DNA of 64,000 nucleotides, from assembly GCA_025435555.1 (NCBI GenBank), contig JAIWWG010000096.1, positions 45,114-109,113 of the forward strand, given 5' to 3'. Below the pieces are notes generated by a model. It ran no database searches, was not told the origin of the DNA, and worked only from the letters and a program-made list of their open reading frames with translations. Shown piece by piece: positions 1 to 64,000 of the stretch. Made by a program: the position numbers and the translations under genes. Each line of letters begins with the position of its first letter. Position 1 is the stretch's first letter. This DNA is from Chytriomyces cf. hyalinus JEL632 (lineage: Eukaryota; Chytridiomycota; Chytridiomycetes; Chytridiales; Chytriomycetaceae).

Positions 1-639
1 CAGTGAAAGTACTTGAAACCCCGTTTATTCATTGATGAAACGCAATTGCGGCTTGCGTTGTTAACAACAGTGTTTCAGAATGCCATCAGCAACCATTGGT
101 AGAAGAAGAGAAAAAACGCCATCCATGCGCATGCTGCCCGTGCAACAGGGTCCAATCCTACGTGTGATCAGCAACCTGAAGAGAATCCGTTGCTGCATGA
201 ACTCAATGAGGTCCTGATCCAGAAGCCTCGGAAGCTGCAACTTGTTGTCTCCGAAAAGACAACAGGTTACCAGATGTTTCTGCGAACGCTTGGGAAGGAA
301 CTTGAAGGTAAGATGGCTCATATCATGCAACAGCAGTAACAAAAGTCTCGAACAGATGCAAATAAAGAACTGAAGAGGGAGGGCAGTCAGGCTGCATTGT
401 TGAAGATGAGCGAGTTTCAAATGATTACCTCAGATGATGGTGTTTAGCAAGGCAGCAAGTGGGCAGCCCTGAGTCAAAGCAAGTGTGAAGAATATGAAAC
501 AATGGCGCGCAATCAGATCTTCGCAAGCAAAGAAAATATGGACTCAACAGGAGGCAGTGCAGAAATACAGGAGGTGCAGCAAAAGGCGTATTCAGTAATG
601 ATGGCTGGGATAAGATATTTTGGTATGTTGAGCAACTGA

Positions 640-1403
640 CTTTTATTGTGTTGATAACCTGAAACTTGCTTTAGTTAAGACAGGGGGAACACACATTGGC
701 ACTTCAAGACTGCCATACAAATCAGATGATAAGCGCCGCATTGTCACTGTGGCTGAAGGAGAATTGGCTGAAGAAACTGTAAGACAAACAGATAAGGCAG
801 CCATACAGTACCAGACAAAAAAGGTGCTTACATTTTTTGATCTGAAGAGAAGAATGGGGGAGAAGGAAGATAATGGGAGGATAATTTCGCACCCAAAGAA
901 AGTGGATGGCGGAGTCCAAATACGACGCACGGCCTTCCAGGCAGACTTGCTCAAAAAATTCCAAATGTTCAAGCCTGATGCAAAGAAAGCTCCACTGAAG
1001 GAACTGCGGGAAGGAAAAGTTCATGGAGTTCAAATGATAAGTGTGTGCTAAAGTTGTTAAATATCAAAAACCTCATTCACAAAACAAACAAATGACAGAC
1101 TGGCCAAGTTCAGTGGCAAAGAGTCCCAACTTCAATGAGAAGGAGTTAGAAACACTGGAACGAAATGCAGTGTCACTTATTGAAAGTACTGACCAGGCTG
1201 ATGGTTTTGAAATGCAAGTTTTGGATGTGGGAATGATTTCTGGGAGGAGCTTTAATTCTGCACGCATGGATTTTCCAGCTGGTGACAGAGTTGAACAAAG
1301 CCGTCAATTGACTCTGGATGCCAATGGAGATGATATGGGTCTCAATGGAACTGATCTTGATGCCCTCGTGACACTACTTGGTGTGCCAATTACTGGAATC
1401 TAA
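640..1403 (+). pseudogene. Unassigned coding-like remnant in transposon-rich flank
   Basis: Two short open frames overlap here (749-1051 and 1041-1403) with no intact start-to-stop gene joining them. The first is Lys-rich and hydrophilic; the second contains an acidic stretch with several Asp and Glu residues. I do not recognise a family. It lies next to a KDZ transposase remnant on the opposite strand, so an accessory gene of a decayed mobile element is the most likely origin, but this is inference. Positions 1-640 and 1404-2228 hold only short frames and nothing I can name. Confidence 0.25.
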
Positions 1404-2228
1404 AACAAAAATCAGTATCCTGTGATGTACATGTTGAGCCATGCTAATAAAGACAACTCACGTTGTATTGGTCAATGACAAGAAACACTTTCACAGCACC
1501 AAGTTTAAGCAGGCCAATGACCCAGTACAATTTGATTGGTGTTGATAGAAAGTTGCGCGGAAGAAGTTCATGAATGGGCCATCATCAATGCGCACAACCG
1601 TATTGCAGAATTTCCGTCTGATCTGATAGCTGGCAAGTGGAACATGCTCATGAATGGGGCCAACGTTGATGTGCACAACTGTATTGCAGAATTTCAAACT
1701 GTCATTGATCCAATAGAAAATGCATTGTATTTGATTCCAGCAGCAGCAGTTGCATATGTGACAAGAATGGGTGTGCGACGTACGTAATTTGTTAGCAGGT
1801 GTGGGAACTTGGATTGAAAGAAGTTTTCCCACCGTGGAAATATGAGTGCACAAGTATGCAAAACTGAAGTCCGTGACAGATGCGTCAGCGCAGAATGGCA
1901 ATGAAGTGACTGGGGGGTATAGACAATGAGGTTAGTGAGGGCCAGGGCAGTTCTGATGTGGGGAAGACACTAACCTATTCTGTTCCATCCTGCGCCTTGC
2001 TTCCGATTCTGACTAAACACTGGTTGACTGAACTTGGACTGTCGAGATGGTGAGGTTGATGAAGTTCGAATTAGAACAGCAAGTACGAAAGAGATTTGAC
2101 AAAACATGGTTCCCTCTGGCAAATATTGGTTGCATGTGGGGAAGGAGGTTTTGGGTGGTGCTTACCAGCAGTGCGGTGAGGAGGAGGCATGCAGTGAAGC
2201 AGAGGCGTGCCGTGGCAAAGAACCTGCA

Positions 2229-4181
2229 TCATTTTCTCCTTGTTTTCAAAGCTGATCGCAGTTTCGAACAGTTGTAGTCTTCTGCAATGAGCAAGATATC
2301 TTGTTCCTGATTGCCTTCTGTTTCACCAGCGGTGAGCCCAATACTTTTCGCAAGCCTTGAGTTCTCTCGCTCCACTCCCTCACCATCAAGTTTCGTTCCA
2401 AGGCCTGCAATAATTCGTGGACTGAATTTGACTTGATATTCTTTGGAATGTGCTTGAGCGTGCATAACTGGAAGCACTGCAATGTATGGCATTTCGATTT
2501 TTGTCTGCTGCATGTATGGTTGCTGCAAATGTGCCACTTCTTTACATATTACGTCATATGACAATGCCAATTCGCGATTGGGATATTGCTTGCGAATCAT
2601 TTGAATCACTGTGTCACAGTACAACAGTCATTCCCCTTTTGCATCTATAACAAAGGCTTGAGTATTTGAAGCACAGATTGATAGAAGAAGCAGAACCTAC
2701 TGAAAATCCGCTCAAAGAAGTTGTGCATGCAACCTTGATGGATGATTCGATCATACTGGCTTTGCTGATTTCGTTTCTTTGCTAGACTTCTATCTTCTTC
2801 TACAGAATGGTGTCAGGAGGAGCAGCCGAGGCTTTCAACTGTGACAGGTGTTCCTTTCTCACTGGCTCTAGCAACATGGTCTTCACCAGGTTCGTACCAG
2901 AATTGACGAGCCCAACTGTAGTGGCCATGATTGTGACCTCCACCATATTCAACAGCTCTCTTGCGCGCTGATTCAAATCCATCCATTTGCTTCAAAACAA
3001 ATGGATACTCCCCATCTCCATTTCCTTCACACATAGGACACACTGTTTTACCCCAACTGAGAGTATCAGGTGCATGAACTGTTCCATGCTGAACAGCTTG
3101 CGACAATCCAGAAAAGAAATGAACTGCATCCATGAATGGCTGATAGAGTCCTTTATTGCGAGCACTCTTCAATGAATCAGAGAAAAAGATTCCAGTGCAG
3201 CTTTCATATGAAGTGCCGTGAATACGAGCTTTCAATGCTACTTGCACAATAGGGATAGCAAACGTGTGATCTGTGAGATGCTTGTGTTATTGATGTTTGG
3301 CAATGAGAAAGCAGATTGTACAAACCAGGCTTTGCAACTCTGTTCACCATGAAACCAAGCCCCATGAGCATCAACGAAATATTATGACTGCTGCACGTGT
3401 AGCATGTGACTTGTTCACTGCAGTCTTGCGTACTTAGCTGCACAATGTGCCCTCTGTGAGCAGGCAACATTTCGCAGCAGTCCAGTTGCCATGGATTGCA
3501 CTGCAGGGGTTCATCCGCAGCATCAAGAATTTGGTGGCATGTTGTTTCCGTCCAGTGAATCCATGCATGAAATTCACAGTGGGCTGACTTCAGAATGCCA
3601 GCAGTTCAACACGTGTAGCACCAATACATGGACATGCTTTCACAAAATTCCACACTGCAAATACAGTTGGTAATGTTTGCAGTGACCAGCTTCGCGTACT
3701 TGGCAAGCATACCAGCCTTGTGATTGTTGAAGTCAATGAATTTCTGCTGTTCGCGTAGGTGATGCTTTGACTGTGGGGCATCTCCCCCGACTGTGTAGAA
3801 TTCGAAATCATCCCCTGTTTCTGTGTCTGCATCCATGTCTGTGTCTGCGTCAATGTCTGAAAGGCTGTTGTTTGAAGCAGCTTCACTGTCATCGGCAATA
3901 TCTGCTGGTTCATCCGCTGATTGTGGAGGCTCCGACTGCTGCTGCTGCACTCTCGCTGGTGGCACATGGTCAGACGGCTGAGGACGGTGCTTGCTCATGA
4001 CTTTCAAGAATTTGTCCTCATCGAATTCGACTGGGACCAATCCCGCTACATGCCATCGCTTAGGTACTTGCTTCGCTGCAGGGAGGCCTGCGTTCTTGTC
4101 GATTTTGATTGGCCGTCCTCGCTGCTTGGGGGGGCCCATGTCATTGCTGATATTGTTTCTTTTGTCATGGGGATTTATCAC
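2229..4181 (-). mobile_element. KDZ-type (Kyakuja-Dileera-Zisupton) transposase, degenerate
   Basis: Minus-strand coding blocks read in order as a KDZ transposase, a DDE enzyme of large fungal DNA transposons. The N-terminal block (4181-3606) is hydrophilic with a Gln/Asp-rich linker and ends in a Cys-rich segment typical of the CxC zinc-binding region. The next block (3247-2813) carries MDGFESARKR, matching the family's MDGNF catalytic-Asp motif. The last block (2624-2229) carries ALSYDVICKE, the PVMHAQAHS..FSPR stretch and DGEGVER, the signature around the catalytic Glu. Frames change between blocks and translation stops soon after DGEGVER, so the copy is broken and truncated. No terminal inverted repeats were identified. 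Family assignment rests on these four motifs. Confidence 0.75.
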
Positions 4182-4319
4182 GCATGATTTTGGTGATGCG
4201 CATCAGGGTATTTATTTGTATTAAATCTGTATTTTATCACCCTTTATATTCAGACTAGGTGATCACACCTGACATTTTCCAAAATATCGCAAGAGATCAC
4301 GCGTTCCCACATGTATTCT

Positions 4320-6061
4320 GACAACAAGGACACTGAGAACAACATACACAACAGGGGCAAATCTGCGAACCATGACAAAAGCGCAGCTGAATTGATCATG
4401 TCCTTCAGTAACAGTGCCAATGCTGACACAGTATGTGTTTTTTGCAGGATCATTCTGTGCCATGAGTCCATGGTCAAGACAAAAGTGAGCCCCCACCTGA
4501 TGGCCTACCTTGCCATTAAGGAGAAAAGTTGTCCATCCCTTGATACCGCGGTGACCATGTGCAAGATGCCACCATGATGGGAATGCTACAAAGGGTTCGA
4601 AAAGTGGAAAAAACTGCAGCAGGATGGGCAGCTGTAAAAGCAGTCATTGCCACTCTTGCAAGAAGCAAGAAGAAGGTAAGAACCATTGAAGATTGCGATG
4701 GAACTGATGATGAAGGTAAGATCATTGCATTATATGTTCTGGTGATTATTGCAAGTTGTTCAATATGTGCAACACTTTAGACATCCAACCTCACACGAAG
4801 AAGGATAAAAAGAATTCAGACGTAAAGAGCAGAGAAAGGTCCCCACAGATCATTGCTGGTGAGTTGAAAACAGTTCGACACTAAGTGCAGAAGTTCTGAC
4901 ATGTAATCGCAGTCAAAATCCGTGTTGCACTTCACTCACCAAGCAATCTGAAAGGTGTATTTGAAGTGCTTAAATGCACTGAAGTACTGCTTCCAGATTC
5001 AATCGATTCATTAACAGCATTGTGATACCATCTGGAAGACGAGCTTGAAGCATGGGCTCCCTCAGAATGGGACAAAGCACTCTATTATCAGGCTGGAATC
5101 AAACAAACAGAGGTAGCTGTCATGGATATCCTGAACTTTAAGCGATACAAATCGATTTTGCTTTCCATTGTCAAGCAAAAGCAGATACCAGTCATTGTCC
5201 TTAAACAACGCAAAAGCAAGGCCAAAGGAAGTGGCCATGGAACATGTGTTGGTGCAACAGTTTCAGGGGGCCGTAATGACCATGCTCAAGAATTTGCAGC
5301 AAACACCAAACAGCTTGAAGCTTCAGTGATGGGTCATTGTAACATCAACAAGTCTGGGTGCTTTCACAAGACAATTCACAGTGTCACCAAGCATTTGAAA
5401 CTGTCCATTGCACACTGGGCTCAACAAATCAATGCAGGTACTCCTGGGGTTACTTTCACTTCTCCTCCTGATCTTCCTGCCTTTGACATTCCCAAGTTCA
5501 TGGATGCTGATGGTCATACTCCTGCAAAAGCTCTTGACAATATTCCAATACCTCCATACACTTCATTTGCACAGAACCAACATAATCAGCAACTGCTTCA
5601 GTTCTCCAATCAGCATTTCTTCCAAACACCAGCAACACGCTTCTATTCGAATCCTGGGCTGCAGCAGCACTATATGAGCAGTCCAACAACACCAACAGTT
5701 CAGCCACACCAGCAAATGCATATTGTGCAACTTGCTCAACCACCTCCCAATGTACAGACATCCCTGCAGGCTGATTCTATTCAGCCAATGCTGTGTAACA
5801 CTATTTGCTTTTATCGCGAGCTAAAATGGCACATTCCTTCCATTAACTGGGACAATACCATACAGTGACAGTGATACTCTTATCACTGTAATGGAGCTGG
5901 CTAGGCTGCCTACTGCTAAAAAAGGCAAAATTCTGACTGCGTGGGACAAGAAAAGAAGTGGGATGCAAGTGATGTTTGGTTTGGAGATTTTGTGTTCCTT
6001 CGAAAGCAGGAATGCAGAAGGAATCATAAGATCCATAGATGAAGTGGACATTGAGTATTAG
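4320..6061 (+). pseudogene. Decayed unassigned gene, probably transposon-associated
   Basis: Coding character continues over about 1.5 kb. A Lys-rich block (4559-4780) is followed by a frame from about 4918 to 5868 that is interrupted by one TGA at 5023-5025. A final block ends at TAG 6059-6061 and reads in a frame joined by a plausible CAG acceptor at 5863-5865. The protein includes EAWAPSEWDKALYYQAGI, a basic stretch, a Pro/Gln-rich tail and a terminal VMELARLPTAKKGKILTAW segment. I do not recognise the family. The in-frame stop and the KDZ and Tc1/mariner neighbours suggest a dead element gene. An alternative is a host gene with an unpredicted intron over the stop. Confidence 0.35.
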
Positions 6062-6064
6062 TTT

Positions 6065-7060
6065 TTAGATGGTTGCATGGGATTTTGTTTGTTTGGCATA
6101 TGCAACATTTGCAAAATACACAGCAGCTTTATTGATATAATTTGAGTGCACGAAACATGAATTTGCTGCATGGTGTTGAATTTGAATGACCATACATGCT
6201 TCAGCAATGGTGTATTCCTGATCAATCGTCTTTAAATGTTCATTGAAACGCTGCAAATAATTTTTCACCAGGTAGAAGCTTTGCTCAATCTGCAAAAGAT
6301 ACATGTAAGCAAAATGAAACCATAATTGCGCTTGTTTACTGGATTCAAATCAGGTGAATATGGCAGGAGGAATACAAGCAGCACTCCAGCATCAAGGCAG
6401 GCAGCAGCAATTCGAGGGTCTTTGTGAATGGGGCAGTTATCCATTACCAGAACACTCTTTGGAAGAGGGTGAGGATTCATTGAGGGCTGAGGTAATAACA
6501 ATGTATCAGATGTGCAACACAACTGTTGGCTCTAAAACTGACCAAATGGTCTGTAAGCCAGTCAATAAAATCCTCTGACTTCACTGATCCTTCTTTTATG
6601 AGATGTGAAAGATAACCATCTGTGGAAAGTGCTGCCAGCAGTGAATGCCCTGTGCCATGAACGAAGGGTGCAGAATGGTGGGCCCAGAAGCCAATGTGGG
6701 AATACCCACAAGTTCGATCCAGAGTTTTTTGATTGGTCGCTGATTCATCTGCAAACACAAGCTGCTCCGCTGAAAGTTGCCTGATGAAGAATTGAAAGTT
6801 CATTCATTCCAATTCATTGCACTCTGATGCTGCAACTGTAAGCTGAAGAAAATTATATATAACAGGAGCAGAACAGCAGTGATCCAATGAATTTTACTGT
6901 ACCTAGACACTTTGATGTTTGCAGCCATCCTCACTTCCTCCACCAGCTCATCTATGTACCAGTTTTTTCTCAGGGTCAAAAGGGCTTCGATGTGCCGGCA
7001 ATAACAGCAACTTATCAATTTGGATGATGCAGGGAGCTGATGTCAATAGGTCAGTCACCG
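6065..7060 (-). mobile_element. Tc1/mariner-IS630-like transposase with introns, inactive copy
   Basis: Minus-strand DDE_3 transposase. An HTH-like segment (7018-6898, LRKNWYIDELVEEVRMAANI) precedes a probable intron. The catalytic core then follows with FADESATNQKTLDRTCGYS (first Asp), a LSTDGYLSH strand, and LVMDNCPIHKD (second Asp). PYSPDLNP is interrupted by a 50-bp GT-AG intron (6339-6290), after which the frame resumes with IEQSFYLVKNYLQRF and so supplies the catalytic Glu. The join restores the canonical PDLNPIE motif, which strongly supports splicing. A TGA just upstream of 6803 interrupts the linker between the HTH and the core, and the expected linker is shortened. The copy is therefore probably inactive. 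Confidence 0.75.
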
Positions 7061-7446
7061 TTTTCACTCGTACCTCAATTATCAGCTTCCTTCCACCTAT
7101 AGATACGAATGGGTTTCGAAGTGTGCCATATGTCTTGAAATATAGTGGGTACGGCACTTCAGGAATAGTCGATCAGATGTCTTGCTCACAGTGTCCCCTT
7201 CCATCTGGGAACAGATGATCTGCCACAGGACTACATTGGGATACTGCTTGTGGGCCATTCGATTGCTCCAGTCGTCCAGGATGTCGTGTTTTCTGCAACC
7301 AGCCTTATAATATCGGATGCGATATTAGTTTTTTGATTTATCACAATTTTTGGGAAAACGCAAAAGATATGAAATCAGCTGGAAGGCACACGAATTTCCG
7401 ATTTATTTTTTTATTCATTATAAATAGTGAAATAAACGTCTTTTGC
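7061..7446. other. Gap between two transposase remnants
   Basis: No coding frame of substance. The stretch is AT-rich near 7320-7440, with a TTTTTTTATTCATT run. It may hold the termini of the flanking elements, but I cannot identify a convincing inverted repeat. Confidence 0.4.
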
Positions 7447-9442
7447 CTATTCCAGTTTTCCGTTTAAGCTATAAAGTGGTTGGTGGTGTAATTTCACTTG
7501 CGTGATTTGTGAAACTGCTTTGAATATTCGATGGTGGCTGTTTCTTTCAGATCGAAACATCGAGGTGAGAATCCTGAAGTCTTTAAATCTCCTGTTCACT
7601 GTCTCATGACAGGAACCCATCTGTCTCAGGTTGTGATTGTGCGCAATTGTGGCTGCAGAGGTGGGAGGCATTTTCGTAATCAGCCGCAGATCTCCAATGT
7701 AGCCTTGATCAGCTGCAATCCTCTCACCAGGTCCGATGAGGCGCAGGAGAGTCTGGCGGGCCATTGTCAAGTCTGGCCACTTCCCACACGGGACCCCACC
7801 ACCCACATAGACGATCTGGCTGGTACCCAGTGCAACAGCCACCTGGTACCTGTACACGGCATGCTTGAACTTGTGACTGAACAGTTGCTTATCAAGTGGA
7901 TGGGCCTCAGTGACAAGCATATCAACACCATTGACGTAACAAGACGGTCTCTTTATTGGCCATTCTTCGAATCGCTGCTCAAAATGGATCTGTTTTTTGA
8001 GTTGAGTGATTGTTTAAAATAAATTAGTTTTGAACATTTGTTGAAATGGGAAAATTTTCACCTTGTCCATCATTCCAAAACAAGTGATCCCCTCATATAC
8101 CTTATCCCTTCAGTTGCTTTCTGTTGGTACAAATGGTGGTGGCACGCTGTACGAGGGTTTGTGACTTGAGGACTAGGTGCTACAACAATGATTTTAGTCT
8201 AAGAAGATGTTTATTTGCCTTGTGGAAGCTCTACCATTTATACCCTTTGGAATTGAATGTGAAAGAATCACTCATGGGTGGAAACTCATGGGTATCTCCC
8301 TGGTTTTCTATTTTTTTCACGGTAGAAATTATAAAGAACCGAGATGGAAATCCCCTGAACGTCCCCAAGGACTGTTGGGCCTTTACCAATCCTAAAAGTT
8401 ACAATTTAAATAAGAAACTATCCAACCAACGTCCAAAGTGCATATGACTGTATCCTTGGACCTCTGACAGGGACTCTCCCACCTGTGCAGGGAGCCATGG
8501 GTCCAAGTGACGGTGTACAGGTAAGCAGCGCTGCCTGCTGTCCATGTACGTTTCAGCGTGTCAGTTTGACTGTGGTGTACTAACTTTGAACTTTGCTTAT
8601 GCAAGATCTGGGTCCTCAAGTGCCGCCTGTCCAGGCTCAAACCTTCGTTTCAACTACACAAGCTATGTACTGGTGTGTTTCTGCCGAATGCTTGGTGTTG
8701 CAGGTAGTTTGGCTTAGTACTGTTGGTATTCTCTAGAGTGATAGAGTCTGACACCTTATGACGACTTGGTGAGGGTGTCATGTGATGGTGTGTTATCGTG
8801 GTGGATCGTTTAAGGTCCCAACTTTGTGTAAGTAAAGCTTTATTGGGGTCTTGGCAGTATGCCTCACAACTTCTCATCCAGTGACCATAAATAGCCGTGG
8901 ATGGCACGTGGGTGCTCGTAGGACTTGGCAGATGTGCCAGAGACCTGTGTGTGTGATTGACGGTGTGTTACCGTCCCCGTGGCTTGTCTATATTTACATG
9001 AGGTCGTGTGTATTTCACATCTTTGTTACGTATGGAGTCTGCAGGTGCTCAAACACCTGTTTCCCACATCTTCATGCATTCCAGAGATTTTGAGCTCTCC
9101 TTTATGTTGAGTACATGAGGAGACCACTGGTCCACCTTGACCAGGATCCGCAACACTTTCAGACGTATTGAACTTTGCTGCCACTACTGCTTCTGTGGGG
9201 TAGACTTTCAGGTAGAACAGGCTCCACAGAAAGTGAATTTTCTGGAGTTGACAGGCTTGAAAATGACGTTGCACGATCTTCCACAGATCAACAGCAGATT
9301 CCACCAGAAGACCAAAGTGGGATATGAAGCAACGATTCCAGAGGTCTCGGTGTCGGTGGTAGGACTCAGTGGACTTGCCAATGTGTGCAGAGGCCAGTCT
9401 GATCAGAAGTGACAGCTGCTGATCCCACTCAAACTGGGACAT
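7447..9442 (-). mobile_element. PIF/Harbinger-like (DDE_Tnp_4) transposase in two separated parts
   Basis: The N-terminal part (9442 to about 9152) contains IHFLWSLFYLKVYPTEAVVA, a pattern seen upstream of the DDE domain in HARBI1/IS5-like fungal transposases. The C-terminal part (about 8000 to 7447) begins at a possible acceptor and reads YVNGVDMLVTEAHP (first Asp region), SHKFKHAVYRYQVAVAL, WPDLTMAR (second Asp) and GERIAADQGYIGD. It continues with HETVNRRFKDF, the conserved stretch around the last acidic residue. About 1.1 kb of non-coding sequence (8010-9150) separates the parts. This could be a long intron or a nested insertion; a possible donor lies in a 29-bp motif repeated at 57,925. 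Family call is good; activity is doubtful. Confidence 0.65.
9126..9154 (-). repeat. 29-bp repeat, copy 1 (copy 2 at 57,925-57,953)
   Basis: The reverse complement of this stretch is identical over 29 bases to 57,925-57,953 on the plus strand. The motif holds the palindrome GGATCC and ends in ACCAGT. Here it lies exactly where the N-terminal half of the Harbinger-like transposase stops being coding. One frame reads LRILVKVDQ, so it may be conserved transposase coding sequence with a small frameshift. Confidence 0.8.
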
Positions 9443-9608
9443 GCAAAGGTAATTGGAACAGAATAAAGAGTCAGTTCTTCCTTCTCTTTATTGTTGCAAC
9501 CATCACTCAATCAAACTGAATCGAAAGTAGCATGGCCACCTCATCTGATGAGCGTGGCCAGTCAGTGTGTTGCAGATTGGCAGGCTTGCCAAACCCTGAA
9601 TCAAGCCC

Positions 9609-9672
9609 GTGAATATGAACTGAACATGAACTGAACATGAACTGAATACGAACGAATATGAACTGAACATGA
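9609..9672. repeat. ATGAACTGAAC-type minisatellite
   Basis: About five imperfect tandem copies of an 11-12 bp unit, (A)TGAACTGAAC with variants. No open frame depends on it. A second region at 9925-9980 is rich in GAATTCA/TGAATTC palindromic words, which looks like the same kind of low-complexity drift. Confidence 0.7.
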
Positions 9673-10106
9673 ATCTGAGTTTTTGAAGTTCATACATTTT
9701 TTTTACAAAAGTGCGAGTTCTGCAGGAACACCTGCATGGATTGATGAACAACTGCGAACATGACCTTACAGAACCCAGATGCATTGCAGTTCACCACCCA
9801 TATATTTACTATTTTTATTTTGAATAAGTGACGACAACTAAACAGCGGTGTGGTTACGTGGTCATGGGGTCAAAAGTGTTCACGCTGCACTGCTGGCATT
9901 CATGTTTTGTCACTGTTTGTATTTTCTGAATTCAAAAAGTGAATTTGCTGAATTCATGAATTCCCTAAATTCACCTAAACTGAATAGAGTGTGGCCAAAA
10001 ATTTAAAATTAAAAAAAATCAAAAAGCAAGCCACAAACACGTTGTCAACTTGTTTGCTCTATATAAACTGCTCTTCTTCCTGTTGTTTTTATTGTGCACC
10101 GTCCAT

Positions 10107-11087
10107 ATGACGAAAACAAAGGCTACTCTCAGTACTGGCGATTGGACAAAAGAGCAAGACACTCTCCTCACTGAGTACCTCAAGGAGCATGATGATGGAG
10201 GCAAGACAGGCAAAAGTGTCAAGGCAGCAGTTCCAGGTCTTAGAGGCTTTTTATCCTCCACGTTGAACTCCAAAATTCGAAGCATCTGCAGCCAGATCAA
10301 TGATCCAGGTACTGATCAGAATTCTTAAATTTTTCGTTACACAAAAAATTTTACAGTTTTTGGTTAAAATTTATTACAGCTGCGGATCCAAAGCATGACA
10401 GCATGCCAATGGATCTTTCAAGCTTCAAGTTGGCTAAACGGTTGGGAGCTGACATTGATGACAATTCCGATGATGAGACAGTCTTACCTCCACCGCACAT
10501 CACATTCCCCAAAATGTTTCGTGACACGAGCCAAGCCTCAGCAGGCACAAACAAGCGCCAAAAACCCGAGAGTCCCAAGAAACCGATGTTGTCGATGCCA
10601 ATGTGTACACAAAAGCTGTTGTGCGAGCAACACCTTTTGTTTCCACCTTGCGCCTCCATGATCTCATGAGGTTCATGGATGAAAACACTGGGTTACACCA
10701 TGTGCAGATTGTTCTGCACATTGTGACTGATCATCAGATGCAGTACAACGTCACCGCGGATGGAAAGCAACTCGTGTACCTGCTCAAGCCCAAGACTGTT
10801 GCAGCAAGGGACTTTGTCGATCCAGATCACGTGACCTTCAACCATCCCCAAATCAGGCCATTGTCCAGTACTTTCACAATGACCCTGGCATGGAGGAGTT
10901 CACTTACACAATCAGCCTGCCAGAGCCTATTGACTCCAACTGTATCAGCAAGAGAGATGTTATGCGGACTGTTGAAACAGTGGACTCCCATGGAAGGGTG
11001 GTGACAATTCAGCAGCAAGTTGCCAGAGTGTTAGTGTACATGGTCTCAGGTCAAAGGAGTGGGGATCGCGAAAGCGACTGGGCATGA
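10107..11087 (+). pseudogene. Myb/SANT-like DNA-binding protein gene, frameshifted
   Basis: Begins with ATG at 10107. A short N-terminal domain has the spacing of a Myb/SANT-like helix bundle (DWTKEQDTLLTEYL...SKIRSICSQIND). An intron (GT after CCAG near 10310; acceptor TTACAG at about 10379) leads to a charged linker. The frame then shifts near 10,580-10,600 and again near 10,855, yet the protein stays coherent across both shifts (LRLHDLMRFMDENTG, then YFHNDPGMEEFTYTIS). Two frameshifts imply a pseudogene or assembly errors. PIF/Harbinger elements typically carry a Myb/SANT-like gene beside the transposase, and a Harbinger-like transposase lies just upstream and divergent. A two-gene element is therefore plausible but unproven. 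Confidence 0.45.
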
Positions 11088-11127
11088 CTGGGCTTTATTG
11101 GCTTCCCTTCAACTTTTTTTTTTTTTT

Positions 11128-11173
11128 TCATTTTTAAATAAAATATCCTTATTCATGTCATTTTTAAATAAAA
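11128..11173 (+). terminator. Duplicated AATAAA-containing unit
   Basis: The 16-mer TCATTTTTAAATAAAA occurs at 11128-11143 and again at 11158-11173, 30 bp apart, just downstream of the Myb-like pseudogene. Each copy contains AATAAA, so this could be its former polyadenylation region. Confidence 0.4.
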
Positions 11174-11373
11174 AAGACATATTCGTGTGCCTTCCTGTAA
11201 TTGTTTCATGGCTGATCTGTTTGCTTGCGAAGTCCAAACCGATGTTTCCAATGAACCTACGTGGATAACCCTCCGACCTTTCACAGCTACATCTTCAGAG
11301 GGTCTGTTGCCTCAGTGCAACTGGCGGTGAATGACAGTGTCGGCGATTGTCAACTCACTATTGTTTACCAACA

Positions 11374-14220
11374 ATGAACAGCGAGGGAGACACCGAACAA
11401 GTCGTATCCAAACCTCCGACGCACGATGATAGCTCCGACGAAGAATACGAAGCACTGGTCCGGACGAAGCTTCCCTCGATAGTGCCATGGCGCGTGCTGA
11501 AGAGAAAGTTTGGACGCGTGAACGTGCATGGGATGGATCCAAACGAGATATCGGAAACACGGAAACGGAACATGGCATCCATAGCAATGGCACCGACGAT
11601 CCCGTACGGATTCCAAGTGGGTGGATGTGGGCTTGTTGTGCTTCGTTCCGGATAAGCAACACAGAACAAACTTTTCTAGATCACACGCACCCTCTGCCAC
11701 CCGAAGCCGTGCCTCAAAAGCGTTCTTTTTGCCTCAGCCACGCAGATGGACTGCTTCGTGTCCTTGGATCCACACCAGGTCCACGTTCTTCGCGGGCACG
11801 GACGGCCAGTCGTGCTCGACTGCCAAGTCAAGGCGAAAGCCACGGCCTTCACCGCCGTCAGTCGCTGGCTGTTTATCCCGAAGTGGAAAGTCACCGTCAT
11901 CTCAACTCTACAACTGGAGCTGAAGGTACCCTCTTCGGACTCATTCAACGCTCACTGAACCCGTCCAAACATTCTTTATCCTTAAGCTTCTCAGCATGAG
12001 CTTCGAACAAATGAATTCCGTGTCAAGTGTGCAACCAGTGCTAAGGTGGGATAGAGTGCACTCAATTCGTTTAAACTCTAACCACTGATCTGAACCACTC
12101 ACTTCAACTGCTCGAATGCACAGCTTACAATTCAGAGAAGACACGGACGAACTAATTGCGGGCGGCGTCGGAAATATCCGGGTATGCTTTGAAGCACGAT
12201 CCTTTTGTTTGTTATTCAACTCACATCCCCATCCATCACATCACACAAACAGATTTGGACTTTCGATAAAAGCGGGTACGTTCAGAACCCTTCTTACACC
12301 GCATATCTTATTCCGTGACCCCAATTTCAGATCAGCCGCAACCGGATTCAAAAGCACGCGATTAGTCATCAACGATCTGCAGGCAGGTCAGTGGGTCACG
12401 CATCTGTGCCACGACAAGGCATTCAACCGACTCTTTGCTTCCGTCGACGATTCCATCATGGTGACCATTACCGCTATCTTAAACCTGTTTATGGACTGAC
12501 GCGCAAAGGCAGGTGTATAGTTACCAGACGGGAAAACGCCTGGAAACGATTTCCAACTGCCACGGTAGCTCAATCTCGTGTCTCTGTTTCTATCAACCGC
12601 TACAATATCTTATATCCGCATCCAATGATGGAATCGGTAAACTTGGAATCACAAAACCCTCATATTCACCCTAAATTCTTTTAACTTGCAGTGAAGGTTT
12701 GGACCCAACAATACAGAATCATTGTGGAGTTGCATGTCGAAACAAGTTCATCTGTGACGGGTCTTGTGATTCCATCTGCTGAAGAGTCGAAAAACCAGCA
12801 ACCTTTGCCGTTACTGCTGGTTTCATACATGGACGGGTTCATCAGGCTGTGGAATCTCGAATCCGGGATATGCCTTTACGCGTAAGTTGAAATCTTGTTG
12901 TCATTCGTCTTGACTCACATAAACTCACTCCTCTCCCTCTCTTCAAACGTCAGACTGGAAACCGATCAAGACTGTCTAGGAATCAGTTGGATGCGCAAAG
13001 ACACATTCTTGAGCTACTCGCATGAAAAAATCTCAATTTGGAACTTGAATCGCTTTTTTACCACGTTTTCTGATTCTGGATCGCAAGTTACGCATTTGAA
13101 GAGAATCGAGGCGGGGAACTCATTTCCCGCACGTATTTTAATGGCTATGGATGATCGATCCATGAAACTCATCTCGCCCGTGACGGGGTCTACTCTGTTT
13201 ACTGCCTTTCCTAACATGGTTGAGACCGTGATTGTTGCGATTGAGCATGATATTGCATCAGGTAATTTTACCCACTTTATTGTACACACTGGTTGATCTT
13301 GATATTATCTACAGCAATGATCTGGATGTTAAGTGGAAGTGGAGACATTTCGGTATACACCACGCAATCGAATCCAGCCAGAATCGTTGACGAATGGAAA
13401 ACAAAACGTAAGGCCCGCTTTTTTTTTCACCAACAAAAGTCTCGAAATGCACTGATTTGAATCCTATTTCCTTGAAGCCGGCTTCGAAAAACCCATCTGC
13501 CTGTGCGCGCTACGTAAAAAGCCAAACTCTCTTTCAGACCCAGAACATGGAGCCGTGTATGCGTTATTAGGGTAAGCCTTTGGATTTCCATATTTGAAAT
13601 TGCACTGCATCGCTCAAACTTTCGGAAACCAGAGGCACAGAAGCGGGGCAGATTGTACTGATTCCAGTCAACATTCTGAATGGCGCGCAAGAAGTGATTA
13701 TTCAAGCGCATGCGTCAAAGTTAATATCGATAGCTTCTTACACGGAAACCATGAAAGTCGTCTCGCTTGGAAGTGGTAAGTTATCTTGTGTATTCGATCC
13801 GACGCTTGAAAAAAACAAAAAACAAAACAAGACGGCCTCATCAAAATCTGGTCCATGTCAATATCCACTGCCCCCGCAACGCGAGACGGAAACAAAGTTG
13901 TTGGCGGGAAGAAAGCAGCCTCCTTGATTTCATTGACATTGGACCAAACCATCTCCTCAACAACCAGTGGAACAGCGACTGATTTTATCATGAGTTTGCG
14001 ATGCAAAACACTGGCTGTTTCGTCGAGTTCGAATGTGATGTTGATGTTTGATATGGGTGGGCATGCTGCAGTTGAAAAGTCCCGGCATCCGTCGGATGAA
14101 GACCATTCGAAACGCATTACAAGTTTGGCAGTGTTGGAGGTTTTCAACATTTTTGCATCTGGAAGCGAAGATGGTGAGAGGCCTCCATTAAACAGGGGGT
14201 CATCAAGTTGATCTTAACGC

Positions 14221-14254
<34 letters not shown>

Positions 14255-17200
14255 ATTGTCAAGATTTGGGATGGATACGGGAACAGCCTGTTACGAGAAG
14301 TTCAATTCGGATCCTCCGTTTCATCTCTCTGCTTCGCAAACAAACGTGGAGATTTACTCGTCGGTCTAAGCGACCAAGTCGCGCTCATAAAAGTGCAAGA
14401 CTTTTTCCCATCTTTTATTCACGCAGAATTGGTCGCGCGGGCAATCGAGGTTCCGGACGATGAGATTGAAAAGCCGCTCTTTTTTGACGAGAATTTGGAC
14501 TTTTGGAGTTTATACCGCGAAACGATCCTTAAAAGCGGTAAAAATCTTTCTCGCTGGCATTTGAGTGAAGAAAAGGCGTTGGATTTTGGAGATGAGGCGC
14601 AGAATGAGGATGTTTCAAAGGAGTTGGAGTTGTTGGAGAAGAGTTATGTGGAGGCACAAGCTCAGGTAAACAAGGAAAACAACGAAATATCGATTCAAAC
14701 TACATGAAATCATTCTAACTACGCTTTTCGAATAAGAAACAAACAAAATTAGTGGAATCATGGAAACGGCAACTGCGCCACAAACGCAAGATGGAAAAAC
14801 TCGCAGCATCGAACCGCGAAAAAGCCAGCAACGGACAATCAAGTTCTCCTAACCGACAGCGTCAATCATTTTCAATCGAGAATGCGGCCGGAAAAGATTC
14901 AAATGATTTCGATTCAAACGATTCTTTGGAAGGCGAAGATGCGCTTGACCTTATACCCAAGCTTATTGCGTCCGACATGAACGCGTTCGATTATGACGAC
15001 GGAATGTCGTTGGAAGATAATATCAATGATCATCAGAAGCGCATGTCGAATGTAACTTCGTATCAGCGGCGGCAGCAGCAGACGGTTGATAAAATGTTGG
15101 TGGATGATGAATATCACATCCACAAGCATACAAAGTCTCAGCTGCACGATGAGAAAGAACAAAATGTCCCAGAGCAGCGCAAAAGGTCGGAGTCCATGGT
15201 GAGCTACAACGAAATATCAAATTCTGGATTCGTTGTTGATGAAATACTTACCATTCAGCCAACAACACTGCAAGAACGGCTGGACCGCCGTAAGACCACA
15301 CTAGTCAACAAGCCTGTTTTATTCACCGTGAGTCAAGAACCGACACATGCGGCGAGAACACACATGATGAAAAGCAGCAGGCAAGGTGTCTCTTTCGTAA
15401 CCGATTTGGGAGAAGAAATCGAGGAAACCGCAGAACCAGAGCAAGGAAAAGCATTGACCCACATTCAAGAAGCCTCCGAAGAGTCATCAAACTCCACTGA
15501 ACCACACCCCCCAGTCGCGGCTTCAATTTCGAAACCACAGGAAACGAAACCGAAAAAAGCCTCCCACGTTGGTACAAGTCAGGGCCAAGGCAGCATCCTC
15601 TCGAAACCGGCTCGCGAAGCACTGAAACAATCGAAAGCAGATGGCGCGAATCGAAAGTCACGCTTACTTCCTGCGGGCATCCCGCTCCCGAATTCTGTGG
15701 CCGCAGCGCCAGCAACCAATGCGCGATTTTCTGTACGTCGGCGGACCTCGAATATGCAGGACGCTGCTGACGACGGGAATGAACAAGGAGATGCAGTGGA
15801 GCATCAAGTTCAACCAGAAAAGGACTTTAAGCTGCCTGGCTATTTGCGCTCAAGAAGGAAGCGAGAAGAAGAAGAGGCTGCAGCAAAAGAAATGAAAAAA
15901 GCGGAAGCAAGAGCCTACTTTGAAGCAGATTTAGAAGAGGATACTGAGGAGGAGGAGGCGAAGCCTGTCGAGGTTGTTAAAAAAGGGCAGGAGGAGGAGC
16001 GGAAAGCCAGTCCAATTCTTGTAAAGCCAACCCAGGTTGAGCCGGAAGAAGTCAAAGCAGTTGTTGTAGTACCAGCAGTTACAACTGCAAATGAGGAGGT
16101 AATTATCGAAGCACCCGTGCCAACCGAAATCCCTGAAACGCGCCAAGAAAGCCCTCCCACTCCAATCCAGCCACCGCAAGAACCAATCCCAGAAATCATT
16201 GTTGAGCCGCAGCAAGATTTGGAGGAGCAAATCATTGCAAAGCTTGAAACGAGCCGACAACCTTCCATGTTCGTTGAAAAACAGATTCACGGTCCGAGCG
16301 TCACTCGCAAGTCACCTCCACCTGCAACGTTTGAAACGCCAGTTGCTCCGCGGAAAAAGTATCCACCCAAAAAACGTGTTCCACTGGTCCCACTTTCGGC
16401 CCAAAGCGGGAATTCAAATCGTTCTGTCGCAGTGCCAGCGTCTGTGCAGTCCATCCCGCGCTCCGCTCAAAATAATGAATCTGAGGCAAGAAGTTCATCG
16501 AATTCAAGAGAGTCGACAGGCGAAGAATTTTCGGGTCATCATTTCGAGCCTGACGCGCAAACCAAGGTCATGTATCAGAGAGCCTGGAGTCTGTTGGAAA
16601 TTGCGCAGGAGAATAGCACTGTGCCTGAAGTGGAGGAAAATGTGCTGACAGCATCCACGGCAAAAAGCTCAAAGGAAGCTCTTTTGGAAGAAGTGACGAC
16701 GAAAGATTGGTTTCCTGGTCTTGGAGTAAGTTGCCTTTTTGTTCTCAACAACACCCTTTTCAAAAATTGCCAAAATTTTTTTTCAGGGAAAAGAGGTGAA
16801 TCTTCCAAATATCTTTGCCGTTATAACAAAAGTCATGTGAGGCTTTTACGGATCTATGTCAATTCCACATGGACACCAGAAATAACCAATTACCTAACAT
16901 CCAGGCACCACGGCTACTGGCGCGAAAAATGCGAGGCCTCAAAAGCCATGCTATACCTGTACCACACGTTCGAAAAAGACCTGCCGAATGCATTTCAAGA
17001 CGTTATTTTGCCGCAACTTGATCTTCTGAACGATGAACGATGGGAAGTGCGAGGCCAACTCGCGACGAACCTTGCCGCGTATCGAATAAACCATCCAGAA
17101 ATCATGCTGGCATTGATTTCTCGGCTGAATGATAAATCGGAAGCAGTCAGGTTGTTTTTACCAAAGAAATGAACCGTCCTCGTGTAATTTTTCTCATCTC

Positions 17201-17763
17201 CATCATTCCCCCATTCATTTTTCATAAATTACAGGAGGGCCGTCAAAAACGCACTTGCAACTTTTGGAGTCTCCTCCAAAGAATCTCTCCGAAACGCGAT
17301 GATTGAACTGCACATGATCCCAGCCACAAAACGAACTCAGGGAAGCGACGGGCTCGAAGGTTTCCTTCAACGTATCCAACAAAACCAATCAAGGCGATTC
17401 AATTCAAGAAACGATGCCGTTGAAAAGTGGCGAAAAGATGTGCGCGTTTCAGTCGCACAGATGCATCGGTTTCCGTCAGTTCAAAGTACTCTTACTTACA
17501 ACCCTGAAGGTGCGTTCATGCTCTTGACGGCGGAGGAGAAGGTGGTGCATGATTTGCTGCACCAGAATGTGAGGAACCGTGCTGGGTTGGGTCAAGAAAG
17601 AGCATCTCGGTCAACAATCGATGTTTCTCTACCGCCGATTCCAAGATCCGCTTCCTTAAAAAGCTCAGACCCGTTGATACAAGGCAATGAGAGTCATGTC
17701 AAGTTACCCCTTTTACCTGAGACGCGAAATCTTACTTCGTCTCAGTCTAAACCAACAAGTTAA
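11374..17763 (+). CDS. Large WD40-repeat / coiled-coil / HEAT-repeat protein (WDR87/WDR97-like)
   Basis: A multi-exon gene starting at ATG 11374, with an acidic N-terminus and then many WD40 blades. Recognisable blade ends include IRIWTFDKS (across an intron at 12179-12252), VKVWTQQYRI, FIRLWNLESG, ISIWNLNRFF, LIKIWSMS and VKIWDGYG. A short conserved segment (PLFFDENLDFWSLYR, about 14490) follows. Next comes a roughly 650-residue Glu/Lys/Pro-rich low-complexity and coiled-coil region (14,740-16,700), and last a HEAT/ARM region (WREKCEASKAMLYLYHTFEK; NDERWEVRGQLATNLAAY; EAVRRAVKNALATFG). About 15 short introns are supported by frame continuity; joins between 11,900 and 12,130 are not settled. 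The layout resembles WDR87/WDR97, which are linked to cilia and flagella, so a role in the zoospore axoneme is inferred. The exact orthologue is uncertain. Confidence 0.7.
14222..14251 (+). repeat. A30 tract abutting a splice acceptor
   Basis: Thirty consecutive A followed directly by GGG form the 3' end of an intron in the WD40-HEAT gene. The downstream exon resumes with the blade motif GIVKIWDGYG, so the acceptor AG follows the homopolymer directly, with no pyrimidine tract. Confidence 0.85.
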
Positions 17764-18363
17764 ATCACTCAAAATAAATGAAGCCTGCAAATAGTTGTGA
17801 ATGCAGTTACTGAAATGACAAACTGGATCAAGCACATTTATACCAAGATGTGCACCGTATTGCAATCTCAGAGGCTTATCTTGATGGCAATGGGCCGTTT
17901 GTGGTTTGTTCGTTTTAAGATTTGCTACAGCATCGCTTACCCTTGGGGCATGTTGTAGGTTCGGTGCATTGGGACTTTTGTTTTGCTTGTGCTCGTTCGA
18001 TGGGTACCATTTGCACAGGTCCACCATTGGTCCACTAAACGCAAGCTTCAGGTGGTTCGAGGAACTTCAGTACGGAAAACCCTCCAGGATCGCTTTTGAA
18101 AACTCCCGCCACGGAGAATTCGCTCGTGACCATGTCTCTTCATCCATCATGCAAGGTCTTGTTGGACATGTCTTTGGTTGTTTTGTGGATTTAGATTGTG
18201 TGGCAAGCAATTTAAAGGAACATGAATTATAGTTGATGATTGATCTGCACGATTTCTCCTTGCAATCAGTGTGCATTTCATTCATCTCAAGCTTGAGCAC
18301 ACAAACTGAATGAATTTCCAAACTCCCAAAAAAAGAAAGAACAAGCAACTTGAAAAAGTCAAA
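17764..18363. other. Convergent intergenic region
   Basis: Lies between the 3' ends of the plus-strand WD40-HEAT gene and the minus-strand egt1. It holds AATAAA at about 17,772 soon after the WD40-HEAT stop. No supported gene was seen; the short frames here have no family features. Confidence 0.5.
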
Positions 18364-21135
18364 TCAAACATCACACACCAACCGAAACCCAGCAAACACA
18401 AACGGATACACCTCCTGATACCAATTCCTAAACGTCACCCTCTCAGCCAACCGCGGCGCCGTGGCCCAAGAAGCACCCAACACGACACAATGCTTCCCAT
18501 CGAAAAAGTCACTTGAATAACCTGGATAGATTTTACTCTGCTCATACCCGGCATGCTCTTGCATCATGGTACTTGTCCATTCCCAACCGTCCCCGACAAC
18601 GCCGGTTTCTGAAAGCACGTCTCGTGGGACCCAGCTCCGGAACCCATAGTTTCCTTCCACATCTTTGTGGAGAAAGCGGCGATAACACGTCAACTCCATC
18701 TCTGTTGGGACTCTGTACTGCCGGTTTCCATCTTGTTTGCTTATGTATTGGCTATACGCGGCTGCTTGTGTGCCCGATACAAACACGGGCCAATTCACGC
18801 ATCGGGAAATCTCGATACGGCCAAACGCCGTTTTGACAAACTCGCCATCCTCGCTCCAAGAAGCCGGGCGTAACGCTTCATTTGCCCCTGAAGCAATAAA
18901 GAAAGCATGGTATTCTCCGACAGTCACTTGCCGTGTTTGAAAGCGTAGTTTTGATTCGAGAATCGACTCTGGGATAGCGACTTGTCGTTGCGGGTGTTCG
19001 ATGTCCCATCCAAATTCATGCGCATCTACTCCAGTGCGCGTTTCATCGTCGGATTCAGAGTCATTGTGGCCGATTGAAATGTGCGTGAGTCCCTCAGGAA
19101 CAGCGATCGTTTCCAACTGCGCCGGCGGTACGGGTTCTGGGTTCGCTGTACGCGCATTCGAGTTCGACAAATGTAGAGGCATAAGGAAGCCTTTTGGAGG
19201 TTGGATATTGGGTGACTGCACAAGCATGTACAAGAACGTCTGCAAATGAAAATCAATCGGGATGAGCAAATTTGGAAGAATTGAAACAAAAACAACTTAT
19301 ACAACACAAACATACCTCCAAATGCATGGCATAATGCTCATAACTCATCCACAACACCCTCGCCAACGGCCCACCCGTTTCACTCGCCCCTTGTTCATGC
19401 ACTGTTAAAAGCCCCCGAATCCTCTGTTTGCATCGTTCGGCATATTCAAGAACCTGCGCCAACTCAGGCCACGCGTCAGGGACTTTTGAATGTGTGTGAC
19501 ATTTGGACGGATCTTGCACGTCCGGATCAATGCCGCGTTCAAAGATTTCCGTGTAATAAGCCGGTTGAGTGAATGGTTCCTCGAGACAACGAGAGAGTTG
19601 AATGTCCATGAATGCGGGCAAGTGACCCACGTAAAAGATGAATGGGTGGCGGAGGGAGATGGGTTTCTCCAAGTGTCCTCCTTCAGGAATCATGGTCAAC
19701 GAGATTGTATCCCTGCGCAAAAAAAATCACTGTCAGAGAAGGATGCAAAAACATTTCAAACAAAAAAACGCGAGGGGAAAAAAACTCACCAAACTTTGAA
19801 AATCACTTCAAACTCTGCCAAAGTCGGCACGCTCTTCTTTGAATCCTCGGGAGATACGCCCATCAAATGAAACGGCGCCTTTTGGAACAAATGCACATCA
19901 TACCGGCCAGACGCGTCCGCCCATCGATTGGGCCAGTAAAACCCAGCCCCATCCACAAGGCGCTGTACATCTTGAGCACTGTACTTGACACTGTACTCGA
20001 CATTGATGAGTTCCCCCTTCTCCAACACAACCGTCTCTGTCGCAGATAACACCAATGTCTGCTGCACAAGCGACCTGTAATACGCCTCATGACGACCCAG
20101 CTCATCATTGTAAATGCTCACATACTCAAACAAGTCGCGCTTAAACGTATCCTTGACACCCAAAATCCGTTCAACATGATCCAACCCGTTCAAAATAAAA
20201 TCGCGCGTAACTCCCTTCGGATCATCATATGCCGCCTTCACAATGCTCGCATCATTCCGCCTATCAATCCCACAAAGAAACGTATCCCCCGTATCCATTG
20301 CAATCGTTTGAACCCGTTTCAAAAACTCTGCCGCCTCTGCGCGCGTGTAGTTTCCAATCGAAGAGCCGAGCCAGAGTAGCGTGCGTGTTGAATTTTCAGG
20401 TCTTGGGATGTGTGTTTGGATGTAGGATAGCGAATCGTCATATGTGCCCAAGAGTCCTACAAACTGGATTGTGGGGTAGTGGCTTGCGAGCGGGGAAAGG
20501 GCCATGGATAGCGACTGTGCAGATAGATCGAGTGCATAATATGTTACTGATTTGCCTTGTCGCACGATTGCATCCAACAAGTACTTTGTTTTACGCATCG
20601 ATCTGTGGTTGCAAACAAACGCATTTGAGTCAGACCAAGTAATTCAAAGCTTGCCCAGATAAAACTCTCACCCAACACCCAGTTCAATCAAAACGCCGCC
20701 ATCACCAACACACGAGTCCATAATCTCATCACCCAAGTCCATGAAAATTTGCATCTCCGCGTTCGTTAAGTAATACTCCTCAACATACGTGATGGCATCG
20801 TAAATGTCCAGCCCAGCGTCATCGTACAAAACAAGAGTTGGAATGGATCGGATCCGCTCGTCTACAGCGCCGTAAGATGCTGGCAGACTGCCGCTTTTTT
20901 GAAATGGAGAAGTTTTGCCGTTCTGAGCGACATCGAAACGTGCGCTGGAGCGTGGGAAGATTGCATTCTTTTGAGATAGACCGGCAGTGATCAAGGGGGC
21001 CAAGTTGGAGGTGGCGGCAAGGGATAAACTGGGGCTGCTGTTGCGGATGTCTGTGATGGACAGGTTCGCGGGTTGTTGCTTCACGGTTGGCTCTGGCAAA
21101 GACATGGCTGGGGTGGATGAGAGAGAGGGAGGCAT
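18364..21135 (-). CDS. egt1: Egt1, bifunctional ergothioneine biosynthesis protein
   Basis: Four exons (21135-20672, 20602-19790, 19712-19316, 19239-18364) give 849 residues, close to other fungal Egt1 proteins. Residues about 1-425 are the EgtD-like SAM-dependent histidine Nalpha-trimethyltransferase (LIELGVGSMRKTKYLLDA, LLWLGSSIGNYTRAEA, GIDRRNDASIVKAAYDD), which makes hercynine. Next is a DinB_2-like domain with LRHPFIFYVGHLPAF and the HxxxHxE iron-binding stretch EHYAMHLETF. The C-terminal FGE-sulfatase domain (GDGWEWTST, VVLGASWATAP, RNWYQ...FAGFR) gives the sulfoxide synthase that adds cysteine. Each join keeps frame and family sequence. Ergothioneine is a cytosolic thiol antioxidant. 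A stand-alone methyltransferase paralogue lies about 370 bp upstream on the same strand. Confidence 0.95.
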
Positions 21136-21508
21136 CGAGTGTGTTTAGTTGTTGGTCTTTAGGATGTGTGGGTGCTTAAGTACCTTTTCTTGGTTTGGGG
21201 TGATTTGAAATCGATCTCGGTTGGGCTCGTGCTGCCGATGTATGTCCGCTGTGGGTTCAGGCAGTTCTGACTGGTCAATGTGATAGCGAGTTGTGATTGG
21301 ACAGTCCGATTCAGACAGATAGACGGGGGATCAGGCACAGCGAGAGGCAGTTGGGCGTTGACAGAATGCGTGGGAACAAGAACACGTTCCAGAATATGAA
21401 CAATTTATTTAAATCATGTGACGTGCTTTGTCATTCTGGCTTTATCAACACACACGTTTATTACTTGAAAATACCAAAACGAAGAGAGAAAGAACGTTAC
21501 AGAAATGT

Positions 21509-22921
21509 CTACTTTGCGAAACAGTGCAGCGAGTACCGCTCCGTCTGATCCAGCCACTCCTTCGCCCACCGCAGTCCTGACTGATCCATCAACTGCCTAA
21601 TGTCATCAGCATCGTATTTGATGCTGTACTCGATAAAGATGAGCTCCCCCTCCTCAAACTCAAACACATGCGCCACATTGTCCACATCCACCTCAATGCG
21701 CTGCTTCTCAAGACTCCTGTAATATGCCTCATGCCTTCCCAAGTCCGCATTGTACAAACTCACGTATTCAAACTTGGACAACGGAAGCAGTTCATCCCTT
21801 TCCCCTCCAAAAATACGCTCAACATGCCGTAACCCATTCAAAATAAAAGCACGCGTGACTCCCTTTGGATCATCATATGCAGCCTTGACAACAGACGCGT
21901 CATTACGCCTGTCAATCCCACACAACAATACGTCTCCGTCTTGCATGGCAAGGTTCTTGACACGTTCTAGAAATTCGGCCGCTTCTTTGCGAGTCGTGTT
22001 TCCAATCGATGTACCCAACCAGAGTAGCGTGCGTGTGGCACCAGTGTCTCTTGAGAGGTGGTCTTTGATGTATAGGAGTGAGTCGTCGTATGTGCCCAAG
22101 AGTCCAACAAACTTGATGCTTGGGAACTGATGCGCCAGTGGCTGAAGAGATTGAGTGAGAGACTGGGCGGAAAGGTCCAGAGCGTAGTATGTGACTGACT
22201 TGTTTTGGCTAACGATTGCATCCAAGAGATATCTTGTCTTGCGCATGGATCTGTGATCGTCATATCAGTACTCAAATCAAACCAATACATTCAAAACGCA
22301 AACGTACCCGACACCCAGCTCAATCAAGACACCATTGTTGCCAACATGAGTCTGCGCAATCTCGTTGCTCTTGTCTTTGAAAATCTGCATCTCAGCATTT
22401 GTAACGTAGTACTCGTCCACATGCGTTATGTCGTTGAAAATGTCGAGGCCATTGTCATCGTAGAGAACCAGAGTTGGGATAGAGCGCACGAGAACATCCT
22501 GGATCGGAATTGAGACACCCGCAGTGTTGTTGTCGTTGTTGAATGCACGCTTGCCGTTCTGCTCAGCATCGAAACGGGCACTGGAAGCAGGAAACACGGT
22601 TTCACGTGTCGAGAGTGTCTGTGCAACGACTCGTGCGAGATGTGCGCTGTCGGCCATCGACTCGACAGTCTTGCTGCGGATGTCCAGAACCCTCATGTTG
22701 CTTGGGATTGGTTCAGAGTTGGATTCAGACAAGGTGGATGCATCTCCATGATCGGACAGCTGGAGGGTGGGTGGCGAGGAGGAGGAGAAGCCAGAGTCTG
22801 AGGCTGAAGAAGAGTAGTCCGAGTCTGAGGGGGGGTCCGAGTCGTGGTCCTTGAGGAGATGCATTGGATCAGTGAAGGAGGGGTGGTCCTTGGAGTGGAT
22901 GGATGGATGCAGCTGTTGCAT
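21509..22921 (-). CDS. Stand-alone EgtD-like SAM-dependent methyltransferase (Egt1 paralogue)
   Basis: Two exons (22921-22308, 22250-21509) encode 451 residues that align along their length with the methyltransferase half of the neighbouring Egt1 and then stop. Shared signatures include SIPTLVLYDD, LIELGVG|SMRKTRYLLDAIV, LLWLGTSIGNTTRKEA and GIDRRNDASVVKAAYDD. The single intron sits at the same codon and phase as Egt1 intron 1, after GVG. The DinB/FGE sulfoxide-synthase part is missing, and the N-terminus has a Ser/Asp-rich low-complexity extension. This is a tandem duplicate reduced to one domain. It could make hercynine alone or act on another amine, as does the related EasF N-methyltransferase of ergot alkaloid synthesis. 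Substrate cannot be read from sequence. Confidence 0.85.
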
Positions 22922-23294
22922 TGTTGAGTCTGTGGTGGTGTGGGTGGAGTGTGCGGCTGTCTTGGAATGGATTTCAAATAAGTGGAAACACTTTTTAAAA
23001 CAGCATGGCTTTGATCACGTGTTTGTTTTGATTTCACATCAATTGCCTTCTTGTTCTATGAATCTTCTGATCTTTTCTTCTTGTTAGCTCCTCTCTTGTT
23101 AGTGCTCTCTTCTACTCGTTAAGCGCAAGCTCTTGGAGTTTTGTTGGCAACTTATCCACTTTAAAAGCACTTCATCCGGACTCCGGCTCATCACTCCTTT
23201 CACCCCAACATCCTAAAGACGTTCATCCAAAACAATCACAACGCCGCCCCTCTTGCGCGAGATTTCATTCAGAAAGAACAGCAACAGTAGTGCC
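22922..23294. promoter_or_regulatory. Possible divergent promoter region
   Basis: About 370 bp between the start of the minus-strand EgtD-like gene and a weak plus-strand candidate gene. CT-rich tracts are present but no clear TATA element. The label rests on position only. Confidence 0.25.
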
Positions 23295-23633
23295 ATGTAT
23301 CGGGTGGCATGCTACCCGCCAAATCGGGTCGGAACGGTTCCGGTTGATGCAAAGTGCGCTGGATTTGTGAGGCTGATTCACGGAACGTTTGAGTGTGTAT
23401 TTAATGATGTCGTGGCGTTGCCGGGAGTGTTTGGGTTGGGAAATGCGGAGACTGCGAGGGCATTGGGGGATGATCGAGATCTGAACGAAAAGTGGGCGGT
23501 TAATTTGAAAATAAGTTTTCATGTTTCTCTCCATCCTTTCAAAATGATGCGCTTCAGTTACAGTAGGGGCAGTTCAAGGATTTTGTTTGGGTTTGCTGTC
23601 CAAATAATTTTGAGTTGTCCGGCATGCATGTGA
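23295..23633 (+). CDS. Hypothetical protein, weak candidate
   Basis: ATG at 23295 opens a 112-codon frame starting MYRVACYPPNRVG, with a coherent first 65 residues (through ARALGDDRDLNEKW). After that the composition turns unlike protein, so an exon may end near 23,500. I recognise no family. It could be the first exon of a spliced gene running into 23,640-23,940, or chance. Confidence 0.25.
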   Translation: MYRVACYPPNRVGTVPVDAKCAGFVRLIHGTFECVFNDVVALPGVFGLGNAETARALGDDRDLNEKWAVNLKISFHVSLHPFKMMRFSYSRGSSRILFGFAVQIILSCPACM

Positions 23634-23639
23634 CGCCCC

Positions 23640-24904
23640 AATATACAGCAATTTTGTTGAAAAATTTGCCAGTTCATTTTACGGCGACAATTCCAAAAAG
23701 CAGAGCCAAGTTCTTTTACTGCGTCTGTTGCGGATGTTTGCTAAAGGTATTTGCTGCTGCTTGCTGTGTGCCGTCCATACACAGACTCGTGCGCGTCAAA
23801 CTGTGTTGTGGGGTGATCTACTGGGCAGGATATCCACATGCGTACGCTTCCAGATGACCGCTGACCGCGAGGTAAGACGTCTAGGTGCACGTAAATTTGT
23901 TGATGCTGTTGGTGCTGGAGACTCAATTGCTCCATGATGTGGGCGCTGACCATTTGTGTGACGCTGAGTCCAGAAGGATGTTGAGAAACAAAATGCCAAT
24001 GCCCGGTATGTATAAAAATGACGGTGACAAAGCGCACCTCTAAAAACAGCCGGTTGAGGAGATGCGCGAGAAAAACTTGCGAAACAAAAACTCTTCACTT
24101 CGCGAAACCCCTTTGACAAATTTTGAAATAATTGTCAATCAGGCCCTTGATACCGTCCATCAGAACCCATTAAACAGGCGGAAGCAACAATGAACCTTGT
24201 CAAAACGTTAAAAATAATCCTTCCAGTCCCACCGCCATGATGGCATCCACCTTGTGCTTTGACAGCACTTTCTCTTCAACCACAAACTGCGTTGCCGTTC
24301 AAAGACCAGCGCCAAAAACTACCAACAACACACCCCAGCAATTTAGTTGAATTTGTCGAAGAGTTTGGCACGTCTATGGTATCAGTAATGATGTCGAAAA
24401 GTAGTTGATGCGCTTTTTTTTTTTTTTTGCGAATGTTTTCTTCATAAGAAGTTGCCTAGTGATGTCCATGGTTTGCGGTTTTGACATTTTGCGTCAAACT
24501 TTACTGTGAACCTCTTAATTTAAACTCTGGCGCTCACTTCGGCATCTTCTGCGCCGCTGTTTCCTTTTTCTATTTTATTTTTCGTTCATCATTTTCCATA
24601 ATCTCGGCCTTCTTTTGGCTTCTTTTCATTTCATCCGTTTCCTACCGCATTTCCTGCAAAATGACGTAGAAGGCCAGCTAACACGATGACATGTAATATG
24701 AGTGCGTGGTGCCAGTCACGCGCATAAAACATCAAACCATGCAAAAAAGAACTTGCTTCATTTTTTTCTTTGGCAAAAACACCTTCTCACACCTTCATGC
24801 GTTCAAAAAGCCAGATATTTGTTCCCACCCTCATACTCCAGACATCTACAAAAGGCGCTACCTTTCCCGGCAATCCAACAAAACATCCAAAACAAACTCA
24901 CAAC
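23640..24904. other. Intergenic region upstream of the repeat-protein pair
   Basis: No supported gene. The last 400 bp (about 24,480-24,904) is the promoter of the first secreted repeat gene. It shares words with the promoter of the second (about 26,200-26,628), for example TTTAAACTCTGG-like, TTCCATAATCTCG and GCAATCCAACAA, in the same order. Confidence 0.6.
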
Positions 24905-25717
24905 ATGCTCTTCCCAACTCTCGTCTGCTTCCTGGCCTTCGCCGGCATTTCTCTTCAATCGCCCGTCCAGTTGGACCGTCGCCAAACTGCTGACCAGATT
25001 CAAGCGCTCCAGTCTCAAATGGTCGGAGCCACTCCGGCAGTTCAAGCGCAGATCCAACAACAAATTGCCGCCGCCATGAACGCGCAAACTGGCGTCTCCT
25101 CCGCAGCTACCGCCAACCAAGCCCAAATCCAGGCATTGCAAGCTCAAATGGTTGGAGCTACTCCAGCAACTCAAGCCCAACTTCAACAACAAATCAATGC
25201 AATCATGACCGCGCAAGCTGGCGTTTCTCCAACTACGACTGCTCAGCAAGCACAGATTCAAGCATTGCAGGCGCAAATGGTGGGTCTCAGTCCTGAGTTG
25301 CAGGCGCAAGTGCAACAACAGATCAATAACATCCAAAACGGAATGACTTGGGGTGCGAATGGCTGGCAGTATGGTCCCAACGCGTGGAATAATGGTTGGA
25401 ACAACAATGCATGGAATGCAAACTACAACGGCTGGAACAACGGCTGGAACAATGGCTGGAACAACGGATGGAACAACAACGCGTGGAATGGATGGAACAA
25501 CGGCGCCAATGGCTGGAACGGATACAACAATGGATGGAACGGACAGGCAAACAACTGGAACTGGAACAATGGATGGACTGGAATGAACGCAAACTGCAAC
25601 GCGCTCAGAACCCAGATCAACGCACTTCAGAGCCAACTTGCCGGTGCCGAGCCTGCCACGCAGGCGGCGCTTCAGCAGCAGCAACAGGCGATCATGGGGC
25701 AGATGGTCGGCTGCTGA
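24905..25717 (+). CDS. Secreted Gln-rich 42-residue-repeat protein with WNNG-rich domain
   Basis: An intronless 270-residue protein. The signal peptide (MLFPTLVCFLAFAGISLQS) is followed by a Kex2-like DRR site. Three repeats of about 42 residues follow (core AQIQALQAQMVGATPATQ plus an amphipathic AQLQQQINAIM-type helix). Next comes a roughly 90-residue Asn/Trp/Gly region built on WNNGWNNG, and a final repeat-like module ending in MVGC. It is probably a cell-wall or extracellular structural protein; helical repeats of this kind could self-associate, but no function is known to me. AATAAA lies about 60 bp after the stop. The neighbouring gene is a paralogue with the same signal sequence and C-terminus but no long WNNG region. 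Confidence 0.85.
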   Translation: MLFPTLVCFLAFAGISLQSPVQLDRRQTADQIQALQSQMVGATPAVQAQIQQQIAAAMNAQTGVSSAATANQAQIQALQAQMVGATPATQAQLQQQINAIMTAQAGVSPTTTAQQAQIQALQAQMVGLSPELQAQVQQQINNIQNGMTWGANGWQYGPNAWNNGWNNNAWNANYNGWNNGWNNGWNNGWNNNAWNGWNNGANGWNGYNNGWNGQANNWNWNNGWTGMNANCNALRTQINALQSQLAGAEPATQAALQQQQQAIMGQMVGC

Positions 25718-25727
25718 AACTATTTTG

Positions 25728-26564
25728 TTTTGTTTTGGTTGTTTCGCTCGCTGCTTCCTCACTTCGTGAAAATTGCAATAAATATTGAGTGCACTCAAAA
25801 ATTTGCTCCAATCAAAACTCGACCAAGACATCCTCCCAAAATGGACTGACTGAACTACGATAGACCAAGATGGAACCCACACACCAATGCAGGCATCAAG
25901 CACGATTTGTGTCAACAGCTCCTGACATTTGGATCCCGGAGCATTCCTCAGCGGCATGGTAACTTTGACTGTCGCAGAGGCGCGGCGATTGGGCACATGC
26001 CCAAGACTGCTTGACGAAGAACTTTTTGTCCAGGTCATCCTTGTGTGCGTGATCCCTTTACCCCCAATCAGCTGGAACCAGACCATGAACACGAAAGCAC
26101 CGCCACTACACACAGACGCTGATGGGTGACTGGTACTTACATGAAGTCACGCTTTATCGTTCTGCGGGCATTTACGTGCACTTCCCTTTCATTTGCCTTT
26201 TACTTGGTTTATTTAAATTTGTTCAAACTCTGGTGCTTGCGTTCGACATTTTCTGCGCCAATGTTTCGCTTCTCTGATTTCTTAACACTTCCATAATCTC
26301 GCGTTTTTCGGCCGGCAACTGCTTCTCGTTCCTCTTTTCCGTTGCCTTGTTTTCCTCTTCATCCAGGATCGCTTAAGCTGCTTACTAATGCGATAACACA
26401 GATGCAAATTGCAGGTGATACAGTACGTGTCAGCGCGAGTCACAACACACAAAACAAAGAATTTGCGCTCTGGCTGCAATTTTTTTGTTGGTCAAACACC
26501 ACACCTTCGAACACCTTCAATTTTTTTCAAAACAAGCCAGCCCACCCGCATACTTCAAAACATC
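25728..26564. other. Spacer and duplicated promoter
   Basis: 3' end of the first repeat gene (AATAAA at about 25,778), then no gene I can support. From about 26,200 the sequence resembles the promoter of the upstream paralogue, which suggests that the duplicated unit included its control region. Confidence 0.5.
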
Positions 26565-26572
26565 TATAAAAA
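26565..26572 (+). promoter_or_regulatory. TATA-like box of the second repeat gene
   Basis: TATAAAAA, 64 bp upstream of the ATG at 26629. The aligned position in the paralogue (about 24,846) reads TACAAAAG, inside an otherwise similar context. Confidence 0.55.
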
Positions 26573-26628
26573 GCGCGACATTTCCCTGCAATCCAACAAC
26601 AGATCCAAAACATCCAACAACTCACAAA

Positions 26629-28488
26629 ATGCTCTTCCCAAATATCCTCTGCTTCCTGGCTCTTGCCGGCATTTCCATTCAGTCGCCCATCGAGTTGGGC
26701 CGTCGCCAGACCGCAGACCAAATCCAAGCTTTGCAAGCGCAAATGGTCGGAGCTACTCCACAAGTTCAAGCGGAGATCCGACAACAGATTGCCGCTGCTT
26801 TGAACGCACAAGCTGCAGCTCCCTCAGTTACGGCTGCCGACCGAGCCCAGATTCAGGCTTTGTTGGATCAAATCGTCGGAGCCAATCCAGAGACCCAAAC
26901 ACGTCTTCAGCAGCAAACGGCTGTCGACCCACGGATTCAGGCTCTGGTGGCGCAACTTGTCGGAACCAATCCAGAAACTCAAGCACGAGCTCAACAGCAA
27001 ATTGCTGCCATCTTGAACGCGCAAGGTGGAGCTCCCTCAGCTACAACTGTCGACCCTCGGATTCAAACTTTGCTTTCGCAACTGGTCGGAGCCAATCCAG
27101 AGACCCAAGCACGTGTTCTACAGCAAATTGCGGACATCATGAACGCGCAAGGTGGAGCCCCCTCAGTTACAACAGTTGACCCACGTCTTCAGGCTTTGCT
27201 CTCGCAACTCGTCGGAGCCAATCCAGAGACCCAAGCGCGTCTTGTACCGCAGATTGCTGCCCTCATGAACGCGCAAGGTGGAGCTCCTTCAGCTACCACT
27301 GTCGACCCACGGCTTCAGGCTTTGCTTTCGCAACTGGTCGGAGCCAATCCGGAGACCCAAGCACGCCTTGTACCGCAAATTGCTGCCATCGTGAACGCGC
27401 AAACTGGAGCTCCTTCAGCTACAACTGTCGATCCACGGCTTCAGGCTTTGCTCTCGCAATTCGTCGGAGCCAATCCAGAGACCCAAGCACGTCTTCAGCA
27501 ACAAATTGCTTCCATGATGAACGCGCAAGGTGGAGCTCCGTCAGCCACAACTGTCGACCCACGGCTTCAGGCTTTGCTTTCGCAACTGGTCGGAGCCAAT
27601 CCAGAGACCCAAGCACGGGTTGGGCAGCAAATTGTTTCCATCATGAACGCGCAAGGCGGAGCTCCTTCAGCTACGAATGCCGACGCCGGACAGATGCAAG
27701 GCTTGCTTTCACAAATGGTCGGAGCCAATCCGGAGACCCAACAACGGATTCTGAAACAAGTTACTTCCATCATGACCGCGCAAGCCGCAGCATTGTCCGC
27801 TGCAACCGCCAGACAAGGGCAAATTCAGGCCTTGGTGGAACAAATGATGGGGGTTCCTCCAGAGATCCAAGCGCAACTTCAGAGACAAATCGTCGGCCTC
27901 TTGAGCGCGCAAAACGGGGCGCTTTCCACCACGTCTGCCGATCAAGCACAGATTGAACGGTTGCTTTCTCAGCTGGTTGGAGCCAATCCAGACACCCAAG
28001 CACAGGTTCAGCGCCAACTTGCTGCCATCTTGAACGCCCAATCTGGAGTACTGTCCAATGCATCCGCCAGACAAGCGCAAATTCAGGCTCTGCTGGGACA
28101 AATGGTCGGAGCCAATCCAGACACCCAATCCCAACTTCAGCGACAAATTGCCGGAATCATGAACCCACAAACTGCTCCCCTCACGCCTACCCAGCAATCG
28201 CAGATTGACGCGTTGCAAGGACAAATGGCTGGTCTCAATCCCGAGCAGCAGGCGCAGGTACAGCAACAAATCAACAACATTCGTAATGGATTGACGTGGG
28301 GTCCAAATGGATGGCAGTTTGGTCCAAACGGGTGGAACGGTGGCTCGGCTGGAACGAATGTAAACTGCAACTCGCTCAGGGCCCAGCTCAATGGCCTTCA
28401 GAATCAACTCGCGGGAGCCAATCCGACCACACAAGCGGCGCTTCAGCAGCAACGACAGGCGATCATGGCGCAGATGGTGGGCTGCTGA
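26629..28488 (+). CDS. Secreted Gln-rich protein with an expanded 42-residue repeat array
   Basis: An intronless 619-residue protein. The signal peptide (MLFPNILCFLALAGISIQS) and Kex2-like GRR site match those of its upstream paralogue. At least 13 repeats of about 42 residues follow (consensus RLQALLSQLVGANPETQAR plus a second helix and an AQGGAPSATTVD linker). There is then a short WGPNGW segment and a final NPTTQAALQQQRQAI..MVGC module shared with the paralogue. Middle repeats are nearly identical at DNA level (126-bp period), while edge repeats diverge, as expected from recent internal expansion. It is likely extracellular or in the cell wall; function unknown. AATAAA follows at about 28,558. 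Confidence 0.85.
   Translation: MLFPNILCFLALAGISIQSPIELGRRQTADQIQALQAQMVGATPQVQAEIRQQIAAALNAQAAAPSVTAADRAQIQALLDQIVGANPETQTRLQQQTAVDPRIQALVAQLVGTNPETQARAQQQIAAILNAQGGAPSATTVDPRIQTLLSQLVGANPETQARVLQQIADIMNAQGGAPSVTTVDPRLQALLSQLVGANPETQARLVPQIAALMNAQGGAPSATTVDPRLQALLSQLVGANPETQARLVPQIAAIVNAQTGAPSATTVDPRLQALLSQFVGANPETQARLQQQIASMMNAQGGAPSATTVDPRLQALLSQLVGANPETQARVGQQIVSIMNAQGGAPSATNADAGQMQGLLSQMVGANPETQQRILKQVTSIMTAQAAALSAATARQGQIQALVEQMMGVPPEIQAQLQRQIVGLLSAQNGALSTTSADQAQIERLLSQLVGANPDTQAQVQRQLAAILNAQSGVLSNASARQAQIQALLGQMVGANPDTQSQLQRQIAGIMNPQTAPLTPTQQSQIDALQGQMAGLNPEQQAQVQQQINNIRNGLTWGPNGWQFGPNGWNGGSAGTNVNCNSLRAQLNGLQNQLAGANPTTQAALQQQRQAIMAQMVGC
26706..28270 (+). repeat. 126-bp in-frame tandem repeat array
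   Basis: About 13 units with a 126-bp period, best preserved between about 27,050 and 27,670. For example, the word CTTCAGGCTTTGCT recurs at 27187 and 27313. The whole array is coding and in frame; unit boundaries fall in the ACTGTCGACCCAC-like linker. Confidence 0.9.
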
Positions 28489-28773
28489 TTGTTCTTTTCG
28501 TTTCTTGTTTGGTTTTTGTCTTTATGCTCGCGCTTTTTGCTACCCTCTTGCTTATTTGAATAAATATGCGGTCAGTCGATTTGAACTTCTGAAAGCGCCA
28601 ACTTACTTTGACAAGATGGACCCACAGACAAGGCAGCAGACCATGGCTTGTACAAACGGTTGGTTTGCTGTTCTTGGTGCGCCAGAGGTGGCTTCTCAGC
28701 CCTGAGCGTCGTCAAAAGTCAAGTTGCATTTTATGTACCTCCAAGTTTTTATTAAACTTAAAATCTCAGAAAT

Positions 28774-29016
28774 ATGGCTGCCAAGGGTAAAGCACGAACC
28801 ATCGTTGTTCGCCTGATTTCATCCGCCGGAACCGGCTTCTTCTACACAACCACTCGGCGAAGGGCGCTTGGATTCAAGCTGAGTCTCATGAAGCACGATC
28901 CTGTCGGTGAGTTTTTGTGTGTTTTTGCGGTTGCTGTCAGAGAGAGCTTCAGCTGAATCTTTGGGGTTTTACTTCCAGTGAATAAGCATGTGCTGTTTAA
29001 CGAGGGAAAGAAGTGA
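28774..29016 (+). CDS. MRPL33: Mitochondrial large-subunit ribosomal protein bL33m
   Basis: Two exons encode about 58 residues. Exon 1 begins at ATG 28774 (MAAKGKARTIVVRLISSAGT, then GFFYTTTRRRALGFKLSLMK). A GTGAGT...CCAG intron (about 28,907-28,979) splits the HDPV|VNKHVLF join, and the gene ends with NEGKK-TGA. The YTTT..R...KL.L.K.DP..NKHVLF.E pattern is diagnostic of bacterial-type L33. It functions in the mitochondrial 54S subunit. Length is normal for the family. The OLA1 start codon lies only 238 bp downstream on the same strand. Confidence 0.9.
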
Positions 29017-29253
29017 GGGTGGAGTGGTCTGGAGGTGGGAAGGAGAGTTCGAGGTGTGCATGAGGCTGGAGATTTGCGCGGAAGGTTGGGGGGGTTCTGG
29101 CGCTGGACAGTCCATGGCACAAAGGGCATGCATGACATCAAAGAGAGCAAAATAAAAGTGTGGTGTAATAGCAATACGTTGAGACTCCAACTCTAGAGCT
29201 GGACAAACACTCGCTTTATGGGCCATTTTCCTTTTTTCCACAAAACTGCGAAC

Positions 29254-30922
29254 ATGGTACCCGATCATCAACCCCCGCTGTCTGACCTGAACTCATGAAC
29301 TGTTCCCCGCATCTATTTTAGCCTCCGAAGAAGAACGTAGTTGCCGAGAAGCCGCTTCTGGGTCGGCCAGGGTGAGTTGCTCATTCATGCACTTGAGGTC
29401 CTTGGGTTCATTAACACCCATTTCGCTCCAAAAACAGAAACAACTTGAAGATGGTGCGTGCCTCGACTCTTTACTGCCTACTTTTGTCTAGTCGCGCGAA
29501 TATCTGACGTCCGCGTTCTCGATAAAATCGTGACGACTCTCAAAAACAGGGTATTGTTGGTCTGCCCAACGTTGGAAAGTCGTCCTTCTTCAACGCCCTC
29601 ACAAACTCGAGTGCTCCGTCCGAAAACTTTCCCTTCTGGTGAGAGAACTGCCAAAGAACCCGCAAACCCTCACTCAATGCTCTCTCTCTCGAAAAAATAG
29701 TACAATCGATCCCGAAGAAGCCCGTGTCGAAGTCCCCGACCCACGCATCGATGTTCTCTACAAGCTCTACAACAGCTCCAAAAAGGTGCCCGCCTACCTC
29801 ACCTGTATCGACATTGCCGGTCTCGTCAAGGGCGCGCATGAAGGTCAAGGACTCGGAAACGCTTTCTTGTCCCACATTCGTGCTGTCGATGGAATCTTTC
29901 ACTTGTGTCGTGCGTTCGATGATGCCGATGTGATTCACGTTGAAGGCGCTGTGGACCCTGTGCGTGATTTGGAGATTATCCACACTGAGTTGCGTTTGAA
30001 GGATTGTGAACTTATTACAAAGCATTACGAGAGCAAAGGAAGAGATGTTGCGCGGTTGGGTGTGAATGGAGACAAGAGCAAGAAGGAGGAGTTTGCTGCC
30101 GTTAAAAAGATTTACGAATGGGTTGTGGAGAAGAAGAAGGATGCACGTACCGGTTTGGACTTTTTCTTTTTGGAGCTGTACCCATGATTGATGTAATGGT
30201 TCTGAGCAAATGTTTCGCATGTCTGGTTTCTCCAGGTGACTGGACTGGCAAGGAAATCGACATTATCAACGAATTCCAGCTCATCACTGCCAAACCCGTT
30301 GTCTACCTCTGCAACCTTTCCGAAAAGGACTATGCTCGCAAAAAGAACAAGTGGTTGCCCAAGATTAAGGCCTGGATCGACGAAAACTACCCTGTAATTT
30401 AAAATCTCATTCGCTTGTTGAGTCTAAATCCTAATGATTTTTCTTTTGCGCACGTCTACAACAATCAATTCACAGGGCGACGTACTTATCCCATACTCTG
30501 GAACATTCGAAAATGCTCTCAGCCAGCTCGAAACTGACGCCGAGCGAACCGACTACTGCACCCAACTCGCCGCAAAGCACGAAATCACTGTCCCCATCAT
30601 TTCCGTGCTTCCCAAAATCATCACCACCGGATACAGCGCCTTGCGCTTGTTTTACTTTTTCACCTGCGGGCCCATGGAAGTGCGATGCTGGACCATCCGA
30701 CAAGGTACCAAAGCCCCACAAGCGGCTGGAGTCATTCACACGGACTTTGAGAAGGGGTTCATTATGGCTGAGATTATGAAGTATAGCGATTTGATTGAGT
30801 TGGGGAGTGAGACGGCTGTGAAGGGTGCTGGAAAGTATATGATGAAGGGGCGGGACACTGTGATTACGGATGGAGATATCATTCATTTCAAGGCGGGACA
30901 GGTGAACGCGTCCAAGAAGTAG
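29254..30922 (+). CDS. OLA1: Obg-like ATPase 1 (OLA1/YchF family)
   Basis: A multi-exon gene for a cytosolic translation-factor-type P-loop ATPase. The start ATG (29254-29256) stands at the very end of its exon, directly before a GT donor. The next exon (29322) continues as [17 protein letters not shown]. Later exons give [17 protein letters not shown] (Walker A/G1), the [14 protein letters not shown] switch region, [20 protein letters not shown] (G3), [12 protein letters not shown] (the YchF-type NLSE motif in place of NKxD) and [10 protein letters not shown]. The C-terminal TGS-like part has AWTIRKGT-like [16 protein letters not shown] and [10 protein letters not shown]. Each intron join restores the conserved family sequence. 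YchF proteins hydrolyse ATP better than GTP and bind ribosomes. Confidence 0.95.
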
Positions 30923-31710
30923 TTTTCTCTTTTTGCGGATTCTTTTTTGATGATGAGCATGATGATGTGAATGAAACTCAAGTTCCAGTGCTGATGTGAT
31001 GTTTTGTGAAGGATTTATTCGATAAACATTGGCGGATGTGCTGCGCGACTTTCTTTGACGATACACGCACACAGAAGCAGTCAAGCAGTCGCAGGTGTCC
31101 TCAACCGCCCCCGCCAACAACGCAAAGTACACTCCCGGAAGGCCGACAATGCACACAAGAATGACGAGGACAAAGTGCCGCGTTATTCGCCGCACCTCTC
31201 GCTCTCTCTATGCGACTATCAAAAGAGACAAATGCCAACTGAGGAAATGCTCAGAGGGTGTGTGTACCTGCTGCCCAGGAACTTTTCAAAAGGGAAAACA
31301 GCAGGATAAAAAATCTGTTTTTCAGTCAGCGAGCCAATGTAATCTGAGAGTCGACCCGTCGCCTGTCTAATGAGCAACTGAAAGTTCCAAATGTAATCCT
31401 GTAGCAAAATCAAGTTTTTCTGGTGGTGCTGCTTCTGCGGGTTATGCGGGCAGGCAGAGTAAAAAAAAATGAGAAGGCGCACCCAAAATCCGGCGAAGGA
31501 AGATGATGAGTTTTAATTGCACATCCAACTGAAACTATGAGGTGTCAAAAAGAAAACAAGAACCGGCGACTTTTGTTGCCACTTTTTTTTTTACCTGATC
31601 AGAAAGATAACGTGCATCATTTCTTGCACAGGATGAGGAGGAAAACTTGATGAGGGGAAAATATGGGAGATCAAAAGAGGCCAGGCTGAACCGCGGCCAG
31701 CTGTCCCCGT
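30923..31710. other. Convergent intergenic region
   Basis: Lies between the 3' ends of OLA1 and the minus-strand mucin-like gene. Only short unsupported frames and T-rich tracts are present. Confidence 0.5.
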
Positions 31711-33217
31711 TTACAAAACCAGAGCAGCAACAGCCAAAAGTCCAGCAGCGGCACCAGCAACAGCTTGCAAGGCACCTCCGGTGTAAACATTACTGGGTCT
31801 AACAACACTAACGGGTGCCGGCCCTTGAGTTGGTTCTGGTCTGGAGGGTGGAGCTTCGGTTCTGGGTGGATCTTGGGGTCTGGGAGGTTCTTCAGTTCTG
31901 GGAGGGTCCACAGGTCTTGGAGGTTCTTCAGTTTTGGGAGGGTCCACAGGTCTTGGAGGTTCCTCAGTTTTGGGTGGTTGAGGGGGCTCCTCAGTTTTGG
32001 GTGGCTCCTCAGTTTTTGGTGGAACTGGGATTGGGTTGACTCCGTTATACAACCAGTTCCAGTTTCCTCTTCCAGAGTCCAAAGTGTCCCTACGCTGGGT
32101 AGAGTTCAAAGTTTGAACTTGGATGACGTAAGTTCCGTTGGCCAAGAACCCATTGTTGAGCTTGGCAATGCCGAATCCAATGTCAAACAGGTTTCCAAAC
32201 TGAGCGAGCATGTTGGCTTGATCGCCACATTTGTTGGGGTCGTTGATGAATTCGGGAAGACCAGTGTCGACGTTGAGTTGGAATTTACTGATGCATCCGT
32301 CGGCAAGACGTGGACCGTAGTCAGCCTTGGGTACAGCAACACCTTCAAGAATGGCGGCAAGGGTGTATGCAGGAGCGGCAGAGGTGCTTGCAGTGGTGGA
32401 GGAGGTGGTTGTGGTGGTTGTGGTGGTTGTGGTGGTTGTAGGGGCTGAGGTGGGTTCAGTCGTTGTTGTGGAGGTAGTGGTGCTTTCAGTGGTAGTGGTG
32501 GAGGTGGTGGTAGTCTCGGCTGTGGAAATTGATGAGAAAACAACACTTTTGGCAGGCAGCACAAGAACAATAAAAGTAAAACTTACTGGTAGTGGTAGTG
32601 GTGGTGGTAGTGGTGGTGGTGGTGGTGGCAGTCGTGGAGGTTTGGGCGGAACTTTTAGAGGCAGCATCTGGAGCAATAAATCGGCTCACGAAGCGGTAAC
32701 CTGTTCCACCAAACGGGCTGGTCGCACGATCGACACAAACATTAAACTGTTCAGGCATTGGAACATTCAAGTTGGTTTGGCAGGATGCATCCGAGTACTG
32801 GTCCAAGACAGCCGATCCCGAGTTTGTGGTGAAGCGGAAGAAGGATCCCGACCCACCCTCGGCAGAAAAGCACACATTGGGGACAGTCATGACAAAGTCC
32901 TGGGAGACATCATTGCAGCTTGAGTCGTTGTGCTGGTACTCTTCGATCACTTCCGTAGTTGGAGAGAATGCGGCTCTTGCAGCGGCAACGGGATCGCTGG
33001 TGCAGACCTGGTTGATGTACTTTCCAGTTGATGACCCGTCCTGGTTTGTGAGTTCGGCGCACTGCAGAGTTTGGCAGGATCCGGTGTCGGGTCTGGTCTT
33101 TGCACGCACGACGGCTGACTGACAGTTGGAGTCTTCGAAGTAGGTCCAGACGGGGACAGCAGCAACGAGACCAACGAGAGCCTGTGCCGAGACAGCAAGA
33201 AGCAGCGACGTCTTCAT
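31711..33217 (-). CDS. GPI-anchored mucin-like surface protein, copy 1
   Basis: Two exons (33217-32587, 32519-31711) separated by a 67-bp intron inside the Thr-rich stalk. A signal peptide (MKTSLLLAVSAQALVGLVAA) leads to a Cys-rich N-terminal domain (VPVWTYFEDSNCQSAVVRAK ... VLDQYSDASCQTNLNVPMPE). A Thr/Ser mucin stalk follows, then a second globular domain (YTLAAILEGVAVPKADYGPR ... RDTLDSGRGNWNWLYNGVNP), a PPKTEEPPRP-type proline/glutamate repeat and a hydrophobic C-terminus typical of a GPI signal. An inverted paralogue lies at 54,520-55,948. Both globular domains are conserved between copies, so they are real folds rather than low-complexity filler. It probably acts at the cell surface. 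No named family recognised. Confidence 0.85.
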
Positions 33218-33279
33218 TGTTGTTGTTTGTTGTTGATTTGGCGCTTGAAAATGGAATCAGTTTTTAAGTCCACCGCTTC

Positions 33280-33286
33280 TTTTATA
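33280..33286 (-). promoter_or_regulatory. TATA box of mucin-like gene 1
   Basis: TATAAAA on the minus strand, about 63 bp upstream of the ATG at 33217. Confidence 0.55.
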
Positions 33287-33289
33287 TCA

Positions 33290-34136
33290 TTTCAATCTGA
33301 CGCTATTTTGCTTGTCATGTTCAGTTTGCTTCTTCTTCTGTTTGGATTCTTCTTTCTTGCTCTTTCCCCTTCCATCCCTCCGCGCTTCTCTGCCTGACAC
33401 GCTTCAACTCGGGGCCTTGACTGACTGGGCGCTGCCAATCTCGTTGGAAAATTTTTGATGCATCATCAGACTTCAACGACAACAACCAGGGCCAGGCAAG
33501 CGAGATCATCAGCTTGAACAGCACATTAGCATACTCTGCCAACTGGCTTCAACCCAACCGCATGTGATGACCGCGTCTGACGCTGTTTCTGTTCCGTGTC
33601 ACCGCTTCCTTAATAACGATCAAAAACGCCAAGTCTGCTGAACCGACATTTTGACCGTCCCCTCATGAATGCAAAGGGGCAACACTCTGCCTCCCAATAC
33701 CAGCAGGCTTGGCGGTTCAACGGAAGCTGTGATGCCACAGCGCCGTGACAACTACATGTCGGCCATTTCAAACCTCCATTAATAGCTGAGCACAGATGCT
33801 GGAACACTTCTCCCCTCGCTCCGAGATGACGAGACCTACTGATCTATCTTCTGGTCAACTTGGTATTCATCCCATCGCCCATGTTCTGCTTCCTTTTTCG
33901 ATTGCACATTTGAAGATGGAGTTGGAGCAAATATTCACACGCTTTACCTTATTCATCCAAACCCCATTTCCTTCGCCAAAACACAGAGATTCTGTTTCAC
34001 TTCCTCTAATTCTGCTTTTTCTCTTATTTTTGTGACATGTTTATTCTTGCAGGCACAGCTTGTCTGACACTGACATTACTTCCGTGTAACCCATTTGTGA
34101 AAAATCCTACCAAAACGCTAAGTTCGGTTTTTTTAT
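33290..34136. other. Intergenic region
   Basis: Upstream region of mucin-like gene 1 and downstream region of the Rieske-DUF455 gene. No supported gene seen. Confidence 0.45.
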
Positions 34137-36015
34137 TCACTGTGCCGACGAAAACGGCATGTAATACTCGGCCTCCAATCCAGCACGCGCTCGGTCTTCG
34201 TGGTTGATTGGCGGCTGTTTTTGTTGCGCGCACACACGAGAAGAGAGCGAAGTGGTTAGTATCGCAACCAACTATCGCGAATTTGTCACAAACCTTCAAT
34301 GGGCCCTTGAAATGCGTGCGCACAAGTGCGTGGAACGTAGAGTACCGTTCTTTTCCTTCGAGATTGCACGCCCACTTGAACCACCGTTGTCCTACATCCA
34401 CATGCGTCATTTCATCCTGTGCATCGAAGCCAAAAATAAGTTAAAAAAAATTGGAGCGGCAGTTTTTATTTACTGCCAAGGTACTCACGTTGTGGATTTC
34501 AGTCAGATACACAACACTGTCTGCATCGCCTGCAGTTTCGAAGCGGGCAATTGTCTGAGGGTTCACGTCTAAACCTCGAGCTTCATGCACCCTGTTTTTT
34601 CAAGCGCAAATGTTCAGACCTGGAACTGTCCCACAAAACCATTCCCTCACATGTGCACAATCGCTAATCGCGACAAAATATCCCCCCGCGTGTCCTGGGC
34701 ACTCTCCCACAACGCTGCATGGATGGACAATGCGCCGTAATAAGATCCCAGCGCTTCCAGCCGTTCAATCAAGTAACGGAAATGCTTTGCTTCATCGTTT
34801 GCAACCTTTTGTTTTTTGTTGCCATCAGAACTGCCAACAAAAGCATTCCTGGACAAACCTTGAGAAAGTCCGTGAAAAACTCGCGCGGAAGTCGTTCCCC
34901 CGCAACAGTCACATTTGCAAAACGCGCCATTACATCCATGGCTAAATCGATAGCCCATTGTTCAATGCTTGCAAGAGAATGAAGGATCGCAATTCGCGAA
35001 GCCTTTTTTATCGCAAAAAAGGTTGGTTTGATCAAAATGGCGGTTTCCAAGAACCAAGGCTTACCAATGATCCTCCCTTTTTGATTCGTTTTGTTTTGAT
35101 GGGCTGGACAATCGAAAGAGAGCTGTCACGCGCGGGTTCGTCGGGAGGTGTGCCTGACCCAAGCTGGCAAGAATTGTAAATATCTCAGCTGGTGTATAAA
35201 CCCAACAAAATGCACTACCAACAACTCACGTCCGTAATTGTTCCGTCGTTCCAGAGATTAAAAACATGCGCGGTAAGTTTCACCTTATTTTCGAAAAAAA
35301 CACACCTCTTTGAATTGCAAGTCACGTTTTGGCAACAAAAAACAAACCTTGAGAGCTGGATTAGGTTCATTCAAGACGCGAATGCACCAGTCAACAAGCG
35401 GCCAAGATTTCCCGTCTTCAAGTTGCGGCACGTCTTCCGCCGGCGTCACGACGACCGTAGGTTTTGGTTTTGCAGAGCAAGCATCGGTGAATTCGAATTC
35501 GGCGCAGGAAACGAGTGACGTGTTTTCGGGCACGTGGAGAATGACGGATCCAGTTATATTGTCTCGTTCAGCCTTCAGAGTCTGAGGTAACCAAAAAAAA
35601 AAAAAAAAAAAAAAAAACCAACAACACAGAAAAACACTCGTTAATTGCTACGACAGTCACCCACAAGACACTTTGAATCAAAAACAAGAAGTAAGCAACA
35701 AATTACCTTGGCCGCATGACCACCCGCAGCCGTATGATCACACGAACCATCAGCAAGACTAAATCTAAACGAATGCCATGGACACGTCACAAAGACATGT
35801 AAATCTTCAATGTCGCTACTGCTACTGCTGAGTGTTCCGACTGTTCCGCGTGAAAGCGGCCCTCCTGAATGTGGGCAGATGGATTCGATGCAGTATAGTG
35901 AATCGGGGCCGTACGCGATGATGACATATTCAGTTTGATGGGATGCGTGTTCGAGAGTGACTCGGATGCGTGTGGAGGAGTTTGGGTCCAGGGTGCGGTT
36001 GATGGGAAGCAGCAT
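34137..36015 (-). CDS. Rieske [2Fe-2S] domain fused to DUF455 ferritin-like domain
   Basis: About eight exons. Exon 1 (36015-35707, 103 codons) is a Rieske domain with CIESICPHSGGPLSRG and VTCPWHSFRFSLADGS, giving both C-x-H (CPH) and C-x2-H (CPWH) cluster ligands. Later exons form a DUF455 protein: ASRIAILHSLASIEQWAIDL (first metal-site Glu), LPREFFTDFLK, VANDEAKHFRYLIERLEALG (ExxH), RLAIVHM|VHEARGLDVNP, DEMTHVDVGQRWFKW and TFHALVRTHFKGPLK|PPINHEDRARAGLE. Introns include one holding an A25 tract on the plus strand (35593-35617). Stop TGA is at 34139-34137 and overlaps an AATAAA. DUF455 belongs to the ferritin-like di-metal superfamily, so the Rieske cluster may feed electrons to a di-metal oxidase site. 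Substrate unknown. Confidence 0.85.
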
Positions 36016-36503
36016 TTGGGATAAATAAAGTTGGAAGAAAGCAAAAATGGAGATGGAAATCGCATAAATAATTCCTGGGGTTTACACTTCTGACGGCGTC
36101 GGCAGCGACCGGTAGCGAGAGCTATGTACGGAACCCATTGAATAGTCAATGGCCGAGTTTTTCTTTTTCCTTTTTTCCTTTTTTTTTTTCCTACCTCCCC
36201 AGCCGTTTCGCTCCTTGCTCAGTGCGCGTGCCTCGATCCAATGTCAAGCATTAAGCTTTCTCTACCGTCTTTGTGCAATGCTGTCGTGACGCATCGACCG
36301 AACCTCGCTTAACTTCCAGACCGTGTGCGTGCGGGTAGAAAATTCAAACCATAAACGTCAGAGCTTTATTCTCGGATAACAAGGAAATGAATTCAACTAA
36401 ATCCATAAGGAATTTTGTATCACGCGACGTGCAGCTACGGGGAACGTGGCGCTTCTCTGGGAGGGTTGGAACATGGACTGGATCCTGTCAGTTTATGTAA
36501 TGA
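36016..36503. other. Intergenic region with pyrimidine-rich tract
   Basis: Upstream region of the Rieske-DUF455 gene. It includes a T/C-rich run near 36,160-36,200. No gene seen. Confidence 0.45.
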
Positions 36504-36716
36504 TCATAAACTCGTCTCAAATTGCTGGTTCATGCCTGCAATAAAATCAGCTTGAATCCGTCTCTCCTTTGCAGTTGCAGATGTGGATGTTGACGTGTCT
36601 ACGCGTGTGGTGCCTTGCAACAAGCTGTATTTGTCGCTCTTGTCGGCCTTGTTTGCCTTGTTTGCCTTGCGCTCCTGGATCTTGTCTTTGATGGTCTCAG
36701 AGATGGACTTGTTCAT
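36504..36716 (-). CDS. Small conserved-paralogue protein A (70 residues)
   Basis: An intronless 70-residue protein beginning MNKSISETIKDKIQERKANK, Lys/Ala-rich and probably helical in its first half, with a Ser/Thr-rich middle. It ends in AKERRIQADFIAGMNQQFET-SL. It has no signal peptide or membrane segment. A second gene 600 bp away encodes a protein of the same plan; shared stretches are SI.(E/A)TIKDKI, KY.LL.G and AKER..QADFI.GMN. Conservation of both ends through divergence supports a real protein family. Function unknown; I recognise no named domain. Confidence 0.7.
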   Translation of the reverse strand: MNKSISETIKDKIQERKANKANKADKSDKYSLLQGTTRVDTSTSTSATAKERRIQADFIAGMNQQFETSL

Positions 36717-36982
36717 GTTTGCGCGTAACTCTTTTCAGTTTTGCTTATATGGGTTGTTGAAGTATTGCGCTGCTTTTTTATACGTTTGAACTTGTCCACA
36801 GTGGGTTTGAATCGACATCATTTCTTGTCAACGTCGTTGCGCAGTTTTCCTTGATGTTCATGATTGCTTGCCTGTCGATACTTTGCCACATGCGTGAGTT
36901 GAAATTTTAGGAGACGTGACAAATACAAACCGCCAGTCGAATAACCCGGTTAACTCAGCCTTCAAGTTTCGCTGGAAGTAGT

Positions 36983-37012
<30 letters not shown>
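36983..37012 (+). repeat. G30 homopolymer
   Basis: Thirty consecutive G between the two small paralogous genes. Such a run on one strand can form G-quadruplex structures and is prone to length change and sequencing error. Confidence 0.9.
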
Positions 37013-37013
<1 letters not shown>

Positions 37014-37315
37014 AAGAAATACGGGTACTGCCATCAAGGTTGCTCCGATCGGCACGCTCAACTGGCGGGCATACGTTGTGAAGCCAATTCAGTCCCGACT
37101 GATCGGAGGGGTGGTAACACACTCTGCTGTGTACACCTTAACCAATATGCTGTGCAGCACCGAAAATTAACCGTATTTATCCGTCGCGATGTGCAGAGTG
37201 GAATAAAACTGCGCGTCGTTTACGTCGGTGTCTGATCCCCTTTTTAACAAGCATGGTCATAAACAACAAAACGCGGTTCAAGACTATTTTATTCATCATT
37301 TTTTTACGCGTCCGC

Positions 37316-37519
37316 TCACAGACTGGATTCAGAAATAACATTCATTCCCGGGATAAAGTCAGCCTGCACTTTTCTTTCCTTTGCAGCAACAGCAGTTGAA
37401 TCCTTTGCCGTGATCACGCCGCCTTCCAACAAGGCATATTTCACCATCTTTTCGGCCTCCTTGTTGGATTTGAGAAACTTGATCTTGTCTTTGATGGTCG
37501 CTGTAATTGATTGGTCCAT
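37316..37519 (-). CDS. Small conserved-paralogue protein B (67 residues)
   Basis: An intronless 67-residue protein starting at ATG 37519 (MDQSITATIKDKIKFLKSNK) and ending AKERKVQADFIPGMNVISES-SL. It is clearly homologous end to end with the 70-residue protein encoded at 36,504-36,716 on the same strand. A longer upstream extension of the frame exists but lacks similarity to the paralogue, so the internal ATG is preferred. Highly charged, with no signal or membrane segment. Function unknown. Confidence 0.7.
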   Translation of the reverse strand: MDQSITATIKDKIKFLKSNKEAEKMVKYALLEGGVITAKDSTAVAAKERKVQADFIPGMNVISESSL

Positions 37520-38664
37520 CTTTGGGCGCGTATGTGGAAGTGTTTTTTTGGGATGCTTTTGCCATGACAAAGATGAGCGGCTTCTATATACGCGCATGAG
37601 ATGCGCGGCGTGTTTATTCTCTTTTCCACAAAAGGTGATTTGCATCGATTTCATAACCAAGCGTTTGGTGACATATCTTTGACAACCAGTGAAGCTTGCT
37701 TGGCCACACTGGCTTGGCCAAATAAGCACACAACAGCGTGAAAGAAAAAGCAGTCAATGAGGATCGTTTGATATTTCAAGCAGCATCAGAGCAAATGTTG
37801 GCGGCATGATAGCTGGGTACTGGCATTGAGGCTGGGCGGGCTGAGACCAGCTTGAAAACAGGATACACAGAATCAAATGGAATACATTCCCAGCATCAGT
37901 GTAAGGATTGTTGGTAATGGAGTTCGTTGGACTCCGCAGTTTGCGTTTGCGCCTATTTGTGTTTCATAGTTTTTGGGGATTTTGAAACGCGCATTGACGC
38001 ACAAACCATAAAGAGTTTTTTTGAAACAAATTTTCATTCGGACCCAAAAGTATCCAGTTCTCAAAAAAACTGCCTTCGGAAAGGAAGACGGCGCTGTATC
38101 TTAAGGCATGTGAATAGAAACATTTGCATCATGTGTCGTGCTGTGAATCTCGCGTTCTGCGCGCGTACAACTTGAGCCAGGATACGGAGCTGATCCAGGC
38201 AGCCGCAGTCGAGCATAACAGCTGTGTGTGTTTCAAATTTGGGGGCACGCTCGTCACTATGTTCCCGTCGGATGGGGGCATTGTGATGGTAAAAACGCGA
38301 TGGCCCAGCCTAATATCCTTGAGGCAGCTCATGCGTGTGAAGAAGGTGGGCTTTCTTTTTTCAAGCCATATGGAACACAAAAGAAAAAGCCCCGAAAAAT
38401 TTCAAAAGGATGATAATGAGCACAACTTGTGATTGAAGGACGCATTCTGATTGGTGGAAAAGAACATGTGCTTTGTTTTCCATTTATTCTGCGCACTTGC
38501 TATTTAAGTGGGACTAGCGCATTGTCTCTTGGCTTGAAAAATTCTGTCACTGGCAGGTTTCCCCCCTTGAAAGTGCATTTTTGTGCCACACTCTTGAACT
38601 CGCTAGCATCCCAGGCACGCGCATCACAAACACACACATTGGATACAAAATGCGGTCAGTACAC
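37520..38664. other. Intergenic region upstream of the peroxidase gene
   Basis: Short frames only (for example 38,124-38,432 on the plus strand), none with family features. The last 150 bp is the peroxidase promoter and has a TATTTAAG-like element near 38,502. Confidence 0.45.
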
Positions 38665-40237
38665 ATGAAATCGATCACCACTCTCGTCGTGCTCCTCGTA
38701 GTCGGTGCGTCCGCACGCCCTTCTGAGAACTTTGCCAGTGCTTATAAAGCCATGCCGTCGTGTGCTACCAGTTGCCTTCCGTCCAAAAGCGTTTGTGTTT
38801 TTTATGATTACGCGCTCTCTGTTTCGAAATCATTGTTTGACTCCCCTTGCAGACCAATGAGTGTTCAATCTCAAACTCTGCCTTTGTCAAATGTATTGAC
38901 AAGAAATGTGCAGTCTCTCAAAAACCGCAGGCCATGGAAATTGTGAGGGCCTATTAGTGATGCATCCCTCACAAAACACACATAATATTTAAAAACAATT
39001 GCACCCCAGGCCAAGAACATCAAAGATAAATGTCCTGTATGGAATCCTTACTACAAAAACACTCTGACTGACGAAGACTGGATGAACTTGCGTTATGATC
39101 TCGTCACTTTGATTCAGCAGCAGCAAGTCGGCCCGGTCTTGGTGCGATTGGCATGGCACGATGCAGGTTTGTGCTCACTTCTCACAGCACCCAACACTAT
39201 GTTCGTCTCCCTGTACAAACTCAACCAAATGCGTCCAAACAGCAACTTGCAACAAGGACAGAGAGACGGGAGGCCCACACGCGACGATCCTTGTTCAGGA
39301 TAAAGCCAAGCAACCGGACCCCAACAACGCAGGTCTTGACCGTGCCATTAAAGCGTTGGCCCCGATTTATAAAAAGTACAAGAGCGGCATCTCGAACGCG
39401 GATTTGTGGTCTTATGCGGGCGCTCTTGCCATTAGCGTGATGGGTGGTAAATGTCTCGGTCTCCCGGCTTCCCAGATCAAAGTTTCTGACACAATTCTTT
39501 TTGCAACAGGCCCAGTCACTTCATGGCAACCCGGCAGAAACGACTACACCTGCCTTTGCCAAGCAGACTTGGAGCATGAAACCAACAACATTCCAAGTGC
39601 AACGGATGATTTTGCCAAACTCACGGCCACATTTGCAAGAATGGGATTCAATCCTTTGGAAATGGGGACTCTCAATATGGGCGGACATAGTTTGGGAAGG
39701 TGTCACAAGAAAGTGTCGGGATACCACGGGTCCTGGACGCCGTATGAGAATACGTTTACGAACGGATACGCGCTGCTCACGCCATTGACACCCAAAACGA
39801 ATGAGTCTTTGACGTTACCTGGAGGTGTGAAATCATGGCAGTCGAATTTCATGGGTAACAAAATTACTTACCTTGTGGTGTCGCTCAGTAACTCATTCTG
39901 AAACCCAACAACCAACAATGCAAACCCCACAGTGCAAAAAGACAAGTATGTTATGGCATTACCCAGCGACGAAGAGATTGTTGGCAACTTGCTTGGAAAC
40001 CCAGCGACAACTGCAGCATTTCTTCAGATCCACGGAAGAAATATGGAAGGGCGTGAGTACTTCTTTGGCAAGTTCCAGGGCCTGTGGAAACGACTGCTTG
40101 ACTGCAATATCGACGGCGCAAAGCTGGGACGCCAATGCGTGTCGACGTACCAGAGCGACTTGTTTGGGCTGTATGAATGCCCAACACCTGGCGATTGGGT
40201 CGTTACCCCTGGGAACCCCCCTTCAGCATGGCCATGA
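38665..40237 (+). CDS. Secreted haem peroxidase with Cys-rich (CFEM-like) N-terminus
   Basis: Six or more exons. Exon 1 (38665-38790, 42 codons) carries a signal peptide (MKSITTLVVLLVVGASA) and MPSCATSCLPSKS. Exon 2 (38853-38942) adds TNECSISNSAFVKCIDKKCA, so five or more Cys lie in about 50 residues, as in CFEM domains. Exon 3 starts at 39010 and brings the plant-type peroxidase distal site VGPVLVRLAWHDAG (Arg, Trp, His). Later exons carry TGGPH, WSYAGALAISVMGG|PVTSW, the proximal-His helix LNMGGHSLGRCH, and a C-terminal region ending WP. An earlier in-frame ATG (38650) exists; 38665 is chosen because the duplicate exon downstream starts at the same point. The active-site Trp resembles class I/ascorbate and cytochrome c peroxidases, yet the protein is secreted. 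AATAAA follows at about 40,288. Confidence 0.85.
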
Positions 40238-40386
40238 TTAACGGGTTGCAGCTATATCTTTTATCATTCCAAAAACGCGTAGTTTAAATAAAACGTATTG
40301 AGACGGTTCAAAATGTGAGCAAACAGTTTGCTTTACTTTTCTTTGCCCCTGTTCAGACCAAAAAAACTCTTTCAAAAAAGGGATCC

Positions 40387-40512
40387 ATGAAGTCCATCGC
40401 AACTCTTCTTGCCTTCCTCGCAGCAACGGTGACTGCCGTTCCCGTCGAAACTCTCGACAAGTATCTCCAAAACATTCCCGAGTGTGAATACCGATCCTTC
40501 CCCGTCCAAAGC
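40387..40512 (+). pseudogene. Stranded duplicate of peroxidase exon 1
   Basis: ATG at 40387 opens a 42-codon segment (MKSIATLLAFLAATVTAVP...IPECEYRSFPVQS) exactly as long as exon 1 of the upstream peroxidase. It is followed by a similar donor context (GTCCAAAGC|GTTTG versus GTCCAAAAGC|GTTTG). No peroxidase exons follow before the homeobox genes. It is probably a partial tandem duplication. A short secreted peptide is possible but less likely. Confidence 0.6.
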
Positions 40513-41389
40513 GTTTGCACTCTTTTTTATTTATTTTTCCCGGTCCTGCGCCGAGAGGGAATTTAAACCGCTTTTTCATTGATTGCGGCGCAACAGATTT
40601 AAATTGGAATAACTGACAAACGCAGCATTCCCTTTCTTTGCTTTTATGGAATCCAATGGAATCCGATGGAACTTGATGGAACGCAATGGAGAATCCAAGC
40701 ATACCCACCCCATGTGCATATTAATTGTTCGTGTTTTGCGTCGGTACCCATCAAAAAAACACGCGTGTCAATTTGTCACGTCGTCCCCTTTGATTGTTCA
40801 AGCCCAATTAAATGCAGACACGAACCCGCTAATAAAAAATAAATGGGAACGTTCAAATCGTGTATGCGTGTACTGTGGGTGATGAGTGTGTGTCTATCAG
40901 TATGTGGTGATGAGTATGGTGAGTTCAATAATTGGCATTGCCATTTACTGCATTCAGAGTCTTCAGAGTATACAGAGATACAGTTGAGAGAGAAGAGAAC
41001 AGAGAGAAGAGAGAAGAGAGAAGAGAGAAGAGAGAAGAGATAAATAAAATAATAAACAAAAGATAAATAAAAAGATGACAAATAAAACACGTCAGCTGGC
41101 ACATGCCGCACACACTCTTTTTTTTTCCTTTTCCACTGATTTTACGACTTTTTCATTTCTCCAAATTGGTGAGTGTATGTAACCCGCATTTTGTTTTTTT
41201 CTCTTTTTTTGATTTCTGATTGGGCACTTTCTTCTCGTCGAAATGGAAATTATAATTGCCAGACACTCAACTGATCCCCACTCAAAAAATTACACTCTCA
41301 ACACGCACAGAGGCAGGGCGCCCTTTCTCCTCTTCTCTCGGACACCCCATTCTCCCACGCACCCAACCACACCCACCCCATCATCAAAT
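40513..41389. other. Intergenic region with simple repeats
   Basis: Contains a degenerate GGAATCCGAT-type tandem repeat (about 40,648-40,697) and a GAGAA-rich microsatellite (40,985-41,041). No gene seen. The right-hand part is the promoter of the first homeobox gene. Confidence 0.5.
40985..41041 (+). repeat. AGAGAAG microsatellite
   Basis: Tandem GAGAGAA/AGAGAAG units, about seven copies, purine-only on this strand. Confidence 0.8.
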
Positions 41390-43249
41390 ATGGACCAGCT
41401 CCTCGCTGCATGCGCGACCGCCACTTCACCAGACGCAATCCCATCATCAACCATTCCCGGCCACCCCAACCTAGCCACCTGTCCCGCATCCCTCAGCCGC
41501 AGCCCCACAGACTCTGGCGTCGGCAGAAGCAAGGACCTGCTTCCGGCGCTTTCCGCGAGCCCGTCGATGCAACCAGCGGCGGTGCATGAACAAACGAAAC
41601 CCCAACAACAACAACAACAAACCCAGCAACAGCAGCAGCACGGCAGCACGAGCCCAGTGTCGTCGGTGGACCCACGCCGCCAGCGCCGGTACCGCATCCC
41701 AAAGGACGAGATGGAGGGGCTGAAGGAGTTTTTCGAACGCAACTCTCGACCCTCGTCCGAACAGATTCACACGCTCTCGGCAAAACTTGGAATGGAAGAA
41801 CGTAAAGTGCGCATATGGTGAGTTGGACTCTCCCCTGTCTGTCCGCGAAAAAAAAAGAAAGGAATTTGAGTGAAATTCGTTATCAATTTTATTTTTTTCT
41901 TATTTTTTTTTTTTTGATGGCACTTTCTCCTCTTTCCGCTCAATCAATATTTTTAAGTAAATCTCTTGGCCCTAACTCTCTTTCTCGCGTTTTCAAGGTT
42001 CCAGAACATGCGCAGTCGCAAGGGCAACAAGAGCAACTCTCCCTCAAAGCCTTCAACCTCAAATACCCAAACCCCAACTCTCCAAAGTCTCCCTGAACAA
42101 AAAACATATCCCCCTGTGCAATCCGGAAAGCCACCCACCCCCGCATATCACCCTGCTTTTCAGACAGACACGACCTTCAAACCACCAACTGAACGAATCT
42201 CTAGCAAACACATGTTACCTCCACCGCAACTGCATTCCCTTGCCCCAACGCCATCCGTTGTCGAAGCTCGCCAATTCACTCTACCCCCACTTTCTGTAAC
42301 GTCAGCCGTTATTGACGAATCTTTTCAAAAAAATCGGTTTCCATTACCCCCGGTTCCATTTTACCACCCATCCAACTCTGCGAACCATCAAAGCACTTCT
42401 GTAAATTCGAATGCTGCGTTTGATGGCCGTTACCCGCAAATGGATTCACGCGATCATCTGCCGTTTCCATCCGTTGCATACCCGCATGCCATCCCATCAT
42501 CAATATCGTCATTGTCAGGGGGGAGGCAACCACCGATCCAAGTTTCAAATCCACCATATCCCACTTTTCACACACATCCATCCCATCAACAACAGCAGCA
42601 ACTGCAGCAACAAGGTTCCGATATGCATTATATGGTGCCGCAAAATGCACCATCGCAACAACTAGGCCAGCCATACTTTCACACCCAGCAGCAGCAGCAA
42701 CAGCTTGTAGGCAACACGTACGCGTACCACCCACTACTACCGCAACAGCAACAGCAGCAGCAACTTAAACAGCTGCATTTGAACCAAATACCTGCTGGCC
42801 CAATGCACCCCGTGGATCCATATCGACCCGTCACAGGGCTCCCAATCCCAACTCCTTCAGGAACCGTGTCCCCCGTAACACCCGCAACAAACTCTCCCGC
42901 ATCCTTCACAGTATCAACGCTCGAGGCCGGAAAACACGGGTACCCACACCCGCCTTCAAAAATGGCACGACGACGCACCGATTCACACGACGATGATGAA
43001 GATGTTGAAGAAGAAGACGCTGATTCACATCGATCCTCATCCACAGCGAACCGAAAGGGGGAAAAACGGTTCATCATGTCACGAGAGCATTTGAGATGGT
43101 TGAAACAGATTTTTGAAGAGACGCCGTTTCCTTCGAGTGATCAGATGCAGTATATTGCGGATACGGTGGGGATGGATAAGCGGCAGGTGCGTGTGTGGTT
43201 TCAGAATCGGAGGGCTGTTTTGAAGAGGAAGATGCATCCTGGCCAGTGA
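41390..43249 (+). CDS. Double-homeodomain transcription factor
   Basis: Two exons (41390-41817, 41998-43249) encode 559 residues. Homeodomain 1 (about residues 96-155; RRYRIPKDEMEGLKEFFERN ... ERKVRIW|FQNMRSRKG) is split by an intron after the second base of the helix-3 Trp codon. A long Pro/Gln/His-rich linker follows, with an acidic DDDEDVEEED patch. Homeodomain 2 (about 496-555; KRFIMSREHLRWLKQIFEET ... KRQVRVWFQNRRAVLKRK) ends 4 residues before the C-terminus. Both keep WFQN with the DNA-contacting Asn51 and are of the 60-residue non-TALE type. Poly-Gln tracts suggest activation or assembly domains. It is the first of six consecutive homeobox genes on this strand. Two homeodomains in one fungal protein is unusual. 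Confidence 0.9.
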
Positions 43250-44264
43250 TTTGTTTTTTGGTTGAGTGTGTGTCTGTCAGTGTCTGTGTTTTTTTTTTTT
43301 TGCTATGTTCTTTAATTTTCTATTTTTTTTTCTTTTTTTTTTTACTATATTCAGTTCCTTTTTAGTTCATCTTCTGGTATTTTCGTTTCCGCATGTTTGC
43401 GACAGACTTGTCAGATTATAAACAAACAAAAAAAAAAACTTCAAAGGCGCAATGAAGCTTGGCTGTGGGAATTAAGGTAAATGATGGAATGCAATTTTCA
43501 AAGCAGTTTGTGCTTGTCTGTCACACTAGTTCAGTTTATTACTTGACTGGGGGCTTGACATGAAATTATTATATGCGTTTCGTGTCTCTTTGTTCTTTTT
43601 TGAAGTCGTTGTCATTTGGGATGGATGGATGCCCAGTCGTCTGTGCCAAGGATTCTCTGCAGCAAGATAACGCATACAACACACGAGAATAGAAGAGCAT
43701 AGAACGTGATGGAATAAACATAAAATATACAGTATAGAATCAGAGTTAGTTCATGTTAAGACTGATGAAAAAAAAAAGTTTGGCACTCTTAATCCTCCCC
43801 CCAACAAAAAAGAAAGGCAAACCATAAACGGCCGCTTGCAATGCGGCATTACAAATGTAAAACTGATAAAAAAAAAACCAAGACTTTTTCAAATTAAAAA
43901 CAAAAAAAAAAATTGTCAAAAATTTCGTCAAAAACGGGATTGTTTTTGTTCAGCAGAAGAGACTCGAGATATTGTCCATCAGACTCACCACGCTTTGCTC
44001 TATCGAATCCGCCCCTCACCAACGTCGGTTACCGCAGAAACAGCCGCGATCGCGGCAATTCACTGTTACACAAGCTGTAAATCAATCACGTGAATTGCAA
44101 AAATTGTCTATAACAAAAAATTCTGACAATCTCCACCCCGACTCACCACCACCGCCCCCTAAAAAGAGGGAAACTGCTCGCCAACAACCCTTGTTCAAGA
44201 TATTTTGACCAACAAAAAACCAAAAATTAACCCAACCTCCAGCAAGCCAACTGTTAAAAAGGAA
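43250..44264. other. Spacer between homeobox genes 1 and 2
   Basis: T-rich 3' region of gene 1 and AT-rich upstream region of gene 2. No gene recognised. Confidence 0.5.
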
Positions 44265-45035
44265 ATGACCGCTCCTCTGACACCAGTCCACAGCGAGCCC
44301 TCATGGCAGGATCACCAGGACCCATCAGCAACAGCAGCAACATGCTCCTCCTCCTCCTCCTCCTCCGACACATTCATCAACTTTTTTCAGCTCGGTGTCT
44401 CGCCTTTTGCATATGGCGCTGACGTGGGATCATTGGATCTTCATCAACTCCTCGACTCTTCTTATTGTCTTCCGCTTCTTCAACTGCACCACCACCACCA
44501 CCACCAGCAACAACAACAACAACAACAACAGTCGTCACATTTTGCTCTGCCGCCACTATCTTCCATTGACACTGTTACACCTTACTTTGGCACCACCGAC
44601 TTGTTCTCGGTCCCACCTTCAGCATCAGCATCTCCCATGCCACCATACCCACCATACCCACGGCTAATTGAAAGCAAAGTTGTATCTCTTCAAACAAAGT
44701 CCCAGTCCCCCGAAGTGACGTATTTCCCCATCCCACCAACGAGTCCTAATCAACAACAACAGCAACAAAAGCAGCAACAACAACAGCAGATTCACAGCAT
44801 CACCTCCCCCATGGACACTTTTTTAACGAAACCTTTAAAACCGGCACGAGCACACATGGAAGCTGGTGGGAAACGGTTTCGACCCACAAAAGCACAAGTG
44901 GACTGGCTGAAGCGCAAGTTTGAAGAGACTCCGAACCCGAAATCGGACGAAATGCGCCGGCTGTCGGATGAGTCTGGGATTGAGATTTTGAAACTGCGCG
45001 TGTGGTTTCAGAACAAGCGCACGAGGAGTAAATAA
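44265..45035 (+). CDS. Homeodomain protein 2 of the cluster
   Basis: An intronless 256-residue protein starting at ATG 44265 (MTAPLTPVHSEPSWQDH). The N-terminus has Ser, His and two poly-Gln runs. The homeodomain is at the extreme C-terminus (about residues 200-256; KRFRPTKAQVDWLKRKFEET ... ILKLRVWFQNKRTRSK), so the stop falls within the last turns of helix 3. Helix 1 resembles homeodomain 2 of the previous gene (WLK..FEET.P.PSSD-like spacing), which suggests tandem descent. It is expected to act in the nucleus as a sequence-specific DNA-binding protein; targets unknown. Confidence 0.9.
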   Translation: MTAPLTPVHSEPSWQDHQDPSATAATCSSSSSSSDTFINFFQLGVSPFAYGADVGSLDLHQLLDSSYCLPLLQLHHHHHHQQQQQQQQQSSHFALPPLSSIDTVTPYFGTTDLFSVPPSASASPMPPYPPYPRLIESKVVSLQTKSQSPEVTYFPIPPTSPNQQQQQQKQQQQQQIHSITSPMDTFLTKPLKPARAHMEAGGKRFRPTKAQVDWLKRKFEETPNPKSDEMRRLSDESGIEILKLRVWFQNKRTRSK

Positions 45036-45079
45036 AAAAAAAGAACGATAGACTCTGCTGCTTCCGTATTTAAAAAAAG

Positions 45080-45150
45080 AGAGAATAAAAAAGAGAATAA
45101 AAAAGAGAATAAAAAAGAGAATAAAAAAAGAGAATAAAAAAGAGAATAAA
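45080..45150 (+). repeat. GAGAATAAAAAA tandem array
   Basis: About six tandem 12-bp units, each containing AATAAA, starting 45 bp after the stop of homeobox gene 2. It may serve as a stacked polyadenylation signal. Confidence 0.8.
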
Positions 45151-45587
45151 TGAATGAGTGTGTAGAGAATATAATGCGCCACAAGCGGGATCGATCCAAT
45201 GTGTGTGTGTGAATGTCCCAAGTGCAAAAAGAGATAATGAAATCTTTTAATCTTTTAATCTAGGGTTTGTGTTGGGGTTCTTGTGTCAGGGTTCTATTAG
45301 GGTTTGTTTGTGGTCGGAGAGCAATCTCCATCTCCAGCATCTGCATCTCTGTTTTCTGTTGACTGTATCTGACTGTATGGAGACATGCGTGTTTGTGTAC
45401 AGTGACGGAGAGAGTCTCGATCGATATTCCCAATCCACCCACCACATACAGCATACAGCAATCCTTGTTAATGCATAGCGTGGCGCTGGCCCCCCTTCCC
45501 AATGAAAGGTGTCACACAACTTCAATCAAAATCCCTGATGTGTTTTTTGCAAGGAAACAATTCCGCACTTTTTTTTTATTTTAATAA
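45151..45587. other. Spacer between homeobox genes 2 and 3
   Basis: Contains a short ATCTTTTA duplication near 45,241-45,260 and GGGTTTGTGT/GGGTTCTTGTG-like words. No gene seen. Upstream of gene 3 there is a T-rich tract immediately before the ATG. Confidence 0.45.
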
Positions 45588-46816
45588 ATGCTGAATCGCG
45601 AGCATTGCCGCACAACTTCCTCCGCCGCACCACCCCAACCGATGCAAGAGGCTCATCGGCCCACTGCCATCATCCATCAAACAACCACCCATTCCGATCC
45701 TAGCCCCAACGAACAACAAGCACCCTATTCGGCGCACTTTCCGTCCATGCAAAGTCCGATTCACACAGGCCACCACCACCCTTACATGTCCCATCGGCAC
45801 AACAGCGCTATGAACAACAGCAGCAACACCTCAAACATGCAAACCTCGAATATATTATTGACAGACTTTGAACCCGCCAACGCATCTCCGTTGTTGGGTT
45901 CAGCCATACGCCACAACAACAGCCAAGCCTATCGCTATATGCATTCAGTAGTACATCCGCAACCGATGCAATCGTATGATCCAACGATATCCATGGGCAG
46001 AGTCGGCGCCCCCGCCGCCGCCGGCACCGCATATTACGCTGTGAACGGGGAACCTTTGGATCCACTGTTGATTCACCCGTCCATGTCGATTATACCCATG
46101 ATGCAAATGCCATCATCATCGTCGTCGTTGTCGTCGCGTAGTGGTAGACAAGTTCCTCAAAAGTCGTTTTCAGCGCATCAATTTGAGCAATTCTTGGCAC
46201 AGCCGCCACCAGTGTCATCGGCGCCTTCTCCACCGACATCTTCCTCTGCAACAACATACTCTATCCCCATTGCTCCGTTAAAGTCGTTGGATTTCGCAGA
46301 TGTGTTGCGAGAATCGCCAAACCCTCCCACACCGACAAATTTGAACGAAAAGAGTCTTGGCGCGGCTGCTGGTATTGGAACAGTGGAATCAGCTGCATTT
46401 GTTCCTACATCCTTCACCGAAAACAACAATGCCAATGCTTCAACAACAACATTGTTGATTCAGCCACACATTTTGTCAAATTCTTTATTGGAAATACCTC
46501 CCATCATCGAATGCTTGCCAAAGAAATGTTCAGCGAAACGGAGTCGAATCACGCAGGCTGCGCTGTTGTATCTGATTGACCGCTTCAATGAAAACAGTTC
46601 ACCTTCAACGACGCAGTTGCAAATGTATGCGCACCATTTGAATATGGATGTGCCGAAACTGCGAATCTGGTGCGTTTGCCGCTTTGTTTGCCGTTTTTTA
46701 TGTGTGTCTTTGGATGTTCAGCCGCAAAAAATTAAAAAAAGAGGTTCAAAAAAAAAAACAGGTTTCAGAATCGAAGAGCCCGACAAAAATTGGAAAGTCG
46801 CCGGGACTCTGTATGA
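45588..46816 (+). CDS. Homeodomain protein 3 of the cluster
   Basis: Two exons (45588-46669, 46762-46816) encode 378 residues. The N-terminal three quarters is Ser/Thr/Pro/Asn-rich. The homeodomain lies at about residues 314-373 (KRSRITQAALLYLIDRFNEN ... VPKLRIW|FQNRRARQK). The intron interrupts the helix-3 Trp codon after its second base, the same site and phase as in homeodomain 1 of the first cluster gene. Without splicing the frame runs on through non-homeodomain sequence, so the intron is well supported. The short second exon ends with TGA at 46814-46816. Confidence 0.9.
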
Positions 46817-47776
46817 CAAGCGATTTGATGTGAGCGTTTTGTGTTTGTGGTAGGGAAGGATGGCAGTAGTGTGGATGAGGGGAGTGTGGTCGGTCTGCCT
46901 GCTTCTGTGTGTTTTTTTTTTTAGTCTTGATTTCTTTCCTCTGTTCCTTGGGACGGGCGGGGGCACCAAAGGTTTTGTGCAGTAGTTTGTCTTATTTTTT
47001 ATTATTCTGTCTCTGCATCTGCACCTTTGACCATTAGAGTGTATATTCAGTGCGCGCTGGTTCGCACCTTGTTAAATTAAACAAAAAAATTAGAATAGAC
47101 AGCCAGCCAGCCTTTCCCCCCTTTCGCCACTGAGTGATTTGGCATTTTTTTTGTGAGTATTGGCAATGGATACCACTCATGACATGAAGGATACCCTCCT
47201 TGACTCATGCGTTGGATGTTGGGTGGTGAAGATGGGGAGGAGCGGACCATTTCCGACGGAGTAAAAAAAAAAAAAAGAGGGCGTTCAACAGTCGGTACGG
47301 TACAACACAAGGGTGCAAAACCTTTGACTCAAAAATGTTTTTGCTTTGAAAACACTCACAGAGCGGTTCAATATTGTTTCGGTCCGCACTTTTTAAATTG
47401 AATGAGATATGGATGCCCTCACACAAGACAAGACAGCGTAGATACGAAGCGGGCGAAGCGAGAGTCCAAGCGGGCAGACGGACTCCAACCAAACAAACAG
47501 CGTTCGTTCGTTCGTTCGTTCGTTTGCCGTTGCAAAAGAAACCAACGAATCAAATCGCAGCAAATTGGAATCAACCAATCAAATTGTTCCATCCATCCAA
47601 TAAAGTGCTCGGTTGCACCAAAAAAACACCAAAAGCAAGCGGCCAACCCCAGCGTCAATTTCTTTGGAAGGGTGCAACTTTTTTATAAATTTTTTACAAT
47701 ATTCAATACATTTTGATTGCGAGGGTTCTCAGCCAATTTCTCAGTATCTGCAAAAAACAACCAACAAAATACTTTT
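46817..47776. other. Spacer between homeobox genes 3 and 4
   Basis: No supported gene. Contains a CGTT microsatellite at about 47,502-47,527 and polypurine/polypyrimidine runs. Confidence 0.5.
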
Positions 47777-47783
47777 TATAAAA
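47777..47783 (+). promoter_or_regulatory. TATA box of homeobox gene 4
   Basis: TATAAAA, 33 bp before the chosen ATG at 47810, implying a very short 5' leader or a start site further upstream. Confidence 0.5.
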
Positions 47784-47809
47784 CCCACGAATTCCATCCA
47801 TCCCTTGTC

Positions 47810-48928
47810 ATGCCGTCAAAGTCTCTTCCCACTCCAATCATCATCCATCCCATGTCCATCCCAGTCTCCTTGGACCACATCGATGGCCACGAGAAGCGGA
47901 CCTTTAGTCTTCCAAATCCATCCCAGCAACAGCCCCACAACAGCCACTACCAACCACAGCATCATCAAGACCCATTTGCATTCGCTGTCCTGTCTCAGCC
48001 AGCCATGTCCAACTTGTATCATCCCACACAGCAACAGCCTGTCGATGTCTCCTTCCCGCTTCACATTCACCAAGACTTGTTTACTTCCGAAATATTCCCG
48101 AACCTTGGAATGAGCTTCAATGCTTCGTTTCCGTCGTCGTCGGACCCATTCTCGCACTTTCTTCATTCCAGCAGCATCCAGCAACAGCAACAACAGCAGC
48201 AACAACAATATGCATTCGACTCACCCTCCACCACGCATGAGTCACAATTCTTGGACGTGAGCGATCTTCTCGCATTCCAAAACAGTAACAACACAATCAC
48301 CCCAACTGCTCCAGAACTGTTTGACTTGCAAAATGACTTGGCACTGTTTTCAACTTCGCCTGACCTTGGATTGACGTTGCATCAACATCATTTTCAACAG
48401 CAACAATTGATGTCTTCTCCCAGCCAAACACCAAGTCATCGACTCCTTAGCACGAGTCTCATCAATCTTGCCCATTCCACTTCACCAACGGATCTATGTC
48501 CAGAACCGTCCATGTCACAGCAGCAGCAACAGCAAACAAGTGGTACAATAACAGAGTTCGAATCGTCATTTGATCTCCTTGCAGGTCCTTCCACAGACAC
48601 AACACCCAAGCAACAACCACCACTTGCATCAAATCGCCGCCCATTCACATTCCCAAAATGCCCGCCATCTTCTTCTCAACCCGGGTCCCGTCCAGGATCC
48701 CGCGCAGGTTCCCGCGCATCATCGCCAACCTCAACAAAAGAGTACAAGCGCGTGCGTGTGCCGCGAGACCAGATGGAATGGTTGAAGCAGATTTACGATG
48801 TGAATCCATACCCGTCGCAAGAAGAGCTCGAGACGATTTCGCAAGATATTGGGATTGGCGTGCGTAAAGTGCGTGTTTGGTTTCAAAACAGAAGAACGCG
48901 GCAAAAGGCGCTCATGGATAGGAAATGA
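47810..48928 (+). CDS. Homeodomain protein 4 of the cluster
   Basis: An intronless 372-residue protein. Gln/His/Ser-rich N-terminus with poly-Gln runs and a GSRPGSRAGSRAS repeat shortly before the homeodomain (about residues 310-369; YKRVRVPRDQMEWLKQIYDV ... VRKVRVWFQNRRTRQK). The segment PRDQM.WL is shared with the damaged fifth gene downstream, and WLKQI is shared with homeodomain 2 of the first gene. These similarities support duplication in place. The helix-3 Trp codon is not interrupted here. It is predicted to be a nuclear DNA-binding protein. Confidence 0.9.
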   Translation: MPSKSLPTPIIIHPMSIPVSLDHIDGHEKRTFSLPNPSQQQPHNSHYQPQHHQDPFAFAVLSQPAMSNLYHPTQQQPVDVSFPLHIHQDLFTSEIFPNLGMSFNASFPSSSDPFSHFLHSSSIQQQQQQQQQQYAFDSPSTTHESQFLDVSDLLAFQNSNNTITPTAPELFDLQNDLALFSTSPDLGLTLHQHHFQQQQLMSSPSQTPSHRLLSTSLINLAHSTSPTDLCPEPSMSQQQQQQTSGTITEFESSFDLLAGPSTDTTPKQQPPLASNRRPFTFPKCPPSSSQPGSRPGSRAGSRASSPTSTKEYKRVRVPRDQMEWLKQIYDVNPYPSQEELETISQDIGIGVRKVRVWFQNRRTRQKALMDRK

Positions 48929-49074
48929 AGAGGTTGTGAGAGCGCTTCAAGCTTGGGATTTTACGGTAAATTAAATGTAAATAAGTTGTCCAATCAAAAT
49001 ATACTCATGGGGGAGTTAAAAAAAAGGGATAAAAATAAAAAACGCAAATATATGATGATGAGTATTCGAAAGCA

Positions 49075-50100
49075 ATGATGATACCAAGCACTTGTCGGAC
49101 ACAGTCGCAGCCGCAGACTTCGTACACGGATGTAAACAGCCATCCTCTGCTGGCTCATCCGCCGCACAGCAACAGCCTCCCAACAGTGTTCCTGGACGAT
49201 GACCTGCATGACCCCAATTTGCATGCACTGGATGTGTGGCTCAACCGACTGGGCTTGACAATTGGCTTGGCATGCGCTGCGACGCATTTCACTTTCTTGT
49301 TCCTCCTCTCCAGCAGCGCATGAACTCGAGCCATGCACCGCATGCGGCTCCTCTGTTGGCCAATCAGATTCAAGCACAGAGGAGGCGTCCATCGTTTGAT
49401 CCTATCGCTGGTCTTCAATTGGACCCAGTCATCCCAGCAATTTCACAGCAGCAACCTGTTCATTCAACCCCTGTTCATCCTTTGCTGCTGGAATCCAGTC
49501 TCAGAGCATTGTCAAATTCATCTTCTTCTGCTTCCATGGACGAATTCTCATTCTCAAGGAATCGTCCGCACTACCACCGACCGGCGGCACCTTGCAACAC
49601 GGCTCCTCAAAGTCGCCGTACAAGCATTACATTGCACTTTAACGCTCCAGCAACAGCTCCTGCCAGCAGACTTTGCAGTCCCATTTTATGGAGCGTCCCC
49701 GGCAGTCGAGCTACATCCCCGGAACCTGCCATCAAGTTTCCATTAACCAACCGCCGCACCTCAGAAACTGCAAAACGCAACCAAACCAGCACCAGGATCA
49801 ATCCCAACAACAACACCAGCAGCAACACACAACAATTCTCTCCTACACACTGAATCATACAATCCAAACGGAAGACGACGACTACGAATTTGACAAGGAA
49901 AAGGGAAAACGGCATCGCATCCCGCGTGACCAAATGTCATGGCTGCGGGAGCGGTATGCGGGAACCCCCCACCCGACTCCCGCGCAGATGCATGGCATGG
50001 CATGGCACGACAGCTTGGAATGGACAGGAGGAAGTTGCGCGTTTGGTTTCAAAATCGACGCGCAGTGGCCAAAAAGAAGGTGTTGGAGGGACCGATTTAA
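49075..50100 (+). pseudogene. Homeobox gene 5 of the cluster, frame-broken
   Basis: A homeodomain is readable but not in one frame. The first part (KRHRIPRDQMSWLRERYAGT ... PTPAQM) is in one frame, and the last part (GMDRRKLRVWFQNRRAVAK) is two bases out of phase. At the switch CATGG is repeated three times (49991-50005); one extra 5-bp unit accounts for the shift. Upstream, the Gln/Pro/Ser-rich N-terminal region also changes frame, near 49,250 and near 49,670-49,800, so either introns or further lesions are present. ATG at 49075 is a plausible start and TAA at 50098-50100 the stop of the homeodomain frame. Either a recent pseudogene or an assembly error at a short tandem repeat. Confidence 0.65.
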
Positions 50101-50971
50101 ACATTATTTTTCTTGGGATGTGTGTTTAGATGGGGAGTTTTTATTTAGATGGTATGTGTATGTGGTGTGTTTAGATGAGGAGGAGGATGGATGGGATGCG
50201 CTTATGATATGTGTGTGAAAGCAAAAACGTACGATGGCTTCCGTGTTATGTTTTGATTGGGGAAATTTAGGGAAACGCTTTCACATGCGATGGGTGGGAA
50301 ATCGCTCACGACCAGCCTCAAAAGTGAGGGTGACTGGACCGGTTGCATGGCATCATGACGAAGAGAAGGTCAATTGCAGCAGATGGGGTGGGCCGCAGAA
50401 AGTCCGCTCATAGCGAGACAGGCTGGGGCGTGCCCGTGAGTTGGATGATGGCATGGCCCCGCCTTCTGCGAGAGATGAGCAGTAAAAAAATGCAATGGAA
50501 ACTAGGCATGCGTGAAACACACAAAAAATGAAATAAAATTTTAGAGAAGTGAGGCTGGCCTTTTGAAGGGGGAGGTTGATACCTGCACAGACAGATGGAG
50601 ACTATACAGACAGACAGACAGACTGACTGACTGACTGACTGACAAACTCAGACATAAACTGACAAACCCAGACAGATCAAAACAAACAAACAAACAAAAC
50701 AATTGTTACTTAAACGGGTGGCGTCCCCTTAAACGGAATTGCGATCATGCAAATTTTTTTTTTTTACTTTTTTGGGTTCTTGTTTTCTTTTAATCACTCT
50801 TCAAGACAAAAAATTGTAAAAAATCGGTCTCAACGACAATTTTTGTTTCTGTCCCAGTGGCCCCCCTCAAAAAGGACTAATCAACAAACCCTGGACATCT
50901 TGCGCGTTTGATTTGCACCCATCCATTCTACCCTGTCCACCTACACCCACCTACACACCCACACCCACCAT
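50101..50971. other. Spacer between homeobox genes 5 and 6
   Basis: Contains GACA/GACT tetranucleotide repeats (about 50,600-50,645) and an AAAC-rich stretch (about 50,683-50,702). No gene seen. Confidence 0.5.
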
Positions 50972-52132
50972 ATGGACACCTTCAACGACTACCTCGCCAA
51001 CGAAGGCTTCATGAACCTCCAGCACTCAGTAGACCTCGAGGCTTCCCTCCTAGAATCCTTTGCGGAAGAAGTCCTGGACCTCACCCACGACACCAACGCA
51101 TTGCAGGACAACACCATCATGTGTTTCCCGCCATTCAACTCCAGCTTATCTCTGCCCAAATTCGACGACTCGCATTCCGCCTTCTTTGTGGAACCTTTCC
51201 AGCCCGTCGTTGTCGGAATCCCAAACGATTTTCAGATGCCATCTTCATTTCCCTTCTCACATCAACCGTTTCAGCCATTATACCACCACCAGCAGACGCA
51301 TCACATTCACCATCAGCAATATCAGGAGCAAGGATTCAATTCCGTTTCTCCGTCGCCATCGCTGGAATCCCCTTATTCGTTGTTGCACGGATACTCGTCA
51401 TCAACACCCCCGCACACACCTACATGTCTCCCACTCTCGATCGTGGCTCCTTCGTCAACACCCATGTTCTACCTGGACACGCACTGCGTGCGATCAAGTC
51501 CCGCTCCGCTCGAATCAACAACAACTGCAACAACGGCGGTGCAGCCTGTTAAAATCACCATCCCCAGCACAAGAAGCATGCACTTTTCACCGCTGCCAAC
51601 CCCTGTACAAAGGTCACCCCTGTCTGGCTTTATTTCAACCACCCATCTCTTGGCAACGGAGAAGCGGGATGCTTCGCCGTTTGTAGAGTCGCCACGCTGC
51701 GAGTCTGTTGAACCAGCCTCACCATCTGCATCGCTTCCTGAAATTACTCTCCCATCAACAACAACTGCAACAACGTCAACACGGAAACCCAAGCCGTCCA
51801 AGTCTGCGTCCACACATTCAGACTCGGTGTACTCTCCTCGCAAGTCGTCAACCACTTCCAAACGGTCATTGACGCAACAAAGCAGCAACGCCGCCGCCGC
51901 CGCCACTAGCAGCAGCACAATGGGTGTCAAAAAGCGTCACATTCTCAAGGAAAGAGAAACAAAATTGCTCAATGTAGTGTTCGAAAGCACTCGCTTCTTG
52001 CAAGCATCGCAGGCTGCAGAGCTTGCTGCCAAGATGGGCATGACGGTGACGCAGATTCGCATCTGGTTCCAAAACAAGCGGGCGTTTGTCAAGAGACAGT
52101 CATCGGCGTTGTCTTTGCAGAGTGATGATTAG
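50972..52132 (+). CDS. Homeodomain protein 6 of the cluster
   Basis: An intronless 386-residue protein (MDTFNDYLANEGFMNLQHSV) with a fairly acidic, non-repetitive first 60 residues, then His/Gln- and Ser/Thr-rich stretches. The C-terminal homeodomain is at about residues 318-377 (KKRHILKERETKLLNVVFES ... VTQIRIWFQNKRAFVKRQ). Its helices 1-2 are the most divergent of the set, but WFQNKR is intact. The last 10 residues form a Ser-rich acidic tail. Last homeobox gene of the run; the next genes downstream are on the minus strand and unrelated. Confidence 0.9.
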   Translation: MDTFNDYLANEGFMNLQHSVDLEASLLESFAEEVLDLTHDTNALQDNTIMCFPPFNSSLSLPKFDDSHSAFFVEPFQPVVVGIPNDFQMPSSFPFSHQPFQPLYHHQQTHHIHHQQYQEQGFNSVSPSPSLESPYSLLHGYSSSTPPHTPTCLPLSIVAPSSTPMFYLDTHCVRSSPAPLESTTTATTAVQPVKITIPSTRSMHFSPLPTPVQRSPLSGFISTTHLLATEKRDASPFVESPRCESVEPASPSASLPEITLPSTTTATTSTRKPKPSKSASTHSDSVYSPRKSSTTSKRSLTQQSSNAAAAATSSSTMGVKKRHILKERETKLLNVVFESTRFLQASQAAELAAKMGMTVTQIRIWFQNKRAFVKRQSSALSLQSDD

Positions 52133-52150
52133 GAGTGTTTGTTCTTGTAT

Positions 52151-52151
<1 letters not shown>

Positions 52152-52182
<31 letters not shown>
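52152..52182 (+). repeat. T31 homopolymer
   Basis: Thirty-one consecutive T directly after homeobox gene 6, between it and a convergent minus-strand gene. Confidence 0.85.
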
Positions 52183-52183
<1 letters not shown>

Positions 52184-52289
52184 GAGAAGTGTGAATTGGA
52201 GCTTTTTGTATGGGCTTGTTGAGAGGCGATTCCAACACGTGATCAAGAAAGATCGGAGAATAAAAAAAACTTTTTCATCTCGGAACCAT

Positions 52290-52724
52290 TCATTGCGCAC
52301 TTCGCTGTTCCGAGCTCGAGCTTTCCTCCCGATACCGAAAACCATGCCCGAAGTCTCCTTCCAACAGATGAAGATTCTGAATGCACTCCAGCTGAGCTAA
52401 CCGTGCGGGGAGCGTATCGGAGAAGGCATCTTGGCTACAGCTCCAATCTAGGAACGAGTCCGCCACGCATTTGCAGTAGTACTGCTTGCCTACAAAGCAC
52501 TGCGTGCGTTCGTTGCATTGGAGGCCTACGGGGAGAATTGCTTGCGCGGTGGGTGCGTATGGGGGCAGGAAGAGGCTGTTTGGTGCGGACGGGTTGCGGC
52601 AGAAGGAGAAGCCGCTGTTGTACGTGCCCGGATAGGTGGAATTAAGGCAGTCGGTGTCCATGATGATCAGACAGGTCGCGCTGGAAGCTGACTCCGCCGT
52701 GATAGCGGTGCCTGTGATGGACAT
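52290..52724 (-). CDS. Cys-rich ectodomain-only paralogue
   Basis: A 144-residue frame from ATG 52724. It contains a Cys-rich segment (FSFCRNPSAPNS ... ILPVGLQCNERTQCFVGKQY, then YCKCVADSF) that matches the spacing of the next gene's extracellular domain (VGLVCDTQPKCIQGIQYTCAC). It lacks the transmembrane helix and cytoplasmic coiled coil of that neighbour, ending in a hydrophilic tail. It may be a truncated duplicate or a secreted form; an unseen upstream exon could supply a signal peptide, since none is evident at this start. Confidence 0.55.
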   Translation of the reverse strand: MSITGTAITAESASSATCLIIMDTDCLNSTYPGTYNSGFSFCRNPSAPNSLFLPPYAPTAQAILPVGLQCNERTQCFVGKQYYCKCVADSFLDWSCSQDAFSDTLPARLAQLECIQNLHLLEGDFGHGFRYREESSSSEQRSAQ

Positions 52725-52938
52725 TGGGTGTTTTATTGGTTGTGATCTGCTGTTTGATTGCGAGTGATTTTATTGACTCGGTTGGGCTTGGAGTTTTAGG
52801 TGTGTAACACCATCTCCATTGATTGCCATTATTCTTTGGCATTCTTTGGCGTTCGCATCGCAGTCATTTTATTCAATTCAGTCTATCGCTTTATTCTCTC
52901 ATTCGTGTCATATTTCATAGGTGCACTGTAAACAAACG

Positions 52939-54033
52939 CTATATCATGTTACCACCAAGGCCTTTTCTTCCTTCATTTCCTCCAAACGCGGCAGCCGGTT
53001 GAGCTATGTGGGGAACCTCCTTTTCAATGACTCCCATCATGGCACCCGCCTCAGCATCCGTGCGCGCATACCGCTCCCTCTGAATCTCCTGTCTCTTACC
53101 AACAACCTTACCATTTTCAATAATATCATGCTCAATCACCTTAATTTTGTTCCCACTCGCCTTCAACTCCTCCTCACGCTTCGCAGCTCTCAGTGCCAGT
53201 GCCGTTTTAAACCTCAGCGCAAGCCTCTGATTCTGTGTATCATTGGAGCTCTCCATAATCTCCGTCAACACTTTCTGCCGCTTCATCTCTTTCACCGTCA
53301 ACTCATGTCTCTTGCGCACAATCTCGTCACGCGCCTTCTCCAGCGTCAACTTGATCTTGTCTTCGCGAAGCGCGCGGTTCGCTACGCCTTGGTGAAACGC
53401 CTGTGCGAGCTCCTGCTCGCGGCGGACACGGTTCGCTTCAATGCGCACGGCCTCGTCGCGCCGCGCCTCACGTTCGAGGTCTTGTTTGCTGTGGAGCATC
53501 TTGTCTTGGTCACGGCGCTCGGCATAGTAAGCTTTGATATTGCTTGGGCTGCAGCCTCTGCCGCCGAAGCAGGCAGCTGAGAGATAGGCTGTGAGGCAGC
53601 CAAGGGCAATGATGGAGACGATTGCGATCGGGATGATGGTTCCAATGGAGCTAATCAGGCTGGAAGACGAATTTGAGGTCGAATAAGATGAGGAAGGGTT
53701 GTAGTTGCATCTGTCTGAGCGAGAATAGTCTTTGTAGCAGGCACAAGTGTATTGAATGCCTTGGATGCACTTGGGTTGCGTGTCGCACACGAGTCCGACG
53801 GGGATCTTTGTTTGGCTTACGTAGGCGTCTTCTGGATACTTGAATTCATTCTTGAGGCCTGTACAGTACCGGTACACTCGTGTGGTTGTATTATCGGAGA
53901 TGCTGGGCTGGCAGGAACTGACTTTCGTGAGTGCGCAAGTAATGGAGGCGTAGAGGTTTTCATCAAGCTTTCCGGAAACGGTGCCGTTGGTGGCAATAGG
54001 CTTTTGCAGATTAAGGTCGAAGGCAGAGGACAT
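52939..54033 (-). CDS. Single-pass membrane protein: Cys-rich ectodomain, TM helix, coiled-coil tail
   Basis: A 364-residue protein from ATG 54033. The N-terminal domain has about nine Cys (ASITCALTKVSSCQPSISDN ... IPVGLVCDTQPKC ... YTCACYKDY) and a Ser/Tyr-rich stem. A transmembrane helix follows (IIPIAIVSIIALGCLTAYLS), then a long charged Arg/Glu/Lys-rich coiled coil (about residues 185-330) and a Gly-rich end. Topology is inferred as Cys-rich part outside and coiled coil inside. No clear signal peptide precedes the first Cys at this start; a short hydrophobic stretch just upstream in frame (INIFVFSIETLI) suggests a missed upstream exon. Family unknown to me; the neighbouring 144-residue frame is related. 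Confidence 0.7.
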   Translation of the reverse strand: MSSAFDLNLQKPIATNGTVSGKLDENLYASITCALTKVSSCQPSISDNTTTRVYRYCTGLKNEFKYPEDAYVSQTKIPVGLVCDTQPKCIQGIQYTCACYKDYSRSDRCNYNPSSSYSTSNSSSSLISSIGTIIPIAIVSIIALGCLTAYLSAACFGGRGCSPSNIKAYYAERRDQDKMLHSKQDLEREARRDEAVRIEANRVRREQELAQAFHQGVANRALREDKIKLTLEKARDEIVRKRHELTVKEMKRQKVLTEIMESSNDTQNQRLALRFKTALALRAAKREEELKASGNKIKVIEHDIIENGKVVGKRQEIQRERYARTDAEAGAMMGVIEKEVPHIAQPAAAFGGNEGRKGLGGNMI

Positions 54034-54519
54034 GATCAGAGTCTCAATGGAAAAAACGAAGATGTTGATGCGACACAGCTGACTTGGCAAAATTCTTCTG
54101 ATTTTAGCGGGTTGCACAAAACAACCGCATCAGGAAGCTTGTTGCTAAAAGGGCGCTGGGGCGGTTGGTGCTGGCGAGGTAAGAGACAGTTGTGTCCATG
54201 TCTCGCACGGGCGCAGTTGTTGCTGTCCTGGGTTCGAGTTGTCAAAGAAGACGATACGAAATATGTTTGATTGCGCCCAGGCAGGCAGGCAGGCAGTGCT
54301 GTGCTGAGTCGAGTCTGATGCGAGCGTGCCAGACACGGACGCCGACACCCGACGCAGCCGACAACGTGCACTGAATACATACCGAATAATGGAGCCAAAT
54401 AAACAAAAGAGGAAGTTGTTTGAGATGGAGAAGTGGAATCGCATTTGATTAAAGCGTTTCACTCACAGTGGTGCACTACTTAAATACAGCAATTCAAAGC
54501 AGCAGAGATTCAACAAAGA
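54034..54519. promoter_or_regulatory. Divergent intergenic region
   Basis: Lies between the minus-strand membrane protein and plus-strand mucin-like gene 2. A TTAAATA element is at about 54,479, some 40 bp before the ATG at 54520. A GGCAGGCA microsatellite is near 54,281. Confidence 0.4.
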
Positions 54520-55948
54520 ATGAAGACTGCGCTGTTGTTTGCTGTCGCTGTCCAGACGTGGGTCGCTGTGACCGCTGTTATTCCCGTCTGGACCTACCAT
54601 CAGGACGACAAATGTCAGACTGCTGTCGTTCGAGCAACGTCAACACCCGATCAAGCAGACTGCCAGCCTATTGACTGCAGGAAACTCATTAACCTCGACA
54701 ACGTATTCACGGGTAAATACGTCTCACAGATCTGCAGTAATGACCCCATCGGCACCGCCAGGGCCTCCTTCTCACCCTACGCAGAGGTCATTGAAGAGCT
54801 CCAACACAATGACGGAAACTGTGCTGACCAAATCCAAGGTTTTACTCTGACCCTGCCCAATGTGTGTTTTGCACCAGAGGGTAGAGCTGGAAACTACTTC
54901 CGCCTCACCACAAACTCTGCTGCGGTCGTCTTGGACCAGTACTCGGATGACAACTGCCAAGTAAACTTGAATCTGCCCATTGCGCAGCAGTTTGATGTCT
55001 GTTATGACCGTACCACCAGTCCGGTGGGTGGATTTGGGTTCCGCTTCGTCAGCCGATTTGTTGCGGCGCCGCCAACCACGACCACGTCCACGACCACCAC
55101 GACTTCCACCACTACTTCGACTACAAGCAGTGAGTCCAATTTTATTATACTTGACCATTTTGTCATCTTTGAGTTTGTTGATCTGTTTCAACACAGCCTC
55201 CACCACTTCATCCACGACCACATCGTCCACAACCACTTCCTCCACCACAACTTCCTCCTCCACCACCACCACCACCACTTCCACCACAACCACCCCAACT
55301 ACCACCACCTCAAGCAGCACCACCACCACCACCACTACCACTACCTCTGCTGCGGCCGCATATACTCTGGCTGCCATTTTCCCCGGTGTGGCACCACCAA
55401 AAGACGCGTACGCTCCCCGTCTCGCCGGCGGATGCATCAGCAAATTCCAACTCAACAACCAAACGGGTCTCCCCCAATTCATCAACAACGCAACCCTCTG
55501 CGGCAACCAAGGCGACATGATTTCCCAATTCACGGCCCTGTTCGCCGTTGGATCCGGTATTGCCAAGCTCAACAACGGGTTCTTGGAAAACGGAACCTAC
55601 GTGATTCAAATTCAAGCGTTGAACTCAACCAAACGCAGAGATACCTTGGATTCTGGAAGAGGAAACTGGAATTGGTTGTATAACGGGATTAACCCGCTTC
55701 CACCCACGCAAGTTATTCCACCTCCCACCGAAGAGCCACCAAGAACCGAGGAACCACCAAGAACTGAGGAGCCACCAATCACTGAAGAGCCGCCAAGAAC
55801 TGAGGAGCCACCCGGACCCGAACCCTCTCAAGCCCCACCAGCGCCCATCAGTGTCATCAGACCTACTAACGTGTACAAGGCGGGTGCTGTGAAAGTTACT
55901 GGCGCTACTGTTGCTGGGCTTTTGGCTGTTGTTGCTCTTGTTTTCTAA
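54520..55948 (+). CDS. GPI-anchored mucin-like surface protein, copy 2
   Basis: Two exons (54520-55129, 55197-55948) with a 67-bp intron in the Thr-rich stalk, the same place and length as in the inverted paralogue at 31,711-33,217. Signal peptide MKTALLFAVAVQTWVAVTA. The N-terminal Cys-rich domain contains IPVWTYHQDDKCQTAVVRAT and VVLDQYSDDNCQVNLNLPIA. A Thr/Ser stalk follows, then a second domain (AYTLAAIFPGVAPPKDAYAP ... RDTLDSGRGNWNWLYNGINP), a TEEPPRTEEPP repeat, and a hydrophobic C-terminal GPI-type signal ending VALVF. Probably a surface or cell-wall protein; no named family recognised. Confidence 0.85.
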
Positions 55949-57924
55949 AACTGGGGGATGTATGTGTGTGTCTTGTGCGTCTATTTGCGCGAGCTCTTAT
56001 TATTCTTCTTCCATCTCGTTTTCTTCTTCCCCTCCCTCCCCTTTCTGATAAACTCCTCCCCTTTCTGATAAACTATACACTACGGGCAATAAATATTCTT
56101 GTGGATGAATTTCGAGGATTCTTGCACAAGAGCGCTCAAAAAGCCTCTTGCCCAAGAATGCAGATAATTCTTGTGGAAGAATACCGGTATTCATCCACAA
56201 GAATCCGGATTTCATGCTTGTGCAAGAATACAGTTGCCGATGCTTGCGCAAGAATGCTCAAACAGAAATTGATCCACAAGAATGCTGCCAGAATTGATCC
56301 ACAAGAGCGCCACGAAATTGATCCACAAGACTTCACGCGTATTCTTGCCAATTGATGCAGAATTTAATAATTATTGAATAAAATCCTTTTTTTATTGATG
56401 ATAAAATAACGGAGGAACAGAAAGGAAGGAAGGAATGGCGAATTAAGGAATCATTGAAGAATTTAAGGCGATCGTCGTTCGCAGAGAGGAGCCTATCAAG
56501 CCTGCACAGCACGGCAGCGGCAGCGCACATTGAATCCGTGCAGAGAAGAAATACTCGCATGGAGTTTTTGGCGTGATAGCTGTTGGATGCAGAGAATCAT
56601 TAGATAATCGGCTCGAACGCAATAAAATAAATTGGCGACTTCTCACTTGTTTTTCCAGCGCAGAGAATCCCTGAGCACGTGTTGTTCAATCAATTTTATT
56701 GGCGGTTGCCTGCGACAGTCAGAGGGTCGGATGTTACATCAGTTTGCCGATGATGTTAATAAAACAGAGACGCCTTACATTGCAACATTATACGCGGAGA
56801 ATCCATACTCATCAGAGGAACTGCGCGGCTGGACTTGACTGTCAGGTTGCGACAAGGCTGAATGAAGGAAGGGAAAGTTGATTGGGCTGTTCAGCATTTG
56901 CAGAGTGATGATCAGGTTGTCGATGCAAACCTGCATGCTGATGGATTGCTGCGAGTAGGCTTGCCTCACGTGTTTGAAGGCGTGTTGGGAGGGGACTGAT
57001 CGGCTCGAGTGGTCATGCTGGCTGAAAAAGGGAGACTTATCTTGATTTGATGTGTGTCATACACAACTGATAAATAAATATCCCACAAAAATCCCCAGAT
57101 GAACAACATTGATGAACACTCCTTCAAGAATTTGAAGCGTCTTTATTCACTCGTATACCGTTCAATATTTCGTGCAAGTTCTTTGATGTGTGTATGCGTC
57201 AAATTGCTTGTTGCTGCCAATCATTGTTTATAAAAAAAAATGCAAGATTCACTGGACGAGAAGCCATTGCTTGAATCCATCCATTCACCTCCTTCTGTCT
57301 ATCTGTCCGTCCGAAGATGCCTGTCAAACCTCTCCAATGCACCTGGAGACGTTTGAGTGGCCGTCTTTGACAGCATCTCTCTCCAATCTCTGCCATATCG
57401 CATCTGTGCTTGCTATCATCACATCTTCGGTCCAGTCCACGCCGAAGCGGCGCGCTTGCTTATTAGGGGTACCTGGCCTTGCAGGGCAGCAGCAGCGAAC
57501 CGGGAGTAATCTGTCGAAGCCCCTTCCCTCGTCTTGCGGAGCCACCAATCTTTCCGAACACACGCTGGAGCCATGGGATATGAAGTCATTGTTTGGCAAT
57601 CTCACGCCGCTGGAATTGCCGGTATCAATCCATCTTTATTGCTCAATCCTTTCTTGGCGAAATTGTGTCGAAGTGAGTTCTTTCACCCACATCTCACACG
57701 GAACCTTCTTGTGTGGAATCCTCATCTCTTTTGTTCTCATATTCTTAATTCTCATCTATTTTATTCAGCTATTCTCATATTTTTTCTATTTTCACCTCAA
57801 CGCCATGCCAACTCTGTTAAAATAAACACATCGCATCTTGCTGTTCCATTTCAATTCCATTGCAGGGCCTTAATTGTTCATTGACAGTCTTCTTGTTGCT
57901 CCGTTTCCCAGTGTTTTCGTTCAT
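55949..57924. other. Gene-poor stretch with short repeats
   Basis: No gene I can support over about 2 kb. Contains the ATTGATCCACAAGA repeat field described separately; the rest has only short frames without family features. This marks the transition from genes to the right-hand transposon block. Confidence 0.5.
56096..56340. repeat. CCACAAGA / TCTTGTGG repeat field
   Basis: ATTGATCCACAAGA occurs at 56268-56281, 56293-56306 and 56317-56330 (spacing 25 and 24 bp). Upstream there are both orientations of shorter words (TTCTTGTGGA, ATCCACAAGAAT, TTCTTGCACAAGA), so the field can pair with itself extensively. Confidence 0.75.
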
Positions 57925-57953
57925 GTTGCGGATCCTGGTCAAGGTGGACCAGT
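57925..57953 (+). repeat. 29-bp repeat, copy 2 (copy 1 at 9126-9154)
   Basis: Identical over 29 bases to the reverse complement of 9126-9154. One frame reads MLRILVKVDQFILDQ before a stop. It may be a fragment of the same Harbinger-like transposase family, next to the Copia remnant. Confidence 0.8.
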
Positions 57954-58307
57954 TTATACTTGATCAGAGCAAGAATAGTTGTAGTCATGTAGTGGAATAA
58001 GCTATCGTCATCTACAAGTCTGCACCCTTTATAGAACACAAGGATTCTTGTATTCATTCCTTGTTATAGTATCAACTAGACATTTACCCTACTCAATGTC
58101 ATAATTCATGCCCATTTGTATTGAGGTTGGTGGAATGGTGAGGTGTAGGACTCTTCTTTATCTGCAGTGGAGAATAAGAGATGAATCAGGGAGAATTAAC
58201 CTTTATTGAAGTAAACAGTGCTCCATCACTTGAGACTGATATTCAACACCTCCCCACAATCCAAACATAGGACTGTAGAGAAGTTCAGGTTTAACATAAC
58301 ATGTGTC

Positions 58308-58326
58308 TGTGTGTGTGTGTGTGTGT
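58308..58326 (+). repeat. TG microsatellite
   Basis: About nine to ten tandem TG units downstream of the Copia reverse-transcribing region. Confidence 0.8.
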
Positions 58327-58425
58327 TGGATTGATGTAAGAAGGTTCAAGTGCATGTCTTGGTATGAAGCCTTCAATGATGAAGGATATCTATTTCCAAT
58401 TTTGTTATTTGTGTTACCCTCATGG

Positions 58426-60621
58426 TTAGCTCACAGGCTGTGCTTCACTCAGAGAGTAACACTCTGCTTCAGTTGAGGACAGTGCTACCACAGGTTGTTT
58501 CTTACAGTACCAAGTTACCGCTGCTCCCGCCATCAGGAAAACATGGCCAGATCTGGATTTTCTACCAGCTTCGATACAGCTTGGCAGCTTTGGCTTTGGT
58601 GTCAACCCCAAATCCAAAACAATAGCCCAAAGCATTTCTGACAGTGAGAGTCAGATAGCAGCTGCTCCCCCCAAGGGACTTGTTGTTGTGTGAGAAAACC
58701 ATCAGGTCTGCAGTCACCACTTTGAGCAGTTTGTCAGGCTGGTAACATGCACCCAGAGATCGTGGGTGCAGAAGCCGGTACATCTTGGCCAGGACACAAG
58801 CTTCACAGTTGCATGCAGTTTCTGTATCATTTGTGTCCCATAGCATGAGATCCAGACCGTCTGCAGCTGCAAGCCGAAATGTCCGTTCAAGAGCTTTGTC
58901 CCCAATATGGGTGCGATTGTGCCATACCAGGTTCCTTGTCTTCCAAGATGGAGCAGCTGCTAGAACAGGTCAAGGGGAGTACTTAAATGTGATGGGAAGC
59001 AATCCTCCCTTTTTGAAGCCTTTTGCAAACACTTCTCATGGCCCATTTGCAGGGAACTATCCAATGCTTGCACTCATGTCTGAGTGATCAAACAAGACAC
59101 TGTAGTTGTTCTTGGTAAGGACGTCGTTGACACTTAGCAGATTATGGGTGGCATGTGGCGTATGTTCTATGGGAGGAGTAGTGTATACAACTGCTGAGGT
59201 GCCTGATATAGAGCCCTCATGGCCACTCCCGACAATCCTGCCCCCATCTATCCCACTCCATGTTGTTGGAATGCACAGTGTTTGTGCAAAAGCTGGATGA
59301 TTTCCAAGTGAACCTGATGCTGCCGAATCCAGATTTAGCATGATTGAGTCCTCCCGTGAAATGGACAGAGCATAGGCGTCACTGTGGTTTATTGGGAGAA
59401 ATATGAAACCCAAAGCTTGGATTGCCACTCCTTGCTTGGGCTGGTTGCCACGATGTTCTGACTTGAGCATAACCACTGGGACATTTTCTCCTGAAGCCCG
59501 TGGAAACGCCAGATTCTTGCACCCAATGGCTTTTGCTGCTGCTTCTGCACTTTGAAAAGTCATCCTGATGGCTTCCCATCAGATCTGGTACCGATAGATA
59601 TGCGCGTGGTTGGTCCAAAGTTTTCCATTGCCACTTTGAGAGTATCCTCTGAGATGTTCCACAGCAGCTGGCAAACAAACACTTCATTTTTATCCCTTTC
59701 TCCCCAGCTTGCTGGTGTCCAAGTCCCTCCGGTAGAATTTCTTGACCTGTTCCCAAATTTCAAGGAAGCATGCTCCACCTGAAGTGCCGCTCCTGATTCC
59801 AGAGAGTCTGTCTCCCCACGCTGCACTTGAACCTGACGAAGTTCCGCCACCTCAATTTGCAAGAAAGCCTTCATGGCAGTCACAGTCTTGCAGGGATTTG
59901 GTGTGCCATTGTCCTTGAGATTGTGGAGAAACTTGTCTTTGTATATTTTGAAATCTTCCTCTTTGAGTCCGAAATGCAGACGATTCCCCCACTCAAGATG
60001 TTGGGCCTCATGGCCAACTGCATCAGGGAAACCACAATGAGAAAGATGAATGATCAGATCATCGGCTTGCACAATATATTCCAGTGGTGTCTCATGTGGC
60101 AACTGTGTTATTTTGATGAGCTTCTTGCGGAGCACGTCAGTCATGAGCTGCTTGTTGTGATTGATTTCCTTCATCAAAACATCCCAGCGCTCTTTCACGG
60201 TTGATGGATTTGTCGGGTCCTCCATAATAAACTTGGCCAAATTGTCGTCGAGATGTTGGCAAACCAATTTTGTGATGGTCTGCTTGAATGAATCTCCAGC
60301 CTTGAGCCTGCATCATGAAGTCACTGTTGTCCTCTGCTTTGGCCTCACGAGCAGGGACATACTACAAGCCCAATGCCGAATGTGGCAACTGCTCTGCTTG
60401 GGCAACATCGGCTGGCTGTGCGGGATAGTCGTCTTGAAGTGGAGCCATCATGTCAATGAATGAAATCCGTAATGTCCAGTGGATCCCCGTGTCTGTATTC
60501 TTTTGGAAACTTGACGACCGAGTTGAGTTCAAGAAAGAGTTCTGTGGCCCATTTTGGAAAGGCCTCAATGCCATCTTTGTGGGTAAGAAGGTTGATCTTG
60601 TTGACCAACTTGGGTGCCATG
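58426..60621 (-). mobile_element. Ty1/Copia LTR retrotransposon, internally deleted
   Basis: Minus-strand polyprotein blocks in Copia order. Gag starts at ATG 60621 (MAPKLVNKINLLTHKDG) and continues in a UBN2-like segment (60267-59800; ERWDVLMKEINHNKQLMTDV, LPHETPLEYI). The aspartic protease follows (59563-59057; LNLDSAASGSLG and HNLLSVNDVLTKN), then the GAG-pre-integrase and integrase zinc region (58930-58570; WHNRTHIGDKALER, CNCEACVLAKMYR). The RNase H end comes last (58620-58426; LSSTEAECYSLSEA). Reverse transcriptase and most of the integrase core are absent between about 58,570 and 58,620, and frames differ, so this is a dead deleted copy. LTRs were not identified, although related 40-50 bp segments occur at 60,687-60,745 and 60,801-60,850. 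Confidence 0.8.
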
Positions 60622-60686
60622 TTTTGTTGTGGTGCAGTGGCTCAATCCGTGACTGTTCAGACTCTTAATCTAAGAGAGAACCAATG

Positions 60687-60850
60687 CCTGGTGGTGGTGA
60701 CAGTTGAGCGAGGGGGGAGCAAGCCAATTTACTGAAAGAATGGTTGTGTTTATTTCCTTGTTTACACGCAATCATATAGAGTAAGAAAGAGAAGATTGTA
60801 CCCTGGTGGTGGCGAGCCAGCGAGCCAATTTACTGAAAGAACGGTAAATT
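60687..60850 (+). repeat. Imperfect direct repeat near the Copia 5' end
   Basis: CCTGGTGGTGG...GAGC...AAGCCAATTTACTGAAAGAA at 60,687-60,745 recurs with changes at 60,801-60,850. It may be leader or LTR sequence of the retrotransposon. Confidence 0.5.
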
Positions 60851-60999
60851 GGTCGTGACAGCTCTCACTTTCCATTCATCATCACCAGGGAAAATTATAA
60901 ATAAAAACAACCAATCAAAGCCTACTGAGCTGGTTGAAACGTTGGGGTGCATCCGACACACATCTAACCAAAGAAGTAAGAGTTTTATCAGGTATCCCC

Positions 61000-62330
61000 A
61001 ATGAATCTACTTAATCATAGCAATATAGGTGATGGAAAGCTGTAAGAATTGCACTAATGCCCTTGAAGAAGGACTGGGCAACTGCAAATTTTTTGAACTA
61101 CCCTTCCACAATTGGTTGCAAGGCAGGCATGAACAATCATCATGTGCACATACTGGAAATTCATTACTTGACACTGAAACCCAAAAACATGAACATCACA
61201 AAAGGCAAATACTTTGTGTCTAGATATCATTATCTGTTTGGTAAGATTAATACTTTGATAAATGTGTTACTTTTATTTATAAACTTCAGTAGATAAAGAG
61301 GGAAAGCCTGCACCTGTTGAAGGAACTGAGCTACCTGTTTTTTTGGAAGACATCCCAGGAATGGCGAAATACCATATGAACAAAGGACGCCATTTATTTC
61401 TGGATGCAGAGACTGGAATGTTCATTGCATATTTTGAAGCCAATGCGATTCAAAAGTGTTTCAGGGACTTGGTGCAAAGCATTGAGAAGTTTGAGTGTGG
61501 GACGCAGAATGATGTTTGTGGGAGTTCAAAATGGAAGAGCCATATGGATGGTTGCAGCTGGGCTTAAGCCTTGTGGCAAGTGTGAGCTTTGCGAAAGTGG
61601 AGTAAGCCCATACAAGTCAGCCGGATCATTTCTGTTATCCAACGTTGCATGTCAAGAGTTAGCGTACCAATTAGTTGACATGTCAAAGTGAATTGAATGG
61701 CAGGAAAAGTCGGAGAGTTGTGGAAAAAGGAAACCATGTTTAAATATTTCCATGACGTTGCAATGGAAATTCATGCTGGAATGTACAAAAGTGGAATGCT
61801 GGATGAGAGTGTGATACCAAAAAAAAGTATTGGTAAGGTCAAGTTCTTGGAATATTTTATAAATTTAACAATGGGTTTATGATATAGGTCCTGTTCATTT
61901 AGTTCGTTTTCCATCAAACTACTCCAATCGTATTCATGAGGACAAAGATTGTAAATGTGGGAAACATTCTTACGGAAAAGGTACTAAATCAAAGCCACAA
62001 TGATTGTAAATATCAAACTCGTATTTGCATAATAGGCTACAACACTATGGACAAAAACGAAAGTGGGGTATACTACTTTGTTGTGCCTGAATATGGATTG
62101 TGTTTTCTTCACAAAGACAATCTATACTGGAGCTGGAATACAAGCATCTTTCATAGTACCTCAGTGTATCTGCTTGAAAAGTGTCCTTGCTTTCGGTACA
62201 ATTCTGTCATCAGTATTTCTCAGTGTCTCAAGTCAGCAACTGCAAGGAAAGGGGGAAAGATAAGCAACAATGGTGTCCAGCTTCTTCAAACAAAGTTGGT
62301 GACAGCCGTTAGGAACAGGCAATAGAAAAG
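61000..62330 (+). other. Unassigned coding-like frames beside a CACTA-type transposase
   Basis: Several plus-strand frames (61,057-61,290; 61,343-61,690; 61,697-61,882; 61,936-62,325) have protein-like composition, including IPGMAKYHMNKGRHLFLDAE and a KPCGKCELCESG Cys motif. They could be exons of one gene or parts of an element's second gene. I recognise no family. Confidence 0.3.
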
Positions 62331-63996
62331 AACTTGTTTGCAAACAGATGATAAATAAAAGCCATTTACTGCAATGTTGTTGAACATTAACAATCTTAGC
62401 ATTGCCATCTATTACGCTTAGTGTCTCGCCGGTCAAAGCAATAACAGGACACCCAAGATATTCCTTGCTATTTGGCTTGAACACCAAACAGGTCAGACTG
62501 GAGCTATTGGTAGCAATTTCAGATATTTGAAGGAAGATATTGCTTGGCATATTCTGGATGGATACAAAGTTGCCTTCTTGGAACCAAAACAGAGATTTTT
62601 CTTCAGCAATAATGGACTCCTGTTGCAGAGATAAATTATTGTAAAATGAGTCCTTCAGTTTGAAGTAGGCCCCATGGAAATATGACGTATACTCAGATTA
62701 GTAGCAAAGCGGAGTGCAACATCTTTAGATGTATTTTGCTTGCTTGAATGATGAATGCAGTTCCTTATGACCTTATTGAAGCTTTCAAATGATTCAGTTG
62801 CACTCAATCATGGCAGACCAAAGCAATCGACACAAGATGCAACATATCTTAATAGATGCATTTTTGGTTTCACAATGGTGCTGAAGAATGCAGTACCAGT
62901 TGCATCCAGTATAAACGGATCCAGATAAGTATTGAGATTGTTATTGTAGGAGGGGGCATGTAATGCAGATGAGTACAAGTAGCACATTAAATGGGAAAGC
63001 GACATGATTTGGACACAATTGCTGAAAGTGCAAATGCAGCAATCTGCCTAACATGCCAAAATCTTTTCCAATCAAAGAGCCAACATAATGTACCTATAAA
63101 ACAAGTAATCAGCAACATTGTCAACATGCAATATAGAAGTGAGCTACCATTGAGTGACCATGAATTCTGCTAGGCATCCCAATATAAGATATACCTTCTA
63201 AAGTAGTGTTCAAATCTTGTGCTGCTTGAGAGGAGAGAGATTCTACCAAATCATGCACGGACTACTTGAAAATACTGAGCAACATACAGTGCAAACTTTC
63301 TACTGGTGCATCAGCACTACCATCTATGAAAGGCTGCTCCCATTCATCTCCAAGCAGCAGGTTCATGTATGGAAGGCTGAAATGATTTTCCAAGAACTTG
63401 GAGAAAAAGAAATTGTTGATTCCATTCACTTTTATATTTTCGACCGCAGATGTGATGGACACCTCCTTGGTCAGAATCTTCCTCTTCCATTCCATTAACT
63501 GGCTTTTCACTACCAAAAAGGAATGCTGTACTGTGGGCTGCCACAAGCATAGATTTAGTACTAGTTGAGATGGACTTTTTGGCGATTTTATGTTGCAGAA
63601 GCGGCAAGGAGTTGAAGATGTCATGCCAGTGCAAGAAACAATACTAGCCAAAGCAGGATTGCCCCCCAGCATCTGTAAAACAGAGGCTTGACTTAACAGT
63701 CAGGCAGGTGTATATTTACCGTTTTTAAAACGTGCACCTGTGACAAAGACGTCTTCACAAAGCACCAAATCACATACAAAATTTTCTTTTCTTAATTCCC
63801 ATAAACTATCCGCAATGATGCATGCAGATTCAATAGCTGAAGCATGTTTTGAAGTGCAGATGAAATTTGTGTTCTCTTGCAATTGAGTTTTTTTGAAGGG
63901 AAGTCCTGCAAAAGTGAATGACCATCTGCTTGTGTCATCATTGAAAAGTGTCAATGGAACTTGGAAGACTTGATCGCCACTTGCTTGTAACTGCAC
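62233..63996 (-). mobile_element. Plavaka/CACTA (EnSpm-CMC)-like transposase, incomplete at window edge
   Basis: Minus-strand blocks match the order of fungal Plavaka-type transposases. LFNDDTSRWSFTFAGLP and CTSKHASAIESA (63,996-63,700) precede a Cys segment CRFCNIKSP and PVESLHCMLLSIFK (63,672-63,262). IVKPKMHLLRYVASCVDCFG (about 62,880-62,800) follows, continued without ATG by a TESFESFNKVIRN stretch (about 62,795-62,700). The C-terminal block near 62,550-62,370 ends in VNVQQHCSKW. Frames change between blocks, implying introns or decay, and the N-terminus lies beyond the window. No CACTA terminus could be sought within the window. Confidence 0.65.
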
Positions 63997-64000
63997 AGGA

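Follow-up and report, generated by a model that had tools for sequence, protein, structure and literature searches.

The window, by which we mean the whole 64,000-nucleotide stretch of DNA that was analysed, carries a tandem array of homeobox transcription factor genes that is one of several in the genome of a flagellated fungus. In our reading, to which we give a probability of roughly three in four, the complete array comprises nine homeodomains (HDs) in eight genes, arose mostly by local duplication, contains at least one member (A7) from another homeobox lineage, and belongs to a homeobox family in birth-and-death turnover. The evidence lies in canonical HDs, coding constraint, a common intron position, allelic copies, and alleles that are broken or missing.

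Extent and gene content of the array

The initial annotation described six successive homeobox genes with seven HDs on one strand, and the boundaries and strand fit. Between 41,390 and 52,132 on the plus strand of contig C239, six homeobox genes carry seven HDs in a row (members A1-A7); the first has an in-frame ATG at 41,390, with a further in-frame ATG upstream at 41,243, and 52,132 is the stop of the sixth. The array thus consists of tandem, same-strand, paralogous homeobox genes, which is one mark of a Hox-like cluster. The claim that no other gene intervenes holds for ORFs of at least 280 aa, none of which lies between the array genes, small genes in the intergenic gaps (approximately 0.1-1.0 kb) being still possible. 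A Pfam scan of one arbitrary frame of window positions 30001-33000 gave no match. When 99 HD matches were scattered randomly on a single 37.8 Mb line in 2000 trials, the longest run was 3, against observed runs of 14 on C231, 9 on C236 and 9 on C174; because random placement never exceeded runs of 3, the window array is far beyond chance. Its features are as follows.

41390..43249, plus strand: gene 1 (A1 and A2), predicted two-HD protein of 559 aa, spliced frame open in the window
41675-41817 and 41998-42034, plus strand: HD1 (A1), split by a predicted intron
41818-41997, plus strand: predicted gene 1 intron; same splice predicted on C236
43055-43234, plus strand: HD2 (A2), in the ORF joined to HD1 by the predicted splice
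44265..45035, plus strand: gene 2 (A3), HD3 from 44862; PF00046 E 7.8e-12; C236 allele, dN/dS 0.167
45588..46816, plus strand: gene 3 (A4), HD4 at 46527-46669 and 46762-46798; predicted intron 46670-46761
47810..48928, plus strand: gene 4 (A5), HD5 at 48737-48916; PF00046 E 1.9e-15
49048..50100, plus strand: gene 5 (A6), broken allele; HD6 remains at approximately 49898-50082
50972..52132, plus strand: gene 6 (A7), HD7 at 51923-52102; PF00046 E 5e-12
40656..52213, strand not applicable: stretch common to C236, 82-84% identity over two long alignments

Seven HDs make six genes because a predicted splice (acceptor AAG in the window, CAG on C236) joins HD1, with the reading frame kept, to the ORF in which HD2 comes last, placing the two HDs approximately 340 residues apart. 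HD2 is unlikely to form a separate gene: the stretch linking it to HD1 is under constraint, beginning with the first 100 codons after HD1 (dN/dS 0.20), and C236 lacks the in-frame Met that comes first after HD1 in the window allele. The description of a whole, canonical 60-residue HD does not hold for every gene: the fifth gene is frame-broken, inside HD6 too, a predicted intron interrupts the WFQN codons of both HD1 and HD4, and HD3 meets a stop codon right after residue 57. The intact C236 protein of A6 aligns (tblastn) to the window allele in frames 1, 3, 2 and 1, that is, with three frame changes, one of them inside the HD. The A4 intron position is also present at C236:36505, and an intron after homeobox base 143 (codon 48, phase 2) is predicted in 14 of the genome's 60 HDs, the 14 belonging to clusters A, B, C, E and J. 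HDs scored above the Pfam cut-off in four of the five cluster A ORFs scanned (45-57 bits vs. 22.9 for PF00046); A4 falls below it at 19.9 bits because the intron splits its HD.

Haplotypes, homeodomain class and probable turnover

Contig C236 carries a colinear copy in which these seven HDs recur in unchanged order and two more are present, giving nine HDs in eight genes. The initial annotation named absence of the array from long-read assemblies of the species as evidence against it; the repetition on a second contig (C236) of the same assembly answers this in part. Beyond both ends of the common stretch no similarity to C236 was found. The left flank of C236 resembles C186 (91%; 90% up to C236:30561), a contig with no homeobox match listed, while C7 matches on the right; the mismatch may stem from a large insertion, from a rearrangement or from a mis-join. 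A heterozygous reciprocal translocation was not shown, the starts of C160 and C7 having no similarity when compared. It could be supposed that haplotypes left uncollapsed or joined wrongly have raised the count or even created the array, given the many allele pairs, the disagreement of contig flanks, and window positions 52404-59258, which match a portion of C160, a 10 kb contig, at 100% identity. Such an assembly artifact is nonetheless extremely improbable: our genomic count of 60 was taken after allele merging, A1-A9 have at most 50% HD identity among themselves, and all nine HDs sit on the single contig C236, seven of them also on C239.

The helix-3 residues W48, F49, N51 and R53 are present in A1-A8, while A9 has K51 in place of N51. 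Residue 47 is I or V in A1-A8 and in cluster D, F or L in 15 of the 16 HDs of cluster B, and N in cluster C. As to their putative regulatory targets, the array proteins would be expected to recognize TAAT-like sites by means of the standard residues of helix 3 (I or V47, Q50 and N51), and their long Q/S/P/T-rich N-terminal parts may serve as activation or co-factor regions. Cluster A HDs align without gaps at 60 residues and so lack the three-residue insertion between helices 1 and 2 that typifies the TALE class. A2 and A5 do pass the cut-off of the TALE model PF05920 (24.8 and 29.1 vs. 24 bits), but score higher with PF00046 (54.5 and 56.8).

These class assignments bear on whether the array is a homeodomain mating-type locus, in which HD1/HD2-like compatibility genes are held polymorphic as in basidiomycetes. 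Homeobox genes are indeed clustered here, the haplotypes differ structurally at the array edges, and microsporidian HD clusters were once put forward as candidate mating loci, according to excerpts of PMC2866331. However, the eight strongest PF05920 hits (E up to 2.6e-8) all lie on contigs outside the arrays, and the weaker ones within arrays fall on typical HDs; the PF05920 search found no TALE partner in the arrays, though an intron-split TALE gene could escape it. Genes of clusters A, B and C are moreover arranged head to tail rather than divergently, cluster A HD alleles are 96.5-100% identical (seven of nine pairs compared; those of A5 are identical), and allelic dS is not raised in cluster A (0.16-0.27) relative to clusters B and C (0.10-0.34). 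Given non-idiomorphic alleles and arrays in which no TALE partner was found, we regard a mating-type locus as very unlikely.

Our preferred reading, a duplicated array in flux, accommodates the fate of individual copies. A6 is broken in C239 and intact on C236, and cluster B has heterozygous losses of its own (B07 in C231, B10 in C174); C3 was not found in the C230 stretch examined. The broken alleles, the difference in copy number and the flanks without a counterpart together suggest that birth and death of array copies is ongoing. One might then see tandem duplication as a general habit of this genome, the array being without special meaning and many of its copies transient. Homeobox alleles are broken and missing, some members have fairly high dN/dS (A1 0.445, A9 0.53), and Zn_clus genes, with 79 matches in the genome, likewise occur in short runs. 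Yet the longest Zn_clus run is 4, against homeobox runs of 14 and 9, and dN/dS lies below 1 in all 18 allele pairs computed (range 0.03-0.53), such that we hold this reading to be rather unlikely.

Origin of the array within the homeobox repertoire

All 99 PF00046 matches in the genome were assigned, 92 of them to 60 non-TALE HD loci with alleles and 7 to the TALE type. After merging alleles the genome has approximately 60 distinct non-TALE HDs, encoded by about 58 genes, and 4-5 TALE genes, a count that rests on similarity-based allele pairing, in which the lowest pairs accepted as alleles have 85% HD identity and H2 and C1_275 are counted as two loci at the same 85%; C177_194 (splice score -5.7) is a doubtful homeodomain. 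More than half of these HDs sit in five clusters of at least three, of which the largest packs 16 HDs into 30 kb. The window array is real, yet just one of several. Fungal homeobox sets usually number fewer than a dozen genes, according to excerpts of PMC4901127 and PMC11508405, in agreement with the initial annotation, and Aspergillus flavus is credited with eight in a published abstract; the family here is about five times as large as a typical fungal one. No paper on chytrid homeobox arrays or expansion was found among the matches listed from the openly licensed PMC literature (e.g., the best 20 of 558). That the organism is a probable chytrid fits the Zn_clus complement and an encoded radial-spoke protein, neither of which is proof.

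The annotation attributed the array to repeated local duplication followed by strong divergence, and this is supported for seven of nine members. By identity, the nearest paralog is a cluster-mate in 29 of 58 rows genome-wide (shuffle mean 5.8; none of 5000 shuffles as high) and in seven of nine rows for cluster A, namely A1-A6 and A8 (shuffle mean 1.26; 1 of 5000 as high). In the HD tree, in which 60 columns are too few to settle most deep splits (30 of the 60 inner branches open, bootstrap unsettled), a single clade of A1-A6 and A8 was not rejected (AU p 0.633); p was 0.529 with A9 added and 0.086 with A7 added, and one origin for all nine was narrowly rejected (0.040). A7 instead falls in a starred clade (95/82) with dispersed C165 and C35 genes, to both of which it is 53% identical, and with cluster D, while A9 is unplaced. 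Because A7 belongs to another clade, a single origin holds only in part: the separation into distinct clades that the annotation named as evidence against its own interpretation is seen for A7 and is open for A9. Local duplication accounts for most of the array, A1-A6 and A8 may on their sequences form one clade, and A7, and possibly A9, was not born by duplication within the array.

Since duplication, the copies may have diverged chiefly in time or place of expression across the cycle of zoospore, thallus and sporangium. A stronger proposal is an independently evolved, co-regulated cluster, similar to Hox or mouse Rhox, in which gene order sets timed or spatial expression in thallus development. 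It draws on the single strand throughout and on an order preserved between two diverged haplotypes, and, for the B array, over the part of C231 that C174 covers; recent common ancestry alone, however, predicts allelic order, and the unmatched flanks and lost alleles suggest that the array as a whole is weakly constrained, leaving the proposal unlikely. Bolder still, and in our view improbable, is that a flagellated fungus independently built an animal-sized homeobox system of some 60 genes, with several head-to-tail clusters, cluster-specific recognition residues and cluster position timing development. Fungi serve as the textbook case of a small homeobox complement, a rule that some 60 genes in a flagellated fungus would break. 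With arrays of up to 16 HDs, and copies gained, lost and broken between two haplotypes, the organism would offer a second kingdom in which to study how homeobox clusters arise, its short life cycle making expression testable stage by stage.

Comparison with known systems

Animal homeobox clusters that grew by tandem duplication include Hox, NK and mouse Rhox, the last with 33 genes, according to excerpts of PMC4901127. Like the array described here, they are many homeobox genes in a row, of the same DNA-binding domain superfamily and with local duplication; unlike them, the present array is fungal and has no orthology shown to them. Closer in taxonomy is Encephalitozoon cuniculi, a fungal relative with neighboring homeobox genes, for which the excerpted text of PMC2866331 gives six homeodomain genes in three clusters, in contrast to the clusters described here, with nine and sixteen HDs. 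Basidiomycete HD mating-type loci, as far as excerpted descriptions go, are similarly linked fungal homeobox genes, whereas our arrays have no TALE/HD1 partner found, are not divergently transcribed, and have nearly identical HD alleles. The best PDB sequence match of B14, the one B-type HD queried, was DUX4 (E 1.1e-20), and that of A2 was an engrailed construct. DUX4 has two HDs per protein, as does gene 1 by prediction and a gene on C134, but the similarity is generic to HDs and carries no claim of orthology, and the HDs of gene 1 are far apart, at the spacing given above. Other fungal homeobox repertoires, in the excerpts cited, share the domain family and usually hold fewer than 12 genes, against approximately 60 HDs here, over half of them clustered.

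The homeobox array and its second haplotype

Cluster A lies on the plus strand at 41,390-52,132 of the window (contig C239 in a 37.8-Mb assembly of 242 contigs), where six genes encode seven homeodomains (HDs), A1 to A7, so that the tandem array described in the initial annotation is borne out. The HD of A1 is interrupted in codon 48 by a predicted intron (41,818-41,997), and because its second exon contains no stop before the ORF that ends with A2, gene 1 is predicted to yield a single 559-residue protein with two HDs approximately 340 residues apart. The acceptor of this intron is AAG on C239 and CAG on C236, the contig that carries the other haplotype. The second exon is under constraint between the alleles (dN/dS of 0.20, 0.26, 0.29, and 0.30 in successive quarters). 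A4 has an intron at the same codon (46,670-46,761), and in A2, A3, A4, A5, and A7 the HD is C-terminal, following a long Q/S/P/T-rich stretch. The annotation had also credited every gene with a canonical HD, overlooking a broken copy: the A6 copy in the window (fifth gene) is not canonical, as the 353-residue protein of the intact C236 allele aligns to it piecewise with three frame changes, one of them inside the HD.

A1-A7 recur on C236 with order and strand preserved across 11.5 kb, at 82-84% identity to C239 in the two long alignments. Two additional HDs, A8 and A9, follow them on C236 and are present also on C7; the complete cluster thus comprises nine HDs in eight genes. The similarity of the haplotypes has the following edges:

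Window 40,656 and 52,213: ends of C239/C236 similarity
C236:30561-30644 and 42166-42773: edges on C236
C186:196654: edge on C186
C7:2473: edge on C7

The flanks of the array lie on different contigs. To the left, the sequence next to the C236 array is 90% identical to C186 as far as C236:30,561, and none of the matches listed for the homeodomain profile PF00046 is on C186. From sequence comparison, these edges may represent either structurally different haplotypes or mis-joined contigs. To the right, window 52,404-59,258 equals C160:1522-8374 at 100% identity over 6.85 kb, C160 being a contig of just 10,008 bases; this stands out in an otherwise diploid-looking and diverged assembly, and is either an assembly duplicate or a recent loss of heterozygosity. 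Two further features of the window are:

18364-20643 (-): an FGE-sulfatase domain preceded by a histidine-specific methyltransferase domain, the layout of the ergothioneine synthase Egt1
26419-28488 (+): long ORF in which a 126-base (42-residue) unit is repeated 6.8 times in tandem at 26921-27784; no Pfam family above its cut-off

Homeobox genes across the genome

Searching the genome with PF00046 gave 99 matches, which allele pairing resolved, with none left over, into 60 distinct non-TALE HDs with their alleles and seven TALE-type matches. The 60 HDs correspond to about 58 genes, since A1 and A2 share one ORF, as do both HDs on C134 (C134:355879-356250, about 12 residues apart in a DUX-like layout). 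The total is soft by a few, up or down: pairing was checked by order in clusters A, B, C, and E and was based on similarity elsewhere, the 29 pairs called alleles share 85-100% HD identity, H2 and C1_275 share 85% yet were counted as two loci, and C177_194 is a doubtful HD within the count. The TALE profile PF05920 added one match, on C35, and TALE genes number 4-5 when counted by eye. Two TALE copies with identical scores lie inverted 11 kb apart, at C90:110861 (+) and C90:121592 (-). A radial-spoke gene, which points to flagellation, occurs at one place only, so some regions of the assembly may be collapsed.

Homeobox groups in the assembly
Cluster A: C236; 9 HDs
Cluster B: C231:36002-65959 and C174:279473-296677, single strand; 16 HDs in about 30 kb, the largest array (15 found directly on C231, the sixteenth through its C174 allele)
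Cluster C: C232/C230; 5 and 4 HDs
Cluster D: C165; 4 HDs within 13 kb, one on the opposite strand
Cluster E: C182/C231; 3 HDs
F, G, H, J: pairs of HDs

Random placement of the 99 matches produced a run longer than three in 0 of 2000 trials. As a control under the same treatment, the 79 Zn_clus matches of the genome, which themselves indicate a fungus, formed runs of at most 4, against homeobox runs of 14, 9, and 9; tandem duplication therefore occurs elsewhere in this genome, yet is stronger for homeobox genes.

Descent, recognition, and turnover of the copies

In a tree of 63 rows and 60 columns, 30 of whose 60 inner branches stayed open with the bootstrap not settled, B-type HDs formed one clade with the G, H, C1_275, and C43 genes (98/95) and D formed another (99/94), while the clade of cluster C was weak (67/0). 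A cluster-mate was the nearest paralogue in 29 of 58 rows, against a mean of 5.8 in 5000 shuffles, none of which reached that number. In cluster A this held for 7/9 (1 of 5000 shuffles as high), but in E, G, and H for 0/7 rows and in J for 0/2. The proposed origin of the array by repeated local duplication is mostly right: it agrees with these cluster-mates and with A1-A6 plus A8, whose single clade was not rejected (p 0.633; clade tests on 58 of the 63 rows, with a quick tree), but not with A7, which clusters with C165_170, C35_386, and D (95/82). Adding A9 to that clade gave p 0.529, adding A7 p 0.086, and adding both p 0.040. A phase-2 intron in codon 48 is predicted in A1, A4, A8, A9, B01, B02, B09, B16, C3, C4, E1, E2, J1, and J2, and further introns are predicted at different positions, e.g., after base 150 in B05, B10, F2, and C188_407; the common codon-48 position supports an older shared stock, from many copies of which the intron would later have been lost.

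Residue 47 contacts bases in known homeodomains. A1-A8 and D have I or V at this position, 15 of the 16 B members have F or L, and the five C members all have N; this cluster-specificity predicts that targets would differ more between clusters than among the members of one. Inspection by eye of the 22 listed proteins of the B, G, and H types shows that 11 share a C-terminal motif resembling PLS....FFYV beyond the HD, which may serve to contact a partner. A9 (C236:45941 and C7:5507) has a divergent HD with K51 in place of the usual N, and may have lost normal DNA binding.

All 18 allele pairs computed have dN/dS below 1, from 0.03 (B15) to 0.53 (A9), so these copies are retained as proteins. 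The B10 allele on C174 is out of frame, the B07 allele on C231 has lost part of its HD, and no C3 allele was found in the C230 stretch examined; together with A6, these copies suggest ongoing turnover.

Comparison with other fungi

A8, A9, and the genome-wide expansion, all outside the window, are the stronger result. None of the literature matches listed describes a homeobox array in a chytrid. Fungal homeobox genes usually number fewer than 12 according to excerpts of reviews (PMC4901127, PMC11508405), and eight are named for Aspergillus flavus in the excerpted literature. According to excerpts of PMC10406608, homeobox is one of the most dynamic families in early fungi and one of those that underwent losses at the base of Dikarya; extra homeobox genes in early-diverging fungi would therefore not be unexpected. 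For Microsporidia, the excerpted source (PMC2866331) gives three HD clusters with six genes.
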